From Primulina eburnea (taxonomy: Eukaryota; Streptophyta; Magnoliopsida; Lamiales; Gesneriaceae), in contig NC_133114.1 in the NCBI RefSeq assembly GCF_022965805.1, forward strand, positions 1,758,761-1,822,760: a stretch of DNA of 64,000 bases, written 5' to 3'. Positions 1-64,000 of this stretch are shown here, in pieces. Made by a program: the position numbers and the translations under genes. The notes beneath the pieces were generated by a model that had not been told where the DNA came from, searched no databases, and was given only the letters and a program-made list of their open reading frames with translations. Within the stretch, counting starts at the first letter, position 1, and the number at the start of each line of letters is the position of its first letter.

Positions 1-2
1 CA

Positions 3-1205
3 GCCACATTTAGCATATAGATCAACCAAAGCCGATTCCACCACCACATCTCTCCAGCCACCCCTCTTCAAATATTGTCCATGCACCTCCTTTCCAAGCT
101 TCTCAGCAGCCAAACCAGAACAGGCACGTAGAACCGTACCGAAACTGTAAAGATCAATTTCCATATTCCGGAACAAGTCAATAACCCTTTCAAAGTCGCC
201 CTTCCGACAGTATCCCCCAAGCAATGCGCACCATGAAATTGAGTTCTTACTGTCCATTCTATCAAAAACGTGCTGTGAGTCTTCCACCAACCCACATTTT
301 GCATACATATCTACTAAACTACTATCAACAAAAACATTCACACTAAACCCACCAGTGATAACTTGTGCATGCACTTCTTTTCCTTGCTTCAGTCTTTCTA
401 AATTCCCCAAAGCGGTCAAAGCACTCCCGAAAGTAAACCAATCTGGAAGAAACCCATATTTCCTAGACATCAAACAGAACATTCCCAATGCCTCCCTGTA
501 CAAATTGCTCCGGGTGAACGCAGAAATCACAGAGGTACAACAAATGGCATCTGGTTCAACCATTCCATCGAACAGCTTGTGACAATCCCCTGGCTCAAAA
601 CTCCTCCCGTACATATCAATCAAAGCACCAACAATAACACTATTAAACTCAAGCCCACATTTCATCACCAACCCATGTAAGCATTTCCCCAATTTCAATT
701 CCCCCAGCTCTGCACAAGCTTTGACCACCGCTGATAAAGTGAAAGCATTCGGGTCAATGCCATAATCCAGCATATCAAGATACAAATTAATGGAATCACG
801 GGGTTTTCCTGCACGAATGTACCCTGATATCATCGAGCTCCAAGAAACGACATCCTTGTAGTATAACCCATCAAAGAGTTTTCGAGTATCGTTAAAATCT
901 GAACCAAGTTTGAAATACAGGGCTAAAAGAATGTTACCAACATAACGATCAGTTTGAAGGCCGGACTTTATGATGTGGCAGTGGAGCTGAAGGCCGAGGG
1001 TGAAGTTCAAGGATTTGATGGAAGAGTGTACAATTGTGGCATATAAGATTTGTTTGGAGACGATTTTCTTGTGGTTGGTTAAGGAGTTCAGCAAGGTGAT
1101 GGCATCGGAGATTAAGCCTGCTTTGCAGAATTGGATAATTTGAGATGGTGTGGATTGTGGAGATGCGTGATTTTGCGTGAAATGGCGTTTAAAGAAGAGA
1201 TTCAT
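3..1205 (-). CDS. Pentatricopeptide repeat (PPR) protein, PLS subfamily, 3' end outside window
   Basis: An uninterrupted frame runs from ATG at 1205 to the window edge, about 401 codons with no stop, so the C-terminal part is missing. The protein shows tandem PPR motifs typical of the PLS class, for example VVSWSSMISGYIRAGK, GALIDMYGR, ISWCALLGGYCRKGDFE, and repeated LGKCLHG / QGKEVHA / LGKEVHG segments about 100 residues apart. PLS-class PPR proteins bind organellar RNA one base per repeat and usually act in C-to-U editing in mitochondria or chloroplasts. From memory the order of motifs is close to Arabidopsis At1g03540 (E subclass), but the diagnostic C-terminal E/DYW part lies beyond base 1. 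The N-terminus (MNLFFKRHF, basic and hydrophobic) fits an organelle-targeting peptide. No intron is needed, as is usual in this family. The start is the first ATG of the frame and the 5' flank is AT-rich. Confidence 0.93.
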   Translation of the reverse strand, partial: MNLFFKRHFTQNHASPQSTPSQIIQFCKAGLISDAITLLNSLTNHKKIVSKQILYATIVHSSIKSLNFTLGLQLHCHIIKSGLQTDRYVGNILLALYFKLGSDFNDTRKLFDGLYYKDVVSWSSMISGYIRAGKPRDSINLYLDMLDYGIDPNAFTLSAVVKACAELGELKLGKCLHGLVMKCGLEFNSVIVGALIDMYGRSFEPGDCHKLFDGMVEPDAICCTSVISAFTRSNLYREALGMFCLMSRKYGFLPDWFTFGSALTALGNLERLKQGKEVHAQVITGGFSVNVFVDSSLVDMYAKCGLVEDSQHVFDRMDSKNSISWCALLGGYCRKGDFERVIDLFRNMEIDLYSFGTVLRACSGLAAEKLGKEVHGQYLKRGGWRDVVVESALVDLYAKCG

Positions 1206-1544
1206 CAATGTCAATTTCTCAAATTGTGGATGAATTTTTCCCAGACTGAATGAATGATATAAAATGCAACATCTTATCCATTACTTTTCTGGGAGTTTAC
1301 ATTGAGACTGTCGATCCGTTAACGCTTGAGCTCAAGCGACAGGCAACTCACGTTTATGTATTCTAGATCAATCTTGGTTCGATTATATAATGCCTCTTTC
1401 ATATGCAAGACCAAGGCAAGATCAATGGAAGTCCAAAGTAAAAGATGAATAACCCTAAATCCCAAAACTAAGGAAAAATATGCCAAACTATTGTTTCTGT
1501 CAAATCAACAAGATCCTAGTGATTAGATTTATCAGTAATCTTTT
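1206..1544. other. Upstream region of the PPR gene
   Basis: No gene seen. This is the expected promoter and leader of the minus-strand PPR gene; no element is clear enough to call. Confidence 0.4.
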
Positions 1545-3000
1545 TTACAAATATACAGATGGTTGTGGTCTAGAATTGGACGATTGTCCAATTCCTAACA
1601 GATTGTTGCTGAATCCCAAACCAACCTTGATGACTTTTCCCATTCTTCGTACGGAGTCAAGTTTGGTTGAGCTCGAATTGAAATTAGCAAAGGTTTTTGT
1701 TGCCTTTTCGAGTCCACGCTTGATCTTGCACATCTCTAGGTCTTTTTTACTTAAGATCACTTCAAATCTAGCCACAGAACCTTTTAACTCGATATTTTCT
1801 TTTGAAAGAATCGAGTTCAATTTATTTTTTTTGATCCAATCAACATATAGTTCTTCATACATTTTTTCTTTGTTTCAAATGTGCTTCTTCTTCATCTACT
1901 TCCTAGGTTTCTAGAATACTTGTATCACCGGAAGTTGTTGCATTGAGGCAGGTTAGGCTTGATGAATTTGGAGAGATATTCTTACCAGGTGTTGCAACAT
2001 CTGACGCAACATCAAGTGGGTTAACTTATATCCAATGTTTCTCCTCTAGTAATGCAAACAAGGAAGTAAGATGTTCCCCTTCACAGGATTCCTGTTCTTC
2101 ATCAAATTCTCCGTCACTCAAAGAAACATTCATTTCTTTGTTTTTACGGAGTCTCTTTGGACACTCATTTTCATAATGTCCAAAACCAGTGCATTCTCTA
2201 CATTCTACATAGTCGAAACCTCTTGGCATCTGATTGATTCATTACTTCATTTCTTATCTTTTTCAGGTAGTCTCCAAACTTTTTTGTGATCAATGAGATG
2301 GTGGAGTCTTCAGATACGTCAAACTCATTGATTTCACGAGAAATTTGAAGATGGTCATTTTAACAGTCACTTTAGACGTGAAATACAATAGTCTTCTCTT
2401 TGTCCTTCTTCTATAGGTCCAGGTTAATCTAAAAGGTTCGAAGGGAACTTATCAATTCATCCAATCCAAGCATAGTGGCGTCTCGCTCTTCATTTATTGT
2501 AGCGTTCCAAGAGTGATATTAAAACTTTGCTAATCAGTCTCTCATTTGAGATCGGATCACCAATGTTAAATGCTTCATTGGTAATATCACGCAGACGACG
2601 ATCATAAGAAGGCAATTGTCTCGATTTCTTCAATTCTTAAATTTTCAAATTTGGTAGTTAGCATTCTTAAATTGGTTCTCCGTATGCTCTCAGATCATTC
2701 GCAGTGCTTTTTAAAGATTTATCATGCATTCTTGGCAGAGACACAAATTGTGATTAAGCTAAACATATTTAAGTTAAAAGAAGTAAAAAATGACATTCAA
2801 CGCCTTTGAGTTGAAATTCAAAATTTGGAAATAATCAGTCGTCCATGTGCTTTCTGGTTTGATCAAATTGTCATCGTTTTCGTCAACCATTTTTGATGGA
2901 ATCCAACCATTGGCAAAACGTTGCCATGTCTTTTTTTCGATGGATTTGATGTAGACCCTCATTTTAACTTTCCAAATAGCGTAATTGGATCCATACAAAA
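1545..3000 (-). pseudogene. Decayed Copia-type gag, minus strand
   Basis: Three separated minus-strand stretches in different frames match, in order, the gag of Copia B lower in the window. About 2998-2774 encodes GSNYAIWKVKMRVYI, like GTNYGYWKNRISLYI at the start of that gag. About 2229-2026 encodes a CCHC zinc knuckle with spacing CX2CX4HX4C (CRECTGFGHYENEC) followed by an acidic tail. About 1862-1545 encodes FANFNSSSTKLDSV and a GLGF block, like the FNKFNVSSGKLENL region. Frameshifts and stops separate the pieces, so the element is dead. No protease, integrase or reverse transcriptase follows at lower coordinates, where the PPR gene lies. Confidence 0.75.
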
Positions 3001-3091
3001 CGGATGGTCAAAATGCAATGTTGACAACTGGCACATCTATAGTACATATTAAGCAAAAATAACCAGAATATCACTTGGTACTTCAAGTGTC

Positions 3092-3103
3092 GCTCAAATA
3101 CCA
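3092..3103 (-). other. Possible tRNA-Met primer-binding site of the decayed Copia element
   Basis: Read on the minus strand, TGGTATTTGAGC matches the tRNA-iMet primer-binding site TGGTATCAGAGC at 10 of 12 positions. It lies just upstream of the gag relic and follows CA-AT, the spacing seen at the LTR/PBS junctions of the intact elements here. A 5' LTR would extend above 3107, but I cannot define its far end. Confidence 0.35.
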
Positions 3104-3139
3104 ATTGAAAGAATTGTTTAACATATTTCTCTACTTCTA

Positions 3140-3553
3140 GTGGTGGCATTAGGTATACTCCTCCGAGGCAACATCGCCTGCCTAGCCCTCGACATCCCCT
3201 TAGTGTTCTTCGAGACAGAAAATGCAGTCTTTTTGTGCGTATTGCTTGTACTCTTTACAGTACGCCTCTCGATTTACTCGAATAGTTATACGAATGCCAT
3301 GCCGATTCTATTTGCGATGGTAATATACGCGGTTACCACGACTCTTCTTGGTCCTCTAGTGCTTATACCTGTTGTGTACTTGGCATGTACTTGCTTGCCT
3401 GGTTTCAATTGTAATGGGGAAGAACTTGGGTCGGTTTGCTTGGTTGGACTCGGGTTTTTGTTATTGAAATGGGTCGTTTTGGATGAGGGCCGACAATGGG
3501 GAGCGTTGGCTTTGGCTCTAACAGTATACCTATGTTGTCATTTCTTGTCTTAA
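3140..3553 (+). CDS. Orphan terminal exon of a multi-pass membrane protein
   Basis: An open frame of about 137 codons ends in TAA at 3551-3553. It has no ATG near its start; instead a good splice acceptor (pyrimidine run then CTTCTAG ending at 3140) precedes it, so it looks like a last exon or a truncated gene. The product is very hydrophobic with four or five likely membrane spans (for example VFLCVLLVLFTVRL, MPILFAMVIYAV, LVLIPVVYLACTC and LALALTVYLCCHFL). Its base composition is more balanced and less AT-rich than its surroundings, which argues for past coding selection. I do not recognise the family. It sits directly above the Copia relic, which may have cut away the upstream exons. Confidence 0.45.
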   Translation: MVALGILLRGNIACLALDIPLVFFETENAVFLCVLLVLFTVRLSIYSNSYTNAMPILFAMVIYAVTTTLLGPLVLIPVVYLACTCLPGFNCNGEELGSVCLVGLGFLLLKWVVLDEGRQWGALALALTVYLCCHFLS

Positions 3554-3769
3554 TAATGATAATCATGTTTCAGCATGTGATATACAGATAACATTAAGCT
3601 GATATAGCAGATGATAAAGATTACATGGAGAATTCAAACGTTAAAAACTTCAACAATTCAGAATTTGGAGGCTTCAGAATCATAGATGAAAGTTCTGTTC
3701 CCACTGTGTGAGAGAGATGAGGGTGAATGTTGTGTGAGTCAGTATGTAGGTGTTGTGCGAGGGTGTTGT
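3554..3769. other. Intergenic stretch
   Basis: Non-coding, with a GA/TG-rich patch (3710-3770). Nothing recognised. Confidence 0.3.
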
Positions 3770-4130
3770 AACACCCACGACAACATGTAGCGGAAGTTAC
3801 AGTTTAACAAATTAACACACAACTTGAATTATACTAATACGAGAGACGAGATATAAATTATGCACAAGTATCAAATACTTGTGCGGTGCCTCAGGGCAAA
3901 ATAATTCACTAGAAAAATTTGTAAGTTTACAAAAACCAATACTAGTGAGATAATCAAACAACTCCCTTATAAAGGCGAGTAGCAAACTGCATCCTAAACC
4001 TCTAACAAACCGTATAGCCAAAATACATAGGATGCATCAACTGAGAAATGAAAAGTCTTCAATGATCAACACACTAATTAAAACAATAATTAGGTGTTGT
4101 CTTTGGCTATAGTTTGTACTTCACAGCAAC
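3770..4130 (+). repeat. Dispersed repeat with a conserved 10-bp-arm hairpin (copy 1)
   Basis: This stretch matches, in opposite orientation, the sequence at about 62830-63240. Shared landmarks in order are ACAACATG(T/C)AGCGGAA, the hairpin GCACAAGTAT / ATACTTGTGC (spacer 3 bp here, 2 bp in the other copy), GCCTCA, TCACTAGAAAA, GTTTACAAAAA and ACTAGTGA. The mix of conserved blocks and diverged spacers suggests an old LTR or other retroelement terminus. No coding capacity is seen. Confidence 0.55.
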
Positions 4131-4490
4131 CCTTTTCCTACGGCACAAGCTTGCTGCGACATCAAAGGATTCTCAGTAAATACTTAGTCTCTCCGTGATT
4201 GTTGTGTTCTTCTCTCCACACCTGTTTTTCTTCTTTTTGTCCTATTTAACCTAGACAAAAGGCAATTTCATTAGGAAACAAACTCTTTTTAAAACAAGAA
4301 TAATATCTTAAAGATATTGTGATATCATATCATAAAGATTTTATAAAATCATATCAAATATAGTCTTGTATCACATGTTGATTTCAAGATTATCCTTATG
4401 TCTAGAAAAGCAAAATATCAAAAATAAAAACAGAAAATATATCAAGGAATAAAATTCCTTTCAATAGATAACTACTGCTTAATTGGAGTT
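4131..4490. other. Non-coding stretch between repeat and ACBP remnant
   Basis: AT-rich, no coding frame recognised; may be the remainder of the adjacent repeat. Confidence 0.3.
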
Positions 4491-4492
4491 AT

Positions 4493-5224
4493 TCATCTTG
4501 CAGAAGCTTGTTCCTTCAGTTGCTTCACCTTGGTAATGTAGTTACTCCTCGTTGCCACAAGGTATAATATACGGTGAGCATGAATGATGCTAGAGTTATC
4601 AAATACAAGCATTCTGATGCACTTACAAGAGCCAGCTCGAGCTCGGGTAGTGCTATTCCCAAGCTCAACTAGATTAGCTCTTATTTGCCATTTTGTTCAA
4701 AAAGAGTAATCTTCAACAAAGGAGTCTTACTTTCTCACGGCAAGACGCAATTTTCTATAATAGAAATAGAAAGAATGGATGAAAGAAACAGAGGGCCATT
4801 ATTTTCATTTTACATTATAATTAAAAAAAATTATTGTACTGAATCAAATGCATCAAATAATTCATCAGTTATCTTGCTCACTCGTTTGTCAGTCATATCA
4901 TCCAACCTCATAAATTAAATGTGAATTAAATACCTTCATCGGCCTTCCAAGAATCCCACTTTGCTCTCTCCTTCATGCTGAACATACCGGGACGGCCTGC
5001 GATTGTGAAGGGTTAATTTTGTTTTTGCATCAACACAAATAGTAGAATTGTGATGAATGCAGGATTCATTTATATCTTAAACTGAATTTAGCAAAGCCTA
5101 ACTAACTTGTGTTGACGTTTCCAACTGTAGCTTGCTTGTGGAGTCCATACAGAATAAGCAAATTTTCGTTGGTTGTAGTATCCGGTAAGGTCTTAGCTAG
5201 GTTCGCATGCTCCTCAAAATCCTC
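4493..5224 (-). pseudogene. Acyl-CoA-binding protein (ACBP6-like) gene remnant, exons 2-4
   Basis: Small cytosolic ACBPs bind long-chain acyl-CoA esters and are about 90 residues long. Exon 2 (5224-5107) encodes EDFEEHANLAKTLPDTT then NLLILYGLHKQATVG; exon 3 (4996-4934) encodes RPGMFSMKERAKWDSWKADE; exon 4 (to TGA at 4493-4495) encodes NYITKVKQLKEQASAR. Acceptors ending in CAG flank exons 2 and 3 and the codon phases agree (A|GC at 5107/4996). These residues include the YKQATVG and KWDAWK signatures of the ACB domain. Two faults point to a pseudogene or badly damaged gene: exon 4 lacks the usual first half (the KSKEEAM block is reduced to VATRS) and the short first exon is not found. The upstream intron now holds an approximately 17.8-kb nest of retrotransposons. 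A spliced functional transcript cannot be excluded. Confidence 0.8.
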
Positions 5225-5344
5225 CTGAAGCCACAGAAATCTATACACATAAGTTTTAGCAAATATTGTTGAATAAAACATCTCTAGATAATAAATGAAG
5301 GTAAACCACGTGATACCGTAACCAAGGACATCCATAACAAAAGC

Positions 5345-5533
5345 TGTTAGGACCAATGGAATCCGGATATCTCCACACTGGTATGATATTGTCCACTTTG
5401 GGTTTTAACCCTCATGGTTTTGCTTTTGGAACCACCCAAAAGGCCTCATACCAATGAAGATATCATTCCATCTTTATTAACCCATGATCTTTCTCTAGAT
5501 CTTCCAATGTGGGACTTTGGCTGCATCCCAACA
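5345..5533 (-). repeat. TRIM LTR, 3' copy (left)
   Basis: Begins TGTTAGGACC and ends CATCCCAACA on the plus strand. Flanked outside by AAAGC and inside by the purine tract. Confidence 0.88.
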
Positions 5534-5637
5534 ATCCTCCCCTCAAACGAAGTTCCACCATTATTCTCATGGTCCGAGCCTCCCCTCAAGCCTTATTCAT
5601 CCTCTATCGAGGTTACTCCACTTCACTGCGTTGTAGC

Positions 5638-7717
5638 TGTTAGAGTAGGTGCACGTCGAGCCAAGTGTTGGCCGACTGTTCACGATGAAACTCTTTGTAT
5701 AAACGATCTTTATTTTAATAATATTTGAATTTATTAATTTGGCGCATCTTTATCTTTATACCCATGCTAGTTGCATAGATAAAGTCCTTGAATATACAAA
5801 TAGTAGAAAGAATATGAGATGCTCATATGATGAGTATCATGAAACTCATATTTGGAATACTGTATATTCTAAACCGTTCCTAGTCGATTCAGCCGCCACT
5901 AAGAAGGATATAGGCCGCTCGAGTTAGAGACTAGTATCTGCGATGTGAGTACCATGTTTCATTGGTAGGGGACATTGTGATGTCCGAGCATGCAGATAGG
6001 TGCTCCTTGTAGAGTGCACTGAACAACCCTCCATAAAAGGACTTTCCAAGTGGTTCTCACTTATCGAGTGGAAAAGTCCTGGTTTATGGTTGTACAGAAT
6101 TAGTCCTTATGACCCGGGACAACATTGAGACTCTATGTGCTAGCGTTTCACTTTGACTTGTTTACCGACTCTTATGGGGTCATTAGGTGGCAAGGTTGGG
6201 TGTTACGGCGAAACATATAGGAGTCGATGCATTGTAGTCGGGGATTCACCGCTTACCTACGGGTATGGATATCCTATGTGTTTATCATGTATGTGTGGGT
6301 TGAAATCTCTGATCAGAGTATGGTGGTAATTATGAAAGGGGTTTCATAGATTACACCATCGATGCAACCACGACATGACACATAGTATCGATTCATTGAC
6401 AACTCTCGATAAACCAATAGTTGTCGAATCGGTCGGGATATATGAGTTGAAGGGACCGTACTGTACGCTAACCATAATTGAATGGTTCTTGCAGGCACTA
6501 TCATGTGATACCTAGGGAATCACGTAAGCGATGCTGCTAGGCGTTTAACGTGATTGGTTGGGTACTATCAGACTTGAGTTCTGACGTTCTTACTATCAAG
6601 GAGTTGATAAGTAAGAATGGAGCAATTGGGGTATGCTCATATAAGGACATGTTTAGTCCGAATCACATAGAGATGTGAACCCACGGCTAGTTGTATCAAT
6701 GAACCATTGAGGGCCACACAAGTACTTGCTTTGTAAATCCCGAGGAGAAGTAAAATAGTTCAATGTGTTGAACGGCTTATAAATGTGTTTATAAGCGTAA
6801 AGAAAATTAGAAGTATGACTTCTATGAGAGAAATATAAATTTTAATTTATGGAAGTGTTCCTAAGATTAAAATTTGGCCAAGTAAATAATGTAGTTGAAA
6901 ATTGTGATTTTCATAAACATTGTTGTGGACTAAATTAAATTAATTCAAGTGTTGAATTAATTAAACACTAGTGGACCAAGTAGAGTCTAAATAATTAAAT
7001 TAATTCAAGTGTTGAATTAATTAAATAATATTGAGTCTTGTAGAGCTCAATTTAAATAATTATTTAACTAGTGGGACTTGAGTAAAATCAAGTAATATTT
7101 AATTTATCTCAAATGTGTTTGAGATAATAAAATTTAGTCTATGGTTTTTAATGTGTTAAAAACCATATAATATATAAGTGAGACATGTAGGGTTTGCATG
7201 CTTGGGAGGTGAAGAGACTTCAATACTTTTTAATAAAATAATGCATGGCATGGGGAACATCTTTTTCCACTTTTCCCACACCCAAGTCTAGACTTCACTC
7301 CCTAACTTGTATCTCTCCTTGGCCGAAAATTTGAGGGATTTTTCTCTCAAATTTTTCTTTCTTTTGTTCTTCATTTTCTTGGAGAAAAATTCTTCTCTTT
7401 GATAAATCCTTAAGTTTTTCTAGTGCAAAACTTAAGGGGATTTACATAGCCAAGTGGTGGGCCTTATTCTTGAAGGGGAAAAGAAGGAGCTTGTAGATTT
7501 CTCTACCAAAACAAGAGCTTTGTTATTTTAAACAAAGTTGGAGCCATTTCATCAACTCTAAGGAGTTGATAGGTAAATTTCTAAAAACATCCTATGTATG
7601 TTTTGTTTTTGTAAATATTGCACAAAACCATTTTTCATGGGGGCCGAAATTTTGCTCTTAAAATTTTAATTTTTCGCTTCCGTTGCGTTTCCGGCCTCCG
7701 TAACCGATCCGCTTTCA
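5638..7717 (+). repeat. Copia A 5' LTR
   Basis: 2,080 bp, TG...CA. A TATA-like box TATATAA lies at 7171-7177. A stretch around 6930-7030 carries two near-identical copies of TTAATTCAAGTGTTGAATTA, itself an inverted repeat. Confidence 0.95.
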
Positions 7718-9559
7718 AGTGGTATCCGAGCTAAGGTTACGGTTTTTGTGCTATATTTACGTAATATTGTATTGAGATCGATTTCTAACCGCTTGAGAAT
7801 TTTTGTGCAAAGAATATGCAAGGACCGAATTTTTTACAAAAAAAAAAAAAATAAATAAATAAATAAAATAAGTTTTTCGGGGGCTGCCCGAGGGCTGCCC
7901 GAATGGGCTGCCCGAAAATTTCGGGCAGCCGAGGGGCAGCCCAAGGGGCTGCCCGAAATGTGCAGATTTTCAAATAAAAAAAAAAAAAAAAAATTTTTTT
8001 GTTGCCGGAATCCGGCGACGGAGCTCCGGCGACGGCAATGACGGCTAGGGTTTCCAAAAGTGTTTTGGACAATCTTAGTGTCATGGACCTTGAGTTGTTG
8101 GGCCATTAGATGGTCAACATAATTTTGTGAAATTTAAATGGGCCAAGCTATTTTGGTGAAAATGAGTTTTGGGCCCTTAAGTTTAAATTTACAATTGTTG
8201 CACATATTTTCTCATAAAATAAATAGTTGAAGTGGGACTTTAATTATTTATAGTAAATTGTGATTTACAAGAAATTCGATTATAAATAAATTAATTTGAA
8301 AGTAAACAAAGGTGTTTGTGTACTTTGTTAATTTAATTTATAATTGTGGCGGTTAGTGATTGGATCAAGATATATAATATTGGATCAATTAATTATAGTG
8401 ATAATTAATTGATGGTGTATGATATGTGATATTATGCATGAAGGATGATCAAAAGCCCAAGCCCAATTTGCTAGGTGTATGCTAGGATATTTGTGTTGTA
8501 TGATTGTAATAATTATCAATTTATAAAGTGGGCTTGGTTTATGGCCCGTTCCCACCCCCCATGAGATGTATCCCTATGTGCCATGGATATTTAATTGTAA
8601 ATATTAGAATAGGGGAAGATCAAGATTGGAAGATGGTGGCCTTGGTGATTATGAAGATCGAAGACATGTAATATAGGATGCTAATGTAATAGTTTAGTTG
8701 CATTGCATCCCGTGCATTTACCCTAGGATTGGACCTAGGCCCGTGTTTGGCTCACACGGGCCATTAGTGTTGGGGCAATTGATCATCCTTGTATTGTTTT
8801 CTATTTATAATATATGCATGATATGTTATAAATAATGAGTATGTGCGTTATTATTATTATAATAACAAAGTTGCATGAATCCGGCAAACATACGATCAAA
8901 CATGGCGAGCTTTTAAAATAAAATTAATGATGAGACCTTTCAAAATTAAAAACCCTCATTTTGAATAAGATTCAAAATTAATATCAAGTCCGAAAAGGGG
9001 AATTATAAATTTGTTTATAATTTCCTTGTCTTCCATCGACAATGGGTGCATGATGAACGCTACCCGTACTCGGGGCTCGGCTCATATTATTGGGGGAGCC
9101 TTGAGTGCCGGAAAGCTGTGACATCCATTGACATGGTGATGTGAACTACGTGGAACTCCCATGATTTCGGCTCATATTATTGAGGGAACTCATGGCGACC
9201 GTCCATTAAGGTTCAACATCGATGGGTAAGGCTTGACACGTAAAGATGAACGACGTCTATAATGGGTCCTAATCAAACGTGAGACAAAAGTTTACGTTAA
9301 GGGTTGCATTGTGATGCAATTGGGAAACTACCTTTTAGGAATTGTGATTGGCTGTATAATCGGGATCACAATTCGCTAATTGGACCTTACGTACCTACTG
9401 AGGAAAGGAGTTTCCCGTTTTCACTAGAGGGTAGTGAAAAATGTCAAAACAGTGGGAGCGATTATTTATAAAGTAAAAGTCCAAACTTTATATCTTATTA
9501 AATATTTTAAAATAGTCATTAACATTTATCTGTTTTACTTTTCAGTACAATCTATTGAC
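7718..9559 (+). other. Copia A untranslated leader
   Basis: 1.84 kb between the primer-binding site and the gag start with no coding frame. It holds homopolymer runs (A at about 7839-7851, A then T at about 7978-8000), a block of GC-rich inverted repeats (7876-7960) and long moderately AT-rich sequence. Such long leaders carry packaging and dimerisation signals in some Copia lineages; no specific signal is identified. Confidence 0.7.
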
Positions 9560-11806
9560 ATGTCATCAATTCGCAACCGTTTTCCGTCATTCTCGAAAAA
9601 CACATTCTAACCGGACCAAACTATATCACTTGGCTAAGAAATTTAAAGATTGTCCTTAACTCGGAGAAGATCGCGTATACACTGACTGAGGCGCCCCCTG
9701 CTGAGGCTCCTATAGGCTGCACTCCTGAGGAATTGCAGACCTACAAGGAATGGTGTGACCATGACTTGAAGGCGAAGTGTTATATGCAGGCTTCGATGAA
9801 CGATGAGCTGCAAAGGCGATTCGAGGATGCTAAGAATGCTGCTGACATTCATATGCACCTCAAGGAGCTCTTCGGTGAGCAGACTCGGCCTTTGAGGCAT
9901 GCCACAGTAAAGGAGCTCATCACTTTACGCATGCGAGATGGGACTTCGGTCCATGAGCATGGCCTAAAGTTGATTGGGCTCGTGGATAAGCTCGTAGGCA
10001 TGGATTTGATCTTGCCATCGGAGTTGACCACGGATGTGCTACTGTTGTCACTGCCGAACTCGTTCGATCCTTTTGTGGTGAATTTCAATATGAACAAGCT
10101 CGAGCCCAGCCTTGAAGAGTTGGTCAATATGCTTGTGACTTTTGAGTCCACGATCAAGAAGGAAAAGCCGGTTCTTTATGTGGGCTCTTCATCTGGCACG
10201 AAGACCGGTCCACTTGGGAAAGGAAAGAAACGTTCTTTCAAGCGCCCCAAGAAGAGCGAGCCCTTGAAGAGGCAAACTCCGAGTCCCGTTGTGGCAGCCG
10301 CGCCAGTAAAGGCTGAAAAGACTGTTGACATCTGTCACCACTGCAAGAAGCCTGGACATTGGAGGCGTAACTGCAGGGAATATCTTGCGCAGAAGGGTTC
10401 TGCCAAAGGTATGTTCTACATTGAAGTGAATATCTCTATTAACTCTACTTCTTGGGTATTGGATACCGGCTGTGGCTCACATCTCTGTAATGATTTGCAG
10501 GTGATGGGAAGAAGTAGGAGGCTCCGAGAGGGTGAGACCTTCCTGAGGATGGGCAATGGAGCAAGGGTTGCTGCCAAAGCCGTAGGAGATGTTTATTTAT
10601 GTTTGAACAATGATTTTAATTTGGTTTTAAGAGATGTTTTGTATGTACCAGACTTGGTTAAAAACATTATTTCCATTTCTATGCTTGATATTGATGGATT
10701 TTCTTGTTTATTTAGCAAAGGTGTTTGCAATATTTACAAGAATGAATGTTTAGTTGGTACCGGTGAACTTGAAAACAATCTCTACACCTTAAAATTAAAA
10801 GATATTCCACTCAACAATGTCCAAACGATAACAACAACAAATAAGCGCAAACAAGATACTCTTAATTCGGCACAATTATGGCATGCTCGATTAGGTCATA
10901 TTTCCTCAAGAAGAATGAACAAGCTAGTGGGAGTTGGCATGTTTGATATGTCTGATATTAACGCTCTCACGACTTGTGAATCCTGTCTGAAAGGAAAGAT
11001 GACCAAAATTCCCTTTAAGGGCCATGCGGAGCGAGCCAAAGGGTTATTGGATTTGATCCATACCGATGTGTGCGGTCCGCTTAGCATCACCACTAAGCAT
11101 GGACATGCCTACTTCATCACCTTTACCGATGACCATTCGAGGTATGGGTATGTGTATTTGATGAAATACAAGTCTGAAGCCTTTGAAAGGTTCAAAGAAT
11201 TCAGAAGTGAAGTAGAGAAGCAATTGGGACGAAGCATCAAGACACTTCGATCGGATCGAGGTGGTGAGTACTTGAGTGCCGAGTTCCAAGAGTATCTTAG
11301 AGAGAATGAGATTCTCTCGCAGTGGACTCCGCCCGCTACACCGCAGTTGAATGGTGTTTCGGAGCGTCGTAACCGGACCTTGATGGACATGGTTCGGTCT
11401 ATGATGGGGTTCACAGAGTTGCCGCCATCCTTTTGGGGATATGCGCTTGAAACAGCGGCACTGTTGTTGAATCATGTCCATACAAAAGCAGTTGATAAGA
11501 CACCATATGAGATATGGATGGGTAAGCCACCCAAATATTCTTATTTTAGAATATGGGGGTGCCCTGCTTATGTGAAGCAGGTAGTGGGAGATAAATTGGA
11601 TAGTCGATCCATTTTATGTTACTTTGTGAGATATCCAAGGAATTCAGCTGGATATTATTTCTATCATCCCCAAGAAACAAAGGTGTTTGTTTCTAGGAAC
11701 GCAACCTTTTTGGAAAGGGAATTTCTATTGGATAGAAAAGGCGAGATGATAGAACTCGAAGAGGTTCGAGAGGCACCCACAGTCGTAGAACCCACACCCG
11801 AGAAGC
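9560..11806 (+). pseudogene. Copia A gag, protease and integrase (frameshifted near start)
   Basis: The probable start ATG at 9560 (MSSIRNRFPSF) meets TAA at 9608; the gag frame continues one frame over from 9604 (ILTGPNYITWLRNLK), so a 1-bp loss near 9600 disables translation. From 9604 the frame is open to the Copia B insertion. It encodes a UBN2-type gag, a CCHC knuckle CHHCKKPGHWRRNC (about 10334-10375), an aspartic protease with WVLDTGCGSH, the integrase zinc-binding part (HARLGH...CESC) and the DDE core with HTDVCGP, LRSDRGGE and GVSERRN. The distal end of this frame past 11806 is Copia B LTR sequence, not Copia A. Confidence 0.93.
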
Positions 11807-12956
11807 TGTTACGCCTTAAACGCATACAAATCTCGAGGATGAGATTAATGTTTTTAATGCTGTAACATATCCCAAAGTTTTTGTTTTGATGATACCAAAA
11901 CTTGGATTAAAAATGTACTAATGTTTTATATTGAGGCATGCAGAAAATTAAGAACAGGTTACGTTCGGAAGATCCGACATTCGGTTCGGACGGTCCGAAA
12001 TTGTGCAATTCAGAAGCAAAATAGAAGCTGTTCGGAAGCTGCGAGGAGAGCGTTCGGACGTTCCGAAGACGTGATCGGACGTTCCGAACACAAGCAATCA
12101 AATCACTTCAATGCGGAGACAAATTGATATGACTGATTGATCGAGTAAGATTTCGGACGCTACGAAGACATTTCGGACGCTACGAAGTGTTGAAGATTTC
12201 AAATCTCCGGAAACGCGGGAATGTTCGGACGGTACGAACTGGAGTTCGGACCTTCCGAAGCTGTGCATAGACGGTCTGAAAGAACTGTTCGGAAGCAACG
12301 AAGTTTGATCGGTTCCTCCGAAGCATATGTTCGGACCCTACGAAGTCAAAAACGGACGATCCGAAGTCATCCCAAAATTACGGAAATTGATTTCAATCAC
12401 ATCGGACGTTCCGAAGCATAAACAGAAGATCCGAACCTTGGCGTCCAAGACTAGTATAAATAGGCCTTTGAGGATGCATTTTTATAATATCCCACTCCAC
12501 TCTCTTGTCTCTTACAAAGCTTTCTACTATCTCTTGTGTGCGTTGATTAAAAGAGTTGTAATATCAAAAGAGTTGTAGAAAAAGAGTGAAAGTAATACTC
12601 TCGAGTGGGTTGTAAAGTTCGTGGCTATCCTTGGAGCCCTCAAGGCCAAGTAGACGCATCGAGGCGTGGTTGTAAAAGCTAGCTTGGAGCTCCTAAAGCC
12701 AAGTCGATATAGTGATACCTCGATCCTCATCGAGAAGGGGAGACGTAGACGATTCTTCGTCGAACTTCCATAAACATCTCTATCCCTCTTTACTTTACGC
12801 ATTTACTTTACTACGCATTTATTTTACGCACTTACTTTACGCATTCATTTTATTTGTGATTGTCCCTCAAGTCTTCCGCTTGCAATTTTTGCAAACTCGT
12901 TTTAAAAACGCTAAAGGGCCTAAAAGAACCTATTCACCCCCCCTTTAGGTTCTTCA
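11807..12956 (+). repeat. Copia B 5' LTR with palindrome array
   Basis: 1,150 bp. TATAAATA at 12455-12462 marks the probable promoter. Upstream of it, 11964-12440 holds about fourteen short inverted-repeat motifs of the type TTCGGA-N3-TCCGAA and near variants. Confidence 0.95.
12455..12462 (+). promoter_or_regulatory. TATA box of Copia B 5' LTR
   Basis: TATAAATA, directly downstream of the palindrome array, in the place expected of the U3/R promoter. Confidence 0.6.
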
Positions 12957-12990
12957 AGTGGTATCAGAGCAAGGTTTTTCAAAATCTTTT

Positions 12991-14544
12991 AAAATGGCCA
13001 ATCTAGCAAGCGAGTATGCCCAAGGACAATCCACAAATCGTCCCCCTCTTTTCAATGGTACTAATTACGGATATTGGAAAAATAGAATATCTCTATACAT
13101 CCAATCCGTCGATTACGACCTTTGGAAAATAACGGTGAAAGGTCCCTATATCCCCATGAAAACGGTGGATAATAAGGAAATTCCTAAGGGAATGGATGAC
13201 TTCACCAAGGACGATATGAAACTTATCTCTCAAAATGCTAAAGCTATGAATATTCTTCATTGTTCTCTAGATATGAATGAATACAACCGAATCTCGGCTT
13301 GTACCTCCGCCAAAGAGATTTGGGACAAATTGGAGATTTGCCACGAGGGAACCAATCAAGTCAAAGAAACGAAGATAGACCTTCTCCAACTCAAGTACGA
13401 GACCTTTGAGATGGAACCCAAGGAGGATATCGACACCATGTTCCGGCGACTCACCCAAATCATCAATGAGCTTGCCCAACTTGGTGAGAACTACCCAACT
13501 AAACAAGTGTGGAGGAGAGCCCTTCGAGCATTACCGGCGGAATGGGATGCAAAGCGCACGGCTATCATTGAATCCAACAAGGGAGATGCGGCATCCTACG
13601 ACCTTGATCAACTTCATGGGACCCTAAAGACCCATGAACTTGAAGTATCTACCCGGAAGGAGACAAAGAAAGATGACGACAAAGTAAAGGCGAAAGGGAT
13701 CGCCTTGACCAGTCAACTTGAAGATAGCGACGATGAAGAAATGGCACTCCTCACTAGAAAGTTCAAAAGATTCATGCGGAGTTCCAACTTCAACAAGAAA
13801 GACAAAAAGTTTGAGAAGGAAGTGACCTGCTACAACTGTCAACAAAAGGGTCACTATGCAAACGAGTGTCCCTCCAAGAAGAAGGCCGGCAAAGACAAGA
13901 AAAAGGCCCTTCTAGCCACGTGGAGCGACAGCGACAACGAAGAGGAGTCTACCCTATGCTTCATGGCGAAGGAAGATCATCTGACCGACTCGGATGACGA
14001 CGAGGTACCCTCTTACGATGAATTACTCTCCGCTTACACTAGTATGTACAATAAGGCTAAGTCACTTAGAAATGAGAATAAGCAACTTAAAACTGAACTA
14101 GAAGCTAGGATGCATGACAACACTAAGCTCAAGACAAACCTAAGAGACTTAGAGAAAGCCTTCAACAAGTTCAATGTGAGTAGCGGTAAACTAGAAAACC
14201 TCTTGAGCATGCAAAGGTGTAACTTCGACAAAGGAGGTCTAGGATATGAAAAGAAATCAGTCAACTTCGCTAGTCTTATCGCAAAGGCAAAACCAAGAAC
14301 ACCACCAACATGTACTTACTGTTGTAAGATAGGCCACATAAGACCTAAATGCAAGAAACTTAGACACCAACACAACAAGAATAGTTATTGGAAATGGATC
14401 CCCAAATCCCCAACTACTACTAACCCCAAAGGACCCAAAGAAACGGGTACCAACTATCAAACTGTATCTCAACCTTGTAGGGACAAAGGGGAGACAAGTC
14501 ATCGAGCACTTGGTATCTTGACAGTGGATGCTCTCGACACATGA
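12991..14544 (+). CDS. Copia B gag
   Basis: The gag frame begins with MANLASEYAQGQ at 12994, the first ATG with typical gag context after the primer-binding site; upstream in-frame codons are leader. Seen: NGTNYGYWKNRISLYI (gag N-terminal motif), an UBN2 core with AKEIWDKLE and NELAQLGENY, a CCHC knuckle CYNCQQKGHYANEC, an acidic stretch, a coiled-coil-like Lys/Glu-rich segment, and a second cysteine motif CTYCCKIGHIRPKC. The frame leaves the pol frame near 14490, where GAGA replaces the expected GA; this 2-bp duplication puts the gag frame out and it stops at 14544. Confidence 0.9.
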   Translation, partial: KMANLASEYAQGQSTNRPPLFNGTNYGYWKNRISLYIQSVDYDLWKITVKGPYIPMKTVDNKEIPKGMDDFTKDDMKLISQNAKAMNILHCSLDMNEYNRISACTSAKEIWDKLEICHEGTNQVKETKIDLLQLKYETFEMEPKEDIDTMFRRLTQIINELAQLGENYPTKQVWRRALRALPAEWDAKRTAIIESNKGDAASYDLDQLHGTLKTHELEVSTRKETKKDDDKVKAKGIALTSQLEDSDDEEMALLTRKFKRFMRSSNFNKKDKKFEKEVTCYNCQQKGHYANECPSKKKAGKDKKKALLATWSDSDNEEESTLCFMAKEDHLTDSDDDEVPSYDELLSAYTSMYNKAKSLRNENKQLKTELEARMHDNTKLKTNLRDLEKAFNKFNVSSGKLENLLSMQRCNFDKGGLGYEKKSVNFASLIAKAKPRTPPTCTYCCKIGHIRPKCKKLRHQHNKNSYWKWIPKSPTTTNPKGPKETGTNYQTVSQPCRDKGETSHRALGILTVDALDT

Positions 14545-15698
14545 CGGGAGAAAAGAAGCTGCTACAATCCATTCGACCAAAAGAAAAGGGATCGGTGACC
14601 TTCGGAGACAACAGCAAAGGGATCATAGAAGGCATCGGCTCAATAGGTATATCTAACTCTACTATTATTGATGATGTACTTCTTGTGAAAGGGCTTAAAC
14701 ATAACCTCCTAAGCATTAGTCAATTGTGCGATAGGGGTTATGAAGTCAAATTCACACCACACGATTGCACTGTATCACTCACAACTGACAAAACCATTAG
14801 TTTCAAAGGTTATAGAAGTGAAAATGTTTACAAGGTCGATTTAAAGATTTCATCTTTTTCAAAAATAAAAAGCCTTGTAACATTAAACGTTGATGACAAC
14901 ATTCTTTGGCATAGACGACTTGGTCATGTTGGGATGAGCACCATAGAAAAACTTTTAAAACTTGACCTAGTTTCCGGAATGCCAAAGCTGAATTTAAAAT
15001 TAGATTCTTTTTGTGATGCTTGTCAACTTGGTAAACACACAAAGGAATCTTTCAAAAATAAAAATTTTGTATCCACTTCTATGCCCCTTGAATTACTTCA
15101 CCTAGATTTATGTGGTCCCTCGAGGACAACTAGTCTAGGAGGAAAATCTTATGCTTTTGTCATTGTAGATGATTTTTCACGTTTTACTTGGACATTGTTT
15201 TTAGCCCACAAAAATGATGCCTTTGATCATTTCAAAATTTTTGTCAAAAAGGTTGAAAATGAGAAAAATCTTTTGATCAAACAAATCCGTAGTGACCACG
15301 GAACGGAATTTCAAAATGAAAATTTTTCAATTTTTTGTCAAAGCAAAGGCATTGGTCACAACTTTTCTTGTCCTAGAACTCCTCAACAAAACGGTGTCGT
15401 TGAGAGGAAGAATAGGACCCTAGTAGAGATTGCAAGGACCATGCTATGTGAGCATTCTCTACCAAAATATTTTTGGGCTGAAGCAATGAGTTCTGCTTGT
15501 TACATCATCAATCACGTATCAATAAGGCCAATTCTCAAGAAAACTCCATACGAACTATGGAGAGGGAGAAAGCCTAACATTTCTTACTTCCGCGCTTTTG
15601 GATCAAAATGCTTCATCCACAACAATGGTAAGGACAACCTGGGTAAGTTCGATGCTAAATCGGACAAAGAACTGTTGTTTCTGATGATGATGATATAG
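14500..15698 (+). pseudogene. Copia B protease and integrase (shifted frame, truncated)
   Basis: In the frame of 14541 the protease motif WYLDSGCSRHMTG spans about 14511-14549, upstream of any ATG, so it must once have been read through from gag. The integrase follows: HRRLGHVG and CDACQLGK (zinc-binding part), LHLDLCGP, IRSDHGTEF and GVVERKNRTL (DDE triad). Soon after GKFDAKSDK, near 15670, the usual linker is lost and the frame ends at TAG 15696-15698. The next block resumes in another frame with an acidic DDDDIDI stretch, so a deletion removed the integrase tail. Confidence 0.88.
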
Positions 15699-15715
15699 AT
15701 ATCCTTGGCGAAAAG

Positions 15716-17413
15716 TTGGAGTCCACAAGCCTAGATGATGTTCCTAAAGATCAAGAGGACGCACCTCTTCCGAAGGAGTGGACTACACACAAGGATCATC
15801 CCATGGACCTCATCATTGGTAGCCCATCGAAGGGAGTATCTACTCGCTCTTCTAATATGTGCAATTATCTTGTTTTTCTTTCTCACATAGAGCCTAAGAA
15901 CATAGAAGAAGCTTTACTTGATGATTCTTGGATTATTGCCATGCAAGATGAACTAAATGAATTTAGAAGGAATAAAGTTTGGAATCTTGTACCTAGACCC
16001 ACTGATAGACCTGTCATAGGAACTAAATGGGTATTTAGGAACAAGTTAGATGAGCATGGTACAATCACTAGAAATAAAGCTAGGCTAGTAGCTAAAGGAT
16101 ATAGTCAAGAAGAGGGAATTGATTATGATGAGACTTATGCCCCTGTTGCTAGACTAGAATCCATTCGCATGCTACTTGCTTTTGCTTGCTCTAGAGACTT
16201 TAAATTGTTTCAAATGGATGTTAAAAGTGCTTTTCTTAATGGTGATTTGAAAGAAGAAGTGTATGTTGAGCAACCTATTGGTTTTGAAGATGTGCACTTA
16301 TCTGATTATGTGTATAAACTTGATAAGGCTTTGTATGGTTTGAAACAAGCTCCTAGAGCTTGGTATGAGAAATTATCTACCTTTTTGCTGTCTAATGGTT
16401 TTTGTAGAGGTAAAGTTGATATTACCTTATTTACCTTGACTAAAAATAATGATTTGCTGATAGTACAAATATATGTAGATGATATTATTTTTGGTGCTAC
16501 TAATGAACACTTGTGTAGAGATTTTTCGAAGCTTATGCAGGATCACTTTGAGATGAGCATGATGGGCGAGCTCAACTACTTCCTTGGTCTCCAAATCAAG
16601 CAATGCAAGGATGGTTTCTTTGTCAACCAAGGAAAGTACATCAAGGATATGCTAAAAAAATTTGGGATGGAGTCTTCCAAATCCTCATCCACACCTATGA
16701 GCACGACAGTCAGACTCGACAAAGATGAGGGAGGTAAACCTGTTGACCAAAAGTTATTTCGTAGCATGATTGGCTCCCTACTCTATGCGACTGCTAGTAG
16801 ACCTGACATTATATTTAGTGTTTGCTTGTGTGCACGATTTCAATCATGTCCAAAGGAATCACACTTATTCGCCTTAAAACGCATTTTCAAATATCTTTCA
16901 AATACTCCAAATCTCGGATTATGGTATTCTAAGAACTCATTTTTCGATTTAAAAGCTTACTGTGATGCCGACTTTGGAGGATATAAGGTGGATAGAAAGA
17001 GCACTAGTGGAACTTGTTTCTTTTTGGGAAATTGCTTGGTGTCATGGTTTTCTAAAAAGCAAAACTGTGTTGCACTTTCAACGACCGAGGCCGAGTATAT
17101 GGCTGCCGGTAGTTGTTGTGCACAAATTCTTTGGATGAAGTATCAATTACTCGACTATGGTGTTACTTTTTCAAAAATTCCAATCTTTTGTGATAATACA
17201 AGCACCATATGTCTAACAAAGAATCCAGTTCAACATTCTCGTACTAAACATATTGACATTCGACATCATTTCATTCGTGATCACATTGAGCAAAATGATG
17301 TTGAACTTCACTATGTTGACACCAAGAATCAAATTGCTGATATTTTTACAAAACCACTAGATGAATCTACTTTTACTCGTTTGCGTGGTGAACTTGGCAT
17401 GATTGAGTTGTAA
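15716..17413 (+). CDS. Copia B reverse transcriptase and RNase H
   Basis: Open frame ending TAA at 17411-17413. RVT_2 motifs in order: [58 protein letters not shown], the active-site box [18 protein letters not shown], and [13 protein letters not shown]. RNase H motifs: [41 protein letters not shown] and [13 protein letters not shown]. The frame lies out of phase with integrase because of the deletion near 15670. It has no natural start; translation would need the intact polyprotein. Confidence 0.92.
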
Positions 17414-17894
17414 ACACTAGTCGAATACTCTCGTACATATTTGTTAAATTGAGGGGGAGTATTATTAATGTAAGCATTATAATGACGGATAATACAAATT
17501 AATTGTATTTATCCATAATTATGGCTCAACATTCCATCGAGGCTGAGATGAGGAGACATAGAGAGTCGCGGGATGCGGATTCTTAGATTATGTTTTTTGT
17601 TATTTTTGTTTATTTTATCTTTATGCATCATTGTATAAAAGACTTGCATTTATTAGTGGATATTTTACCTGTTTATTTGTCTCTCTTTATGCTTATGTCT
17701 TTTTGCTTATCACAAAAAGGGGGAGAATTTATTTGGTTAAAATTGCTATTAATTGGTTATTAAATTCGCCTTAATTCAACCTCTTAGACTTGTTATTTGA
17801 TTAAGGGGGAGTTATTTAATAACCATTTCGATTATGTTGATTATTGTTATCTCAATTTTTAACCAAGTTTTGTGATCATCAAAAAGGGGGAGAT
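17414..17894 (+). other. Copia B 3' untranslated region with repeated purine tracts
   Basis: 480 bp without a gene. Four polypurine runs are present (near 17451, 17717, 17804, and the last one abutting the LTR at 17881-17894). The last is the probable plus-strand primer; the others resemble it. Confidence 0.7.
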
Positions 17895-19044
17895 TGTTAC
17901 GCCTTAAACGCATACAAATCTCGAGGATGAGATTAATGTTTTTAATGCTGTAACATATCCCAAAATTTTTGTTTTGATGATACCAAAACTTGGATTAAAA
18001 ATGTACTAATGTTTTATATTGAGGCATGCAGAAAATTAAGAACAGGTTACGTTCGGAAGATCCGACATTCGGTTCGGACGGTCCGAAATTGTGCAATTCA
18101 GAAGCAAAATAGAAGCTGTTCGGAAGCTGCGAGGAGAGCGTTCGGACGTTCCGAAGACGTGATCGGACGTTCCGAACACAAGCAATCAAATCACTTCAAT
18201 GCGGAGACAAATTGATATGACTGATTGATCGAGTAAGATTTCGGACGCTACGAAGACATTTCGGACGCTACGAAGTGTTGAAGATTTCAAATCTCCGGAA
18301 ACGCGGGAATGTTCGGACGGTACGAACTGGAGTTCGGACCTTCCGAAGCTGTGCATAGACGGTCTGAAAGAACTGTTCGGAAGCAACGAAGTTTGATCGG
18401 TTCCTCCGAAGCATATGTTCGGACCCTACGAAGTCAAAAACGGACGATCCGAAGTCATCCCAAAATTACGGAAATTGATTTCAATCACATCGGACGTTCC
18501 GAAGCATAAACAGAAGATCCGAACCTTGGCGTCCAAGACTAGTATAAATAGGCCTTTGAGGATGCATTTTTATAATATCCCACTCCACTCTCTTGTCTCT
18601 TACAAAGCTTTCTACTATCTCTTGTGTGCGTTGATTAAAAGAGTTGTAATATCAAAAGAGTTGTAGAAAAAGAGTGAAAGTAATACTCTCGAGTGGGTTG
18701 TAAAGTTCGTGGCTATCCTTGGAGCCCTCAAGGCCAAGTAGACGCATCGAGGCGTGGTTGTAAAAGCTAGCTTGGAGCTCCTAAAGCCAAGTCGATATAG
18801 TGATACCTCGATCCTCATCGAGAAGGGGAGACGTAGACGATTCTTCGTCGAACTTCCATAAACATCTCTATCCCTCTTTACTTTACGCATTTACTTTACT
18901 ACGCATTTATTTTACGCACTTACTTTACGCATTCATTTTATTTGTGATTGTCCCTCAAGTCTTCCGCTTGCAATTTTTGCAAACTCGTTTTAAAAACGCT
19001 AAAGGGCCTAAAAGAACCTATTCACCCCCCCTTTAGGTTCTTCA
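17895..19044 (+). repeat. Copia B 3' LTR
   Basis: Near-identical to the 5' LTR. TATAAATA at 18543-18550 and the same palindrome array at about 18052-18528. Confidence 0.95.
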
Positions 19045-19049
19045 GAAGC

Positions 19050-20734
19050 CAAGTGAGGAGATACAAGCTCCTAGAAGAACCGAGAGAGTCTCGAGACCAC
19101 CTGTGAGGTATGGTCTGCTTCTTGAAGAGGGCCTTGATGAGCCTAACCTTGGATGTGATCCAAGGACCTTCAAGGAAGCGTTATCGGATGCCGATTCATC
19201 CAAGTGGCTTGAAGCAATGGAATCTGAGATGAATTCCATGCATTCGAACCAAGTGTGGAATCTCGTGGATCCACCTGAGGGAATTGTTCCCATAGGGTGT
19301 AAATGGATTTACAAGAGGAAACTTGGGGCGGATGGGAAGGTATTGACCTTCAAGGCGCGATTGGTAGCAAAAGGGTATACTCAAAGGCAAGGTGTTGACT
19401 ATGAGGAAACCTTTTCTCCAGTTGCGATGTTCAAGTCCATTAGGATATTGCTAGCCATAGCTGCATGGTATGACTATGAGATATGGCAGATGGATGTTAA
19501 GACAGCCTTCCTTAATGGGGATATTAAGGAAGAGATTTACATGTCTCAACCTGAGGGTTTCACATCTATCGGAAGTGAGCATATGGTATGCAAACTTCAA
19601 AGATCTATTTATGGTCTTAAGCAGGCATCGAGGAGTTGGAACCTCAGATTCGATAGTACAATCAAAGAGTTTGGTTTTACTAAGAATCCTGAGGAACCCT
19701 GTGTGTATAAGAAGGTCAGTGGGAGTGCTGTGACATTCCTAGTTCTTTATGTTGATGACATTCTACTCATTGGGAATGATGTAGGAATGTTGCAATCAAC
19801 AAAGATATGGTTAGCAAGTAAGTTCTCAATGCAGGACTTGGGTGAAGCATCTTTTGTATTGGGAATACAGATCTATAGAGATAGATCAAAAAGATTGCTT
19901 GGTCTCACCCAGTCCACGTACATTGATACCATCGTGAAGCGGTTCTCGATGGATGAGTCCAAGAGAGGACATCTACCAATGTGTCATGGCGTGTCCCTAT
20001 CCAAGTCTATGTCTCCCAAGACTGATGCAGAGATAGCGGCGATGACACGAATTCCGTATGCTTCGGCTATTGGTAGTATCATGTATGGGATGATATCTAC
20101 ACGTCCTGACGTGGCATTTGCACTAAGTGTAGTGAGTAGATATCAATCCAACCCTGGTCTTCCACACTGGAAAGCTGTGAAAGACATCCTCAAGTATTTG
20201 AGAAGGACCAATAAGTTGTTTTTGGTCTATGGGGGTGGAGAACTAAAATTGGAAGGCTATACCGACTCTAGCTTCCAAAGCGATGTTGATGACTCGAAGT
20301 CAACCTCCGGATTCATATTCATGCTCAATGGTGGTGCTGTCTCTTGGAAGAGTTCCAAGCAAGACAGTACAGCGGATTCCACCACTGAGGCAGAATACAT
20401 TGCTGCATCGGCTGCAGCAAAGGAGGCTGTTTGGATTAGGAATTTCGTCCAAGAGTTGGGCGTCATTCCAAATGGAGTTGCTCCTATCCCGGTGATGTGC
20501 GACAACACGGGAGCCATAGCTCAGGCGAAGGAGCCAAGGTCTCATCAGAAGTCCAAACATGTATTGAGAAAGTACCACATCCTCAGAGAGATCGTGGAAC
20601 GAGGAGAAGTGTCGATCGACAAAGTCGGCTCCGCAGATAATGTTGCTGATCCACTAACCAAGCCTTTACCAGGACCATCATTCGAGAAGCATCGCGAATC
20701 AATGGGTCTAAAGTATATGGGTAGTTGGCTCTAG
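19050..20734 (+). CDS. Copia A reverse transcriptase and RNase H (3' part of pol)
   Basis: This is the second half of the Copia A polyprotein. Dropping Copia B plus one GAAGC duplication joins base 11806 to 19050 in the same frame, which shows the insertion hit an otherwise open pol. Seen in order: the NQVWNLV and GCKWIYKRK start of RVT_2, [34 protein letters not shown], the catalytic YVDDILL box, GSIMYGMISTRPD, and the RNase H part with SKSTSGFIFML, ADSTTEAEYIAAS and KHVLRKYHILRE. TAG ends the frame at 20732-20734, just before the purine tract. As it stands it has no start of its own. Confidence 0.93.
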
Positions 20735-20748
20735 TGCAAGTGGGAGAT

Positions 20749-22828
20749 TGTTAGAGTAGGTGCACGTCGAGCCAAGTGTTGGCCGACTGTTCACGATGAA
20801 ACTCTTTGTATAAACGATCTTTATTTTAATAATATTTGAATTTATTAATTTGGCGCATCTTTATCTTTATACTCATGCTAGTTGCATAGATAAAGTCCTT
20901 GAATATACAAATAGTAGAAAGAATATGAGATGCTCATATGATGAGTATCATGAAACTCATATTTGGAATACTGTATATTCTAAACCGTTCCTAGTCGATT
21001 CAGCCGCCACTAAGAAGGATATAGGCCGCTCGAGTTAGAGACTAGTATCTGCGATGTGAGTACCATGTTTCATTGGTAGGGGACATTGTGATGTCCGAGC
21101 ATGCAGATAGGTGCTCCTTGTAGAGTGCACTGAACAACCCTCCATAAAAGGACTTTCCAAGTGGTTCTCACTTATCGAGTGGAAAAGTCCTGGTTTATGG
21201 TTGTACAGAATTAGTCCTTATGACCCGGGACAACATTGAGACTCTATGTGCTAGCGTTTCACTTTGACTTGTTTACCGACTCTTATGGGGTCATTAGGTG
21301 GCAAAGTTGGGTGTTACGGCGAAACATATAGGAGTCGATGCATTGTAGTCGGGGATTCACCGCTTACCTACGGGTATGGATATCCTATGTGTTTATCATG
21401 TATGTGTGGGTTGAAATCTCTGATCAGAGTATGGTGGTAATTATGAAAGGGGTTTCATAGATTACACCATCGATGCAACCACGACATGACACATAGTATC
21501 GATTCATTGACAACTCTCGATAAACCAATAGTTGTCGAATCGGTCGGGATATATGAGTTGAAGGGACCGTACTGTACGCTAACCATAATTGAATGGTTCT
21601 TGCAGGCACTATCATGTGATACCTAGGGAATCACGTAAGCGATGCTGCTAGGCGTTTAACGTGATTGGTTGGGTACTATCAGACTTGAGTTCTGACGTTC
21701 TTACTATCAAGGAGTTGATAAGTAAGAATGGAGCAATTGGGGTATGCTCATATAAGGACATGTTTAGTCCGAATCACATAGAGATGTGAACCCACGGCTA
21801 GTTGTATCAATGAACCATTGAGGGCCACACAAGTACTTGCTTTGTAAATCCCGAGGAGAAGTAAAATAGTTCAATGTGTTGAACGGCTTATAAATGTGTT
21901 TATAAGCGTAAAGAAAATTAGAAGTATGACTTCTATGAGAGAAATATAAATTTTAATTTATGGAAGTGTTCCTAAGATTAAAATTTGGCCAAGTAAATAA
22001 TGTAGTTGAAAATTGTGATTTTCATAAACATTGTTGTGGACTAAATTAAATTAATTCAAGTGTTGAATTAATTAAACACTAGTGGACCAAGTAGAGTCTA
22101 AATAATTAAATTAATTCAAGTGTTGAATTAATTAAATAATATTGAGTCTTGTAGAGCTCAATTTAAATAATTATTTAACTAGTGGGACTTGAGTAAAATC
22201 AAGTAATATTTAATTTATCTCAAATGTGTTTGAGATAATAAAATTTAGTCTATGGTTTTTAATGTGTTAAAAACCATATAATATATAAGTGAGACATGTA
22301 GGGTTTGCATGCTTGGGAGGTGAAGAGACTTCAATACTTTTTAATAAAATAATGCATGGCATGGGAAACATCTTTTTCCACTTTTCCCACACCCAAGTCT
22401 AGACTTCACTCCCTAACTTGTATCTCTCCTTGGCCGAAAATTTGAAGGATTTTTCTCTCAAATTTTTCTTTCTTTTGTTCTTCATTTTCTTGGAGAAAAA
22501 TTCTTCTCTTTGATAAATCCTTAAGTTTTTCTAGTGCAAAACTTAAGGGGATTTACATAGCCAAGTGGTGGGCCTTATTCTTGAAGGGGAAAAGAAGGAG
22601 CTTGTAGATTTCTCTACCAAAACAAGAGCTTTGTTATTTTAAACAAAGTTGGAGCCATTTCATCAACTCTAAGGAGTTGATAGGTAAATTTCTAAAAACA
22701 TCCTATGTATGTTTTGTTTTTGTAAATATTGCACAAAACCATTTTTCATGGGGGCCGAAATTTTGCTCTTAAAATTTTAATTTTTCGCTTCCGTTGCGTT
22801 TCCGGCCTCCGTAACCGGTCCGCTTTCA
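20749..22828 (+). repeat. Copia A 3' LTR
   Basis: 2,080 bp, differing from the 5' LTR at about five positions seen by eye. TATA-like box at 22282-22288; preceded by the purine tract at 20738-20748. Confidence 0.95.
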
Positions 22829-22974
22829 GTAGCGCACGCCTTACATGAATACCGGGAGCATCAACCACCTCGAGAGTTTAATCAAGGATTTTTACCGGGA
22901 GCTCTCACCTCCTCCGTTTAGGTATCGAGGATTCCACTCACATGGCTCGATCTAAACCTGGCTCTGATACCACT

Positions 22975-23162
22975 TGTTAACACCAATGGAATCCGGATAT
23001 CTCCACACTGGTATGATATTGTCCACTTTGGGTTTTAACCCTCATGTTTTGCTTTTGGAACCACCCAAAAGGCCTCATACCAATGGAGATATCATTCCAT
23101 CTTTATTAACCCATGATCTTTCTCTAGATCTTCCAATGTGTGACTTTGGTTGCATCCCAACA
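22975..23162 (-). repeat. TRIM LTR, 5' copy (right)
   Basis: Begins TGTTAACACC and ends CATCCCAACA on the plus strand; the primer-binding site abuts it at 22960-22974 and the AAAGC duplication follows at 23163. Confidence 0.88.
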
Positions 23163-23167
23163 AAAGC

Positions 23168-25960
23168 CAATCAAGGAGTTTATAGTTTTGATTGCATTGA
23201 AAATCCCTGCTTCTGATAAAATTGGAAGCAAGTCACTACAGGACTGCCCGAATGCCGGTACAAGAACCAAATGCAAGTTTAGTAAAAACTTTATTTGTGT
23301 AAGTTAAAGCACAGTTCACTCATTTTACCGAGATAAACACCAAATGAAGTTATTAAATTATATTGTTTCAATAATTAATGTAAATAACTAGAGGAACAAT
23401 CTCGCCATTCGATGGATAGTACTTGGAAGGTTTGGGGCAAAAGGAGGAAGAAATGCACAAAGTATATGACATGTTTTGCACAGGTATTAGAGTTCTTTCT
23501 CATACAATATTTCGAAAGCATTTAATGCCGTAAATATACATTAAACTGATTGCAAATAAGAGATCAAAACTTGTTGGAGCTGCTAAGCATACTAATATAT
23601 GTAATAATATTTTATTTCTTCTTTTAGCTACCCCATTTTGATCTAGAAAACCAGATATCAATAATTTTTATGAAGATGCATCGAAAAATGTAGAATAAAT
23701 ACTTGCTTGAGCGATTATGCATGTAAAAAGAGATAGAAAAATGCGGAATAAATGAGAATATGACCTCCTGCCATTGATACTTGCTTTGGAACTTCATGCG
23801 CAATATGAGATGCATTTTTGGCCTTCAAAAATTCCTTGTATAAGGACAAGTGCAATTTTAAAAGCTTTATATACACCTATCATCAAGGCTCAAACTGACA
23901 ATGGAAATTGCTAGGAGCCACAGCTGAATATTTGACCGCATTGTGCAGGCAATAATTCTATTGTTGCAAAATATTGATCACACGAGGCGCGCAGCATTTG
24001 GATCTTGTAAATATTGAATACATGAAAAATGTGGCAATTGAATTGTTGATGAAAAAGTGGCAATTGAATTGTTATAAAACAGTTCACATTTCCTATGAGC
24101 TTGGCTGGCTACGTGCAGTAACTATGGAGACAGGGCCGTGCTTATGCAGAGTCAAAAGAGGCCAATGACTCAGGCCCAAATTTGTTTGGGGCCCAAAAAT
24201 TTTAAATTGTAATATTTATCCCTGGTGGAGCACACGGGTTCATCTCTCATCTTCTTCATTCCACGGAACTATGGGAACCACAACATTGAATATACTCATT
24301 ATAATTTTACCAACATATATATATATAATTGTTTTTTTAAAATATTAATCATGTTTGCAGATATGCTCGACTCTAGCTATTGGTCATATACTTTACTTTT
24401 TACCACTTTTTCCCTTTTTTTATTAAAATGTGTGATTATTTTACATCTTTATCTTAGTATTTATATTCAGAGTTTATCGTTCTAAGTAAGATATATATAC
24501 ATACATATACATACACACACACATATATATATATACTTGTTTGTGTTAAATAATTAAAACAAAATCAAGAAAAACGAAAACGAAAACATAACGAGCAAAA
24601 AGGAATAAAATTAAAATATTATTTAAATTTTAAGATTTTCAAATCAAGAAATATCCTGCTTTGAAATTTTGCTTGAGAGTGCATAGAAAAATCCAAATAA
24701 ATATTTTAAGGTATGTTAGGAATGCTGAGTAGGGACCTGGATTAAAAAGAGCTTATAGTCGGAAAGTTCCCATATCAGGTCCAGCTAAGATCAAAATTCA
24801 AAAGTGAAAGGTTGAAAATGTGTATGTGGGACGTATCAAGAATGTGTGGTGATTAGCTGTAACTGATATGTATATTTGATGTTGAATTCGGTTGGTGAGT
24901 AAGATAGCCTTTCCCAATTATTTAGTTGTGTAAAAAGTGGGATATTCATTCAAGCTATTGATGTGGCTAAAGTTGTTGCACTTGATCATCAGCGTCTTTT
25001 TATGTGATACTCATTTGATTGCATTTAGAATCTCAAATGCTCATATTGCTTATAAAATCTTGTTGACTGTCCTGGTCACAGTAGCAAGTGCATAGCGAAG
25101 TTTCTCAAAGTTAAAGCTCATCAAAACTTTTCTAATGCCACAAAAAAGATTGAATGGATTGGCTATATTATGGATTAAGAAAGGAATTACTGAACAACTT
25201 GATTATACAGTCTTGATTAGTATTTTTAGCAATAAAACGTTAGACGGATTGTTTTTTTAGCGATTATTTTGGACAACAAATCATATTGCAATTGGAATCT
25301 ATTATCTCTCAGGCTCATGTGACTAGATTTAGCAATAATCTTGAATGCAAAACAACACACGGATCAGACAAAACGCAAAAAGCAAGCACACCCATGTCTA
25401 GAAAACTGCATTTTCAACCCAAAAAAGAAGAAAAATTTGTAAACAAATGTGAATTTCTCAATGCATATGCGATTAGCAAATCACCACACCTTCAAACCCA
25501 TCTTAATTTTCCATTGAGTTTTCTTGAATGATAGAGAACTTTTGATGTTCCTTTGCTATGTACCTCCAGGAAAATTATGGGAAGAAGGGCAGCTGTAAGA
25601 TTGTTTATATAGCTGAGTATTCGCCACTGACGGAGCTTTTTATGCGCATGCACTTTACAGCAAAATTTAGTTGGAGAATTTTGTTGCCAAGGAAGTATAT
25701 CCTCTTTGCACGGATTGTTTCACCCTGCCCGTGCAACTGCCTGCACGGGCAATGAACGGCCCGCATCACTACCATGTAAAAAAAAAAATTGACTCGAAAA
25801 AATCTGAGCCGTTGGATCGACCCTTTCGAGTACTGCCAGCAGGGATAGGGTCGAGTTAACCTTCTTGCACAAACATGATGTAAAATTGATAATAAAATCT
25901 AGTTAAAAATAATAATGATAATAAAATCACTAAAATAATAAAATCTAAAGTAAATATAAT
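23168..25960. other. Non-coding AT-rich region upstream of the ACBP remnant
   Basis: No gene recognised. Pre-insertion DNA continues from 5339 to 23168. Notable pieces: a CAGGGCCGTGC start near 24130 with GGGGCCC nearby, reminiscent of a hAT-type end but without a matching partner; a CA/TA-rich simple-repeat patch (24487-24535); and a GC-rich hairpin TGCCCGTGCA / TGCACGGGCA at about 25727-25752. Confidence 0.4.
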
Positions 25961-25968
25961 TAGTATCA

Positions 25969-25984
25969 TATATATATATGATAC

Positions 25985-26040
<56 letters not shown>
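25969..26040. repeat. Compound (TA)n(TG)n microsatellite
   Basis: An inverted repeat AGTATCATATAT / ATATATGATACT leads into a TA run and then a TG run ending about 26040. Confidence 0.9.
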
Positions 26041-26041
<1 letters not shown>

Positions 26042-28540
26042 TTAATTTGCTGAATAGAGATGGAAAAAAACATTTTTTTATCTATTAACTTGAGTTTTTC
26101 TTACTTCTAGTCTTTTATCATAGAGTGTTAATGAAAAGTCCTTAATTCGTTTTTCTTTAAAATATAATAGAAATTTTTTTTAAAGCTTGCGGTCGAAAAT
26201 ACTTATATATATAGATATATTTTGTACCATTTATAATAACACAACCAATTATTTTACTCAAAAATTCTAAGCGTAGTGCAAAACGTAAAATCATCAAACC
26301 AGAACCTAACGTTAGCATTTTTCAAAATAGCATAAACCCTTAAATCCTCTCAAAATCACTCACAAACATAAAAGTCAAAAAAATCTTTAAAGTATTGTAA
26401 GTCATAATAGTGCGGAAAAACTAGCAATTGTCATCGGGTTATGTGCATCATCAGTCTAGTCAGTTCAACCATCAAGTTCTCCCATATCAACATAATCATC
26501 CTCATCTGCATCATGCACACCTAGTGAGTCTATTGACTCAACAAACCTTAATCATCATAACAAGTAATACTTATACATTCACATACAACATCGACAAAAT
26601 AATTTTAATAAAATAGCTTTATTATGAACAAGCATAAATTTTAAGACATTTTATTTCGTAATAATATGTTTCTTTTATCATATACGTATATGTTTCCCTT
26701 TATTGAATTTAGATCATTAATTATGACTTTGTATCAGCTGTTTGTCGATTGATCAATCTTACGTATTACCTTAGTACCAGGCGGCGAGAACATCAACAAC
26801 ACTCTCATCTGTCAACTGAGCCTTGACCTTACATGTCATCGTGTCATTTTGTATTCGTATTAGTCACAATCAAATCACCTCCTTCGATAAATTTTATCAT
26901 ATTCATCACTTATAAAAGTACATGCATATAACATTTTTTGTGAAACCAAGCATGCGATTTATTCTTTAACATTTTACAATTTTCATCAGAAAATTCCGTA
27001 ACCTTTTAAAATAAACATTTTAATGTTCATTACAGCATTCAGGACATTCAGGACACTACCAGGACGTCTTTCAAGTGTAAAATGACTGTTTTGCCCCTGA
27101 AACCCTAACTTTTCCAATTTAACCTTGAGCCTTAAAATGACGACCCGAATTCATTCAAACTTACCATAACACCTTAAAATATACCCATAAACATTTCTTA
27201 GACGTAAACTTAATTAAGCCCCTCGACTAATTTCAAAATTAATTTTAAAACTTGAACAATAGTCCGATTTTAACCTGAATCAACTCGAAACTTTACCAAA
27301 ATTTACTCATAGCTTACTAACACCTAACCAACCCTTTTTCAACCCAAATCAAGTCATTTAAAACCCTTGGAAAAGCCTACCAAGCTTCTAAAAAATTCTG
27401 CACAAAAACCCTAAGCCCTAACCCTAACTATCCACGAATTCCTTCAACCCTAGCCCTTGACCAACAATTCCAGACCCTATGAAACCTTCCTAGGACCATG
27501 ACCGAACACTTAACAAGCTGATTGACCAGACCTAGCAAACCATGCATGCACAGCCCTCACCCTTGCCCTACAAGCCTTGCGCGACCAAGCCTAGTGCCTA
27601 CAGCCCTTCTCCTCGGACCAGTCTTCCCTCAACCCATCTAGGATCACGATTAGACCCTCTTAGGACCTCTGTATGCGACCCAAACGCGACTCATAGCATG
27701 CCCCTTCCAAGAGACCAAAACCTAGGTTTTGTGCACCTCTCTTCCCCTCTTGTCCAGCCCTTAACCACGCCTCTATGGACACTGAAACCTACTGTAACAC
27801 TGAAACCTACTGTAAAACTTCCCTCTAACATATCTAGTCTGGCAGCCCCTTGCCCTTTATCAAGAACCATCAAAACATACAAGAAACCATGATTTTCCAT
27901 GTATAATCCATAAAAGGGAAAATAAATAAGAACATATTTTTCATGCAAACATTTATAAACATGCATAATATGGTATGAACGATGAGCAAGAAAATATTAA
28001 AGCGTGCCTTTGCATGTTTCACGCACGAAAATAATTCTAGACGCAAAGAACGTTGGCGAAGAGACGGGGGAGCACTTGTTGCATTTTTCCTCTTCAAATT
28101 TGACGTGAAAAGCCTTGAAAGTGAAGGTGTGTGGGATGAGGAGAGAAAAAGCCCTAGGATTCTAGGTTGAGGCATGGACGTATGTATAGATTTAGGGCTT
28201 AAAAACCTTATTTTGATATAAAATATTATGGTGGCAAGCTAGGCCCAATAACCTTAGTATAATAGGTTCATTAGGTCCATTATAGTATAGGTAAAATATT
28301 TTATTTAGAAAAGTTTTCGAAAATATTAACCGGGTTCCCAAAAAGTTCTTACTTTCGTCAAAAATCGATCACCAGTTTAAAATACGACTCAGTGCATAAA
28401 AAAATCTAAGAAGGCCTCATTTTCGAAAATCCCATATAAAATATACCATATATTAAATAATTTAAAATATTCATTTAATAAAAGTATTTTTCCTTTACGG
28501 TTATCAGTCTCTGTTTCTCGATCGCGTCTCAAATATATAT
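26041..28540. other. Gene-free region, probably decayed LTR-element DNA
   Basis: No convincing coding region; small open frames at 27542-27892 and 27870-28175 have no family resemblance and skewed composition. The style of 26230-28330 recalls antisense LTRs of Ty3-type elements, but no boundaries or target duplications are visible. A short CCCTAA-like run near 27409-27435 is present. Confidence 0.3.
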
Positions 28541-28772
28541 ATAAGCTTAGTTTTGCTTAAAATAGTAAGTTTCCGTCAAAATGACAATTCTAAAAAAAAG
28601 AAGATAAATATAATGAATCTCAAAATAGGTGTACTGCAATAAATGATAACTTCAATTATTGTTTGCATTGATTATATCAATTCTTTTATTAATTCAGATT
28701 TGAATTTAATTATTTTTATATAACTTTAAATTTAATTTATAAATTATATGTTTTTTATTTTATTTATTTAAA

Positions 28773-28774
28773 TC

Positions 28775-28831
<57 letters not shown>
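28773..28831. repeat. (TA)n microsatellite
   Basis: Nearly pure TA run of about 55 bp at a possible Helitron left end. Confidence 0.85.
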
Positions 28832-28834
<3 letters not shown>

Positions 28835-29880
28835 CAGAGTTTTTGTCAAAAATAGCAATTTTTCGTCAAAATGTCATTTCTAAACAAGGAAAGACAAATC
28901 ATGATTATTGAAATATGTGTACCGCAATAAATGATAACTTCAATTATTGATTGCATTGATTATATCAATTCATTTCGTTCAAATTTGAACTTAATGTATT
29001 TTTATATTAATTCAAATATAATTCATGCATTATTTTTTTTATTTTTTTATTTAAAATGAAACTAATCTCTATTGAAAACATAAACTACATTAAAATTTTT
29101 GCATTGATTATATCAATCAATTTAATTTGTGATATGATTTTGTGTTACTATTATATATTTAATTTTTATTACAAACTGTATAAATAAATTTTAAATACAA
29201 ATGATTGTAATGTTCAGTCAAAATATCATTTCTAAAAAAAGAAAGATATATCATGAATAATGACATATCTATATTGCAATAAATGATCACTTTAATTATT
29301 GTTTGCAATGATTATATCAATTCATTTAATTCAAATTCGAATTTAATTAATTTTTATATTAATTCAAATGTAATTTATGTATTATATTTATTTTATTTTT
29401 TTTATTCACACTGAAAATAAACTTTATTGAAAACCTAAACTATATTAAATATTTTCCATTGATTATATCAATCAATTTAATTAAAAATTGTATAAATTAT
29501 CACTACAACAAGGTTTTCCAATGGACATTAAATTACCATTTAATAATCATAAATTTTTTATCCCAAATGCATATTATTTCGAGATCATCTTAATTTGAAA
29601 AAATTAATGTATTTTAGTTTTCTTCCAAAACCATATATATTGTATATCTTGAATTGTCTTCTTAAACATTCAAATAAAAGATCCCAGGAAAATTAAAAGA
29701 GATATATTCAAAAAAGGTTCAAATGGACATTAAATTACCCTCAATAAACATGTATATTACCATTAACAATCAGAAATGTTGATACTCAATGCATGCAATT
29801 CGAGATTTCCATAATTTCAAGGAGTTAATGTTGATATAATTCTGCCAAAAGCATCCAATGTATAATTTTTGTCACTTGAG

Positions 29881-30073
29881 ATGTCTTATTTGAATTTTAA
29901 ATTATAAATAATGCGATGTTGCATATTATATTAAAAACCAATTTTATTCTATTTATCTTACTAAATTTATCCCCTTGAATGTCTTATTTGAATTTTAAAT
30001 TATAAATAATGCAATGTTGCATATTATATTAAAAACAAATTTTATTATATTTATCTTACTAAATTTATCTACT
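29881..30073. repeat. Two-copy tandem repeat, 98-bp period
   Basis: ATGTCTTATTTGAATTTTAA starts at 29881 and again at 29979; the copies differ at a few bases. Non-coding. Confidence 0.8.
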
Positions 30074-31562
30074 CCAAAATTGAATTATGAAATGACTCAT
30101 CTTTTCAGCACCATATCTGAGTTGAATCCTTCCAAGATGTAATGTTCGTTTAAATTTAGATTTGTTCGTTGTTATGAACTACCTACATATGGAAACAACG
30201 AGACATTAAGTTTGAAATCTGACTTTCATGATCGAGAAGTAAAAAAAAATATTATTCTTCTATTTGTACAAAATTTTAATTATTACATATTTACTAATGT
30301 GATAATTTTTTTATATTACAAAGTTCACAGATACATGATAATATAAAATGTCCCGTAATGGAAATGATTAAACCAATTCTAAAGAAAGTATGCATCATAT
30401 TACGAAACACATTATAAATTTATTGACATTTTTTTGGAATACACATAGTAAATGTTAATATAATAACTTTTCTGATTTGTACATAATTTCTTTATAATCG
30501 CATATTTCATTTTTCTTTAGAAATAATAGAATGTTGAGTATATTATGAAGATATTTTGTAAATAAAATCACAATTCATTTGGATAAAGATATTGATGAAA
30601 CAATTATTGTTATCATTCAAATTATCAAACACGTGTCATGTCACAAAATTGTTTGTGATGTGGATTTAGATGAAATTATTGAATTAAAAAAATTCTCATT
30701 AATTTTATTGAATTTGATTTAAAAATATTTTTTATCACATGTTAAAAAAATAATAATATATATCTTCTCATAAATTAAAGAATTAAATATGTATTAAGGT
30801 TGTTGGTCGACATCAATACATTAAACACGGTAAGCATCATGTCATTGTCATAGGCTAACACAATCTAAAATTTTTATATATGATAGTGATTATTAACCAA
30901 AAAAAATTAATCGACGTGCGTTGTCTTTTAGAATTTTTTTTAAAATTAGAGAAAAAATAGTTTTTATAATTATATTATTTTTACCAATTTAAATGTCTAT
31001 TCATTTTCACTAATTTCTAATAATATCATCTCGTGCATAGCACGGGTTAAATACTAATATGTATATAAAAGCACAGTTATCTGCTATATTTAGTAAGTTC
31101 CTGCCAAAATTTTTACTCAATAAGAAAATAGAAAAAAATATTTCCTAATATATTGAATAATATTACAATTTTCAATTGAAAATAAAAATAAAATGAGTTG
31201 TCTTTTCAAAGTTTCTTTTCGAAATTCTCAAGGCATATTGGATAACACAATTTGAAATATTTGATAATTAATATGTAACTAATTAAAGTATGAAATTAAT
31301 AAAATTTTCGTAAAACATATCAATTTCTTTTTTAAATTTCGGTTTTAAAATTGAATTTCTTGAAAATATAAAATTTTCACTTTTAATTTCAAATATAAAT
31401 CTAAATATCTTGAAAAAATAAATAGCATTCAAAGATTTGACATCGGTTCCCTCACATGATTTAATATCTTGGTTTCATCACATGATTAATATCAACGAGG
31501 TTGTGCTAAATATAATTTGAATTAAAAAAATATATAAGGTGAGTTTTTGCTTAAAATACTAA

Positions 31563-33058
31563 GCGGGGTGTATTCAATTGAGAGTTTTGATGATTTTTAA
31601 TGATTTTTTAAATGATAGACTTTTATGGATTTGATAGATTTTTATTAGCTTTTACAGAATCTCATAGATTTATAGACAGATTTATGTGGATTCATGTAGA
31701 CTTTTTTGCAAGATTTTTATTTATTTTTATATAATCTCACATATTTATAAACAAATTTATGTGAATTCATGTAGACTTTTTTGCAAAATTTTTATAGAAT
31801 TTTGTGAATTTTTTTATAGGATTTTATAAATTTTGCTCAATTATAACATATTATTTTGTATTAATTTCTTTGAACTAATAATTATTTGACATATATAACA
31901 TATTCAGTTTGAAATAATTTTTCAATATTTATATTAATAAATAAAATTACTTATTTAAAGTAAAATTATTTAATACTTACATATGTATATATGTGGGTTT
32001 TTACGTGTGTTTGTAAATTTTTAAAAATACATCAATTGATTAATATGTAACCTTGTTTTTGAATTGATAATATACATGTGAAAAAAATATTATTTATCAT
32101 TGTGTGGATACAATTTTGTATAAAAATATCATAGCTTACATATTAATTGAAAATGCTAAAAAGAATTTAAAAATAATGGTTGTTGTGAGGCTATTCAAAG
32201 AATTAAGTGGCGTTTTTTTGGGTCATCTTTTATTATTATTGAATATTACATTAATTTGTATAAATCATAAATTAAAAATCATAAAATCAATTCTAGAATT
32301 CAAAATTTCCTATGATATTAAAATAAAAAATTATTAAATGAACAATCAGCCAAAAAATGAAAAATTTGAAAGGAAATATGAAATATATATAGAGACACAT
32401 TTTGAAAATTGGCAAAAACTTGTGTGAGATGGTCTCACGGGTCGTATTTATGAGACGGATCTCTTATTTGGGTCACCCATGAAAAAATATTACTTTTTAT
32501 GCTAAGAGTATTGTGAATATGGGTAGAGTTGACCCGTCTCACATATTATGATCCGTGAGACGGTCTCACATGAGCCCCACTCTTGAAAATTTGAGAGAGT
32601 GATAGAGATATATGAGAGGAGAGAAAATAAGAAGAGATGTGATGTGAAGCGACAGAGGAAGAAATAAATAGATTGTGTACGAGTTAGAAGTTTTAAAAAT
32701 CAATCCAAATCTTTGGGTTGAACCTAATACAATTTTTGATAATTTATAGTTGTACTTTAGGCTTTAATGTTTGTATATTAATGAATTTCATGAAGTTATT
32801 AAAAGTCTATTGAAAATTTCAATACCTCTATACTTTATAGTGTTTTAAAAAGTTAATGTTGAATACCTCTAAACTTTTATAGAGTTTTAAAAAGTCAATG
32901 TTGAATACCACTTGACTTTTTAAAACTCTATGAAAGTCTATTTTGAATACCCTAGACTTCTATAGAGTATACAAGAGTCTTAATTGAATACATCTAGACT
33001 TTTAAAATCTACAAAAATCATTAAAAGTCAATAATTGTTCTGCATTGAATACACCCCC
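31563..33058. mobile_element. Harbinger/Tourist-like non-autonomous element with TAA target duplication
   Basis: The left end GCGGGGTGTATTCAAT and the reverse of the right end GGGGGTGTATTCAAT form terminal inverted repeats. TAA is duplicated at 31560-31562 and 33059-33061. Removing the element gives ATACTAAGTTCCCACC, which lines up with the uninterrupted sister repeat at 28559 (ATAGTAAGTTTCCGTC), confirming the boundaries. About 1.5 kb, no transposase; many copies of short (A)GACTTTT(A) motifs lie inside both arms. A Mutator-like MITE is nested in it at 32411. Confidence 0.75.
32411..32582. mobile_element. Mutator-like MITE, copy 1
   Basis: 172 bp, starting GGCAAAAACTTGTGTGAGA and ending CATGAGCCCCACTC, flanked by the perfect 9-bp duplication TTGAAAATT (32402-32410, 32583-32591). 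Both ends carry GTGAGA(C/T)GGTCTCAC palindromes. Same family as the copies at 41964 and 50237. Confidence 0.85.
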
Positions 33059-33300
33059 TAAGTTCCCACCAAAATCATAATTCTAAAAAAAAAATATCAT
33101 TAATTTTGAAATATGTGAACTACAATAAATAATTGAAAACATTTAATCTTATGTTTTTTTTTTTGATATTTTTGTAATCAAGAATTATAATTTTTTTTTT
33201 TTCAAATGTGAATTGTTGAATTTTAAAAATATAAACTTCAGTTATTGCCAGAATTGATTATATCAATTTCTTTATTAGTTCAAATTTGAATTTTATTCAT

Positions 33301-33962
33301 TTTTATATCAATTTAAATGTAATATATGAATTATGTGCTTTTTAATGTGAGTAATTTGTTGAGCATCAAAAACCTCCAAATAATCTCTAAATTTCCAACT
33401 AAAGGAATAGATCGGTTATTTTGATAATATTACCATTTTTAATAAAAATTATGTAATTATAAAATATTCAGAATATACTTACCAGCATTTTGGCAAATTG
33501 GCTTTTTAGGTACGAAAAAATATCAGAATAAATTTTAAATAAAAATATTTGTGCTTATTAACATATGAAAATATTTTAAATTGGTTTTTAGATAATTTTT
33601 TCATGGATAAAATAAACAGTTCAACTTCTTGGAATTCAAAAGTTGCAAAGGACGGGGAATGCAGTGTAATTAATTAAAATGCACAATTTTGTAGCACGTG
33701 TTTATTTCGTTCATACAATTACAAGCCCTTCACACAATCAAACTAAGAAGTTCATTCCATTCAAGAAATGATTCATTTGTTCATAGAAAGAGAGCATAAC
33801 GAGAGAAACTCAAAACAGCACAGATCCTTGGTTTTATTTTTAATAAGCTTTGTTCACAAACTAGACTAGTACTAGGGAAAATAAAAAAATAAAAAACTTT
33901 TAAAATGGATCCATCTGTATGGTGCAACAAATCTGTCCAGATAAAAGTTCTTGAGAAAATTC
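33301..33962. other. AT-rich spacer downstream of DRE2
   Basis: No gene seen. Holds the 3' flank of the minus-strand DRE2 gene. Confidence 0.4.
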
Positions 33963-36064
33963 TCAAATATCAGCCGCGAGAAAACTTCCTGTTAATGTTA
34001 CCTGCCAGACGAACATCATTGGGTCGTTAGTTACTTTCTTGTGCATAACAAGCTAAAAGAGAGAAGAAAATTGTGTACACCTCGAAATTTCCTTGAGTGG
34101 AGGTGGATGTAAAACATGCATACTCGGAGGGGCTAGGGAGGTAGATTCAAAACGTTTTATGATCATTTGGAAGCATAATTTGGAGGCGTAATGACAATGT
34201 GTATAACAGTCGTACATTGAAGTTGGATAAGAGTAGAGGTACCTTTTCGCCTAGTTTAAATGTTGGAAGACCCTTGTAAGGGCATGTACTGCATCGAAAA
34301 GCATCACCAAGACCACACTGCACAGACAGCAATCATTTGTGAGATTATATGGGCGAAAAACAGAGTTCCTTCTACAAACAAACTCCATAGCTGATGAAGA
34401 AAGCGACAATGTAACTCGCAAGCACCAAACCAACACAAGAATCCATCAGATTTTGAACTCGCTTTTCAAAGACAAATATTAATTAAAATTGTTTGAAAGT
34501 TGCAGTCACTGTTAATAAAAAAAGTGATGAAGTAATAAGCCACACAAATTGAAGTGAAATAAAACTGCAACTAGCATATCAAAAAAAATCAGTGGTACCC
34601 AATCATTTTCAGGATGTGTCGCTTTTATAAACCCAGAAGCTAAAACAGCATTTTAGAGTTGATTTGAACTCACATTTCCACAAGCAGATTGAGGATTATC
34701 CAGCTGGTCCACGGTAAGTCCAAGCTTCAGCACTTTTTCCTCTTCCTCAGCCCTTCCACAAGTGCAGTTTTTACAGGCTTTCCTCGTACGGTCGACTTCA
34801 CAATCACCTAGCAAGGGGCAATATTTTCAGACTCTCTACCAACCAATCACACATTAGACTATAAATAAAGAATCGAAGTTATGGAACCACAATCATAAAC
34901 ACCAACCAAGCGGCAGCTGAGGTTTCTTCAGATCTTCTTCTGTGAGGAGGCTATCCTCATCGATTAAATCCATATCATCATCAAAATTAACTTTGGGTAG
35001 AACTGGAGTGGATTTCTTAATGGAAAACGATGAACCAATATTCCATGAGGGCTTCTTACCCACAATCTGGCGGCAGAAGACAACCAGATCAATTTAGAAA
35101 TTTCCTGAAGTCAAACTAACATCTGATGGCTCACAACATATAAATAACAAGAGAATAAGACATACATATGACCAGATTAATAGAAAAAAATGGCAATCGG
35201 TGAAAAAAAAATGAAAAGAAAAGGCGAGGGAGACTGATGCTCACTGCAAGAGATTGGCTACTTTCAGAAGTTTGTACGTCCAGAAACCCACTCAACAGTA
35301 ACTTGCGCTCAAGGGGAGATTGCATCTGCAACAAGAGTGGCACACAAGATCATTCTGACATACATTGCAATAAGAAGAAAGAACTATTGTCACCGAATAC
35401 TCCAATAAGCAAGATACTTCACCCAGTTGCTAACTTACCGTTTGCCCCTTCGGAGGTTCCGAAGCCAAATAAACAAGAATAGTTCCACCGGGCTTTAACA
35501 CACCATAAATGTTGGCCAACAATTTATCACCAGGAAACTCAAATGATTTACAAACACAGATAATATCATCTGTAGATGAAGGTTCCTCGAATAATAGACC
35601 TGCCACAATGTACGAACTCGCATGAATTAATTAATCCAAAGAGATCCATAAACCGTAAGGTAGATTCAACACCCAAATTATTATCGAACCCAATTTGGAT
35701 CTATAAACCGGAAAGGATTGGATAACAGATAACCTTAAATTGATGAATTCAGTAAGAACTGGGGTTATTTTTAGGGGTTATCAACTTCACTCGATAGTCG
35801 ATACTCTCTATAACATAACAGTTTGATTTTTTAGGGGTTATCATCATTTGTACTGACACTTAACAAAACGTTTCAAGCTTATCATGAAGAAACATATTGA
35901 TGCACAAAAACAAACAAAAAATTACAGTCTGAGGAAGCTTGAGTGATGATCAAAGGATCGAGCTTTTCAAATCCCTCCTTCCTCACCACCTTGATTGCCT
36001 CCCAAATAGTAGCAAGGGACACAGCTACTTGATCCGTCAGCACCAACAACTTATCGTGCCCCAT
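33963..36064 (-). CDS. DRE2: Anamorsin / CIAPIN1 homologue (Fe-S assembly protein DRE2)
   Basis: Seven coding exons fit together: 36064-35926, 35599-35439, 35325-35245, 35066-34907, 34807-34674, 34317-34243, 34001-33963. They sum to 789 bp, 262 residues, with GT/AG borders and consistent phases. Anamorsin acts with the diflavin reductase TAH18/ATR3 in the electron chain that feeds cytosolic iron-sulphur cluster assembly. The N-terminal half is a methyltransferase-like fold ([13 protein letters not shown]). The linker holds the WNIGSSF and acidic [13 protein letters not shown] stretch. The C-terminal Fe-S domain has both cysteine motifs: [12 protein letters not shown] (with an upstream DCEV) and [18 protein letters not shown], ending [12 protein letters not shown]. 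Length is close to the about 270 residues of Arabidopsis. An intron in the 5' untranslated region is likely (donor GTGAGTT near 36535, acceptor just upstream of 36070). Confidence 0.95.
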
Positions 36065-36660
36065 TTCTATGCCCTACAATAGAAAAGGGAGGAGAAAATA
36101 CAGATTAAGAGCAACCTCTATCAATTAGCCAGCAAAAACCCTCTAAACCATAAATCTCGGTGTCATACTTATAGATTATAGTCTTTTCGTCTTAGAAAAC
36201 AAAAATAATTTACATTTCCGTAGAAGCTAATTCTAGCTCATACTTTCCCTTCGTCATTTGCGGAACATTTACAAGGGGTATAACAATTATGCAGAACCCC
36301 CACCAAAAATAAAAAACTTTAGGTCAACACAAATTTCATTTTGATACAAAATAAACAATAACCTAAGCAAAAGCCACCAGAAAAGGCATCCAACCATGAG
36401 AACCTGTGATTTACGAAGGCTCGAACTACATGCAATCGATTTAAACCCCAACAAACGGGTTCTAGCCACAATCTTACGCAGCTAAATCAAAATAGGGGGA
36501 AAAAGTACGGCGCAGAATTGAACGGGTACTGGGAACTCACCAGAGATAAGGTGGCGCCTCCAATCGAGAAACAATAGACGGCGGACGATCGGAAACTGCG
36601 GAGGTATTCTTCGTAGCAGCCGACTCAACTTTCTCACAAATTGAAATTTCGAAAGATAAA
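36065..36660 (-). promoter_or_regulatory. DRE2 5' untranslated region with a leader intron
   Basis: On the minus strand ATCTCTG|GTGAGTTC near 36536 is a strong donor and TTCTATTGTAG|GGCATAG near 36074 a strong acceptor, with the ATG six bases into the following exon context. Transcription probably starts near 36600-36660. Confidence 0.6.
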
Positions 36661-37985
36661 TGAATTGGGGAAGTTACCGCTATATATCACTGTTTCCGGT
36701 CGACCCCCGCCGACTTATCCCGAACCCGAACCCGAACCCGATTTCGATTTTTGAGTACCTGCCTGACGGTTCATTCGATTATACTAACTGGCAATGCCTG
36801 AATCCATTCATATTGCGACACGTGGCACTTAATTTTATTATAAAAAAATCTTTTTAAACCTTATCAATCCGGAAGCTTCATCATGTCAATATTTTGTAAT
36901 TTTCAGAAAATCGATACAAATAATTCTCAAACCCAAACCATACCATGGTTAATTGAAATCTACCCAATGGTGAGAAATAAAAATCAGATCTAATTTTGTT
37001 CCCTCAATACCACACAATCGACGTTCCTTCGTAGATCTGAAGTTTATCTACTTTTGTTCTTCTTCGCTTCTTCCATCGGACGCCGCCTCTTCCACCATGC
37101 GCCGCGAGCAACATTTCCACCGTGTGTCGCCTCTTCCTCGCCTGCGTCGCTAGTTGTTTTCCATGGCTTCCACTGTGCTCCACCATTAGCAACGCTTCCA
37201 CCGTGCTCCGCTGTTAGCAACGCTTCTTCCTCGCAACGCTTCCACCTTGCTGCATGTACAAAGAAAACACAACTTTGGATCCTTTTATCTATCTGAAAAC
37301 CTTGACTTAGATGATGATTACACATTTTGGCTTCATAAAGATGACCAAGAATATATTCATGACTTGGTTACATGCCCTATGCTCTCAAACATTGAATACA
37401 TGCTTGTTAAAAATTTTCATTACATAATATTGTTCGATTCTATGTCATTGATGTTTTAATGTCTTCGATTATTGCTGGTGCAGGTGGACCTTTAGATTTG
37501 TACAATGATCACCATATTTGCACCCACTTTGGAATGTTTATTGATGAAGATAAAGATTAATGTGTGAATTCTCAGAGTTTTTCCAGATTTCTTGGTTTGC
37601 TAAAATATAAGGAGTGAACTGGTACTTGTTGATATGATCATAAGATTGTTTAAGAAGTGCATAGAGAGCTATGATTTAAATTGTTTTCATGTTTTTTGGT
37701 TTGGAAGCCCTATGTGCAGAACATTTCTCAAACCGATAATTTGCCTCAAATTACTGGGACTCAATCTGATTTAATCATTGTAGAGTATGGAAAATAAAGA
37801 AAGGGACCGTTTAATCTTTTTAGGAAATACTCATATTTACCATATCGCACATGCAGCTTTCAGGATTGAGTCGAAAGGATTTGTTTACAGCAAAGCTAAC
37901 TTGCTAAGATGGTAAATTTTTTTTGTTCATGTTTTACATGACTCTACTGCAAAACTTTAAATTTATTCATGCTTAGTATTGACTT
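36661..37985. other. Region upstream of DRE2, no gene called
   Basis: Begins with a short CGAACC-type tandem run (36718-36743). 37070-37250 contains imperfect repeats of GC(G/T)TCCACC(G/T)TGC giving open frames on both strands by composition only. Small open pieces at 37247-37560 (SFYLSENLDLDDDYTFWLHK and more) could be exon debris linked to the viroplasmin-like fragment that follows; not recognised. Confidence 0.35.
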
Positions 37986-38004
37986 TATCTGAAAATGTTA
38001 TTAA

Positions 38005-38343
38005 AATTTTGGTAAAAACGTATGTTGTTTTTGCTGGAAAAAACCTGGTGTTTATGATCGTTGGGAAGAGACACAAGTGCAAGTAAATGGATTTCGTGGG
38101 GCTTCCTACAAGGGGTATCACAGTAAAGCAGAGGCATTGAGATCATTTGATGAATATATGGAAAAAAATTATGCCGCTTCAAGTTCGACGTCCACTAAAA
38201 GTTCAACGTCCACCGAAAATTCTAGTAGAAAATCCAAACATAACGAAAGAATTGCTAAATTGATAGATGCTCAGGCAGACCTAGGCCATGAGCATCAAAA
38301 AAATGCCTTAAAAATGATTGAGATTTCTGAATTGCTAAATTGA
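38005..38343 (+). pseudogene. Fragment with a viroplasmin/RNase H N-terminal (Cauli_VI-type) domain
   Basis: The stretch encodes VYDRWEETQVQVNGF, GASYKGYHSKAEAL and SFDEYM, the signature of the small viroplasmin-like domain found at the N-terminus of eukaryotic RNase H1 and in caulimovirus gene VI proteins and several plant genes. The N-terminal VVFAG strand lies one frame away: the A run at 38038-38043 is one base short, so the domain is frameshifted. After the domain come a Ser/Thr-rich linker and a basic helical tail ending NALKMIEISELLN at 38343. No RNase H catalytic domain follows. I infer a captured or degenerate host gene copy rather than a virus insertion, since nothing else viral lies nearby. 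Confidence 0.6.
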
Positions 38344-38855
38344 TAGATGCTCAGGCAGACCTAATCTATGAAAATTAGTGATGATGTCTAGTATTTATTG
38401 CTTGTGATATGTTGGCTTAGTTTCTTAATGTACTAATGAGATTTTTATTATGTTGTTTCTTAGTTGTTTCTCAATGTACTAATGAGATGTTTCTTATGTT
38501 GTTTCTTAGTTGTTTCTTAGTTGTTTCTTGATCTGTAAATGCATCATGTGGTACAGTTCTGAAAATGTTGTTTTATTGCATCTGAAAATGTGAGAATTTT
38601 TCATCATGTTGTTTCTCGCATATGAAAATGTGAGAATTTTCAATTGACATGAACATGTTTGGATAACTTCGTGGTGGTCATTGTTCCAAAGTAGCGAATT
38701 AAGAAAATATTCAGGGAAAATAAACTTTGCAACAAAGAAAATAATTACAGACAATAAGGAACAATTGTGAAACATAAGGCAATCTCTGATGTCTTTTATA
38801 AGTCGGCCACGGCTTTGGATTATTTTCAAACTCTTTGCTTTTGGATTCCCCCCAA
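38344..38855. other. Short spacer
   Basis: Contains a partial direct repeat of the preceding fragment end (ATTGCTAAATTGATAGATGC near 38257 and 38330) and repeats of TTGTTTCTTAG. No gene. Confidence 0.4.
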
Positions 38856-38859
38856 TCTT

Positions 38860-40920
38860 CCTTCAATTCTCATGACCAAATCCCTAAACAATGTAAATTT
38901 AATTTAATCAAATATAAATTTTGTAAAAAATACCTATTTGATATTTACAACAATCCTTACTTGATGTCCTTGTGATGTAGGAGGAGCCCCAAACGTATAA
39001 GAATGCAAATTCGTTTGAGAAGCTTCAAAAAAATTAGTATAACCTTCCTGCATTTTCATGACCAAATCCCTAAACATCGTAAATTTAATTTAACCAAATA
39101 TAAATTTGTAAAAAATACCTATTTGATATTTACAACAGTCCTTACTTGATGTCCTTGTGATGTAGGAATAGCCCCAAACAGATAAGATGGTAAATTCATT
39201 TGAGAAGCTTCAAAAAAATTAGTATAACCTACCTGTATTTTAAATATCAAAAAATATGTAATACAAATATGCATATAGTTATGGAAAAAAAACTAAGTTA
39301 CCGTTTGACTTGAATATTGCATTTGGTCATTGTGCCCAGAAACAGATGGAAATTGCGGGGATGCAAACTGATTTTGCGATAGTGATTGTATGAAGTTTAT
39401 TTCCCGTGTTTTGTTGCCATCTTCTGAACATTGCCCCTTTTTTTGCTGTTATTTCATGTAGCACGTTCAAACCAATATAAACATCAACTAGTAGATAAAG
39501 TGTATAATATGATCATGTAGATGAATAAAATGAATTGCATACAAATATTTACTTAAGATTTCAGCTTTTCCTTTCCTTTTACCTTTTTCCTTTTTTGCTC
39601 GTATGATCCCAGTGTCGTGTAATATTTGCATTTGTAATCCCTTTCGCTTTTGCAGTAAGAGGGTTACGAATGCATACTTTGCCTATTTGATCTTCACTCA
39701 GATCATCATCACACTGCTCGTTTATGCTCAAATTTTGCACAAAGTTAGAGATTTCATCTTTTGCGGTGTCAACCAATGTATATAATGTTTTTCTAGCACA
39801 CTCATAGGGTTTGCTCAATTGACTTAGATCATATACCGATCTCATTATTTGGTTGACAAATTCCATCTGAGATACATGAGCACCACCATCACCACCACCA
39901 CTGCCAGTTTCTTGCAAATCAGTGCTAACTCGACCTTTTATATTCTTCATCCATCTCCTCAAAATATAGCACTTGGGTATAACAGTGAAATCCATGCAAT
40001 TAAACACCATCAAAACATGTTTACACAAAATCCCCATTGTCTCAAACTTACAACAATTGCACTTTATTTCACGACTTTGCTTATTGAACATCACATGCCT
40101 AATCATTGAGTTTTCATAATCAACAGCACATCTATAATCCCTAAAGAAAAAGTTCATTACTCTATCGTCATCATCCAACTGAACATTCCAGTAAAAGTAA
40201 TTCTCCTTATTCGTCTTATCTATAAAATATTTAATAAGCGCAGTGGCATCTCCATTCTCAACTTTTGTATGTTTTTTCAGTCGACTCATATGATCATATG
40301 CATCCTTTCTGATAAAAAAATAAATTTTCAATCCCACATGCTTCATGTTCCATAAAAGAAACAACATTGGAGACAGATATTCCAACATTTACCATGGCTT
40401 CTAAAGTCGATTTTTTTGCATGTGATATATTGCATGCCGATCTTAACAAGTGATTTTGATCAGATGCAAACATTTCATGGTTATGCTCCTCCACAAATCT
40501 ACTCACCCGCCATTCACTTTCTTTTTCCCTTGTGATCTTCAATTTCGCTTTACAGTTAGTTCTAGTGATCAACTTTTGATAAACTAGAATCTTTTTACTA
40601 GAATTTCTTTCGTCTTTTGAACCTTCACATGAACAGATAATTTCTTTGGACTGAAGTTCATTAGTATGAGAAAAACATCGTTGGTCACCCTTCCTCACAC
40701 TAAAACCTTTGGCATGTGCATATTGACAATACAATAAATAAGCATCTTCTACACTATTCACAACCGTACCCACTAGTAGTTTACTCTTCAAAACATCAAC
40801 AACCGAATTTTCATTTTGTACCTCGAAGTTTTCAACCACATGTTGTTCAATTTGCTCGTCATCTTCTTGATCGTAGTTTCCGTCCAACTCCTCAAGTGAA
40901 ATTGGCTTGTTATCTTCCAT
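38860..40920 (-). pseudogene. FAR1-related (FRS/FHY3-type) gene lacking the MULE transposase core, frameshifted
   Basis: FAR1/FHY3 proteins are transcription factors domesticated from Mutator-like transposases, with an N-terminal FAR1 zinc-finger, a central MULE domain and a SWIM finger. ATG at 40920 (MEDNKPISLEELDG) follows an acceptor TTTTTTCAG. The FAR1 domain is seen as AYLLYCQYAHAKGFSVRKG, RTNCKAKLKI and HNHEMF. A frame change near 40315, in an A/T run, separates GIEN from RKDAYDHMSRLKKH. The SWIM finger is intact (CNCCKFETMGILCKHVL). Between FFFRDYRCAVDYE and NSMIRHVMF roughly 300 residues of MULE core are missing. The coding frame then reads KKGKRKGKAEIL and continues through spliced tail exons with QFASPQFPSVSG (about 39455-39300) and a duplicated exon with YTNFFEASQ. 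Either a pseudogene or a FAR1-SWIM short form. Confidence 0.8.
38871..39242 (-). repeat. Tandem duplication of a FAR1-gene tail exon (186-bp period)
   Basis: CATGACCAAATCCCTAAACA starts at 38871 and again at 39057. Each unit holds one exon: YTNFFEASQTNLHSYTFGA then PPTSQGHQ in the lower unit, and YTNFFEASQMNLPSYLFGA then IPTSQGHQ in the upper. Both have GTAAGG donors and TTTAG acceptors. Confidence 0.8.
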
Positions 40921-41963
40921 ATTCCAACTATGCAATCTGAAAAAACAAAAGAAAATAAAAAATAATGAATAATACCAATTATTTATACAACAAACGATTT
41001 CAATAAAACAACACATTGCAACCACTTCTATAAAATCATCTACTACATCTTCTCAATGCCTTAAATATGCAATCCCAAAATAGAAATAATTTATTCACTG
41101 ATTCCAGTCACAGACACTTCTTAGTTTACTTTTATACAAAATATATAGTCAAATTTTGAAGTTTGAGTATTTAAAAAAATATTCATAGCCGACTTCCCTT
41201 TTTATATGCACAAAGAAGCGTAAACAATATACAATCACAAAGAAGCGTAAACAAAAAAAAATCACTTTGATGGCGAATCGGAATGCCATGAACATTAATC
41301 TGTAAAAAAACTCACCTTTAAAAGAAGCTGACGTCGTAACCGGTGGGAGGGATATGGCGGCAAACGATGGATGCTTTTAGAGGAGACAAACGTTGAGGGA
41401 GAAATGTCTGGGAACGAGGAAGAAGTGTCCGTAAAAATTGTCGCCCACTCCTTGTAGGAATTCTCGCACACTCCTTGTAAAAAAACCCACCTTTAAAGGA
41501 AGTTGATGTCCCAATTTTTAACAATTGAGCAACGTTGGAGGTGTCAACTAATCTTTGCCAGGAGACTTCCGTTGAGGAAGAAGTGTCATGGAGGTGTACA
41601 TTTTGGGTATTAAGGAGGTGAAAGACGGAAGAAGAACACAAGAGAAACAGGGTAGTCTACACTTCCAAAATAAAAGATGTACGTGGGAAGTGAAATTTTG
41701 AATTATTGGGCCAAACCCTAACCATAGTTATGACTTTTGTAATATATTTATCTTTTTTGGTTATTTTTTGTTTAAAAATAAAAAGGAAGAAAAATTCCAC
41801 GTGACACAATTTGAGTGGATTCAGGCAGTGCCTGTTGATGCACAATCGAATTAACCCTGCCTGAACCTAGCCAAGAGTAATAAAATCACAAATGATAAAG
41901 TGGTCCGGAAAGCATTTAAGTTGGGAATTCGGTAAAGCATTTCCAAAATATAAATAATGTAGG
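40921..41963. other. Upstream of the FAR1-related gene
   Basis: 40921-41030 is likely leader intron; 41300-41640 could be a leader exon. Contains the direct repeats ACAAAGAAGCGTAAACAA (near 41211 and 41237) and ACTCCTTGTA(G/A). No protein recognised. Confidence 0.35.
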
Positions 41964-42144
41964 TAAAAACTTGTGTGAGACGGTCTCGCATGTCATATTT
42001 TGTGAGACAGATCTCTTATTTGGGTCATCCATGAAAAAATATTATTTTTTATGCTAAGAGTATTACTTTTTATTGTGAATATCAGTATGGTTGACATGTC
42101 TCACAGATAAAGATTCGTGAGACCGTCTCACAAGAGACATACTC
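41964..42144. mobile_element. Mutator-like MITE, copy 2
   Basis: Starts GGTAAAAACTTGTGTGAGAC and ends CAAGAGACATACTC; GTGAGACGGTCTC and GAGACCGTCTCAC lie at the ends. Flanks AATAATGTA and TAAATAAAA suggest a decayed 9-bp duplication. Confidence 0.75.
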
Positions 42145-42419
42145 TAAATAAAATAATCAGGTGCACAAGTTAATCTTGGGTTTTTTAAATCCAATTGTAG
42201 TATTTTTCCTAAAATTTTATCAAATTATTGATTTTATTCGTAAAAAATAAATAAAAATTTACTCACAGTTGTCCATCTCTTGTAAGGGCGGGCAAAGATA
42301 ATGTCAAGTTTAATATATCTCGTCGCTGACACAAATAGGGTATATAATTTTTTTAAAATATTTACAAAAAGTTGCGGGCACTGAAACATAATATGTGCAT
42401 AATACATGTGTATAATATT

Positions 42420-42457
<38 letters not shown>

Positions 42458-44781
42458 TATATAATTAAATATTTGTCGTTTTGTTGAAGAAATTATTTTG
42501 TATTAGGGCGATTCAGTGAGGTACATCAATTTTTTGAAGAAAATGGTATATCGTACAAAAATTTCTATTGGAAAAAAAATATACAGATATCGTATCCAAA
42601 TTTCGGTATGAATAAATTTCATATCAACAATTTCGATACGATATCGATATATTACAATCTCTACAGTTATTAATTATATTTAAAAAAAACATTTATTCCC
42701 GTTTTAATCTATTGTATTAATTACTTAAAAGCATTATAATTTTATAATTTATAAGAATTTTGTATATTTTCTCGAGCCTTAAAGTCAACCGTTCACCACG
42801 GGGATTGAAGAGAGAGAGATCAACCTTAAACCTCAAATTGACAATAGAAAATCTAGTGTTGATACCAACGAGCTTATTGTTTCTCTATTTCAAGTATATC
42901 AACATATATGAGAGAAATAAAAAAAACAAGTGTAGATATCAACCCATCAACAATCCAGGTTGACATGACGAGAAAATATAATAGGATATGGATGAAACCA
43001 AATTCCTATCTTAAGGGGCTCAAGGCATCGTATAAATTTGAGGTTCTTGTCTCGGTTTATACTATATCATCAAGGTTCCTAGAAATTTTAACACTGCCTA
43101 AATGGATTCAGGAAGCTGTTCATAAAACATAAGCAAACAATATTTATTTATCCAGGAGAGATATTCTAGAGCTTTACTTTTTTAGTGCAACACTACATGA
43201 ATTATTTCACTTCGTCAAGCTAAGGAAGTCAAACATGAACATTCAGAAGTTCATGAAGGATTCTCCACAAAATGAAATACATCTTATTTCATCATTCACT
43301 GAAGATAATATCGCCATTAGACGAGCATGAGAATTATGGGTATGTATCAGAAATATGTACAAAGTCAAGTTTTCATTTAAGTTTTACCAAAATTCTATAA
43401 AATGAATCTTTTCTGTCAAATATCATGACATGAAATACAACAAGTTTTGTAGAAAACATATTTGAAAAGAAAAGAAATCTTTATGTCGAACTGCAAGCTA
43501 CTGAGAAGTAAAAAAAACTTGTATGAAATTATGCATCATGGCTCTTGTTGGAAGATGGTTAGAAGGCATCTGTACAGAGTACCTGAACCAGAACTCGAGA
43601 AAGGTTTTCGACCAAGATATGACCGAAAACATACAGCAGAAACAAGTCCAAATAGCGAAGAACCACACAAGTTACGATGTCCTTTGTGACCATACATATG
43701 CAAAAGATTCTCCGACAAAGAAGAAGACATGTGGTCCAATCGCTACAATAATGAAGTATGTACCACTCAACCTTTACAAAAGAACGAACCACTGACTAAT
43801 GGTTTGATAGGACCACTTATCACAAAAGGTTGTCGACCATAACTGGCGTTATTGTGAATATATAATTCAAGTCTCAAGTCCGAATTTCAAATCCATCAAG
43901 ACTTTTATATATATCAAGATAGAAGGAAGTTGAAGGAATCGACCATATCTTCAATTTCCTTTCAAATAAATTTATAATATTTATCTTTCTAATTTATGTG
44001 TTTTGTATTCCAAGCTACGATAAGTACCTAAATAAGTTTATCCTCACTTAAAAAATTTTACTATTATAATAATATTTAGTGTGTCTGAATAAAATTTTTA
44101 AGTTGTGTCCCTCTCATATATTATTTTAAAAATAAATTTACTATTATACACTACAAAAATGAAACAAAGTTGTGATATGTGTTGTTGAAGGCACGTGCGT
44201 AAGGAACCATCACTTGTGTTGTGTGGTTATACTACAAGGAGCAGTCTGTGAAACTCAATGGACACGACCCGATGACGTTTTGGTAAAAAAAATATTATTT
44301 TACCTTACAGAAGCATGGTGATCTATTAAAGAAAAGGGTGTATATCTATAGTATATAGGCTGGAATTTTGTGTAACTTTATGCCAATAGATATGCTCGAT
44401 ATGAATAACAATATCACATACTAAAATCTTAAAAAAAATAATAAAAATTAAATAAAAAACAAAACTATGGTGAATGGGAAGTTAAACTACACTGGGTCAA
44501 AATATAAACAAAAAAGAGCAAATCAGGATATTAGAGACTAAATGAGAAACACGACAAAATATTAAGGACTACATGGAGAATATTTCCTAATTTTTAGTAT
44601 ACACAGTAAACCTCTATAAATTAATAATGTTAGGATCGTGAAATTTTATTAATCTATATGTATTAATTAATCGACAAATAAATAATTTATTATTTTAAAT
44701 AATATTTCTTATTCAAAGAATATAAATTTAATTATATTAAAATTCATTTGTTTCACCAAGGCGAGATGTCATACTATTTGA

Positions 44782-44834
<53 letters not shown>

Positions 44835-45330
44835 ATAATAATAATAATAATAAATTGTATATATATTTATAAAACGAAGTGGTTATTTTCAATGTTTTTA
44901 ATAATTAAATATATTTATTATACTGATTAATTAAATAAAAGTAATTTTATTAAAAAACGACAATAAAAGAACTAGATATTTTCTTTTGCAATCATTTTCA
45001 TTACAGATTTCATCAAACAACAATAAAATTATATTTTACTAAATTATATTAGGTATATTTGTATTTTGATAAGATTATAGTTTTAAACAAGAATCTTTTA
45101 AAAAATTATTATTTGATTAATTTTAGTACATTGACTTAAAATAAAAATAATAATATTTTGATAAGATTATTAATTTATCAAATAGTAATTTTTGAAAGTT
45201 TTATTGAACGTATATATCATATATTAAAATCTAATGATCCACCATAAAAAAATAATAATTTCGTAATTTTCTAATAATCTACCATAAAAAAATATAATTT
45301 CGCAATTAAAAATTAGAATACTTAATTTGT
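42145..45330. other. AT-rich gene-free region
   Basis: TA microsatellites at about 42424-42455 and 44784-44831, an AAT run at about 44834-44853, and a duplicated ATCTACCATAAAAAAATA phrase at 45236-45295. Small frames at 42760-43132 and 43462-43795 show no family features. Confidence 0.4.
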
Positions 45331-47127
45331 ATAGAAATGAATAACTCTGAAATATTCTTTATATGGAATGTCATTTATCTATTAAAAAAAAACAAAGAAG
45401 ACAGCTTGCTAGCAACTCGGTTTTGTTGGACTGATGTAGGTTCAAACAAGACCGTCCTATCTTCTTGTCATGCTCTTCAAAGGGTCTCTATGATTGAATT
45501 CCTGCACCATTTTCATTCTCTTTTCAAGAAAGCAAACACAGGGTCGACATCTGCTTGGGTCCTTAAAAAATCAGAGCTTTATTTGCAGAAAGTGCATCGA
45601 GTTCTTGAAATTCATTATCACGGAGAAGCGTGCGTAGTGCATTGATACACATAATTTGTAGAAGGTAAATTTTTTGTTTGTTTTCCTGCTGTGATTATGA
45701 AGTGGGCCTAGGATAAGTATATTGGCGGAAGTTAGAATTTTTTTGAAAATATAGATGAAGTTTGAATTCTTTAGTGAGATGAAGCAAATGTTTTGGTCAT
45801 GGGGGATATAGTTTGGTGTAAAGATTGAATCTTTAAGCAGTATTTCTCATTAAGCTGCTAGGTTTTGCAGTGTAAACTTCCTTCTTACTATTCCTTCCCT
45901 TTCCCACGCTTGGGAAAATTTGGAGATGAATTCATCAATCATCAAAATTTCTTGGTTAGGAACAGTTTTCTTGTTCTGGGAACTAAGAATAATATGTTTG
46001 AGTTATGTATTCCAGAGATTAATCAATAAGGTAACCTCCTGGTTGGGTGGTACTGGTGTAGGAACCCCTTTTCGTTCATATCTGTTTCTTTGTTTGCTTG
46101 TTTTTTAAGTGAATTTTGTTTTCCTGAATATTTTAATTATATTTGACTATTAAAACGTTGGTTATTTTCATTAGTCCCTTTCCCTTTACTGTAGTGTGCG
46201 ATGATGCTTTATCTTTTTCTCCTGCTTTGGGTTGCTTTTTTATGGTGTCTTTTGCTGTTTGGTGAGATTGATTGAATTGGATTCCCTTCTCCCTTATCTT
46301 TTTACTGACTTTGTAATTAAGAGAGCTTTACAAAAACTGCTAAAATTTATGAGTAATAGGGCCCAACATCATGATGTCAAATTTTGATAGCGTTTCTTGA
46401 CTTGGAAATGTAATGGGTCCCTCATGATATCAGATCTTTTCAACCTTACAATAAGGGGCAGAAAGACCAACTGTGGCGATCTTGAAAGTTGCATCTTATT
46501 AATAAATAAGTTTAAAATTTAATTTATGTGGGATTTTTTGTTTAAAGAAATATGTGTTTTAGACCAATGTATATCAATTTGTCTGCTATTGCACTTGTTG
46601 GAATACCCGTGTTCCACATCTGATCTTGTGAATGTTTTGAATGTCTTCACTAAGTAATACACGTTTTCTTAACTTGGATTGATCATTTTTGTCATATGGA
46701 CTAGTTGTTCGTGGAGGCGTAGAGCCTTCTTTGAAACTTGTCTTCACCGTTGGACTTGTTCTCGCAGCTATATCTGTTTAAATTTCTTGTTCTTTATTGA
46801 GGATGGTGTTTCTAGTTAACATTTACCTCGAACTCTTTTCGAATATGTGACGTTCATTATTGTGTCTCAACATTGAATCTTTTGTTGGCACATACTAGAA
46901 GTTTGCATTTGCGGCTGGATTTAGTTTGTCTGGTTATGTTTTATACTTCATTTTTGTTAATTGATTCACATTATTTAAGATGCTAATTTATCACTTGGCT
47001 AGTTGGTAGTTTGATGAAAATGAACTCTTTGAGTTTTTCACCCTTTCTTGGTTTTTTGTCATCACTTTTTTACATTTGATAGATTTAATCCATACATATT
47101 TCACAATTTGGATGATTTTCAGACACC
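45331..47127 (+). other. Probable 5' untranslated exon(s) and leader intron of the PMT gene
   Basis: The PMT start lies seven bases after a clear acceptor (GATTTTCAG at 47114-47122), so an untranslated exon must lie upstream. 45400-45650 has balanced composition and an open frame of 102 codons without family features; it is a candidate leader exon. 45660-47100 is T-rich, intron-like. Confidence 0.45.
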
Positions 47128-49961
47128 ATGATCAATAATGATGGAAAGCCGACATCTCAAGCCGAAAAATATAGGACAGTTCCCATGGCGATAATGTTAC
47201 TGGTACTATGTGGATTTTCATTCTATCTTGGCGGAATCTTTTGTTCGGAAAAGGATGTTTATTTAACTCAGACGATCAATAAAGCCGTCACGTCGAAGGA
47301 AACCACTCCAGGTCATCTTCAGATCAAAGCCATAGCATTTCCTGAATGCACCGTAGATTATCAGGATTACACACCATGTACCGATCCAATGGTATTTTAT
47401 ACATCCATCTCATGTTTTTAAGGTTATACTCTCGCTGTGCATGTTTACTATGTTGCCTTAAGAGTAGTTGCAATGCCAGAAGGAGGGCTGGTTGGCCCGT
47501 TCTCCACCCTTCCCTGATATACATTCCTATAGACTTATATATTATTTTATGTGTTATCTATAAACAAAAATATTATTTCGCCTCAACTATGTTTTGAGTT
47601 TCAGTTTCTCCAAATCACTCTTTTGGCTCCGCTACTGCTAAGAATCTGTAATAAGATTTCTATTTACGATGCTGCTGCAGAAGTGGAATAAGTACAGTCG
47701 CAACAGGCTTTCTTTTCTTGAACGCCATTGCCCTCCATTGTTCGAAAACAAAGAATGTTTAGTACCGCCACCCAACGGTTATAAGTCTCCTATCAGATGG
47801 CCAAAGAGTAGAGATGAATGTTGGTACAGGTAATGAGGATAAAGAAAATTATTTTGAAGCAATCTGAGGGTTTTTGTGAAAACTTGCAGATTCAATGTTT
47901 TCTCGTGTCAGGAATGTTCCTTATGACTGGATTAACAGACAAAAATCAGATCAGCATTGGCTGAGGAAAGAAGGGGAAAAGTTTATATTCCCTGGCGGTG
48001 GCACTATGTTCCCACATGGTGTCGGCCAGTATATAGATTTGATGCAAGATCTGATTCCAGAAATGAAAGATGGTATAATCCGGACTGCCATTGATACTGG
48101 ATGTGGGGTGAGTCTATTTACTCTTCTTCCCTGGTTTCTCAAGCTAGTTGAGTAGACTGTGCAAGTTCGTCTTCTGCAAGTTAGTTTTTTGAAATTGAAG
48201 TTTTGTGTGTGAAATTCAGTTATCTTTACGAATTTAGGTTGCAAGTTGGGGAGGTGGTTTGCTCGATCAGGGGATTCTTACCATTTCTCTCGCTCCGAGA
48301 GATAATCATGAAGCCCAAGTTCAGTTTGCTCTGGAACGTGGGATACCCGCAATTCTAGGCATCATTTCGACCCAACGGCTTCCTTTCCCTTCAAACTCCT
48401 TCGACATGGCACATTGCTCTAGATGCCTTATTCCATGGACGGAATTTGGTAGTTGTCCTTATCTCGTGACACATGCTTGTTCTCCAAGCGTTTCATGAAA
48501 AATATCTGCAAATTTCGTTGGATCGTACCATGTCATAGAATTTAGAACTCAAATTTTACCTAGATCTAAAATCATTTTTCAGGTGGAGTTTACCTTCTTG
48601 AGATGCATCGTATAATCCGCCCTGGGGGTTTCTGGGTACTCTCTGGCCCCCCAGTGAACTACGAGCGTCGCTGGAGGGGATGGAACACAACCATAGAAGA
48701 GCAGAAATCTGAATACGAAAAGTTGCAAGAACTGTTAACGTCAATATGCTTCAAATTATATAACAAAAAGGATGACATTGCCGTTTGGCAAAAACTATCC
48801 AATGATAGCTGTTACAAAAAGCTTGACGACCCGGACTACTACCCTCCGAAATGTGATGATGGTACTGAACCAGATTCGGCATGGTACACACCAATTCGAC
48901 CTTGTGTCATTGCTCCTAATCCGAAGTACACGAAACTTTCATTAAACTCTCTCGACAAATGGCCTGAAAGATTGCATACTGCTCCAGAGCGCTATTCTGA
49001 TGTTCGAGGTAGCAAAAGCAGTGCTTTCAAGCGAGATGATAGAAAATGGAAGACAAGGGTAAAACACTACAAGAAGTTACTCCCTGAAATTGGAACTGAC
49101 AAAATAAGAAATGTCATGGATATGAATACTGTGTTCGGCGGTTTTGCTGCTGTTCTGATAGATGCTCCTTTGTGGGTCATGAATGTTGTCTCTTCATATG
49201 CTCCTAATACGCTTGCTGCGGTTTATGACAGGGGACTTGTAGGATCCTATCATGATTGGTAATATTTCTTGGACTCAAAAATGTTGCAAAACCGATTGGG
49301 GTATATATTCTCAGAACTCATATTCAAGACGTAAAGTAAATATATTATGTTTTGAGGGACTTTGAAACTATTACACATCATACTTATAGTATATATGTTA
49401 GATGCTACTTTTCTAAAAGTTCAATTTAATGGGAGAATCTGCACGTCCAACGATAGTTTTATACTTAAATGTCAAACACGTCATATTGTCTATTTAACAT
49501 ATGTAGTCGAACGCTGTTGATTCATTTGTCATGTTTCTTTAGGTGTGAAGCATTCTCCACATATCCTCGAACATACGATCTCCTTCATTTAGATGGTCTT
49601 TTCACTGCTGAGTCTCACAGGTAAATCGCCATCCTCGGCTATACTTGCTCGATAAAACCATGACAAGCTACTCTTTCCATCAGCTTATACTTGTAGAAAC
49701 TATACTAGAATAGCAGTGATTCAACTGATGTATTACGGCAGATGTGAAATGAAGTATGTGCTATTAGAGATGGACCGAATACTACGGCCAAAAGGTTATG
49801 TGATTATTCGGGAATCGAGCTACTTCATAGATGCTGTCGCCACTATCGCGAAGGGTATGAGATGGGATTGTCATGGAGAAGAAACAGAACATGCTATCAA
49901 GACTGAGAAACTATTGATTTGCCAGAAAAAACTGTGGTACTCCTCTGAGCAGAGTTCATAG
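47128..49961 (+). CDS. PMT: Probable Golgi methyltransferase, PMT15/PMT16 type (QUA2/DUF248 family)
   Basis: Seven coding exons: 47128-47391, 47681-47829, 47912-48107, 48238-48448, 48583-49258, 49543-49620, 49742-49961. They total 1,794 bp, 597 residues, with GT/AG borders and matching phases. Family members are type II Golgi proteins thought to methylate pectin. A short cytosolic tail precedes one membrane span ([20 protein letters not shown]). The first methyltransferase half has the SAM-binding motif [13 protein letters not shown] and the hallmark CSRCLIPW; also [16 protein letters not shown] near the N-terminus and RHCPP. The second half has [23 protein letters not shown]-like [15 protein letters not shown] and [12 protein letters not shown], ending in [11 protein letters not shown] and [17 protein letters not shown]. 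Length is slightly below the about 630 of Arabidopsis PMT15. All expected blocks are present, so the gene looks functional. Confidence 0.95.
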
Positions 49962-50236
49962 AAACTCTTGAGATATGGGAGTTGTGGCGTCGTGTAGAGA
50001 TTATAGATGTACATATTTATTACACAAATTTGGCACTATCGACTTTATTTTTAATATGTTTTTACATAGTTTAAATCATATTAAACAATATTTGTGTTTT
50101 TCTTATGAATTTTTGTGCTCTATCATGTTTTCCATTTTATGTTTTACTCTTTGTGATGTCATTACAATGTCTAGCCCCTTTTAGCTCAAATGCGGCTTTA
50201 GCCTTGTGATATCAGACATGGAAGTATTAACAAAAC
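49962..50236. other. PMT 3' flank
   Basis: 3' untranslated sequence and spacer, no gene seen. TAACAAAAC at 50228-50236 is the left target duplication of the next MITE. Confidence 0.5.
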
Positions 50237-50418
50237 GGCAAAAACTTGTGTGAGACGATCTCACAGATCGTATTTGTGAGACGGATCTCTTATTTGGGTC
50301 ATCCATGAAAAAATATTACTTTTTATGCTAAGAGTATTACTTTTTATTGTGAATATGGGTAGGGTCGATCCGTCTCACAGATTATGATCCGTGAGACGGT
50401 CTCACATGAGACCCACTC
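50237..50418. mobile_element. Mutator-like MITE, copy 3
   Basis: 182 bp, GGCAAAAACTTGTGTGAGAC to CATGAGACCCACTC, with a perfect 9-bp duplication TAACAAAAC on each side (50228-50236, 50419-50427). Same family as 32411 and 41964. Confidence 0.9.
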
Positions 50419-50427
50419 TAACAAAAC

Positions 50428-51207
50428 AACCTTTAAAAATTGATTACGAGTGGCTTAGTGTGTAAGTAAAGCACAAATAACTCAGAAGAGTGCACAAGGA
50501 AAATATGTTTGAATATAGTATGTTGAATTATAAATGAGATCCTACTTTTGAATATCTCTAATGTGATATACATTCGTGAGACATTCGTTTCATATTTTTT
50601 TAAAAAAAGTAATATTTTTGTTATAAAAATGTTTTTTTTATATATCTTTTCGAGTTGAATATTTGTCTCACAATATTGATCTATAAAACGGTCTCATAAG
50701 GTTTTTTTTTTTGCTTGTGTATATATATAAGTTGCTTCCATGAATCATCAGCGGAGATATAATGATAGGGCTTGGTAGATACTATCTATATGAATAATGA
50801 TTGCATCCACTCAACACATGACACGCATGCTGAAGGAGGATGAATCATGACCGTTTACCCATACATCGTGGTTGAATGAATGATCATGATATATCTACTT
50901 AGTACATATATTATGTTTTAAATAGATAAAAACTCTATCATATGGGTAACATGGACAAAACCGACATAAGCCCACATAACATCTAATTAAATACAAATAT
51001 TTATTTTTTCAATCCCTATCCTAGACAAGCAGATATAGATTTCCTCAATCGAAATGGTCCCTATCCACCAATAAAATGCAGTCAAAAGGGAGTCTTGGAT
51101 GGACAAAAGCTTGGTCAAAACCCATTTAATTTCAACCATTAATTTCAAAATGCGATGAGAATTTATATGTTTAAGGTAGTTTCCCATTCCCATAATTTGT
51201 TTTCGAA
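50428..51207. other. Upstream region of the first syntaxin-like gene
   Basis: AT-rich. 50491-50560 matches the sequence downstream of the second syntaxin-like gene (about 60690-60760), and 51120-51207 matches 59455-59546 upstream of it. A decayed GAGACATT/GTCTCACAAT patch lies at 50575-50700. Confidence 0.5.
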
Positions 51208-51232
51208 TCCTCTTCACGCTGCGTGAAGAGGA
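51208..51232. promoter_or_regulatory. 25-bp perfect inverted repeat upstream of syntaxin-like gene 1
   Basis: Arms TCCTCTTCACGC and GCGTGAAGAGGA with one central T. It ends 100 bp before the ATG and recurs unchanged at 59547-59571 before gene 2. It could be a binding site for a dimeric factor or a leader hairpin. Confidence 0.7.
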
Positions 51233-51332
51233 CGACGACGGTGGAGACTCCTCAGATAAACTGGAGGCTGAGATTAAAAAAAAATCTTCCTAATTCATTT
51301 CCCATAATCTTCCCATTGGAAGTTCACCAAAA

Positions 51333-52277
51333 ATGAACAATTCGTTGAATGGCTCCTTCAAGATTTCCGTGGAAGAGAGCAACGAGAATGGAAACCTGAA
51401 CAGAGACGTCGAGTCGGGCCGTGGGAATGACCCCTATACGATCGAGAGGTTCACAAATGATGTGGATAACGTGAAGGAGGACATCAAGATTGTGGAGAAT
51501 ATCTACTACAGTCTCAAAGAATCCCAGGAAAACATCAAAACAGCGCGTGCTGCGAAAATCATGAAAGATCAGCGGAGCCGGATGAACATGGATCTCGATT
51601 ACCTTCTCAAGCTAGCCAAACAAATCAACAAGAAATTCGACGCACTTGTTCGGGCCAATGCTGCTCTGAGGAAGCTGCCCGGAAGCGGGCCAACTTCCAA
51701 GGACGATATCTCTCGGGGCTCCATGATCACCGAGCTGGGTGAGAGCCTGAAGCTCATCATGCGAAACTTCCAGACGCTCAGATCCCAAATGGAAATCGAA
51801 CAGAAACAAGTGATTGAGGGAAGATACTTTGCAATTACTGGAGAGAAAGCAACGGAAGATGCCATCGATCATTTGATTTTAAGCGAAGGATCGGACAATT
51901 CTCTCCTCCAAGCCATGCAAGAACAGGGGAGAGGTGTTGTACTGGACGCTGTGCTGGAGATTCAGGAAAGGCGTGATGCAATGAGAGAGATCCGGAAGAG
52001 CTTGATGAGTCTGCACCAAATATTATTGGGCATCGCTGCGCCAGTGGAGGTGCCAAGTGGCAGCGATGTTGGCGTCGGTGGCCCACCGAGCCCCGTGGAA
52101 AACATCATGCCGGCGGCTCCAGTGCCGCCTGCAGCTAAAGGACACTTGAACGATTACGAGAGAGAGACAAGAAGGCAGGCATACACCGCCATTGCCGTAT
52201 CATTTGTTGTCACCATAGCTCTCACCGTGGCGCTTCTGATAACAGAGCGTAATCTGTACACCATGAAAATGAAATAA
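51333..52277 (+). CDS. Syntaxin-like (SYP1-type) protein with truncated Qa-SNARE motif, copy 1
   Basis: Single exon, 314 residues. Plant SYP1 syntaxins are plasma-membrane Qa-SNAREs of about 300 residues. The N-terminal Habc bundle is recognisable (FTNDVDNVKEDIKIVENIY, AKIMKDQRSRMNMDLDYLLK, GRYFAITGEKATED). The helix AMQEQGRGVVLD...EIQERRDAMREIRKSLMSL starts a normal SNARE motif. It stops at HQILLGIAAPVE, exactly where canonical syntaxins read MAVLVEAQGE; the ionic-layer Gln and all later layers are absent. A Gly/Pro/Ala/Ser linker of about 45 residues follows (residues about 235-275), then DYERETRRQAYTA, a membrane span (IAVSFVVTIALTVALLI) and a short tail NLYTMKMK. No downstream exon restoring the motif was found. 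By eye about 90% identical to copy 2. It may act as an inhibitory or non-fusogenic SNARE; that is inference. Confidence 0.88.
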   Translation: MNNSLNGSFKISVEESNENGNLNRDVESGRGNDPYTIERFTNDVDNVKEDIKIVENIYYSLKESQENIKTARAAKIMKDQRSRMNMDLDYLLKLAKQINKKFDALVRANAALRKLPGSGPTSKDDISRGSMITELGESLKLIMRNFQTLRSQMEIEQKQVIEGRYFAITGEKATEDAIDHLILSEGSDNSLLQAMQEQGRGVVLDAVLEIQERRDAMREIRKSLMSLHQILLGIAAPVEVPSGSDVGVGGPPSPVENIMPAAPVPPAAKGHLNDYERETRRQAYTAIAVSFVVTIALTVALLITERNLYTMKMK

Positions 52278-52596
52278 CTTCCGCACATCAATATAAGCAG
52301 GAACTTCTTTGTAAAATAAAAAATTGCACTTTTCTGGTGCATCAACCTAAAAGTTATGAATATAATTACAATAATTATTACATATTTATTATTACCTTAA
52401 GGATAATTTATTCATAGAATATATTTAAATAGTAGATAACAAGATATCCAGCTTAAATCTATAATTTCGTTAACATCATATTTTCGAGTGTCATCTCTCT
52501 AGGTGGTCCGAAAACTATATAAATAAATTTATCTTCGTTGAGTGATTCGAATCATTCAAGAGCATTGAGTTCTTTATGTCTATACACTTTTGTTAG
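52278..52596. other. Syntaxin-like gene 1 3' flank
   Basis: 3' untranslated start (AACTTCCGCACATCAATATAA) is shared with copy 2; AATAAA-like at 52315. Otherwise AT-rich, no gene. Confidence 0.5.
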
Positions 52597-53547
52597 CACT
52601 ACAACAACATATGCATTCAACCACACTCAAAAGACAACGGTTTTTTTTAAAAACCGTTGTCTTTTGCTTTTTAACAACGGTTTTAGTGAAAACCGTTGTT
52701 AAAAAGCAGCAAATGACAACGGTTTTTACAAAACCGTTGTCGTTGACCCTCAAAAACACGCTAAAAGACAACGGTTTTTTAAAAACCGTTGTCTTTTAGC
52801 GTGTTTTTGGGGTCAAAGACAACGGTTTATAAAACTGTTGTCTATAAGCGTGTTTTTGAGGACAAAAGACAACGGTTTTTGTGAACTGTTGTGGATTAGC
52901 GTGTTTTTTCAGAGAAACGACAACGGTTTTCGTGAACCGTTGTGGATTAGCGTTTTTTTTTTGGGAAAGGACAACGGTTTTCGTGAACCGTAGTGGATTA
53001 GCGTTTTTTTTTGGGAAACGACAACGATTTTCGTGAACCGTTGTGGATTAGCATTTTTTTTTGGGAAACGACAACGGTTTTCGTGAACCGTTGTGGATTA
53101 ACGTTTTTTTTAGGGAAAAGACAACGGTTTTCGTGAACTGTTGTGGATTAGCGTGTTTTTGCGGAGAAATTACAACGGTTTTAGAGAGCCGTTGTTAAAA
53201 ATAGCGACAGTTTAAACAAAAAACCGTCGCTATTAGCGACGGGTTTACTAAAACCGTCACAAAGTTTAATATAGCGACAATTATAAACCGTCGGTAATTT
53301 TAAATCGACGACGGTTTTAGAAAATTCCGTCGCCGATTTAAAATAGCGACAGGTTTTTGAAAACCGTCGTCGATTCAAAACTAGCGACGGTGTTGTAAAC
53401 TGTCGTCGATTTAAACGTAGCGACGGTTTTATAATTTGTCGATAAATTAAAATTTGGTCATTATTCTGTTTTTAACTTTTTTAACAGTTGTTGAGTGTCT
53501 ACGACAACGGATTTTATCCGTTGTCGTTTATCATTTTTCTTGTAGTG
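52597..53547. mobile_element. CACTA-like non-autonomous element with hairpin arrays, copy 1
   Basis: Starts CACTACAACAA and ends TTTCTTGTAGTG, the inverted termini of CACTA (En/Spm) elements. The 951 bp hold about a dozen back-to-back copies of ACAACGGTTTT / AAAACCGTTGT, then a shorter set of GCGACGGTTT / AAACCGTCGC. Such subterminal repeats bind transposase in known CACTA elements. No transposase is encoded. I could not see a 3-bp target duplication. Confidence 0.8.
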
Positions 53548-53599
53548 GATTTTTCATAAAACCAATGAATACTTGGTTAAAAATTTCCTCAAGTATTAA

Positions 53600-54400
53600 A
53601 AAATCATTTTCAGAACATTGAATCGATGGTACGATTTTATGTTTGTTCTTTATGAAATTCGGAATTCCATGGATATGGAGGTTACAACCAGAATATCCTT
53701 GCTTATAGAGGGTTAGTTCACAAAATTTTGGGACAAATTATTAAGAGAAGACCCTGATCAGGAAAGCTCTATGGATCCAAAATTCTTCAACATATGGAAG
53801 AAAAAATTTCTTTATATCAGAAAGATTTTAATAAACAACAAGAAAAAAGAGCAGGATTCAATGAGTCCTTTCAAGCTTCTTACTCCGAAATATTCTGATA
53901 TTTATTCTAAAAAAAAGATGATTGAAGTCTACATTGAAAAACTGAAGAAAGATCTTTATATGAACATTGCATGTTCTGCCTCCAAATCAGATAAATCTAT
54001 GGTATCCGAATCAAGTGAAAACCAATTTATCCATCTAATACAGATGCAAAATGCTCAAGACCCAAAGGAAGATATTCCTTCCCATATTAGTGATATTTTT
54101 GAAAATTATATAAATTCATTAAAAGAAAATATTAAAGATGATTAGGATATTCATCTTTAATAAAGTTGGTGGAATATCACTATAGACTTTTTGACTTTTG
54201 TAACCATGTTACTATTTTCTTTTATAAAGCATTGTATTATTTATATTTTTAGTTGGAATCCTAGGTTTGATGTCTGGCTCTTCCATCTATTTATAGGCTG
54301 TATTGTGTTTTTAGAAGAATACGGTCAAGTTTGCTCCCCTCTATTTCCTCTCTGTAAACAACCCTTCTTACGAATTAAATAAAAGCTTCAAGTTTTGAAT
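53600..54400 (+). pseudogene. Possible endogenous pararetrovirus (caulimovirid) relic
   Basis: 53660-53760 contains broken coding sequence (a PWIWR...YPCL-like phrase interrupted by stops). It is followed by an open frame at 53771-54145 rich in Lys, Ser and Glu with an acidic C-terminal end (SLKENIKDD). About 150 bp further lie a TATA-like CTATTTATAGG (54287-54297), a CT-rich stretch with TTTCCTCTCTGTAA (54346-54359), and AATAAAAGCTTC (54378-54389). The layout (end of a polyprotein, intergenic promoter, polyadenylation signal close to the start of transcription) is that of caulimovirid genomes integrated in plant DNA. No reverse transcriptase or capsid motif is visible, so this is a suspicion. 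It is broken and not functional. Confidence 0.33.
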
Positions 54401-55168
54401 ACAACTTTGTAAGTTTTTTTTATTTATTTTGTTTTTATTTACTGTTTTATTTTTATATTTCAAGAGAATAGCCTGAATGACGGGCTAAACTACTCGTGTT
54501 AAATCATAACCTTACTATGACATGATCTATATTTATTTGTAGCTTGGAGAACAATTGAGATAATAATAAATTTATTTGAATTTGGGAATTTAATGTAATA
54601 TAAGGGTTCTTGGTTAAAACATAAGGTAAAAAGATGAACCGGAAAATAGTAAACACAAGGTACGAGTAACCATGAATGTTGCTGGATAAGGAATCGCCAT
54701 TTTGGAATCCAACTCTGTAAGTACGAAAATAGGTTTTTAATGGGCTTTCTATGTGTGGATTATATGCCAGGGATGAAATGACAGGGGAAGGTTTTGATGC
54801 ATAAATGTTGATGAGTTTGAGGAGATCGAGGCCGATGATGACAAAAGATTGCAGTATATACGTATTTTTTGTTTGGAAAATGTTGATATTGTGGGACTCT
54901 ACTACCACATTGCCACGTTGATGACGAACATGTATCAAGGTCAATTGCAATACTAAATTCAAATTTGTAAAATTTTTGTTTATCGTTGGCATATTTTGGA
55001 AGATGGATTTTGAACATAACATAGTCACGGATTTAACGTGGTAAATATTTTGTTTTCGATTGTTATTTTTGGTTTAATTATTATTATATATATTATAAAT
55101 TAAAAGAAATTTAATACAAAAATTTTACCTAATGAAAAAAATTATTAAAGACAACAGTTTTGGATTCT
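54401..55168. other. AT-rich spacer
   Basis: No gene recognised; a 174-codon minus-strand frame (54504-55028) has no recognisable motif. Confidence 0.3.
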
Positions 55169-56118
55169 CACTACAAGAAAAATGGTAAACGACATTTGTA
55201 TAAATTTGACAACTATTTAGCGACGATTTTTTCTTTAACCGTCGCTAAAAGTAGCGACGGTTTTATTTAAACTGTCGCGGATTTATAATTTTGCGACGGT
55301 TTAATCTACACCGTCGCTAAATTTAGCGACAGTTAAAAAAACATGGCGCATGTTTCAAAATAGCGACGGATTTACCAAACCCGTTGCTAAAGTTGGCGAC
55401 CGTTAAATAAAAACCGTCGCAACATTTAGCGACAGTTTAGATTTAACCGTCGCCGATTTATAATTTCGCGACGGTTTAACTAAAACCGTTGCCATTTTCA
55501 AAAAATTCCTTCCCCCCTAAACTTCCCCTCATTTTCTTTCACCACTCTCTATAAATACATGCAAATTTGCTTCAATTTCTTCCACTTCACTTCACAACAA
55601 TGAAAATTTTTCTCACTTACACGATTTTACAACTTCACAACACTTCAATTTTTATCTCTTCACGATTTTACAACTTCACAACACTTAAAATTTTTATATC
55701 TTACACGATTTTACCACTTTACAACACCTAAAATTTTTATCTCTTACACGATTTTTTTACCACTTCAAAACGATTAAAATATTTATCTCTTACACGATTT
55801 TATCACTTCACGACTTTTAAATTTTTTATCTCTTACACGATTGTATCAATTGAAAACACAGATTTATTAAATTCTTAATGTTTTTTTTATTTTACCTAAA
55901 ATATTAGCGACGGAATATTGAAACCGTCGCTAAATAGAGACAGTTTTTCACATGAATACCGTCGCTAAATGTAGCGACGGTAAAAAGTAAACCGTTGCTA
56001 AATTTAGCGACGGGATTTTGAACTGTCGCTAATTAGCGACGCAAATTGTAGTTTCGACAACACTTTTTATTTTGCGACGATTTTAAAAACCGTCGTAAAT
56101 TGTAGCTACGACAACAGT

Positions 56119-56980
56119 TGATGTGAATCTTGACACGAATAAATAGCAAACACGATTAAAAATAAATCGCACCCTCTATTCAATTACGATATTAAGATCC
56201 GTGCCCGATCTTTTGGTTCAAGTATTGTGTGATATTCACCTCTAAACTAGCAAGAGTTTAGCAACAAATAAACTCGAGTATAAACAATCGAAAACTATAC
56301 GAACCTTCGAAGAACTTTGCCTACGACAATCCGCACAAGCAACGATCGACAAACGCCACAAAGTTAAAAACTTTGATAAGTTTGATTTGATTTGACAAAG
56401 CTAAAAGCTTTGAAAAGTTGAGAGAAAATTCTCACAAGTTTGATAAACTCAAAATAATATGTGTATTGTGTGTTAAAATTCGTCCAACATAGTCTATATA
56501 TCAAGAGATATCAAAAATCTAGTCTCCCAAAATAATAAAACTCTAGAAAAGGAAACAAATCCGCGCAGAAAACACTAGGCACGGACCCCGTGCAGACCTC
56601 CGTGTCTGGGTCCGTGTACATACTGTAAAACTCTTCAATCGGGATCAAGGGACACGGACCCCGTGCTCGCCTCCGTGTGCGGGTCCGTGTAGGCACTGTC
56701 TTCGCCAATAACAAAGGGCACGGACCCCGTGCCTGGGTCCGTCGTCGGGTCCGTGTAGGCTCTGTATTTGCTTATCTCCGGATGTAAAGGGCACGGACCC
56801 CGTGTGAAGGTCCGTGTCGAGGTCCGTGAAGACTCGGTTGAGGAGATTAATGCTTGAATCCTATTCCTTTGGCCCTCCAACATTCTTCCATGCATCCCGA
56901 GCCCTCCACCACTTTGCTCCTCGCACGTAAATCCATCTATTTCGCTCATACGCCCGTGCAAGGCTACCATGTTCGCATCA
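56119..56980 (-). mobile_element. Solo LTR nested in the CACTA-like element
   Basis: 862 bp beginning TGATGTGAATC and ending GTTCGCATCA, with the 5-bp duplication ACAGT at 56114-56118 and 56981-56985. No internal region or second LTR is present, so it is the product of LTR-LTR recombination or a single-LTR relic. Strand is uncertain; the minus reading is chosen only because low-complexity open frames lie there. Confidence 0.8.
56579..56836. repeat. Four-unit tandem repeat with GGCACGGACCCCGTGC palindromes
   Basis: Units start at 56579, 56651, 56717 and 56789 (spacing 66-72 bp). Each has the palindrome CACGGACCCCGTG followed by CCGTGT and GGGTCCGTGTAGGC-type blocks. Confidence 0.85.
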
Positions 56981-57280
56981 ACAGTCAAAAACAGTTGTCT
57001 TTGAGCGGACCATTTAACAACACTGACTTTAACAACAGTTTTAAAATAGCTACGACAATGGTTAAAAACAACGGTTTAAAACCCTTGCAAAACCGTTGTC
57101 GTTGCTAGAAATTACAACGGTTTAACACCGTTGCAAAACCGTTATCGTTGATAGAAAAGACAACGGTTTAAAACTGTTATCGTTGAAGACACTTTCAACA
57201 ACACCCTCAGTTACAACAGTTTTAAATGGCCTACGACAACGGATTTTATCCGTTGTGATTTGACGTTTTTGTTGTAGTGT

Positions 57281-57785
57281 AGAGTAGGTGTTCAACAAAC
57301 CAACTTGTGATTTGATCTTTATTGACTCTTATGTTAAAAAATGATCTTTATTGTAATAATATTTTATGATTTTATCTAATTATGACATTTAATTTATCTA
57401 TATACCCAAGTAAGCTGCATAGATAAAATCATTGACTATACAATAAGTACCATGTGGTCCACGAGTCTAGTGTATAATTAAATTCATTATAAAGTTTAAT
57501 GTATATTCTAAATTCGTTTATAGTCGATTCAGCCGCATAAAATAATGATAAAGGTAGCTCGAGCTTGATAATAATATCTGTGATGTAAACGCCACGTTTC
57601 ACTAGTAAGAGCATGTAGATGTCCATTCATGCAGATGTGTGCTAATTTGATGAGGCAATGAACAACTCTCCATTAGAAGTTTCAAGTGGTTATCAATTAT
57701 CGAATGGAAAAGTCCGCAGTTATAGTTGTACACCATTAGTGTGATACCATTGTCTCATATCTTAAAAATTAAAAATTTAAAATGA
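57281..57785 (+). repeat. Diverged, truncated Copia A-type LTR
   Basis: Matches the first 500 bp of the Copia A LTR in order: TAGAGTAGGTG, GATCTTTATT, GCATAGATAAA, GTATATTCTAAA, AGTCGATTCAGCCGC, AGCTCGAG, GCAGAT, TATCGA(A/G)TGGAAAAGTCC. Many substitutions and gaps make this an old relic. Confidence 0.8.
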
Positions 57786-57829
57786 GTTTATACTGAGCTA
57801 CAATGAACTTCTATAACAACTTGGGTTAA

Positions 57830-58510
57830 TAATTTTCGTAAAGCGAGAACGAATACGAAGTAGTTGCTATATGGGCCCATTGTGCAGTCATGCAGGCGCG
57901 GGCTCAGGGCGTGACGGAATGGTATCAGAGCCAGTCACCGGCATGGAACACCGGAAAATAAGTGCTATGCAGGGCAAAGTGCTACGTGCATGGGAGCCAC
58001 CACTTGAACATACGAGGCAAAGTGCTACATGACGGGAGCCACCTCTTGAACATGTAGAAGCCACCTCTAGATTCTCGACGCTGGTGAATCGAGTGGTCAG
58101 GCTGCGACGAGGACGTCGCGTTTTGAAGGAGAGGTGATTGTGATACTGAAACGACCACGACCTTTTTTTATATACATATATACTAATCATAAATCATAAA
58201 CTCGAAAATACTAAATAAAATATCTCACCATTTCTAACCATTATAATAATTTAACAATTTAAATCTCAAGTGCATAAATGCAAAGGTAAATCAAATCTAA
58301 GCGTCGTATGAATGGTTTAAATCATATGACACTCAAAAACATTTTTAATGTCAAAACAAAAAATTTAAAATTTTCACTTTATCTTAAGTACGAGAAAACG
58401 ATACTCAAACAACTTTTTGGGAGGATACACATAAAATAGGTACTTCTCATCAATCAAGATAATAATAAACTGATGCTTTCTTGGGAAATCTCTCACTTGG
58501 AATTTGTTTG
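57830..58510 (+). mobile_element. LTR-retrotransposon remnant: LTR end, primer-binding site, short internal part, LTR start
   Basis: TGGTATCAGAGCC at 57920-57932 is a tRNA-Met primer-binding site after an LTR-like end (GGCTCAGGGCGTGAC). About 200 bp of non-coding internal sequence with a repeated GGCAAAGTGCTAC / GGGAGCCACC(A/T) phrase follows. Then a purine tract (GAAGGAGAGGTGAT) and TGTGATACTGAAACGACC near 58139 mark the start of the other LTR. With so short an interior it would be a miniature or deleted element. Outer boundaries not found. Confidence 0.5.
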
Positions 58511-58765
58511 TTTATCTAGAACATGGAACCAATTTGTCTCTCATTGATTAAATTTGAGACGAAGTTTGAGATTGATGGTTTTTCTCCATGTGAGTTTTTC
58601 ATTGATATCGATCTTTTGTATGATTTTGTAACTTGGGCACATGCACATCTGTTGCATCAACTTCTTATATATATACATTTTTATAATCTGGATACAATAA
58701 GTAGTCTTTATTTTAGAGTATCTTGTAAAATCTTGTAACATATGTCTTCAGAGGTTTAGTCTTAG
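58511..58765. other. Spacer
   Basis: No recognisable gene; short frames on both strands without family features. Confidence 0.3.
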
Positions 58766-58766
58766 T

Positions 58767-58912
58767 CTCCCTCTCCTCCAAGCCATAAAAGAACTGTGGA
58801 GAGGCAATGTTCTGGTTATGGAGATTCATGAAAGGCGTGGTGCAATGAGTGAGATTCGGAAGAGCTTGACTAGTATGCACCAAATATTATCGGTCATGGC
58901 TGCACCAATATA
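58767..58912 (+). pseudogene. Syntaxin-like gene fragment (third copy)
   Basis: Matches the part of the two intact genes that encodes SLLQAMQEQGRG to the truncated SNARE helix (CTCTCCTCCAAGCC, GAGATTCATGAAAGGCG, AGAGCTTGA, CACCAAATATTAT). It has several substitutions and frame breaks and no start. Similarity fades right after GCTGCACCA, the point where the intact copies leave the SNARE motif. Confidence 0.8.
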
Positions 58913-59546
58913 TGAAGGTGTCGAGGGATGTTCATCGGTCGGTTCGATTCGGTTTTCGGTTTTTTATTTCGATTTTTTCGGTTTTCGAAATATATAATCC
59001 GATATCTGAACTATTTTTTTCAGTTTGGTTCAGTTTTCTACCAAAACAATTCGGTTAATATGGAGTGGCTATGCTATGATTAGTTACCCTTTTGTTTGTA
59101 AGAAAAGATTTTCGGGCGGGAAAATAAAAAAAGCCTTATTTTTTATTCAAAATGCTGTTGTAACATTTAGGTAAATTTTTCATTGTGTTGTAACATTGTA
59201 AGGTAATTTATCAAAACAAAAAATTTGAAAAATCCATTTGTTTATGGATCAAATTCATATTAAAAATTATTAAAGCTTAATTAAGACCCTTTTTACTAAA
59301 TAAGACTATTATGGAGTATAACAAGACATACCAACGTTCCAGCATATAATTAGTGGATTGTCGTGGCACACACAATATGTGTGGTCCGTAAAAAAAAAAA
59401 TACAAAACCCGTCTTTTTTTTTTTTTGTGGTCCGTAAAAAGAAAAAAAATTGAGAAGCCATTTAATTTCAATCATCAATTTAAAATGCAGACCAGAATTT
59501 AGTTGTTTATGGTAATTACTTCCTATTCCCATAATTTGTTCTCAAA
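58913..59546. other. Upstream region of syntaxin-like gene 2
   Basis: Contains a TTCGGTTTTCGG-rich low-complexity patch (58940-59060) and, at 59380-59455, two copies of GTGGTCCGTAAAAA with A/T runs. 59455-59546 is shared with the promoter of gene 1. Confidence 0.5.
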
Positions 59547-59571
59547 TCCTCTTCACGCTGCGTGAAGAGGA
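59547..59571. promoter_or_regulatory. 25-bp perfect inverted repeat upstream of syntaxin-like gene 2
   Basis: Identical to 51208-51232: TCCTCTTCACGC, T, GCGTGAAGAGGA. It ends 109 bp before the ATG; the sequence between it and the ATG has diverged by insertions, the repeat has not. Confidence 0.7.
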
Positions 59572-59680
59572 CGCCGGTGGTAAACTGGAGCCTGGCGGGC
59601 TGACATAAAAAAAAATAAATAAATAAAAAAAAAATCTTCCTTCACTGCCCCATAATCATCCCATCGGAAGTTCACCAAAA

Positions 59681-60622
59681 ATGAACAATTCGTTCAATGG
59701 TTCCTTCAAGATTTACGTGGAACAGAGCAACCAACATGGAAACCTCAACAGGGACGTCGAGTCGGGCCGTGGGAACGACCCGCATACGATCGAGAGGTTC
59801 ACAAATGATGTGGATAACGTGAAGGAGGACATCAAGATTGTGGAGAATATATACAACAGTCTCAAAGAATCCCATGAAAACATCAAAACAGCGCGTACTG
59901 CGAAAATCATGAAAGATCTGCGGAGCCGAATGAACATGGATCTCGATTACCTTCTCAAGCTAGCCAAACAAATCAACAAGAAATTCGACGCACTTGTTCG
60001 GGCCAATGCTGCTCTGAGGAAGCTGCCCGGAAGCGGGCCAACTTCCAAGGACGATATCTCTCGGGGCTCAATGATCACCGAGCTGGGTGAGAGCCTGAAG
60101 CTCATCATGCGAAACTTCCAGGCACTCAGGTCTCAAATGGAAATCGAACAGAAACAAGTGATCGAGGGAAGATACTTTTCAATTACTAATGAGAAAGCAA
60201 CGGAAGAAGCCATCGATCATTTGATTTCAAGCCAAGGATCGGACAATTCTCTCCTCCAAGCCATGCAAGAACAGGGGAGAGGTGTTGTTCTGGACGTCTT
60301 GGTGGAGATTCATGAAAGGCGTGATGCAATGAGAGAGATCCGGAAGAGCTTGATGAGTCTGCACCAAATATTATTGGGCATCGCTGCACCAGTGGAGATA
60401 CCGAGTGGCAGCGGCGGCGGCGGGGGCCCACCAAGCCCCGTGGAGAACTTCATGCCAGCTGCTCCGGCGCCTCTTGCGGTTAAAGGACATGTGAACGATT
60501 ACGAGAGAGAGACAAGAAGGCAGGCATACACCGCCATTGCCGTATCATTTGCGGTCACCATAGCTCTCACCGTGGCGCTTCTGATAACAGAGCGTAATCT
60601 GTACACCATGAAAATGAAATAA
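59681..60622 (+). CDS. Syntaxin-like (SYP1-type) protein with truncated Qa-SNARE motif, copy 2
   Basis: Single exon, 313 residues, intact. Domain order equals copy 1: Habc bundle, start of the SNARE helix (EIHERRDAMREIRKSLMSL), break at HQILLGIAAPVE, a Gly-rich linker (PSGSGGGGGPPSPVENF), DYERETRRQ, a membrane span (IAVSFAVTIALTVALLI) and tail NLYTMKMK. Differences from copy 1 cluster in the first 80 residues, around 185-215 and in the linker; the middle (about 81-160) and C-terminal anchor are almost unchanged. That pattern suggests constraint on both the Habc bundle and the new anchor. The gene lies 7.4 kb downstream of copy 1 in the same orientation, so it is a tandem duplicate. Confidence 0.88.
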   Translation: MNNSFNGSFKIYVEQSNQHGNLNRDVESGRGNDPHTIERFTNDVDNVKEDIKIVENIYNSLKESHENIKTARTAKIMKDLRSRMNMDLDYLLKLAKQINKKFDALVRANAALRKLPGSGPTSKDDISRGSMITELGESLKLIMRNFQALRSQMEIEQKQVIEGRYFSITNEKATEEAIDHLISSQGSDNSLLQAMQEQGRGVVLDVLVEIHERRDAMREIRKSLMSLHQILLGIAAPVEIPSGSGGGGGPPSPVENFMPAAPAPLAVKGHVNDYERETRRQAYTAIAVSFAVTIALTVALLITERNLYTMKMK

Positions 60623-62829
60623 CTTCCGCTCATCAATATTAGCAGACATGCATTATAACTCACCATAAACAATATTTTTGTGTTTTTGCACAAAGAATTA
60701 TATGTTTGAATAATACTTTGTTCAATTATAAATGAGATCCTACTTCTATATAAATCAGTAAATCTAGAAATTCTATATGAATTATAATATGATCAACAAA
60801 ATGAGAAATACACAATATGATGCAATATATATAAATAAATCGATAGTTTTATGAAAGTTTACCATAAATTTTAGACTCGATGACAAAAAGATCATAAATG
60901 AAGAAATCGGTAGAAAAATCTCACGGTATAAATCATATGGTAGAGAAGCATCACATGGATAACTTACTTTTCATCTCGTTTTCTATTCAAAAGCTAATAT
61001 AATTTCTTATAAATATAGTTTCAGTGATTTTACATTGTTTAGGATCATGATTAGAATCAAGCTAGATGAAGAAATTTTTTGGAATTTTTCAACATGAATC
61101 TTGATTTTTCAGGCAAAATAGGTTGATGATTTTGTTATATTGCCTATACATGTTGGTTTTTGGGTGAAAGAAGATTGGTGTGTAAAAATTTGGAGATTTT
61201 TGGACAAAATTTATTATTTTTTTCTCTGTTTTTCCTTTATTTTGTCTTTATTTCTTAATCTAATTCTCTCTCAATTTAGCATCACATTCCACACGAAATT
61301 TTCTGTTGAAATTGCCCCTAAGTGATTTATTTATAGTAGAAAAGTAATTAGACGAGTCACAAGAGTCTTGACACTTGTTCAAATCTTATCTTAACATGTG
61401 GTAAGCTCAAATTTTACATAATAAAATATGTACGAGTATCTTGGCACTTGTTAAACTCTTATTTTAAGAAGTGTCAAGCTCAAAATCTCATAAAATAATA
61501 TTTTTTATTATTTATTTATTGTATTTATAGTTTGATTTTATTAATTTATAAACATATTTTATGTGTTTGTAGTGATAAATATAAATATGAATTTTACTTG
61601 TAGGATAATAAAATTAATTTTATACAATTAAATTATTATTTTTTAGAAGCATTTTTATTTATTTCATTCCATCACTTTAGACATTAACTAAACTAATGTG
61701 TAAGATAAATTATTTATATTTGTCGAATCTTTTGCTATAATAAATAGTTTTATTTTATTTTTATCATCATCATCCTTATTGTTGTTAAAATTCATGAGTT
61801 AAATTTTGACTAAACAACTCAAATTTTGGCGTGTTACAATCTCACACCTTAAAGGAGATTAATTGTCGTGGAAGAATCTGGAATCTTCCAGTTTATTTTC
61901 TTCCTCATTTTTTTGAGTATCGATTTCCTTCGATGTCGCTTCTCTTAGCATAACATCTAGTTAATCATGTGGATAATCAATTTATTTATTGTATATTCTA
62001 ATGATAGAATTTTAATAATTTGTGTCAATATTTTTTGGTTCATAATAGCAAGGAAAGTAATTAACAAGATATTTATTTATTAGGTAAAATAATTTCTAAT
62101 GATTTTTATCCAAGACTTCTCTCCCGACTATTGGTTCCAACGAGGTTGGGGATCCCAAAGTTTCTTTCCCCCTTTTCTCTCTTGAGAAGTTTGATCTATG
62201 TCTCTGCATGTAATGCTTGATTGATAGCGGAACTATAATCCACGGCTTCGGTAGATAAGGTTTCCCAACGAATATCGAGGTTGAGGTCTTGGAAAAATTT
62301 TCTGTGTTTCTAGCCTCATCTTCCATGTATTTGAGAAGCACACTGAATCAGATGGTGGAATTCTGATTCGTGTTGTGTCACATTTAAAGAACCTTGAACT
62401 AGTTCCAAGGATTCTTGTTCTCGTGTGTTGATTATTATCTAGATGATGTATTTTCCCTCAAAATCCAGTTGAAATTTAGTACATATGTTGGGAGTGAAAG
62501 GAAATATATTTACTGAACTTTATTGATATAATCTCTTAGATTTAAAATAATTTTTCTAATATAATCTTTCTTTGTTGATTTGATTGTGTATGATATTTAA
62601 TATGATCCTTGTGGAGATAAAGAAGAGATCCTTAAATAAGAGAGGCATGACATGTGTGCGGTATCGATCACTCCAAAATATACATACTTACACGCACTTG
62701 TGCACGTGGTGGAAATTCAGAGAAATAATCCTTCAAGAGACGTGCTGTCATGTGAAGAGGGCAGATACTGCGTGTTGCCTTGAATATGGGAAACATCTAT
62801 AGACAACATCCGTGGAGAAGTTGGCTAAA
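60623..62829. other. AT-rich region downstream of syntaxin-like gene 2
   Basis: 60623-60760 is 3' untranslated sequence and the part shared with 50491-50560. The phrase (T)CTTGACACTTGTT(C)AAA(C)TCTTAT...CAAGCTCAAA is repeated at 61370-61480. A minus-strand frame at 62096-62341 has no recognisable motif. No gene called. Confidence 0.4.
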
Positions 62830-63240
62830 GATCGTTTTTGTGGCTTCTCTTTTGGCAACATGTTTTTGCTTTCTTGTTAATGTTTTAATACTCTTGGTTA
62901 TTTTAGAAAGCTTTTATTTTCTCAACGTGTTGAGAAAATTGATTTTTTTTAAAATCACTAGTGATTGATTTTTTTGTAAACATTTTGGTTTTCTAGTGAT
63001 TAATTTTTGTCATGAGGCCCCGCACAAGTATTTATACTTGTGCAAATTTAATCTTGTCCATCTATTTATTTTAAGTGAATTTATGTTACGAACTTTAATA
63101 TTCCGCTGCATGTTGTCTCAAATGTTGTAACATTTGAGGCAATACTTAATTCTGATAACACAATTAATTCACAATTTATACTGCTGATTATATATTTACA
63201 CATATCTGTTGAACAACGTTCCTAACAGGGAGTGTTGATT
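62830..63240 (-). repeat. Dispersed repeat with a conserved hairpin (copy 2)
   Basis: Reverse-complement relative of 3770-4130, with the hairpin GCACAAGTAT-TT-ATACTTGTGC at 63008-63029 and the same ordered landmarks. An extra inverted repeat, CAAATGTT / AACATTTG, lies at 63119-63138. Confidence 0.55.
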
Positions 63241-64000
63241 TTCTTCCACTGATGATGAACGACTCTTCACCAATTATGTGTTGTCCCCTCGATTTGACAT
63301 ATTGCAAACTTCACCTTATCTTCCTCTGATCAGTAATTCGGGACAAAAAAAACTTTTCAATTTTTATTAGTCGTTCTTCAGCTTGTTTTGCGTCAGGGGA
63401 GCCGTAAAACTTGGTTGGGTGGAACCTAAGAAATCTTTCAAGAGTTCGATCACTTGTTTTATTCAAATCTTTGAAGATCTCAATTATCTTCGCCGAAGTT
63501 CCTCGCTAGTGGTTGCTGACAGAACTTGATGAACTGCTGAAATACTTCAAACATATATCTTGGATTTTGCTTATGTCGTGGAATATGTTATTCCTCTGCT
63601 TAGTTTTTGCTTGCGTCCGAGTAAAGGTCTTCGTCACGGTTGAAAGGGTTAATTCATCTTGCGATCACTGATGATTCATCTTGGTGCTTAGATTGTGAAC
63701 TATTTATTGACGACGTCATTCAAGAAAATAAAAATTTAGATTGTTTTTCTAATTCTAAAACTGTAGTTTTAATGGGATATAAATCGACTATAAATTTAGA
63801 AAGCTTTCATACGGTACTACCAACACTCTATGATATTCATTATTCACTATAAATCAAAACTTGATGATCAAATAATCCTCATTTGGGTCAAACTAATGTT
63901 GACATTTTATCTTTTTTTATTATTCATCATCTGAAGAGTTGGACATAATTGTAAACACTATTAGCTTTTACTATAATCAATATCCATAAAAATCCCAAAA
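63241..64000. other. Window end, no gene called
   Basis: A 70-codon frame at 63640-63852 is unrecognised. No repeat boundary or gene signature seen. Confidence 0.3.

Follow-up and report, generated by a model that had tools for sequence, protein, structure and literature searches.

The Qa-SNAREs of the SYP124/SYP125 type have been linked, in the account given in PMC8865848, with pollen-tube tip growth in Arabidopsis. By both database search and tree, proteins of this type are the nearest SNARE-bearing relatives of a tandem pair of genes that lies in the window, the whole 64-kb stretch of DNA analyzed here. The products of this pair and their relatives in the Lamiales have in common with SYP124/SYP125-type proteins the start of the N-terminal tail, the Habc region, the N-terminal half of the SNARE motif, and the tail anchor, but they are without layer 0 and the C-terminal layers and have a Gly/Pro/Ala linker and a new juxtamembrane motif.

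Architecture of the Tandem Pair

The features of the locus are as follows, with residues numbered in the protein concerned.

51119..51332, + strand: upstream part of the duplicated unit, common to 59455-59680 (blastn, 51119-52300 versus 59455-60645, 90%)
51333..52277, + strand: copy A, SNARE-less syntaxin of 314 amino acids, single exon (ORF; Syntaxin PF00804, 91 bits; PF05739 absent)
51435..51836, + strand: Habc region of copy A, residues 35-168 (Pfam match 36-191; AlphaFold2 helices 37-70, 74-113, and 123-169)
51933..52043, + strand: kept SNARE N-half of copy A, residues 201-237, layers -7 to -2, the residue after being layer -1 (layer table; helix 200-235; N-half profile 31/34)
52044..52145, + strand: Gly/Pro/Ala linker of copy A replacing SNARE layers 0 to +8, residues 238-271 (C-half profile 0/34; pLDDT <50 at 239-272)
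52146..52274, + strand: juxtamembrane motif (NDYERETRRQAY) and tail anchor of copy A, residues 272-314 (motif 33/34; aligned with SNARE-bearing anchors; helix 272-313)
58771..58907, + strand: third, partial copy, half-SNARE stretch only (81% over 143 nt versus 51901-52043)
59681..60622, + strand: copy B, SNARE-less syntaxin of 313 amino acids, single exon (ORF; Syntaxin PF00804, 93 bits; PF05739 absent; 90% identity with copy A)
60281..60391, + strand: kept SNARE N-half of copy B, residues 201-237 (aligned with copy A)
60392..60490, + strand: linker of copy B, residues 238-270 (aligned with copy A)
60491..60619, + strand: juxtamembrane motif and tail anchor of copy B, residues 271-313 (aligned with copy A)

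Copies A and B match PF00804 at 91 and 93 bits (Pfam; cut-off 26.7), and neither matches the SNARE domain, PF05739, at E up to 1; the SNARE-bearing comparison protein P0033 matches it at 63 bits. In the layer table, both copies keep the hydrophobic SNARE layers -7 to -1, have Pro at layer 0, and have other residues in place of the C-terminal layers. Half-SNARE profiles were made from 31 syntaxin-124-type proteins and applied to 34 SNARE-less proteins (the 2 window copies and 32 relatives), of which 31 were matched by the N-half profile and none by the C-half profile (layer 0 on); both profiles matched all 37 SYP13-type controls, none of which is among the 31 proteins used. The entropy of the half-SNARE is no different at layer positions (0.69 bits) and at other positions (0.67 bits). 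The domain matches, layers, and profiles agree with an earlier note on this DNA, which described two open frames that keep Habc and the N-terminal half of the SNARE motif and are cut before the layer-0 Gln; its estimate of roughly 90% protein identity without a stop or frameshift also holds, the copies being 90% identical, with a single-codon indel and zero stops or frameshifts. When SNARE-bearing proteins and their C-halves were searched against the window with tblastn at E up to 10, matches elsewhere than copies A and B and the partial copy were at chance level only. A hidden SNARE C-half exon is thus ruled out within the 64 kb, and the splice to a canonical C-terminal SNARE exon that the earlier note had considered has no such exon there to use. 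These comparisons support a description of copies A and B as intact, anchored Qa-SNARE derivatives that are not expected to complete a four-helix bundle.

The hydrophobic C-terminal segment of the two copies aligns with SNARE-bearing anchors and is predicted to be helical (272-313 in copy A). The YxKxxRK...IAI of SNARE-bearing proteins is aligned with YEKETRK...IAI, and the distance from layer 0 to the anchor is 41-42 amino acids in the window copies versus 39 in two SNARE-bearing proteins. The tail anchor was therefore probably inherited from a SNARE-bearing ancestor; a wholly new anchor, as first proposed, is rejected on sequence and spacing, although the juxta-TM profile was passed at E<0.01 by only 11 of the 34 SNARE-less proteins. 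The Gly/Pro/Ala linker has taken the place of the SNARE C-half, and after it comes a juxtamembrane motif that is newly fixed. This motif, present in 33 of 34 SNARE-less proteins, is the best conserved stretch (0.82 within the family versus 0.18 against SNARE-bearing proteins); the SNARE N-half scores 0.75, and the linker and N-terminal tail are weakly conserved. No known domain was found by Pfam (E up to 10) in the C-terminal 82 residues of copy A or the corresponding 81 of copy B.

Spread, Descent, and Selection

The altered architecture extends beyond a single tandem pair in a single genome, since 33 database relatives are without the SNARE domain, and all 29 that bear an organism name are from the Lamiales, in 18 genera. 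What survives of the initial interpretation is a lineage-specific, intact, anchored Qa-SNARE derivative unable to complete the bundle; the one-genome oddity and the wholly new anchor do not. The SNARE-less proteins form one clade (100/100) adjoining SNARE-bearing syntaxin-124-type proteins, and a single clade is also recovered on a tree built without the altered part. The clade lies beside the syntaxin-124-type rows and apart from the SYP13-type, among tree rows that do not include SYP121/122/123 and SYP111/112. At the level of protein sequence, these trees show a single origin of the SNARE-less syntaxins, which have been kept in 18 named genera. Oleaceae do not appear by name among the SNARE-less matches, which does not imply absence, and the same reading applies to the best 120 of 2226 matches to a SNARE-bearing query at E<=1e-60, among which, to the extent that the names can be assigned, there is no Lamiales or other lamiid by name. 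Because the same altered protein is found in many relatives in the mint order, the window pair looks like a kept, non-fusing syntaxin with a probably regulatory role and not like a broken gene. Several of the SNARE-less records bear plain labels such as "syntaxin-124" or "syntaxin-125-like," and surveys demanding PF05739 would overlook the family. In the part of the PMC literature covered here, no paper among those listed dealt with the SNARE domain of Lamiales syntaxins or with plant Habc syntaxins lacking a SNARE motif.

The dN/dS ratio between copies A and B is 0.29 (bootstrap 0.17-0.49), and the copies are under purifying selection. The earlier note had regarded a ratio near 1 with broken frames in orthologues as evidence against its interpretation; the relatives share the architecture, with frames unbroken as far as protein records show. 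The anchors of the two copies are, as it also observed, nearly identical, but this near-identity alone is no sign of selection and is rejected as proof of it, since synonymous sites have diverged little in that part as well (dS 0.033). With open frames and a dN/dS of 0.29, copies A and B do not look like pseudogenes, whereas a relic is a fitting description of the partial copy at 58771-58907. A 140-nt identical run between copies A and B (permutation p 0.001; third positions alone, p 0.11) suggests gene conversion between them, a suggestion that is not made by third positions alone.

Predicted Fold and Possible Roles

In the AlphaFold2 model of copy A, the half-SNARE helix is predicted to be folded back against Habc, the arrangement of closed syntaxin-1; the control model, which has no half-SNARE packing on Habc, is a weaker one (pTM 0.47). 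Given the predicted closed-syntaxin fold, binding of SM proteins is at least as likely as half-zippering. The closed syntaxin-1/Munc18-1 structures (7xsj, 4jeh, 4jeu, and 3c98) share 14-16% identity with the SNARE-less family, and syntaxin-1 is able to open and zipper, whereas the Lamiales proteins are without the residues to complete zippering. It should be noted that Munc18-1 template complexes are described as tolerating changes only where these lie beyond layer +3, so that binding may be weak for a protein stopping at layer -1. The Munc18-1 pattern is not necessarily followed by SM-syntaxin contacts in plants. Most SNARE-less members keep F9, the named Salvia members being without the Phe, and residue 11 is Ile or Val versus Arg in SYP121. 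R20R21, described as unique to SYP121, is said to be essential to its binding of SEC11.

The explanation that we prefer, and consider quite possible, is that a plasma-membrane Qa-SNARE of the syntaxin-124 type gave rise once, in the Lamiales, to a family of membrane-tethered, permanently closed syntaxins. SNARE layers 0 to +8 gave way to a flexible Pro/Gly/Ala linker, the N-terminal half of the SNARE motif and the tail anchor were retained along with Habc and the N-terminal tail, and the half-SNARE helix is predicted to fold back onto Habc in the style of closed syntaxin-1. Such a protein could not drive fusion but would occupy SEC11/KEULE-class SM proteins and perhaps also early SNARE partners, and SYP12-type secretion would be damped or timed as a result. 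The decoy or inhibitor role, already put forward in the earlier note, is one that we infer. A more specific version appears doubtful, namely that an early-Lamiales secretory Qa-SNARE gave up fusion to become a dedicated membrane-tethered closed-syntaxin regulator of SM-driven secretion, possibly in pollen, and may replace fusogenic SYP124/125. If true, the family would be an order-wide natural counterpart of dominant-negative syntaxin.

It is rather unlikely that, after the loss of fusion, these proteins were recruited as non-SNARE adaptors that bind cargo, a channel, or a tether through the N-terminal tail, Habc, or the juxtamembrane motif, with SM binding incidental or lost. The standing of the new juxtamembrane motif as the best conserved stretch agrees with such recruitment, as does the described binding of K+ channels by SYP121 via N-terminal F9xRF, but the SNARE N-half is well conserved too, and a closed-syntaxin arrangement is predicted. 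We consider it unlikely that the Habc-containing N-terminal domain aids SM-templated assembly of another syntaxin in trans and so promotes rather than blocks fusion; the retention of N-tail, Habc, and anchor would allow this, and the syntaxin-1 N-terminal domain in trans is described as having rescued template-complex formation of a syntaxin without it (PMC6320071), but the conserved SNARE N-half would be left unexplained. Relaxed, decaying, functionless paralogues with frames open by chance are improbable. Evolution is faster in the SNARE-less group than in the SNARE-bearing group (median 0.47 versus 0.16 node to tip on the tree), the linker and N-tail are weakly conserved, a partial copy is present, and copies per genome are few among the matches listed, but the upper bootstrap bound of dN/dS is 0.49, the architecture is common to the 18 named genera, and the juxtamembrane motif is invariant or nearly so. 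An artefact of annotation or splicing, with a real transcript that restores the SNARE motif, is most improbable: other Lamiales genes appear intron-bearing, in that 8 of 9 fragments end or diverge at, or only a few residues from, the position corresponding to window residue 164, where the remaining one (P0189) begins, but the half-SNARE lies downstream of that position, P0189 runs through half-SNARE, linker, and anchor without a change of frame, the window encodes no SNARE C-half, and P0021, P0022, and P0027 cross the junction on contigs of 1352, 1421, and 1078 nt that look like spliced cDNA.

Comparison with Known Systems

Syntaxins are normally judged by the SNARE motif, and the Lamiales family, which keeps the rest without the fusion-driving half, constitutes a natural separation-of-function form. 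It raises the question of what the anchor, Habc, and the N-terminal half of the motif do in the absence of zippering, and it could be used to test whether plant secretion is limited by SM proteins and whether a closed syntaxin regulates in its own right.

Anchor-less splice forms of syntaxins exist, and SYP21, SYP51, and SYP52 of plants are complete SNAREs. The latter three, as i-SNAREs, are described as lowering fusion by occupying partners (PMC3627133), which is like the logic proposed here, but they inhibit when abundant, as ordinary SNAREs, whereas the Lamiales family has the motif itself cut. Soluble dominant-negative syntaxin fragments (PMC3627133) would compete for SNARE partners, as would the Lamiales proteins. 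In such fragments and in the anchor-less splice forms, as described, the SNARE motif is kept and the anchor is lost, whereas in the Lamiales family the anchor is kept and the second half of the motif is lost.

The two copies and their surroundings

Copies A and B are intronless syntaxin-like genes whose proteins match Pfam Syntaxin (PF00804), with no match to the Pfam SNARE domain (PF05739) in either.

Features of the window (window coordinates)
51333-52277, + strand: copy A, intact ORF, 314 residues
59681-60622, + strand: copy B, intact ORF, 313 residues
51119-52300 and 59455-60645: duplicated unit, from about 0.2 kb upstream of the ORF to just beyond the stop
58771-58907: third, partial copy, half-SNARE stretch (SNARE N-half) only
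9733-11865, 14541-15698, 15716-17413, and 19103-20734: Copia-type domain stretches

The two proteins are 90% identical and both ORFs are intact, as the earlier note had described. Between the copies, dN is 0.044 and dS 0.153 (dN/dS 0.29, bootstrap 0.17-0.49). Ratios for single domains have wide bounds and dS varies along the gene (anchor 0.03, linker 0.68), which calls for caution in reading them; gene conversion in patches between the copies is possible.

The interval 52597-57279, between the copies, has transposon-like termini of CACTA type (CACTACAACAA... and ...TTGTTGTAGTG) with TAG on either side, and a second pair of termini lies inside it at 53547 and 55169; it may be a CACTA-like element or a set of nested ones. 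Imperfect direct repeat arrays lie within it at 52802-53203 and 55582-55885 (units of about 50 and 43 nt, respectively), the former with many CAACGGTTTT-type palindromic units. Elsewhere, at least two sets of Copia-type LTR retrotransposon genes (gag, integrase, and reverse transcriptase domains) occupy 9733-20734, and 48603-49262 contains a putative SAM-dependent methyltransferase gene fragment that covers 205-417 of the 506 positions of the Pfam Methyltransf_29 profile and is probably a single exon of a longer gene. Two overlapping ORFs on the - strand at 39579-41025, one with a SWIM zinc finger, resemble a FAR1/MULE-type transposase relic.

Distribution and origin of the family

A search with copy A retrieved 78 proteins, 32 without PF05739 (SNARE-less) and 46 with it (SNARE-bearing), and a profile search added one full-length SNARE-less protein (P0185, from Andrographis) and nine fragments. 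Among these 33 SNARE-less relatives is one gene model, P0050, in which the central part of the protein, including the half-SNARE, is missing. All 29 that carry an organism name are from Lamiales, in 18 genera (about 12 families): Dorcoceras, Henckelia, Buddleja, Rehmannia, Paulownia, Handroanthus, Phtheirospermum, Penstemon, Sesamum, Striga, Orobanche, Castilleja, Phlomoides, Erythranthe, Perilla, Salvia, Genlisea, and Andrographis. No Lamiales protein occurs among the named SNARE-bearing matches of the copy A search. Syntaxins with a cut SNARE motif are real and conserved; both their architecture and its retention in these 18 genera are firm.

In a maximum-likelihood tree of 59 rows, the 34 SNARE-less members (copies A and B and 32 relatives) form a single clade with full support, within which the copies group with Dorcoceras and Henckelia (support 100/100), a placement that makes Gesneriaceae the most likely source of the window. 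The clade adjoins syntaxin-124-type proteins and stands apart from SYP13-type ones; the label syntaxin-124-type rests on best matches, their database names, and this limited tree, whose rows do not include SYP121/122/123 and SYP111/112. The Habc-to-layer -2 stretch alone also recovers the single clade, so the altered segment is not its driver, and the single origin of the family is firm. In the tree from that stretch, the stem of the clade is long (0.68) and SNARE-less proteins have evolved faster (median node-to-tip distance 0.47 versus 0.16 for SNARE-bearing proteins).

Lost and retained elements

With layers numbered by the syntaxin-1 scheme, Val, Ile, Leu, Met, or Phe occupies each of layers -7 to -1 in 29-34 of the 34 members, and all seven together in 22. 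Gln occupies layer 0 in two of the 34 members, and Pro does so in both copies; P0185 keeps the letters ESQ there, followed by a Gly-rich linker, perhaps a trace of an ancestral or intermediate state. The SNARE N-half profile matches 31/34 members and the C-half profile (layer 0 onward) 0/34, with 37/37 SYP13-type controls positive for both; the cut just before the ionic layer, described in the earlier note, stands.

Gly, Pro, Ala, Ser, and Asn make up 57-73% of the first 30 linker residues in the seven members measured; two SNARE-bearing proteins give 30 and 33%. A Ser-Pro pair (GGPPSPVE) is present in both linkers, at about 52085-52100 and 60430-60445, and SP occurs beyond residue 200 in 27/34 members; it could be a proline-directed phosphorylation site. 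The linker is followed in 33/34 by the juxtamembrane motif E[TM]R[KRN][QR][AS]Y and then a membrane span. This stretch can be aligned with YxKxxRK...IAI in SNARE-bearing proteins, so the anchor was most likely inherited, even if just 11/34 members pass the juxta-TM profile; its proposed whole replacement is not upheld. Mean identity among 19 representatives falls from 0.82 in the juxtamembrane region through 0.75 (SNARE N-half), 0.62 (Habc), 0.50 (span), and 0.33 (N-tail) to 0.29 in the linker.

Eight fragments of other members end or diverge at the position equivalent to residue 164 of the window copies, or a few residues from it, and the ninth starts there, a pattern suggestive of an intron in other lineages; three full-length proteins, on contigs of 1078 to 1421 nt that look like spliced cDNA, read across this junction. 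Splicing that brings back a SNARE motif is unlikely, because the half-SNARE comes after the junction and is read by the ninth fragment in a single frame with the linker and anchor.

Proposed mechanism and known systems

Established SNARE biology predicts that zippering stays incomplete in a Qa-SNARE that lacks layer 0 and the C-terminal layers. Family members retain Habc, the SNARE N-half, and the anchor, and 26/34 have the N-terminal Phe at the matching place (of the eight without it, two are models that start late). The Lamiales proteins, deprived of those layers, would not finish zippering; as membrane-tethered closed syntaxins, they would occupy SM proteins and early partners. This regulatory mechanism is the most economical reading, to which we give a little under an even chance. 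Against SM occupation, residue 11 of F9xRF is not conserved, the Phe is missing in named Salvia members, layer positions in the half-SNARE are conserved no better than its other positions, and Munc18-1 template complexes were insensitive to changes only past layer +3. A non-SNARE adaptor is a less likely alternative to the tethered regulator. Help in trans for the assembly of another syntaxin is less likely still; the syntaxin-1 N-terminal domain is reported to be able to act in trans (PMC6320071).

Searches of a collection of PMC papers turned up none on this family, which is real, conserved and, as far as these searches reach, unreported. It falls outside the functional Qa-SNAREs because a complete SNARE motif was looked for and is lacking. 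In its proposed logic, SM and partner occupation would resemble an i-SNARE or dominant-negative syntaxin; however, plant i-SNAREs are ordinary SNAREs that become inhibitory when abundant (PMC3627133), whereas the Lamiales proteins have no complete SNARE motif.
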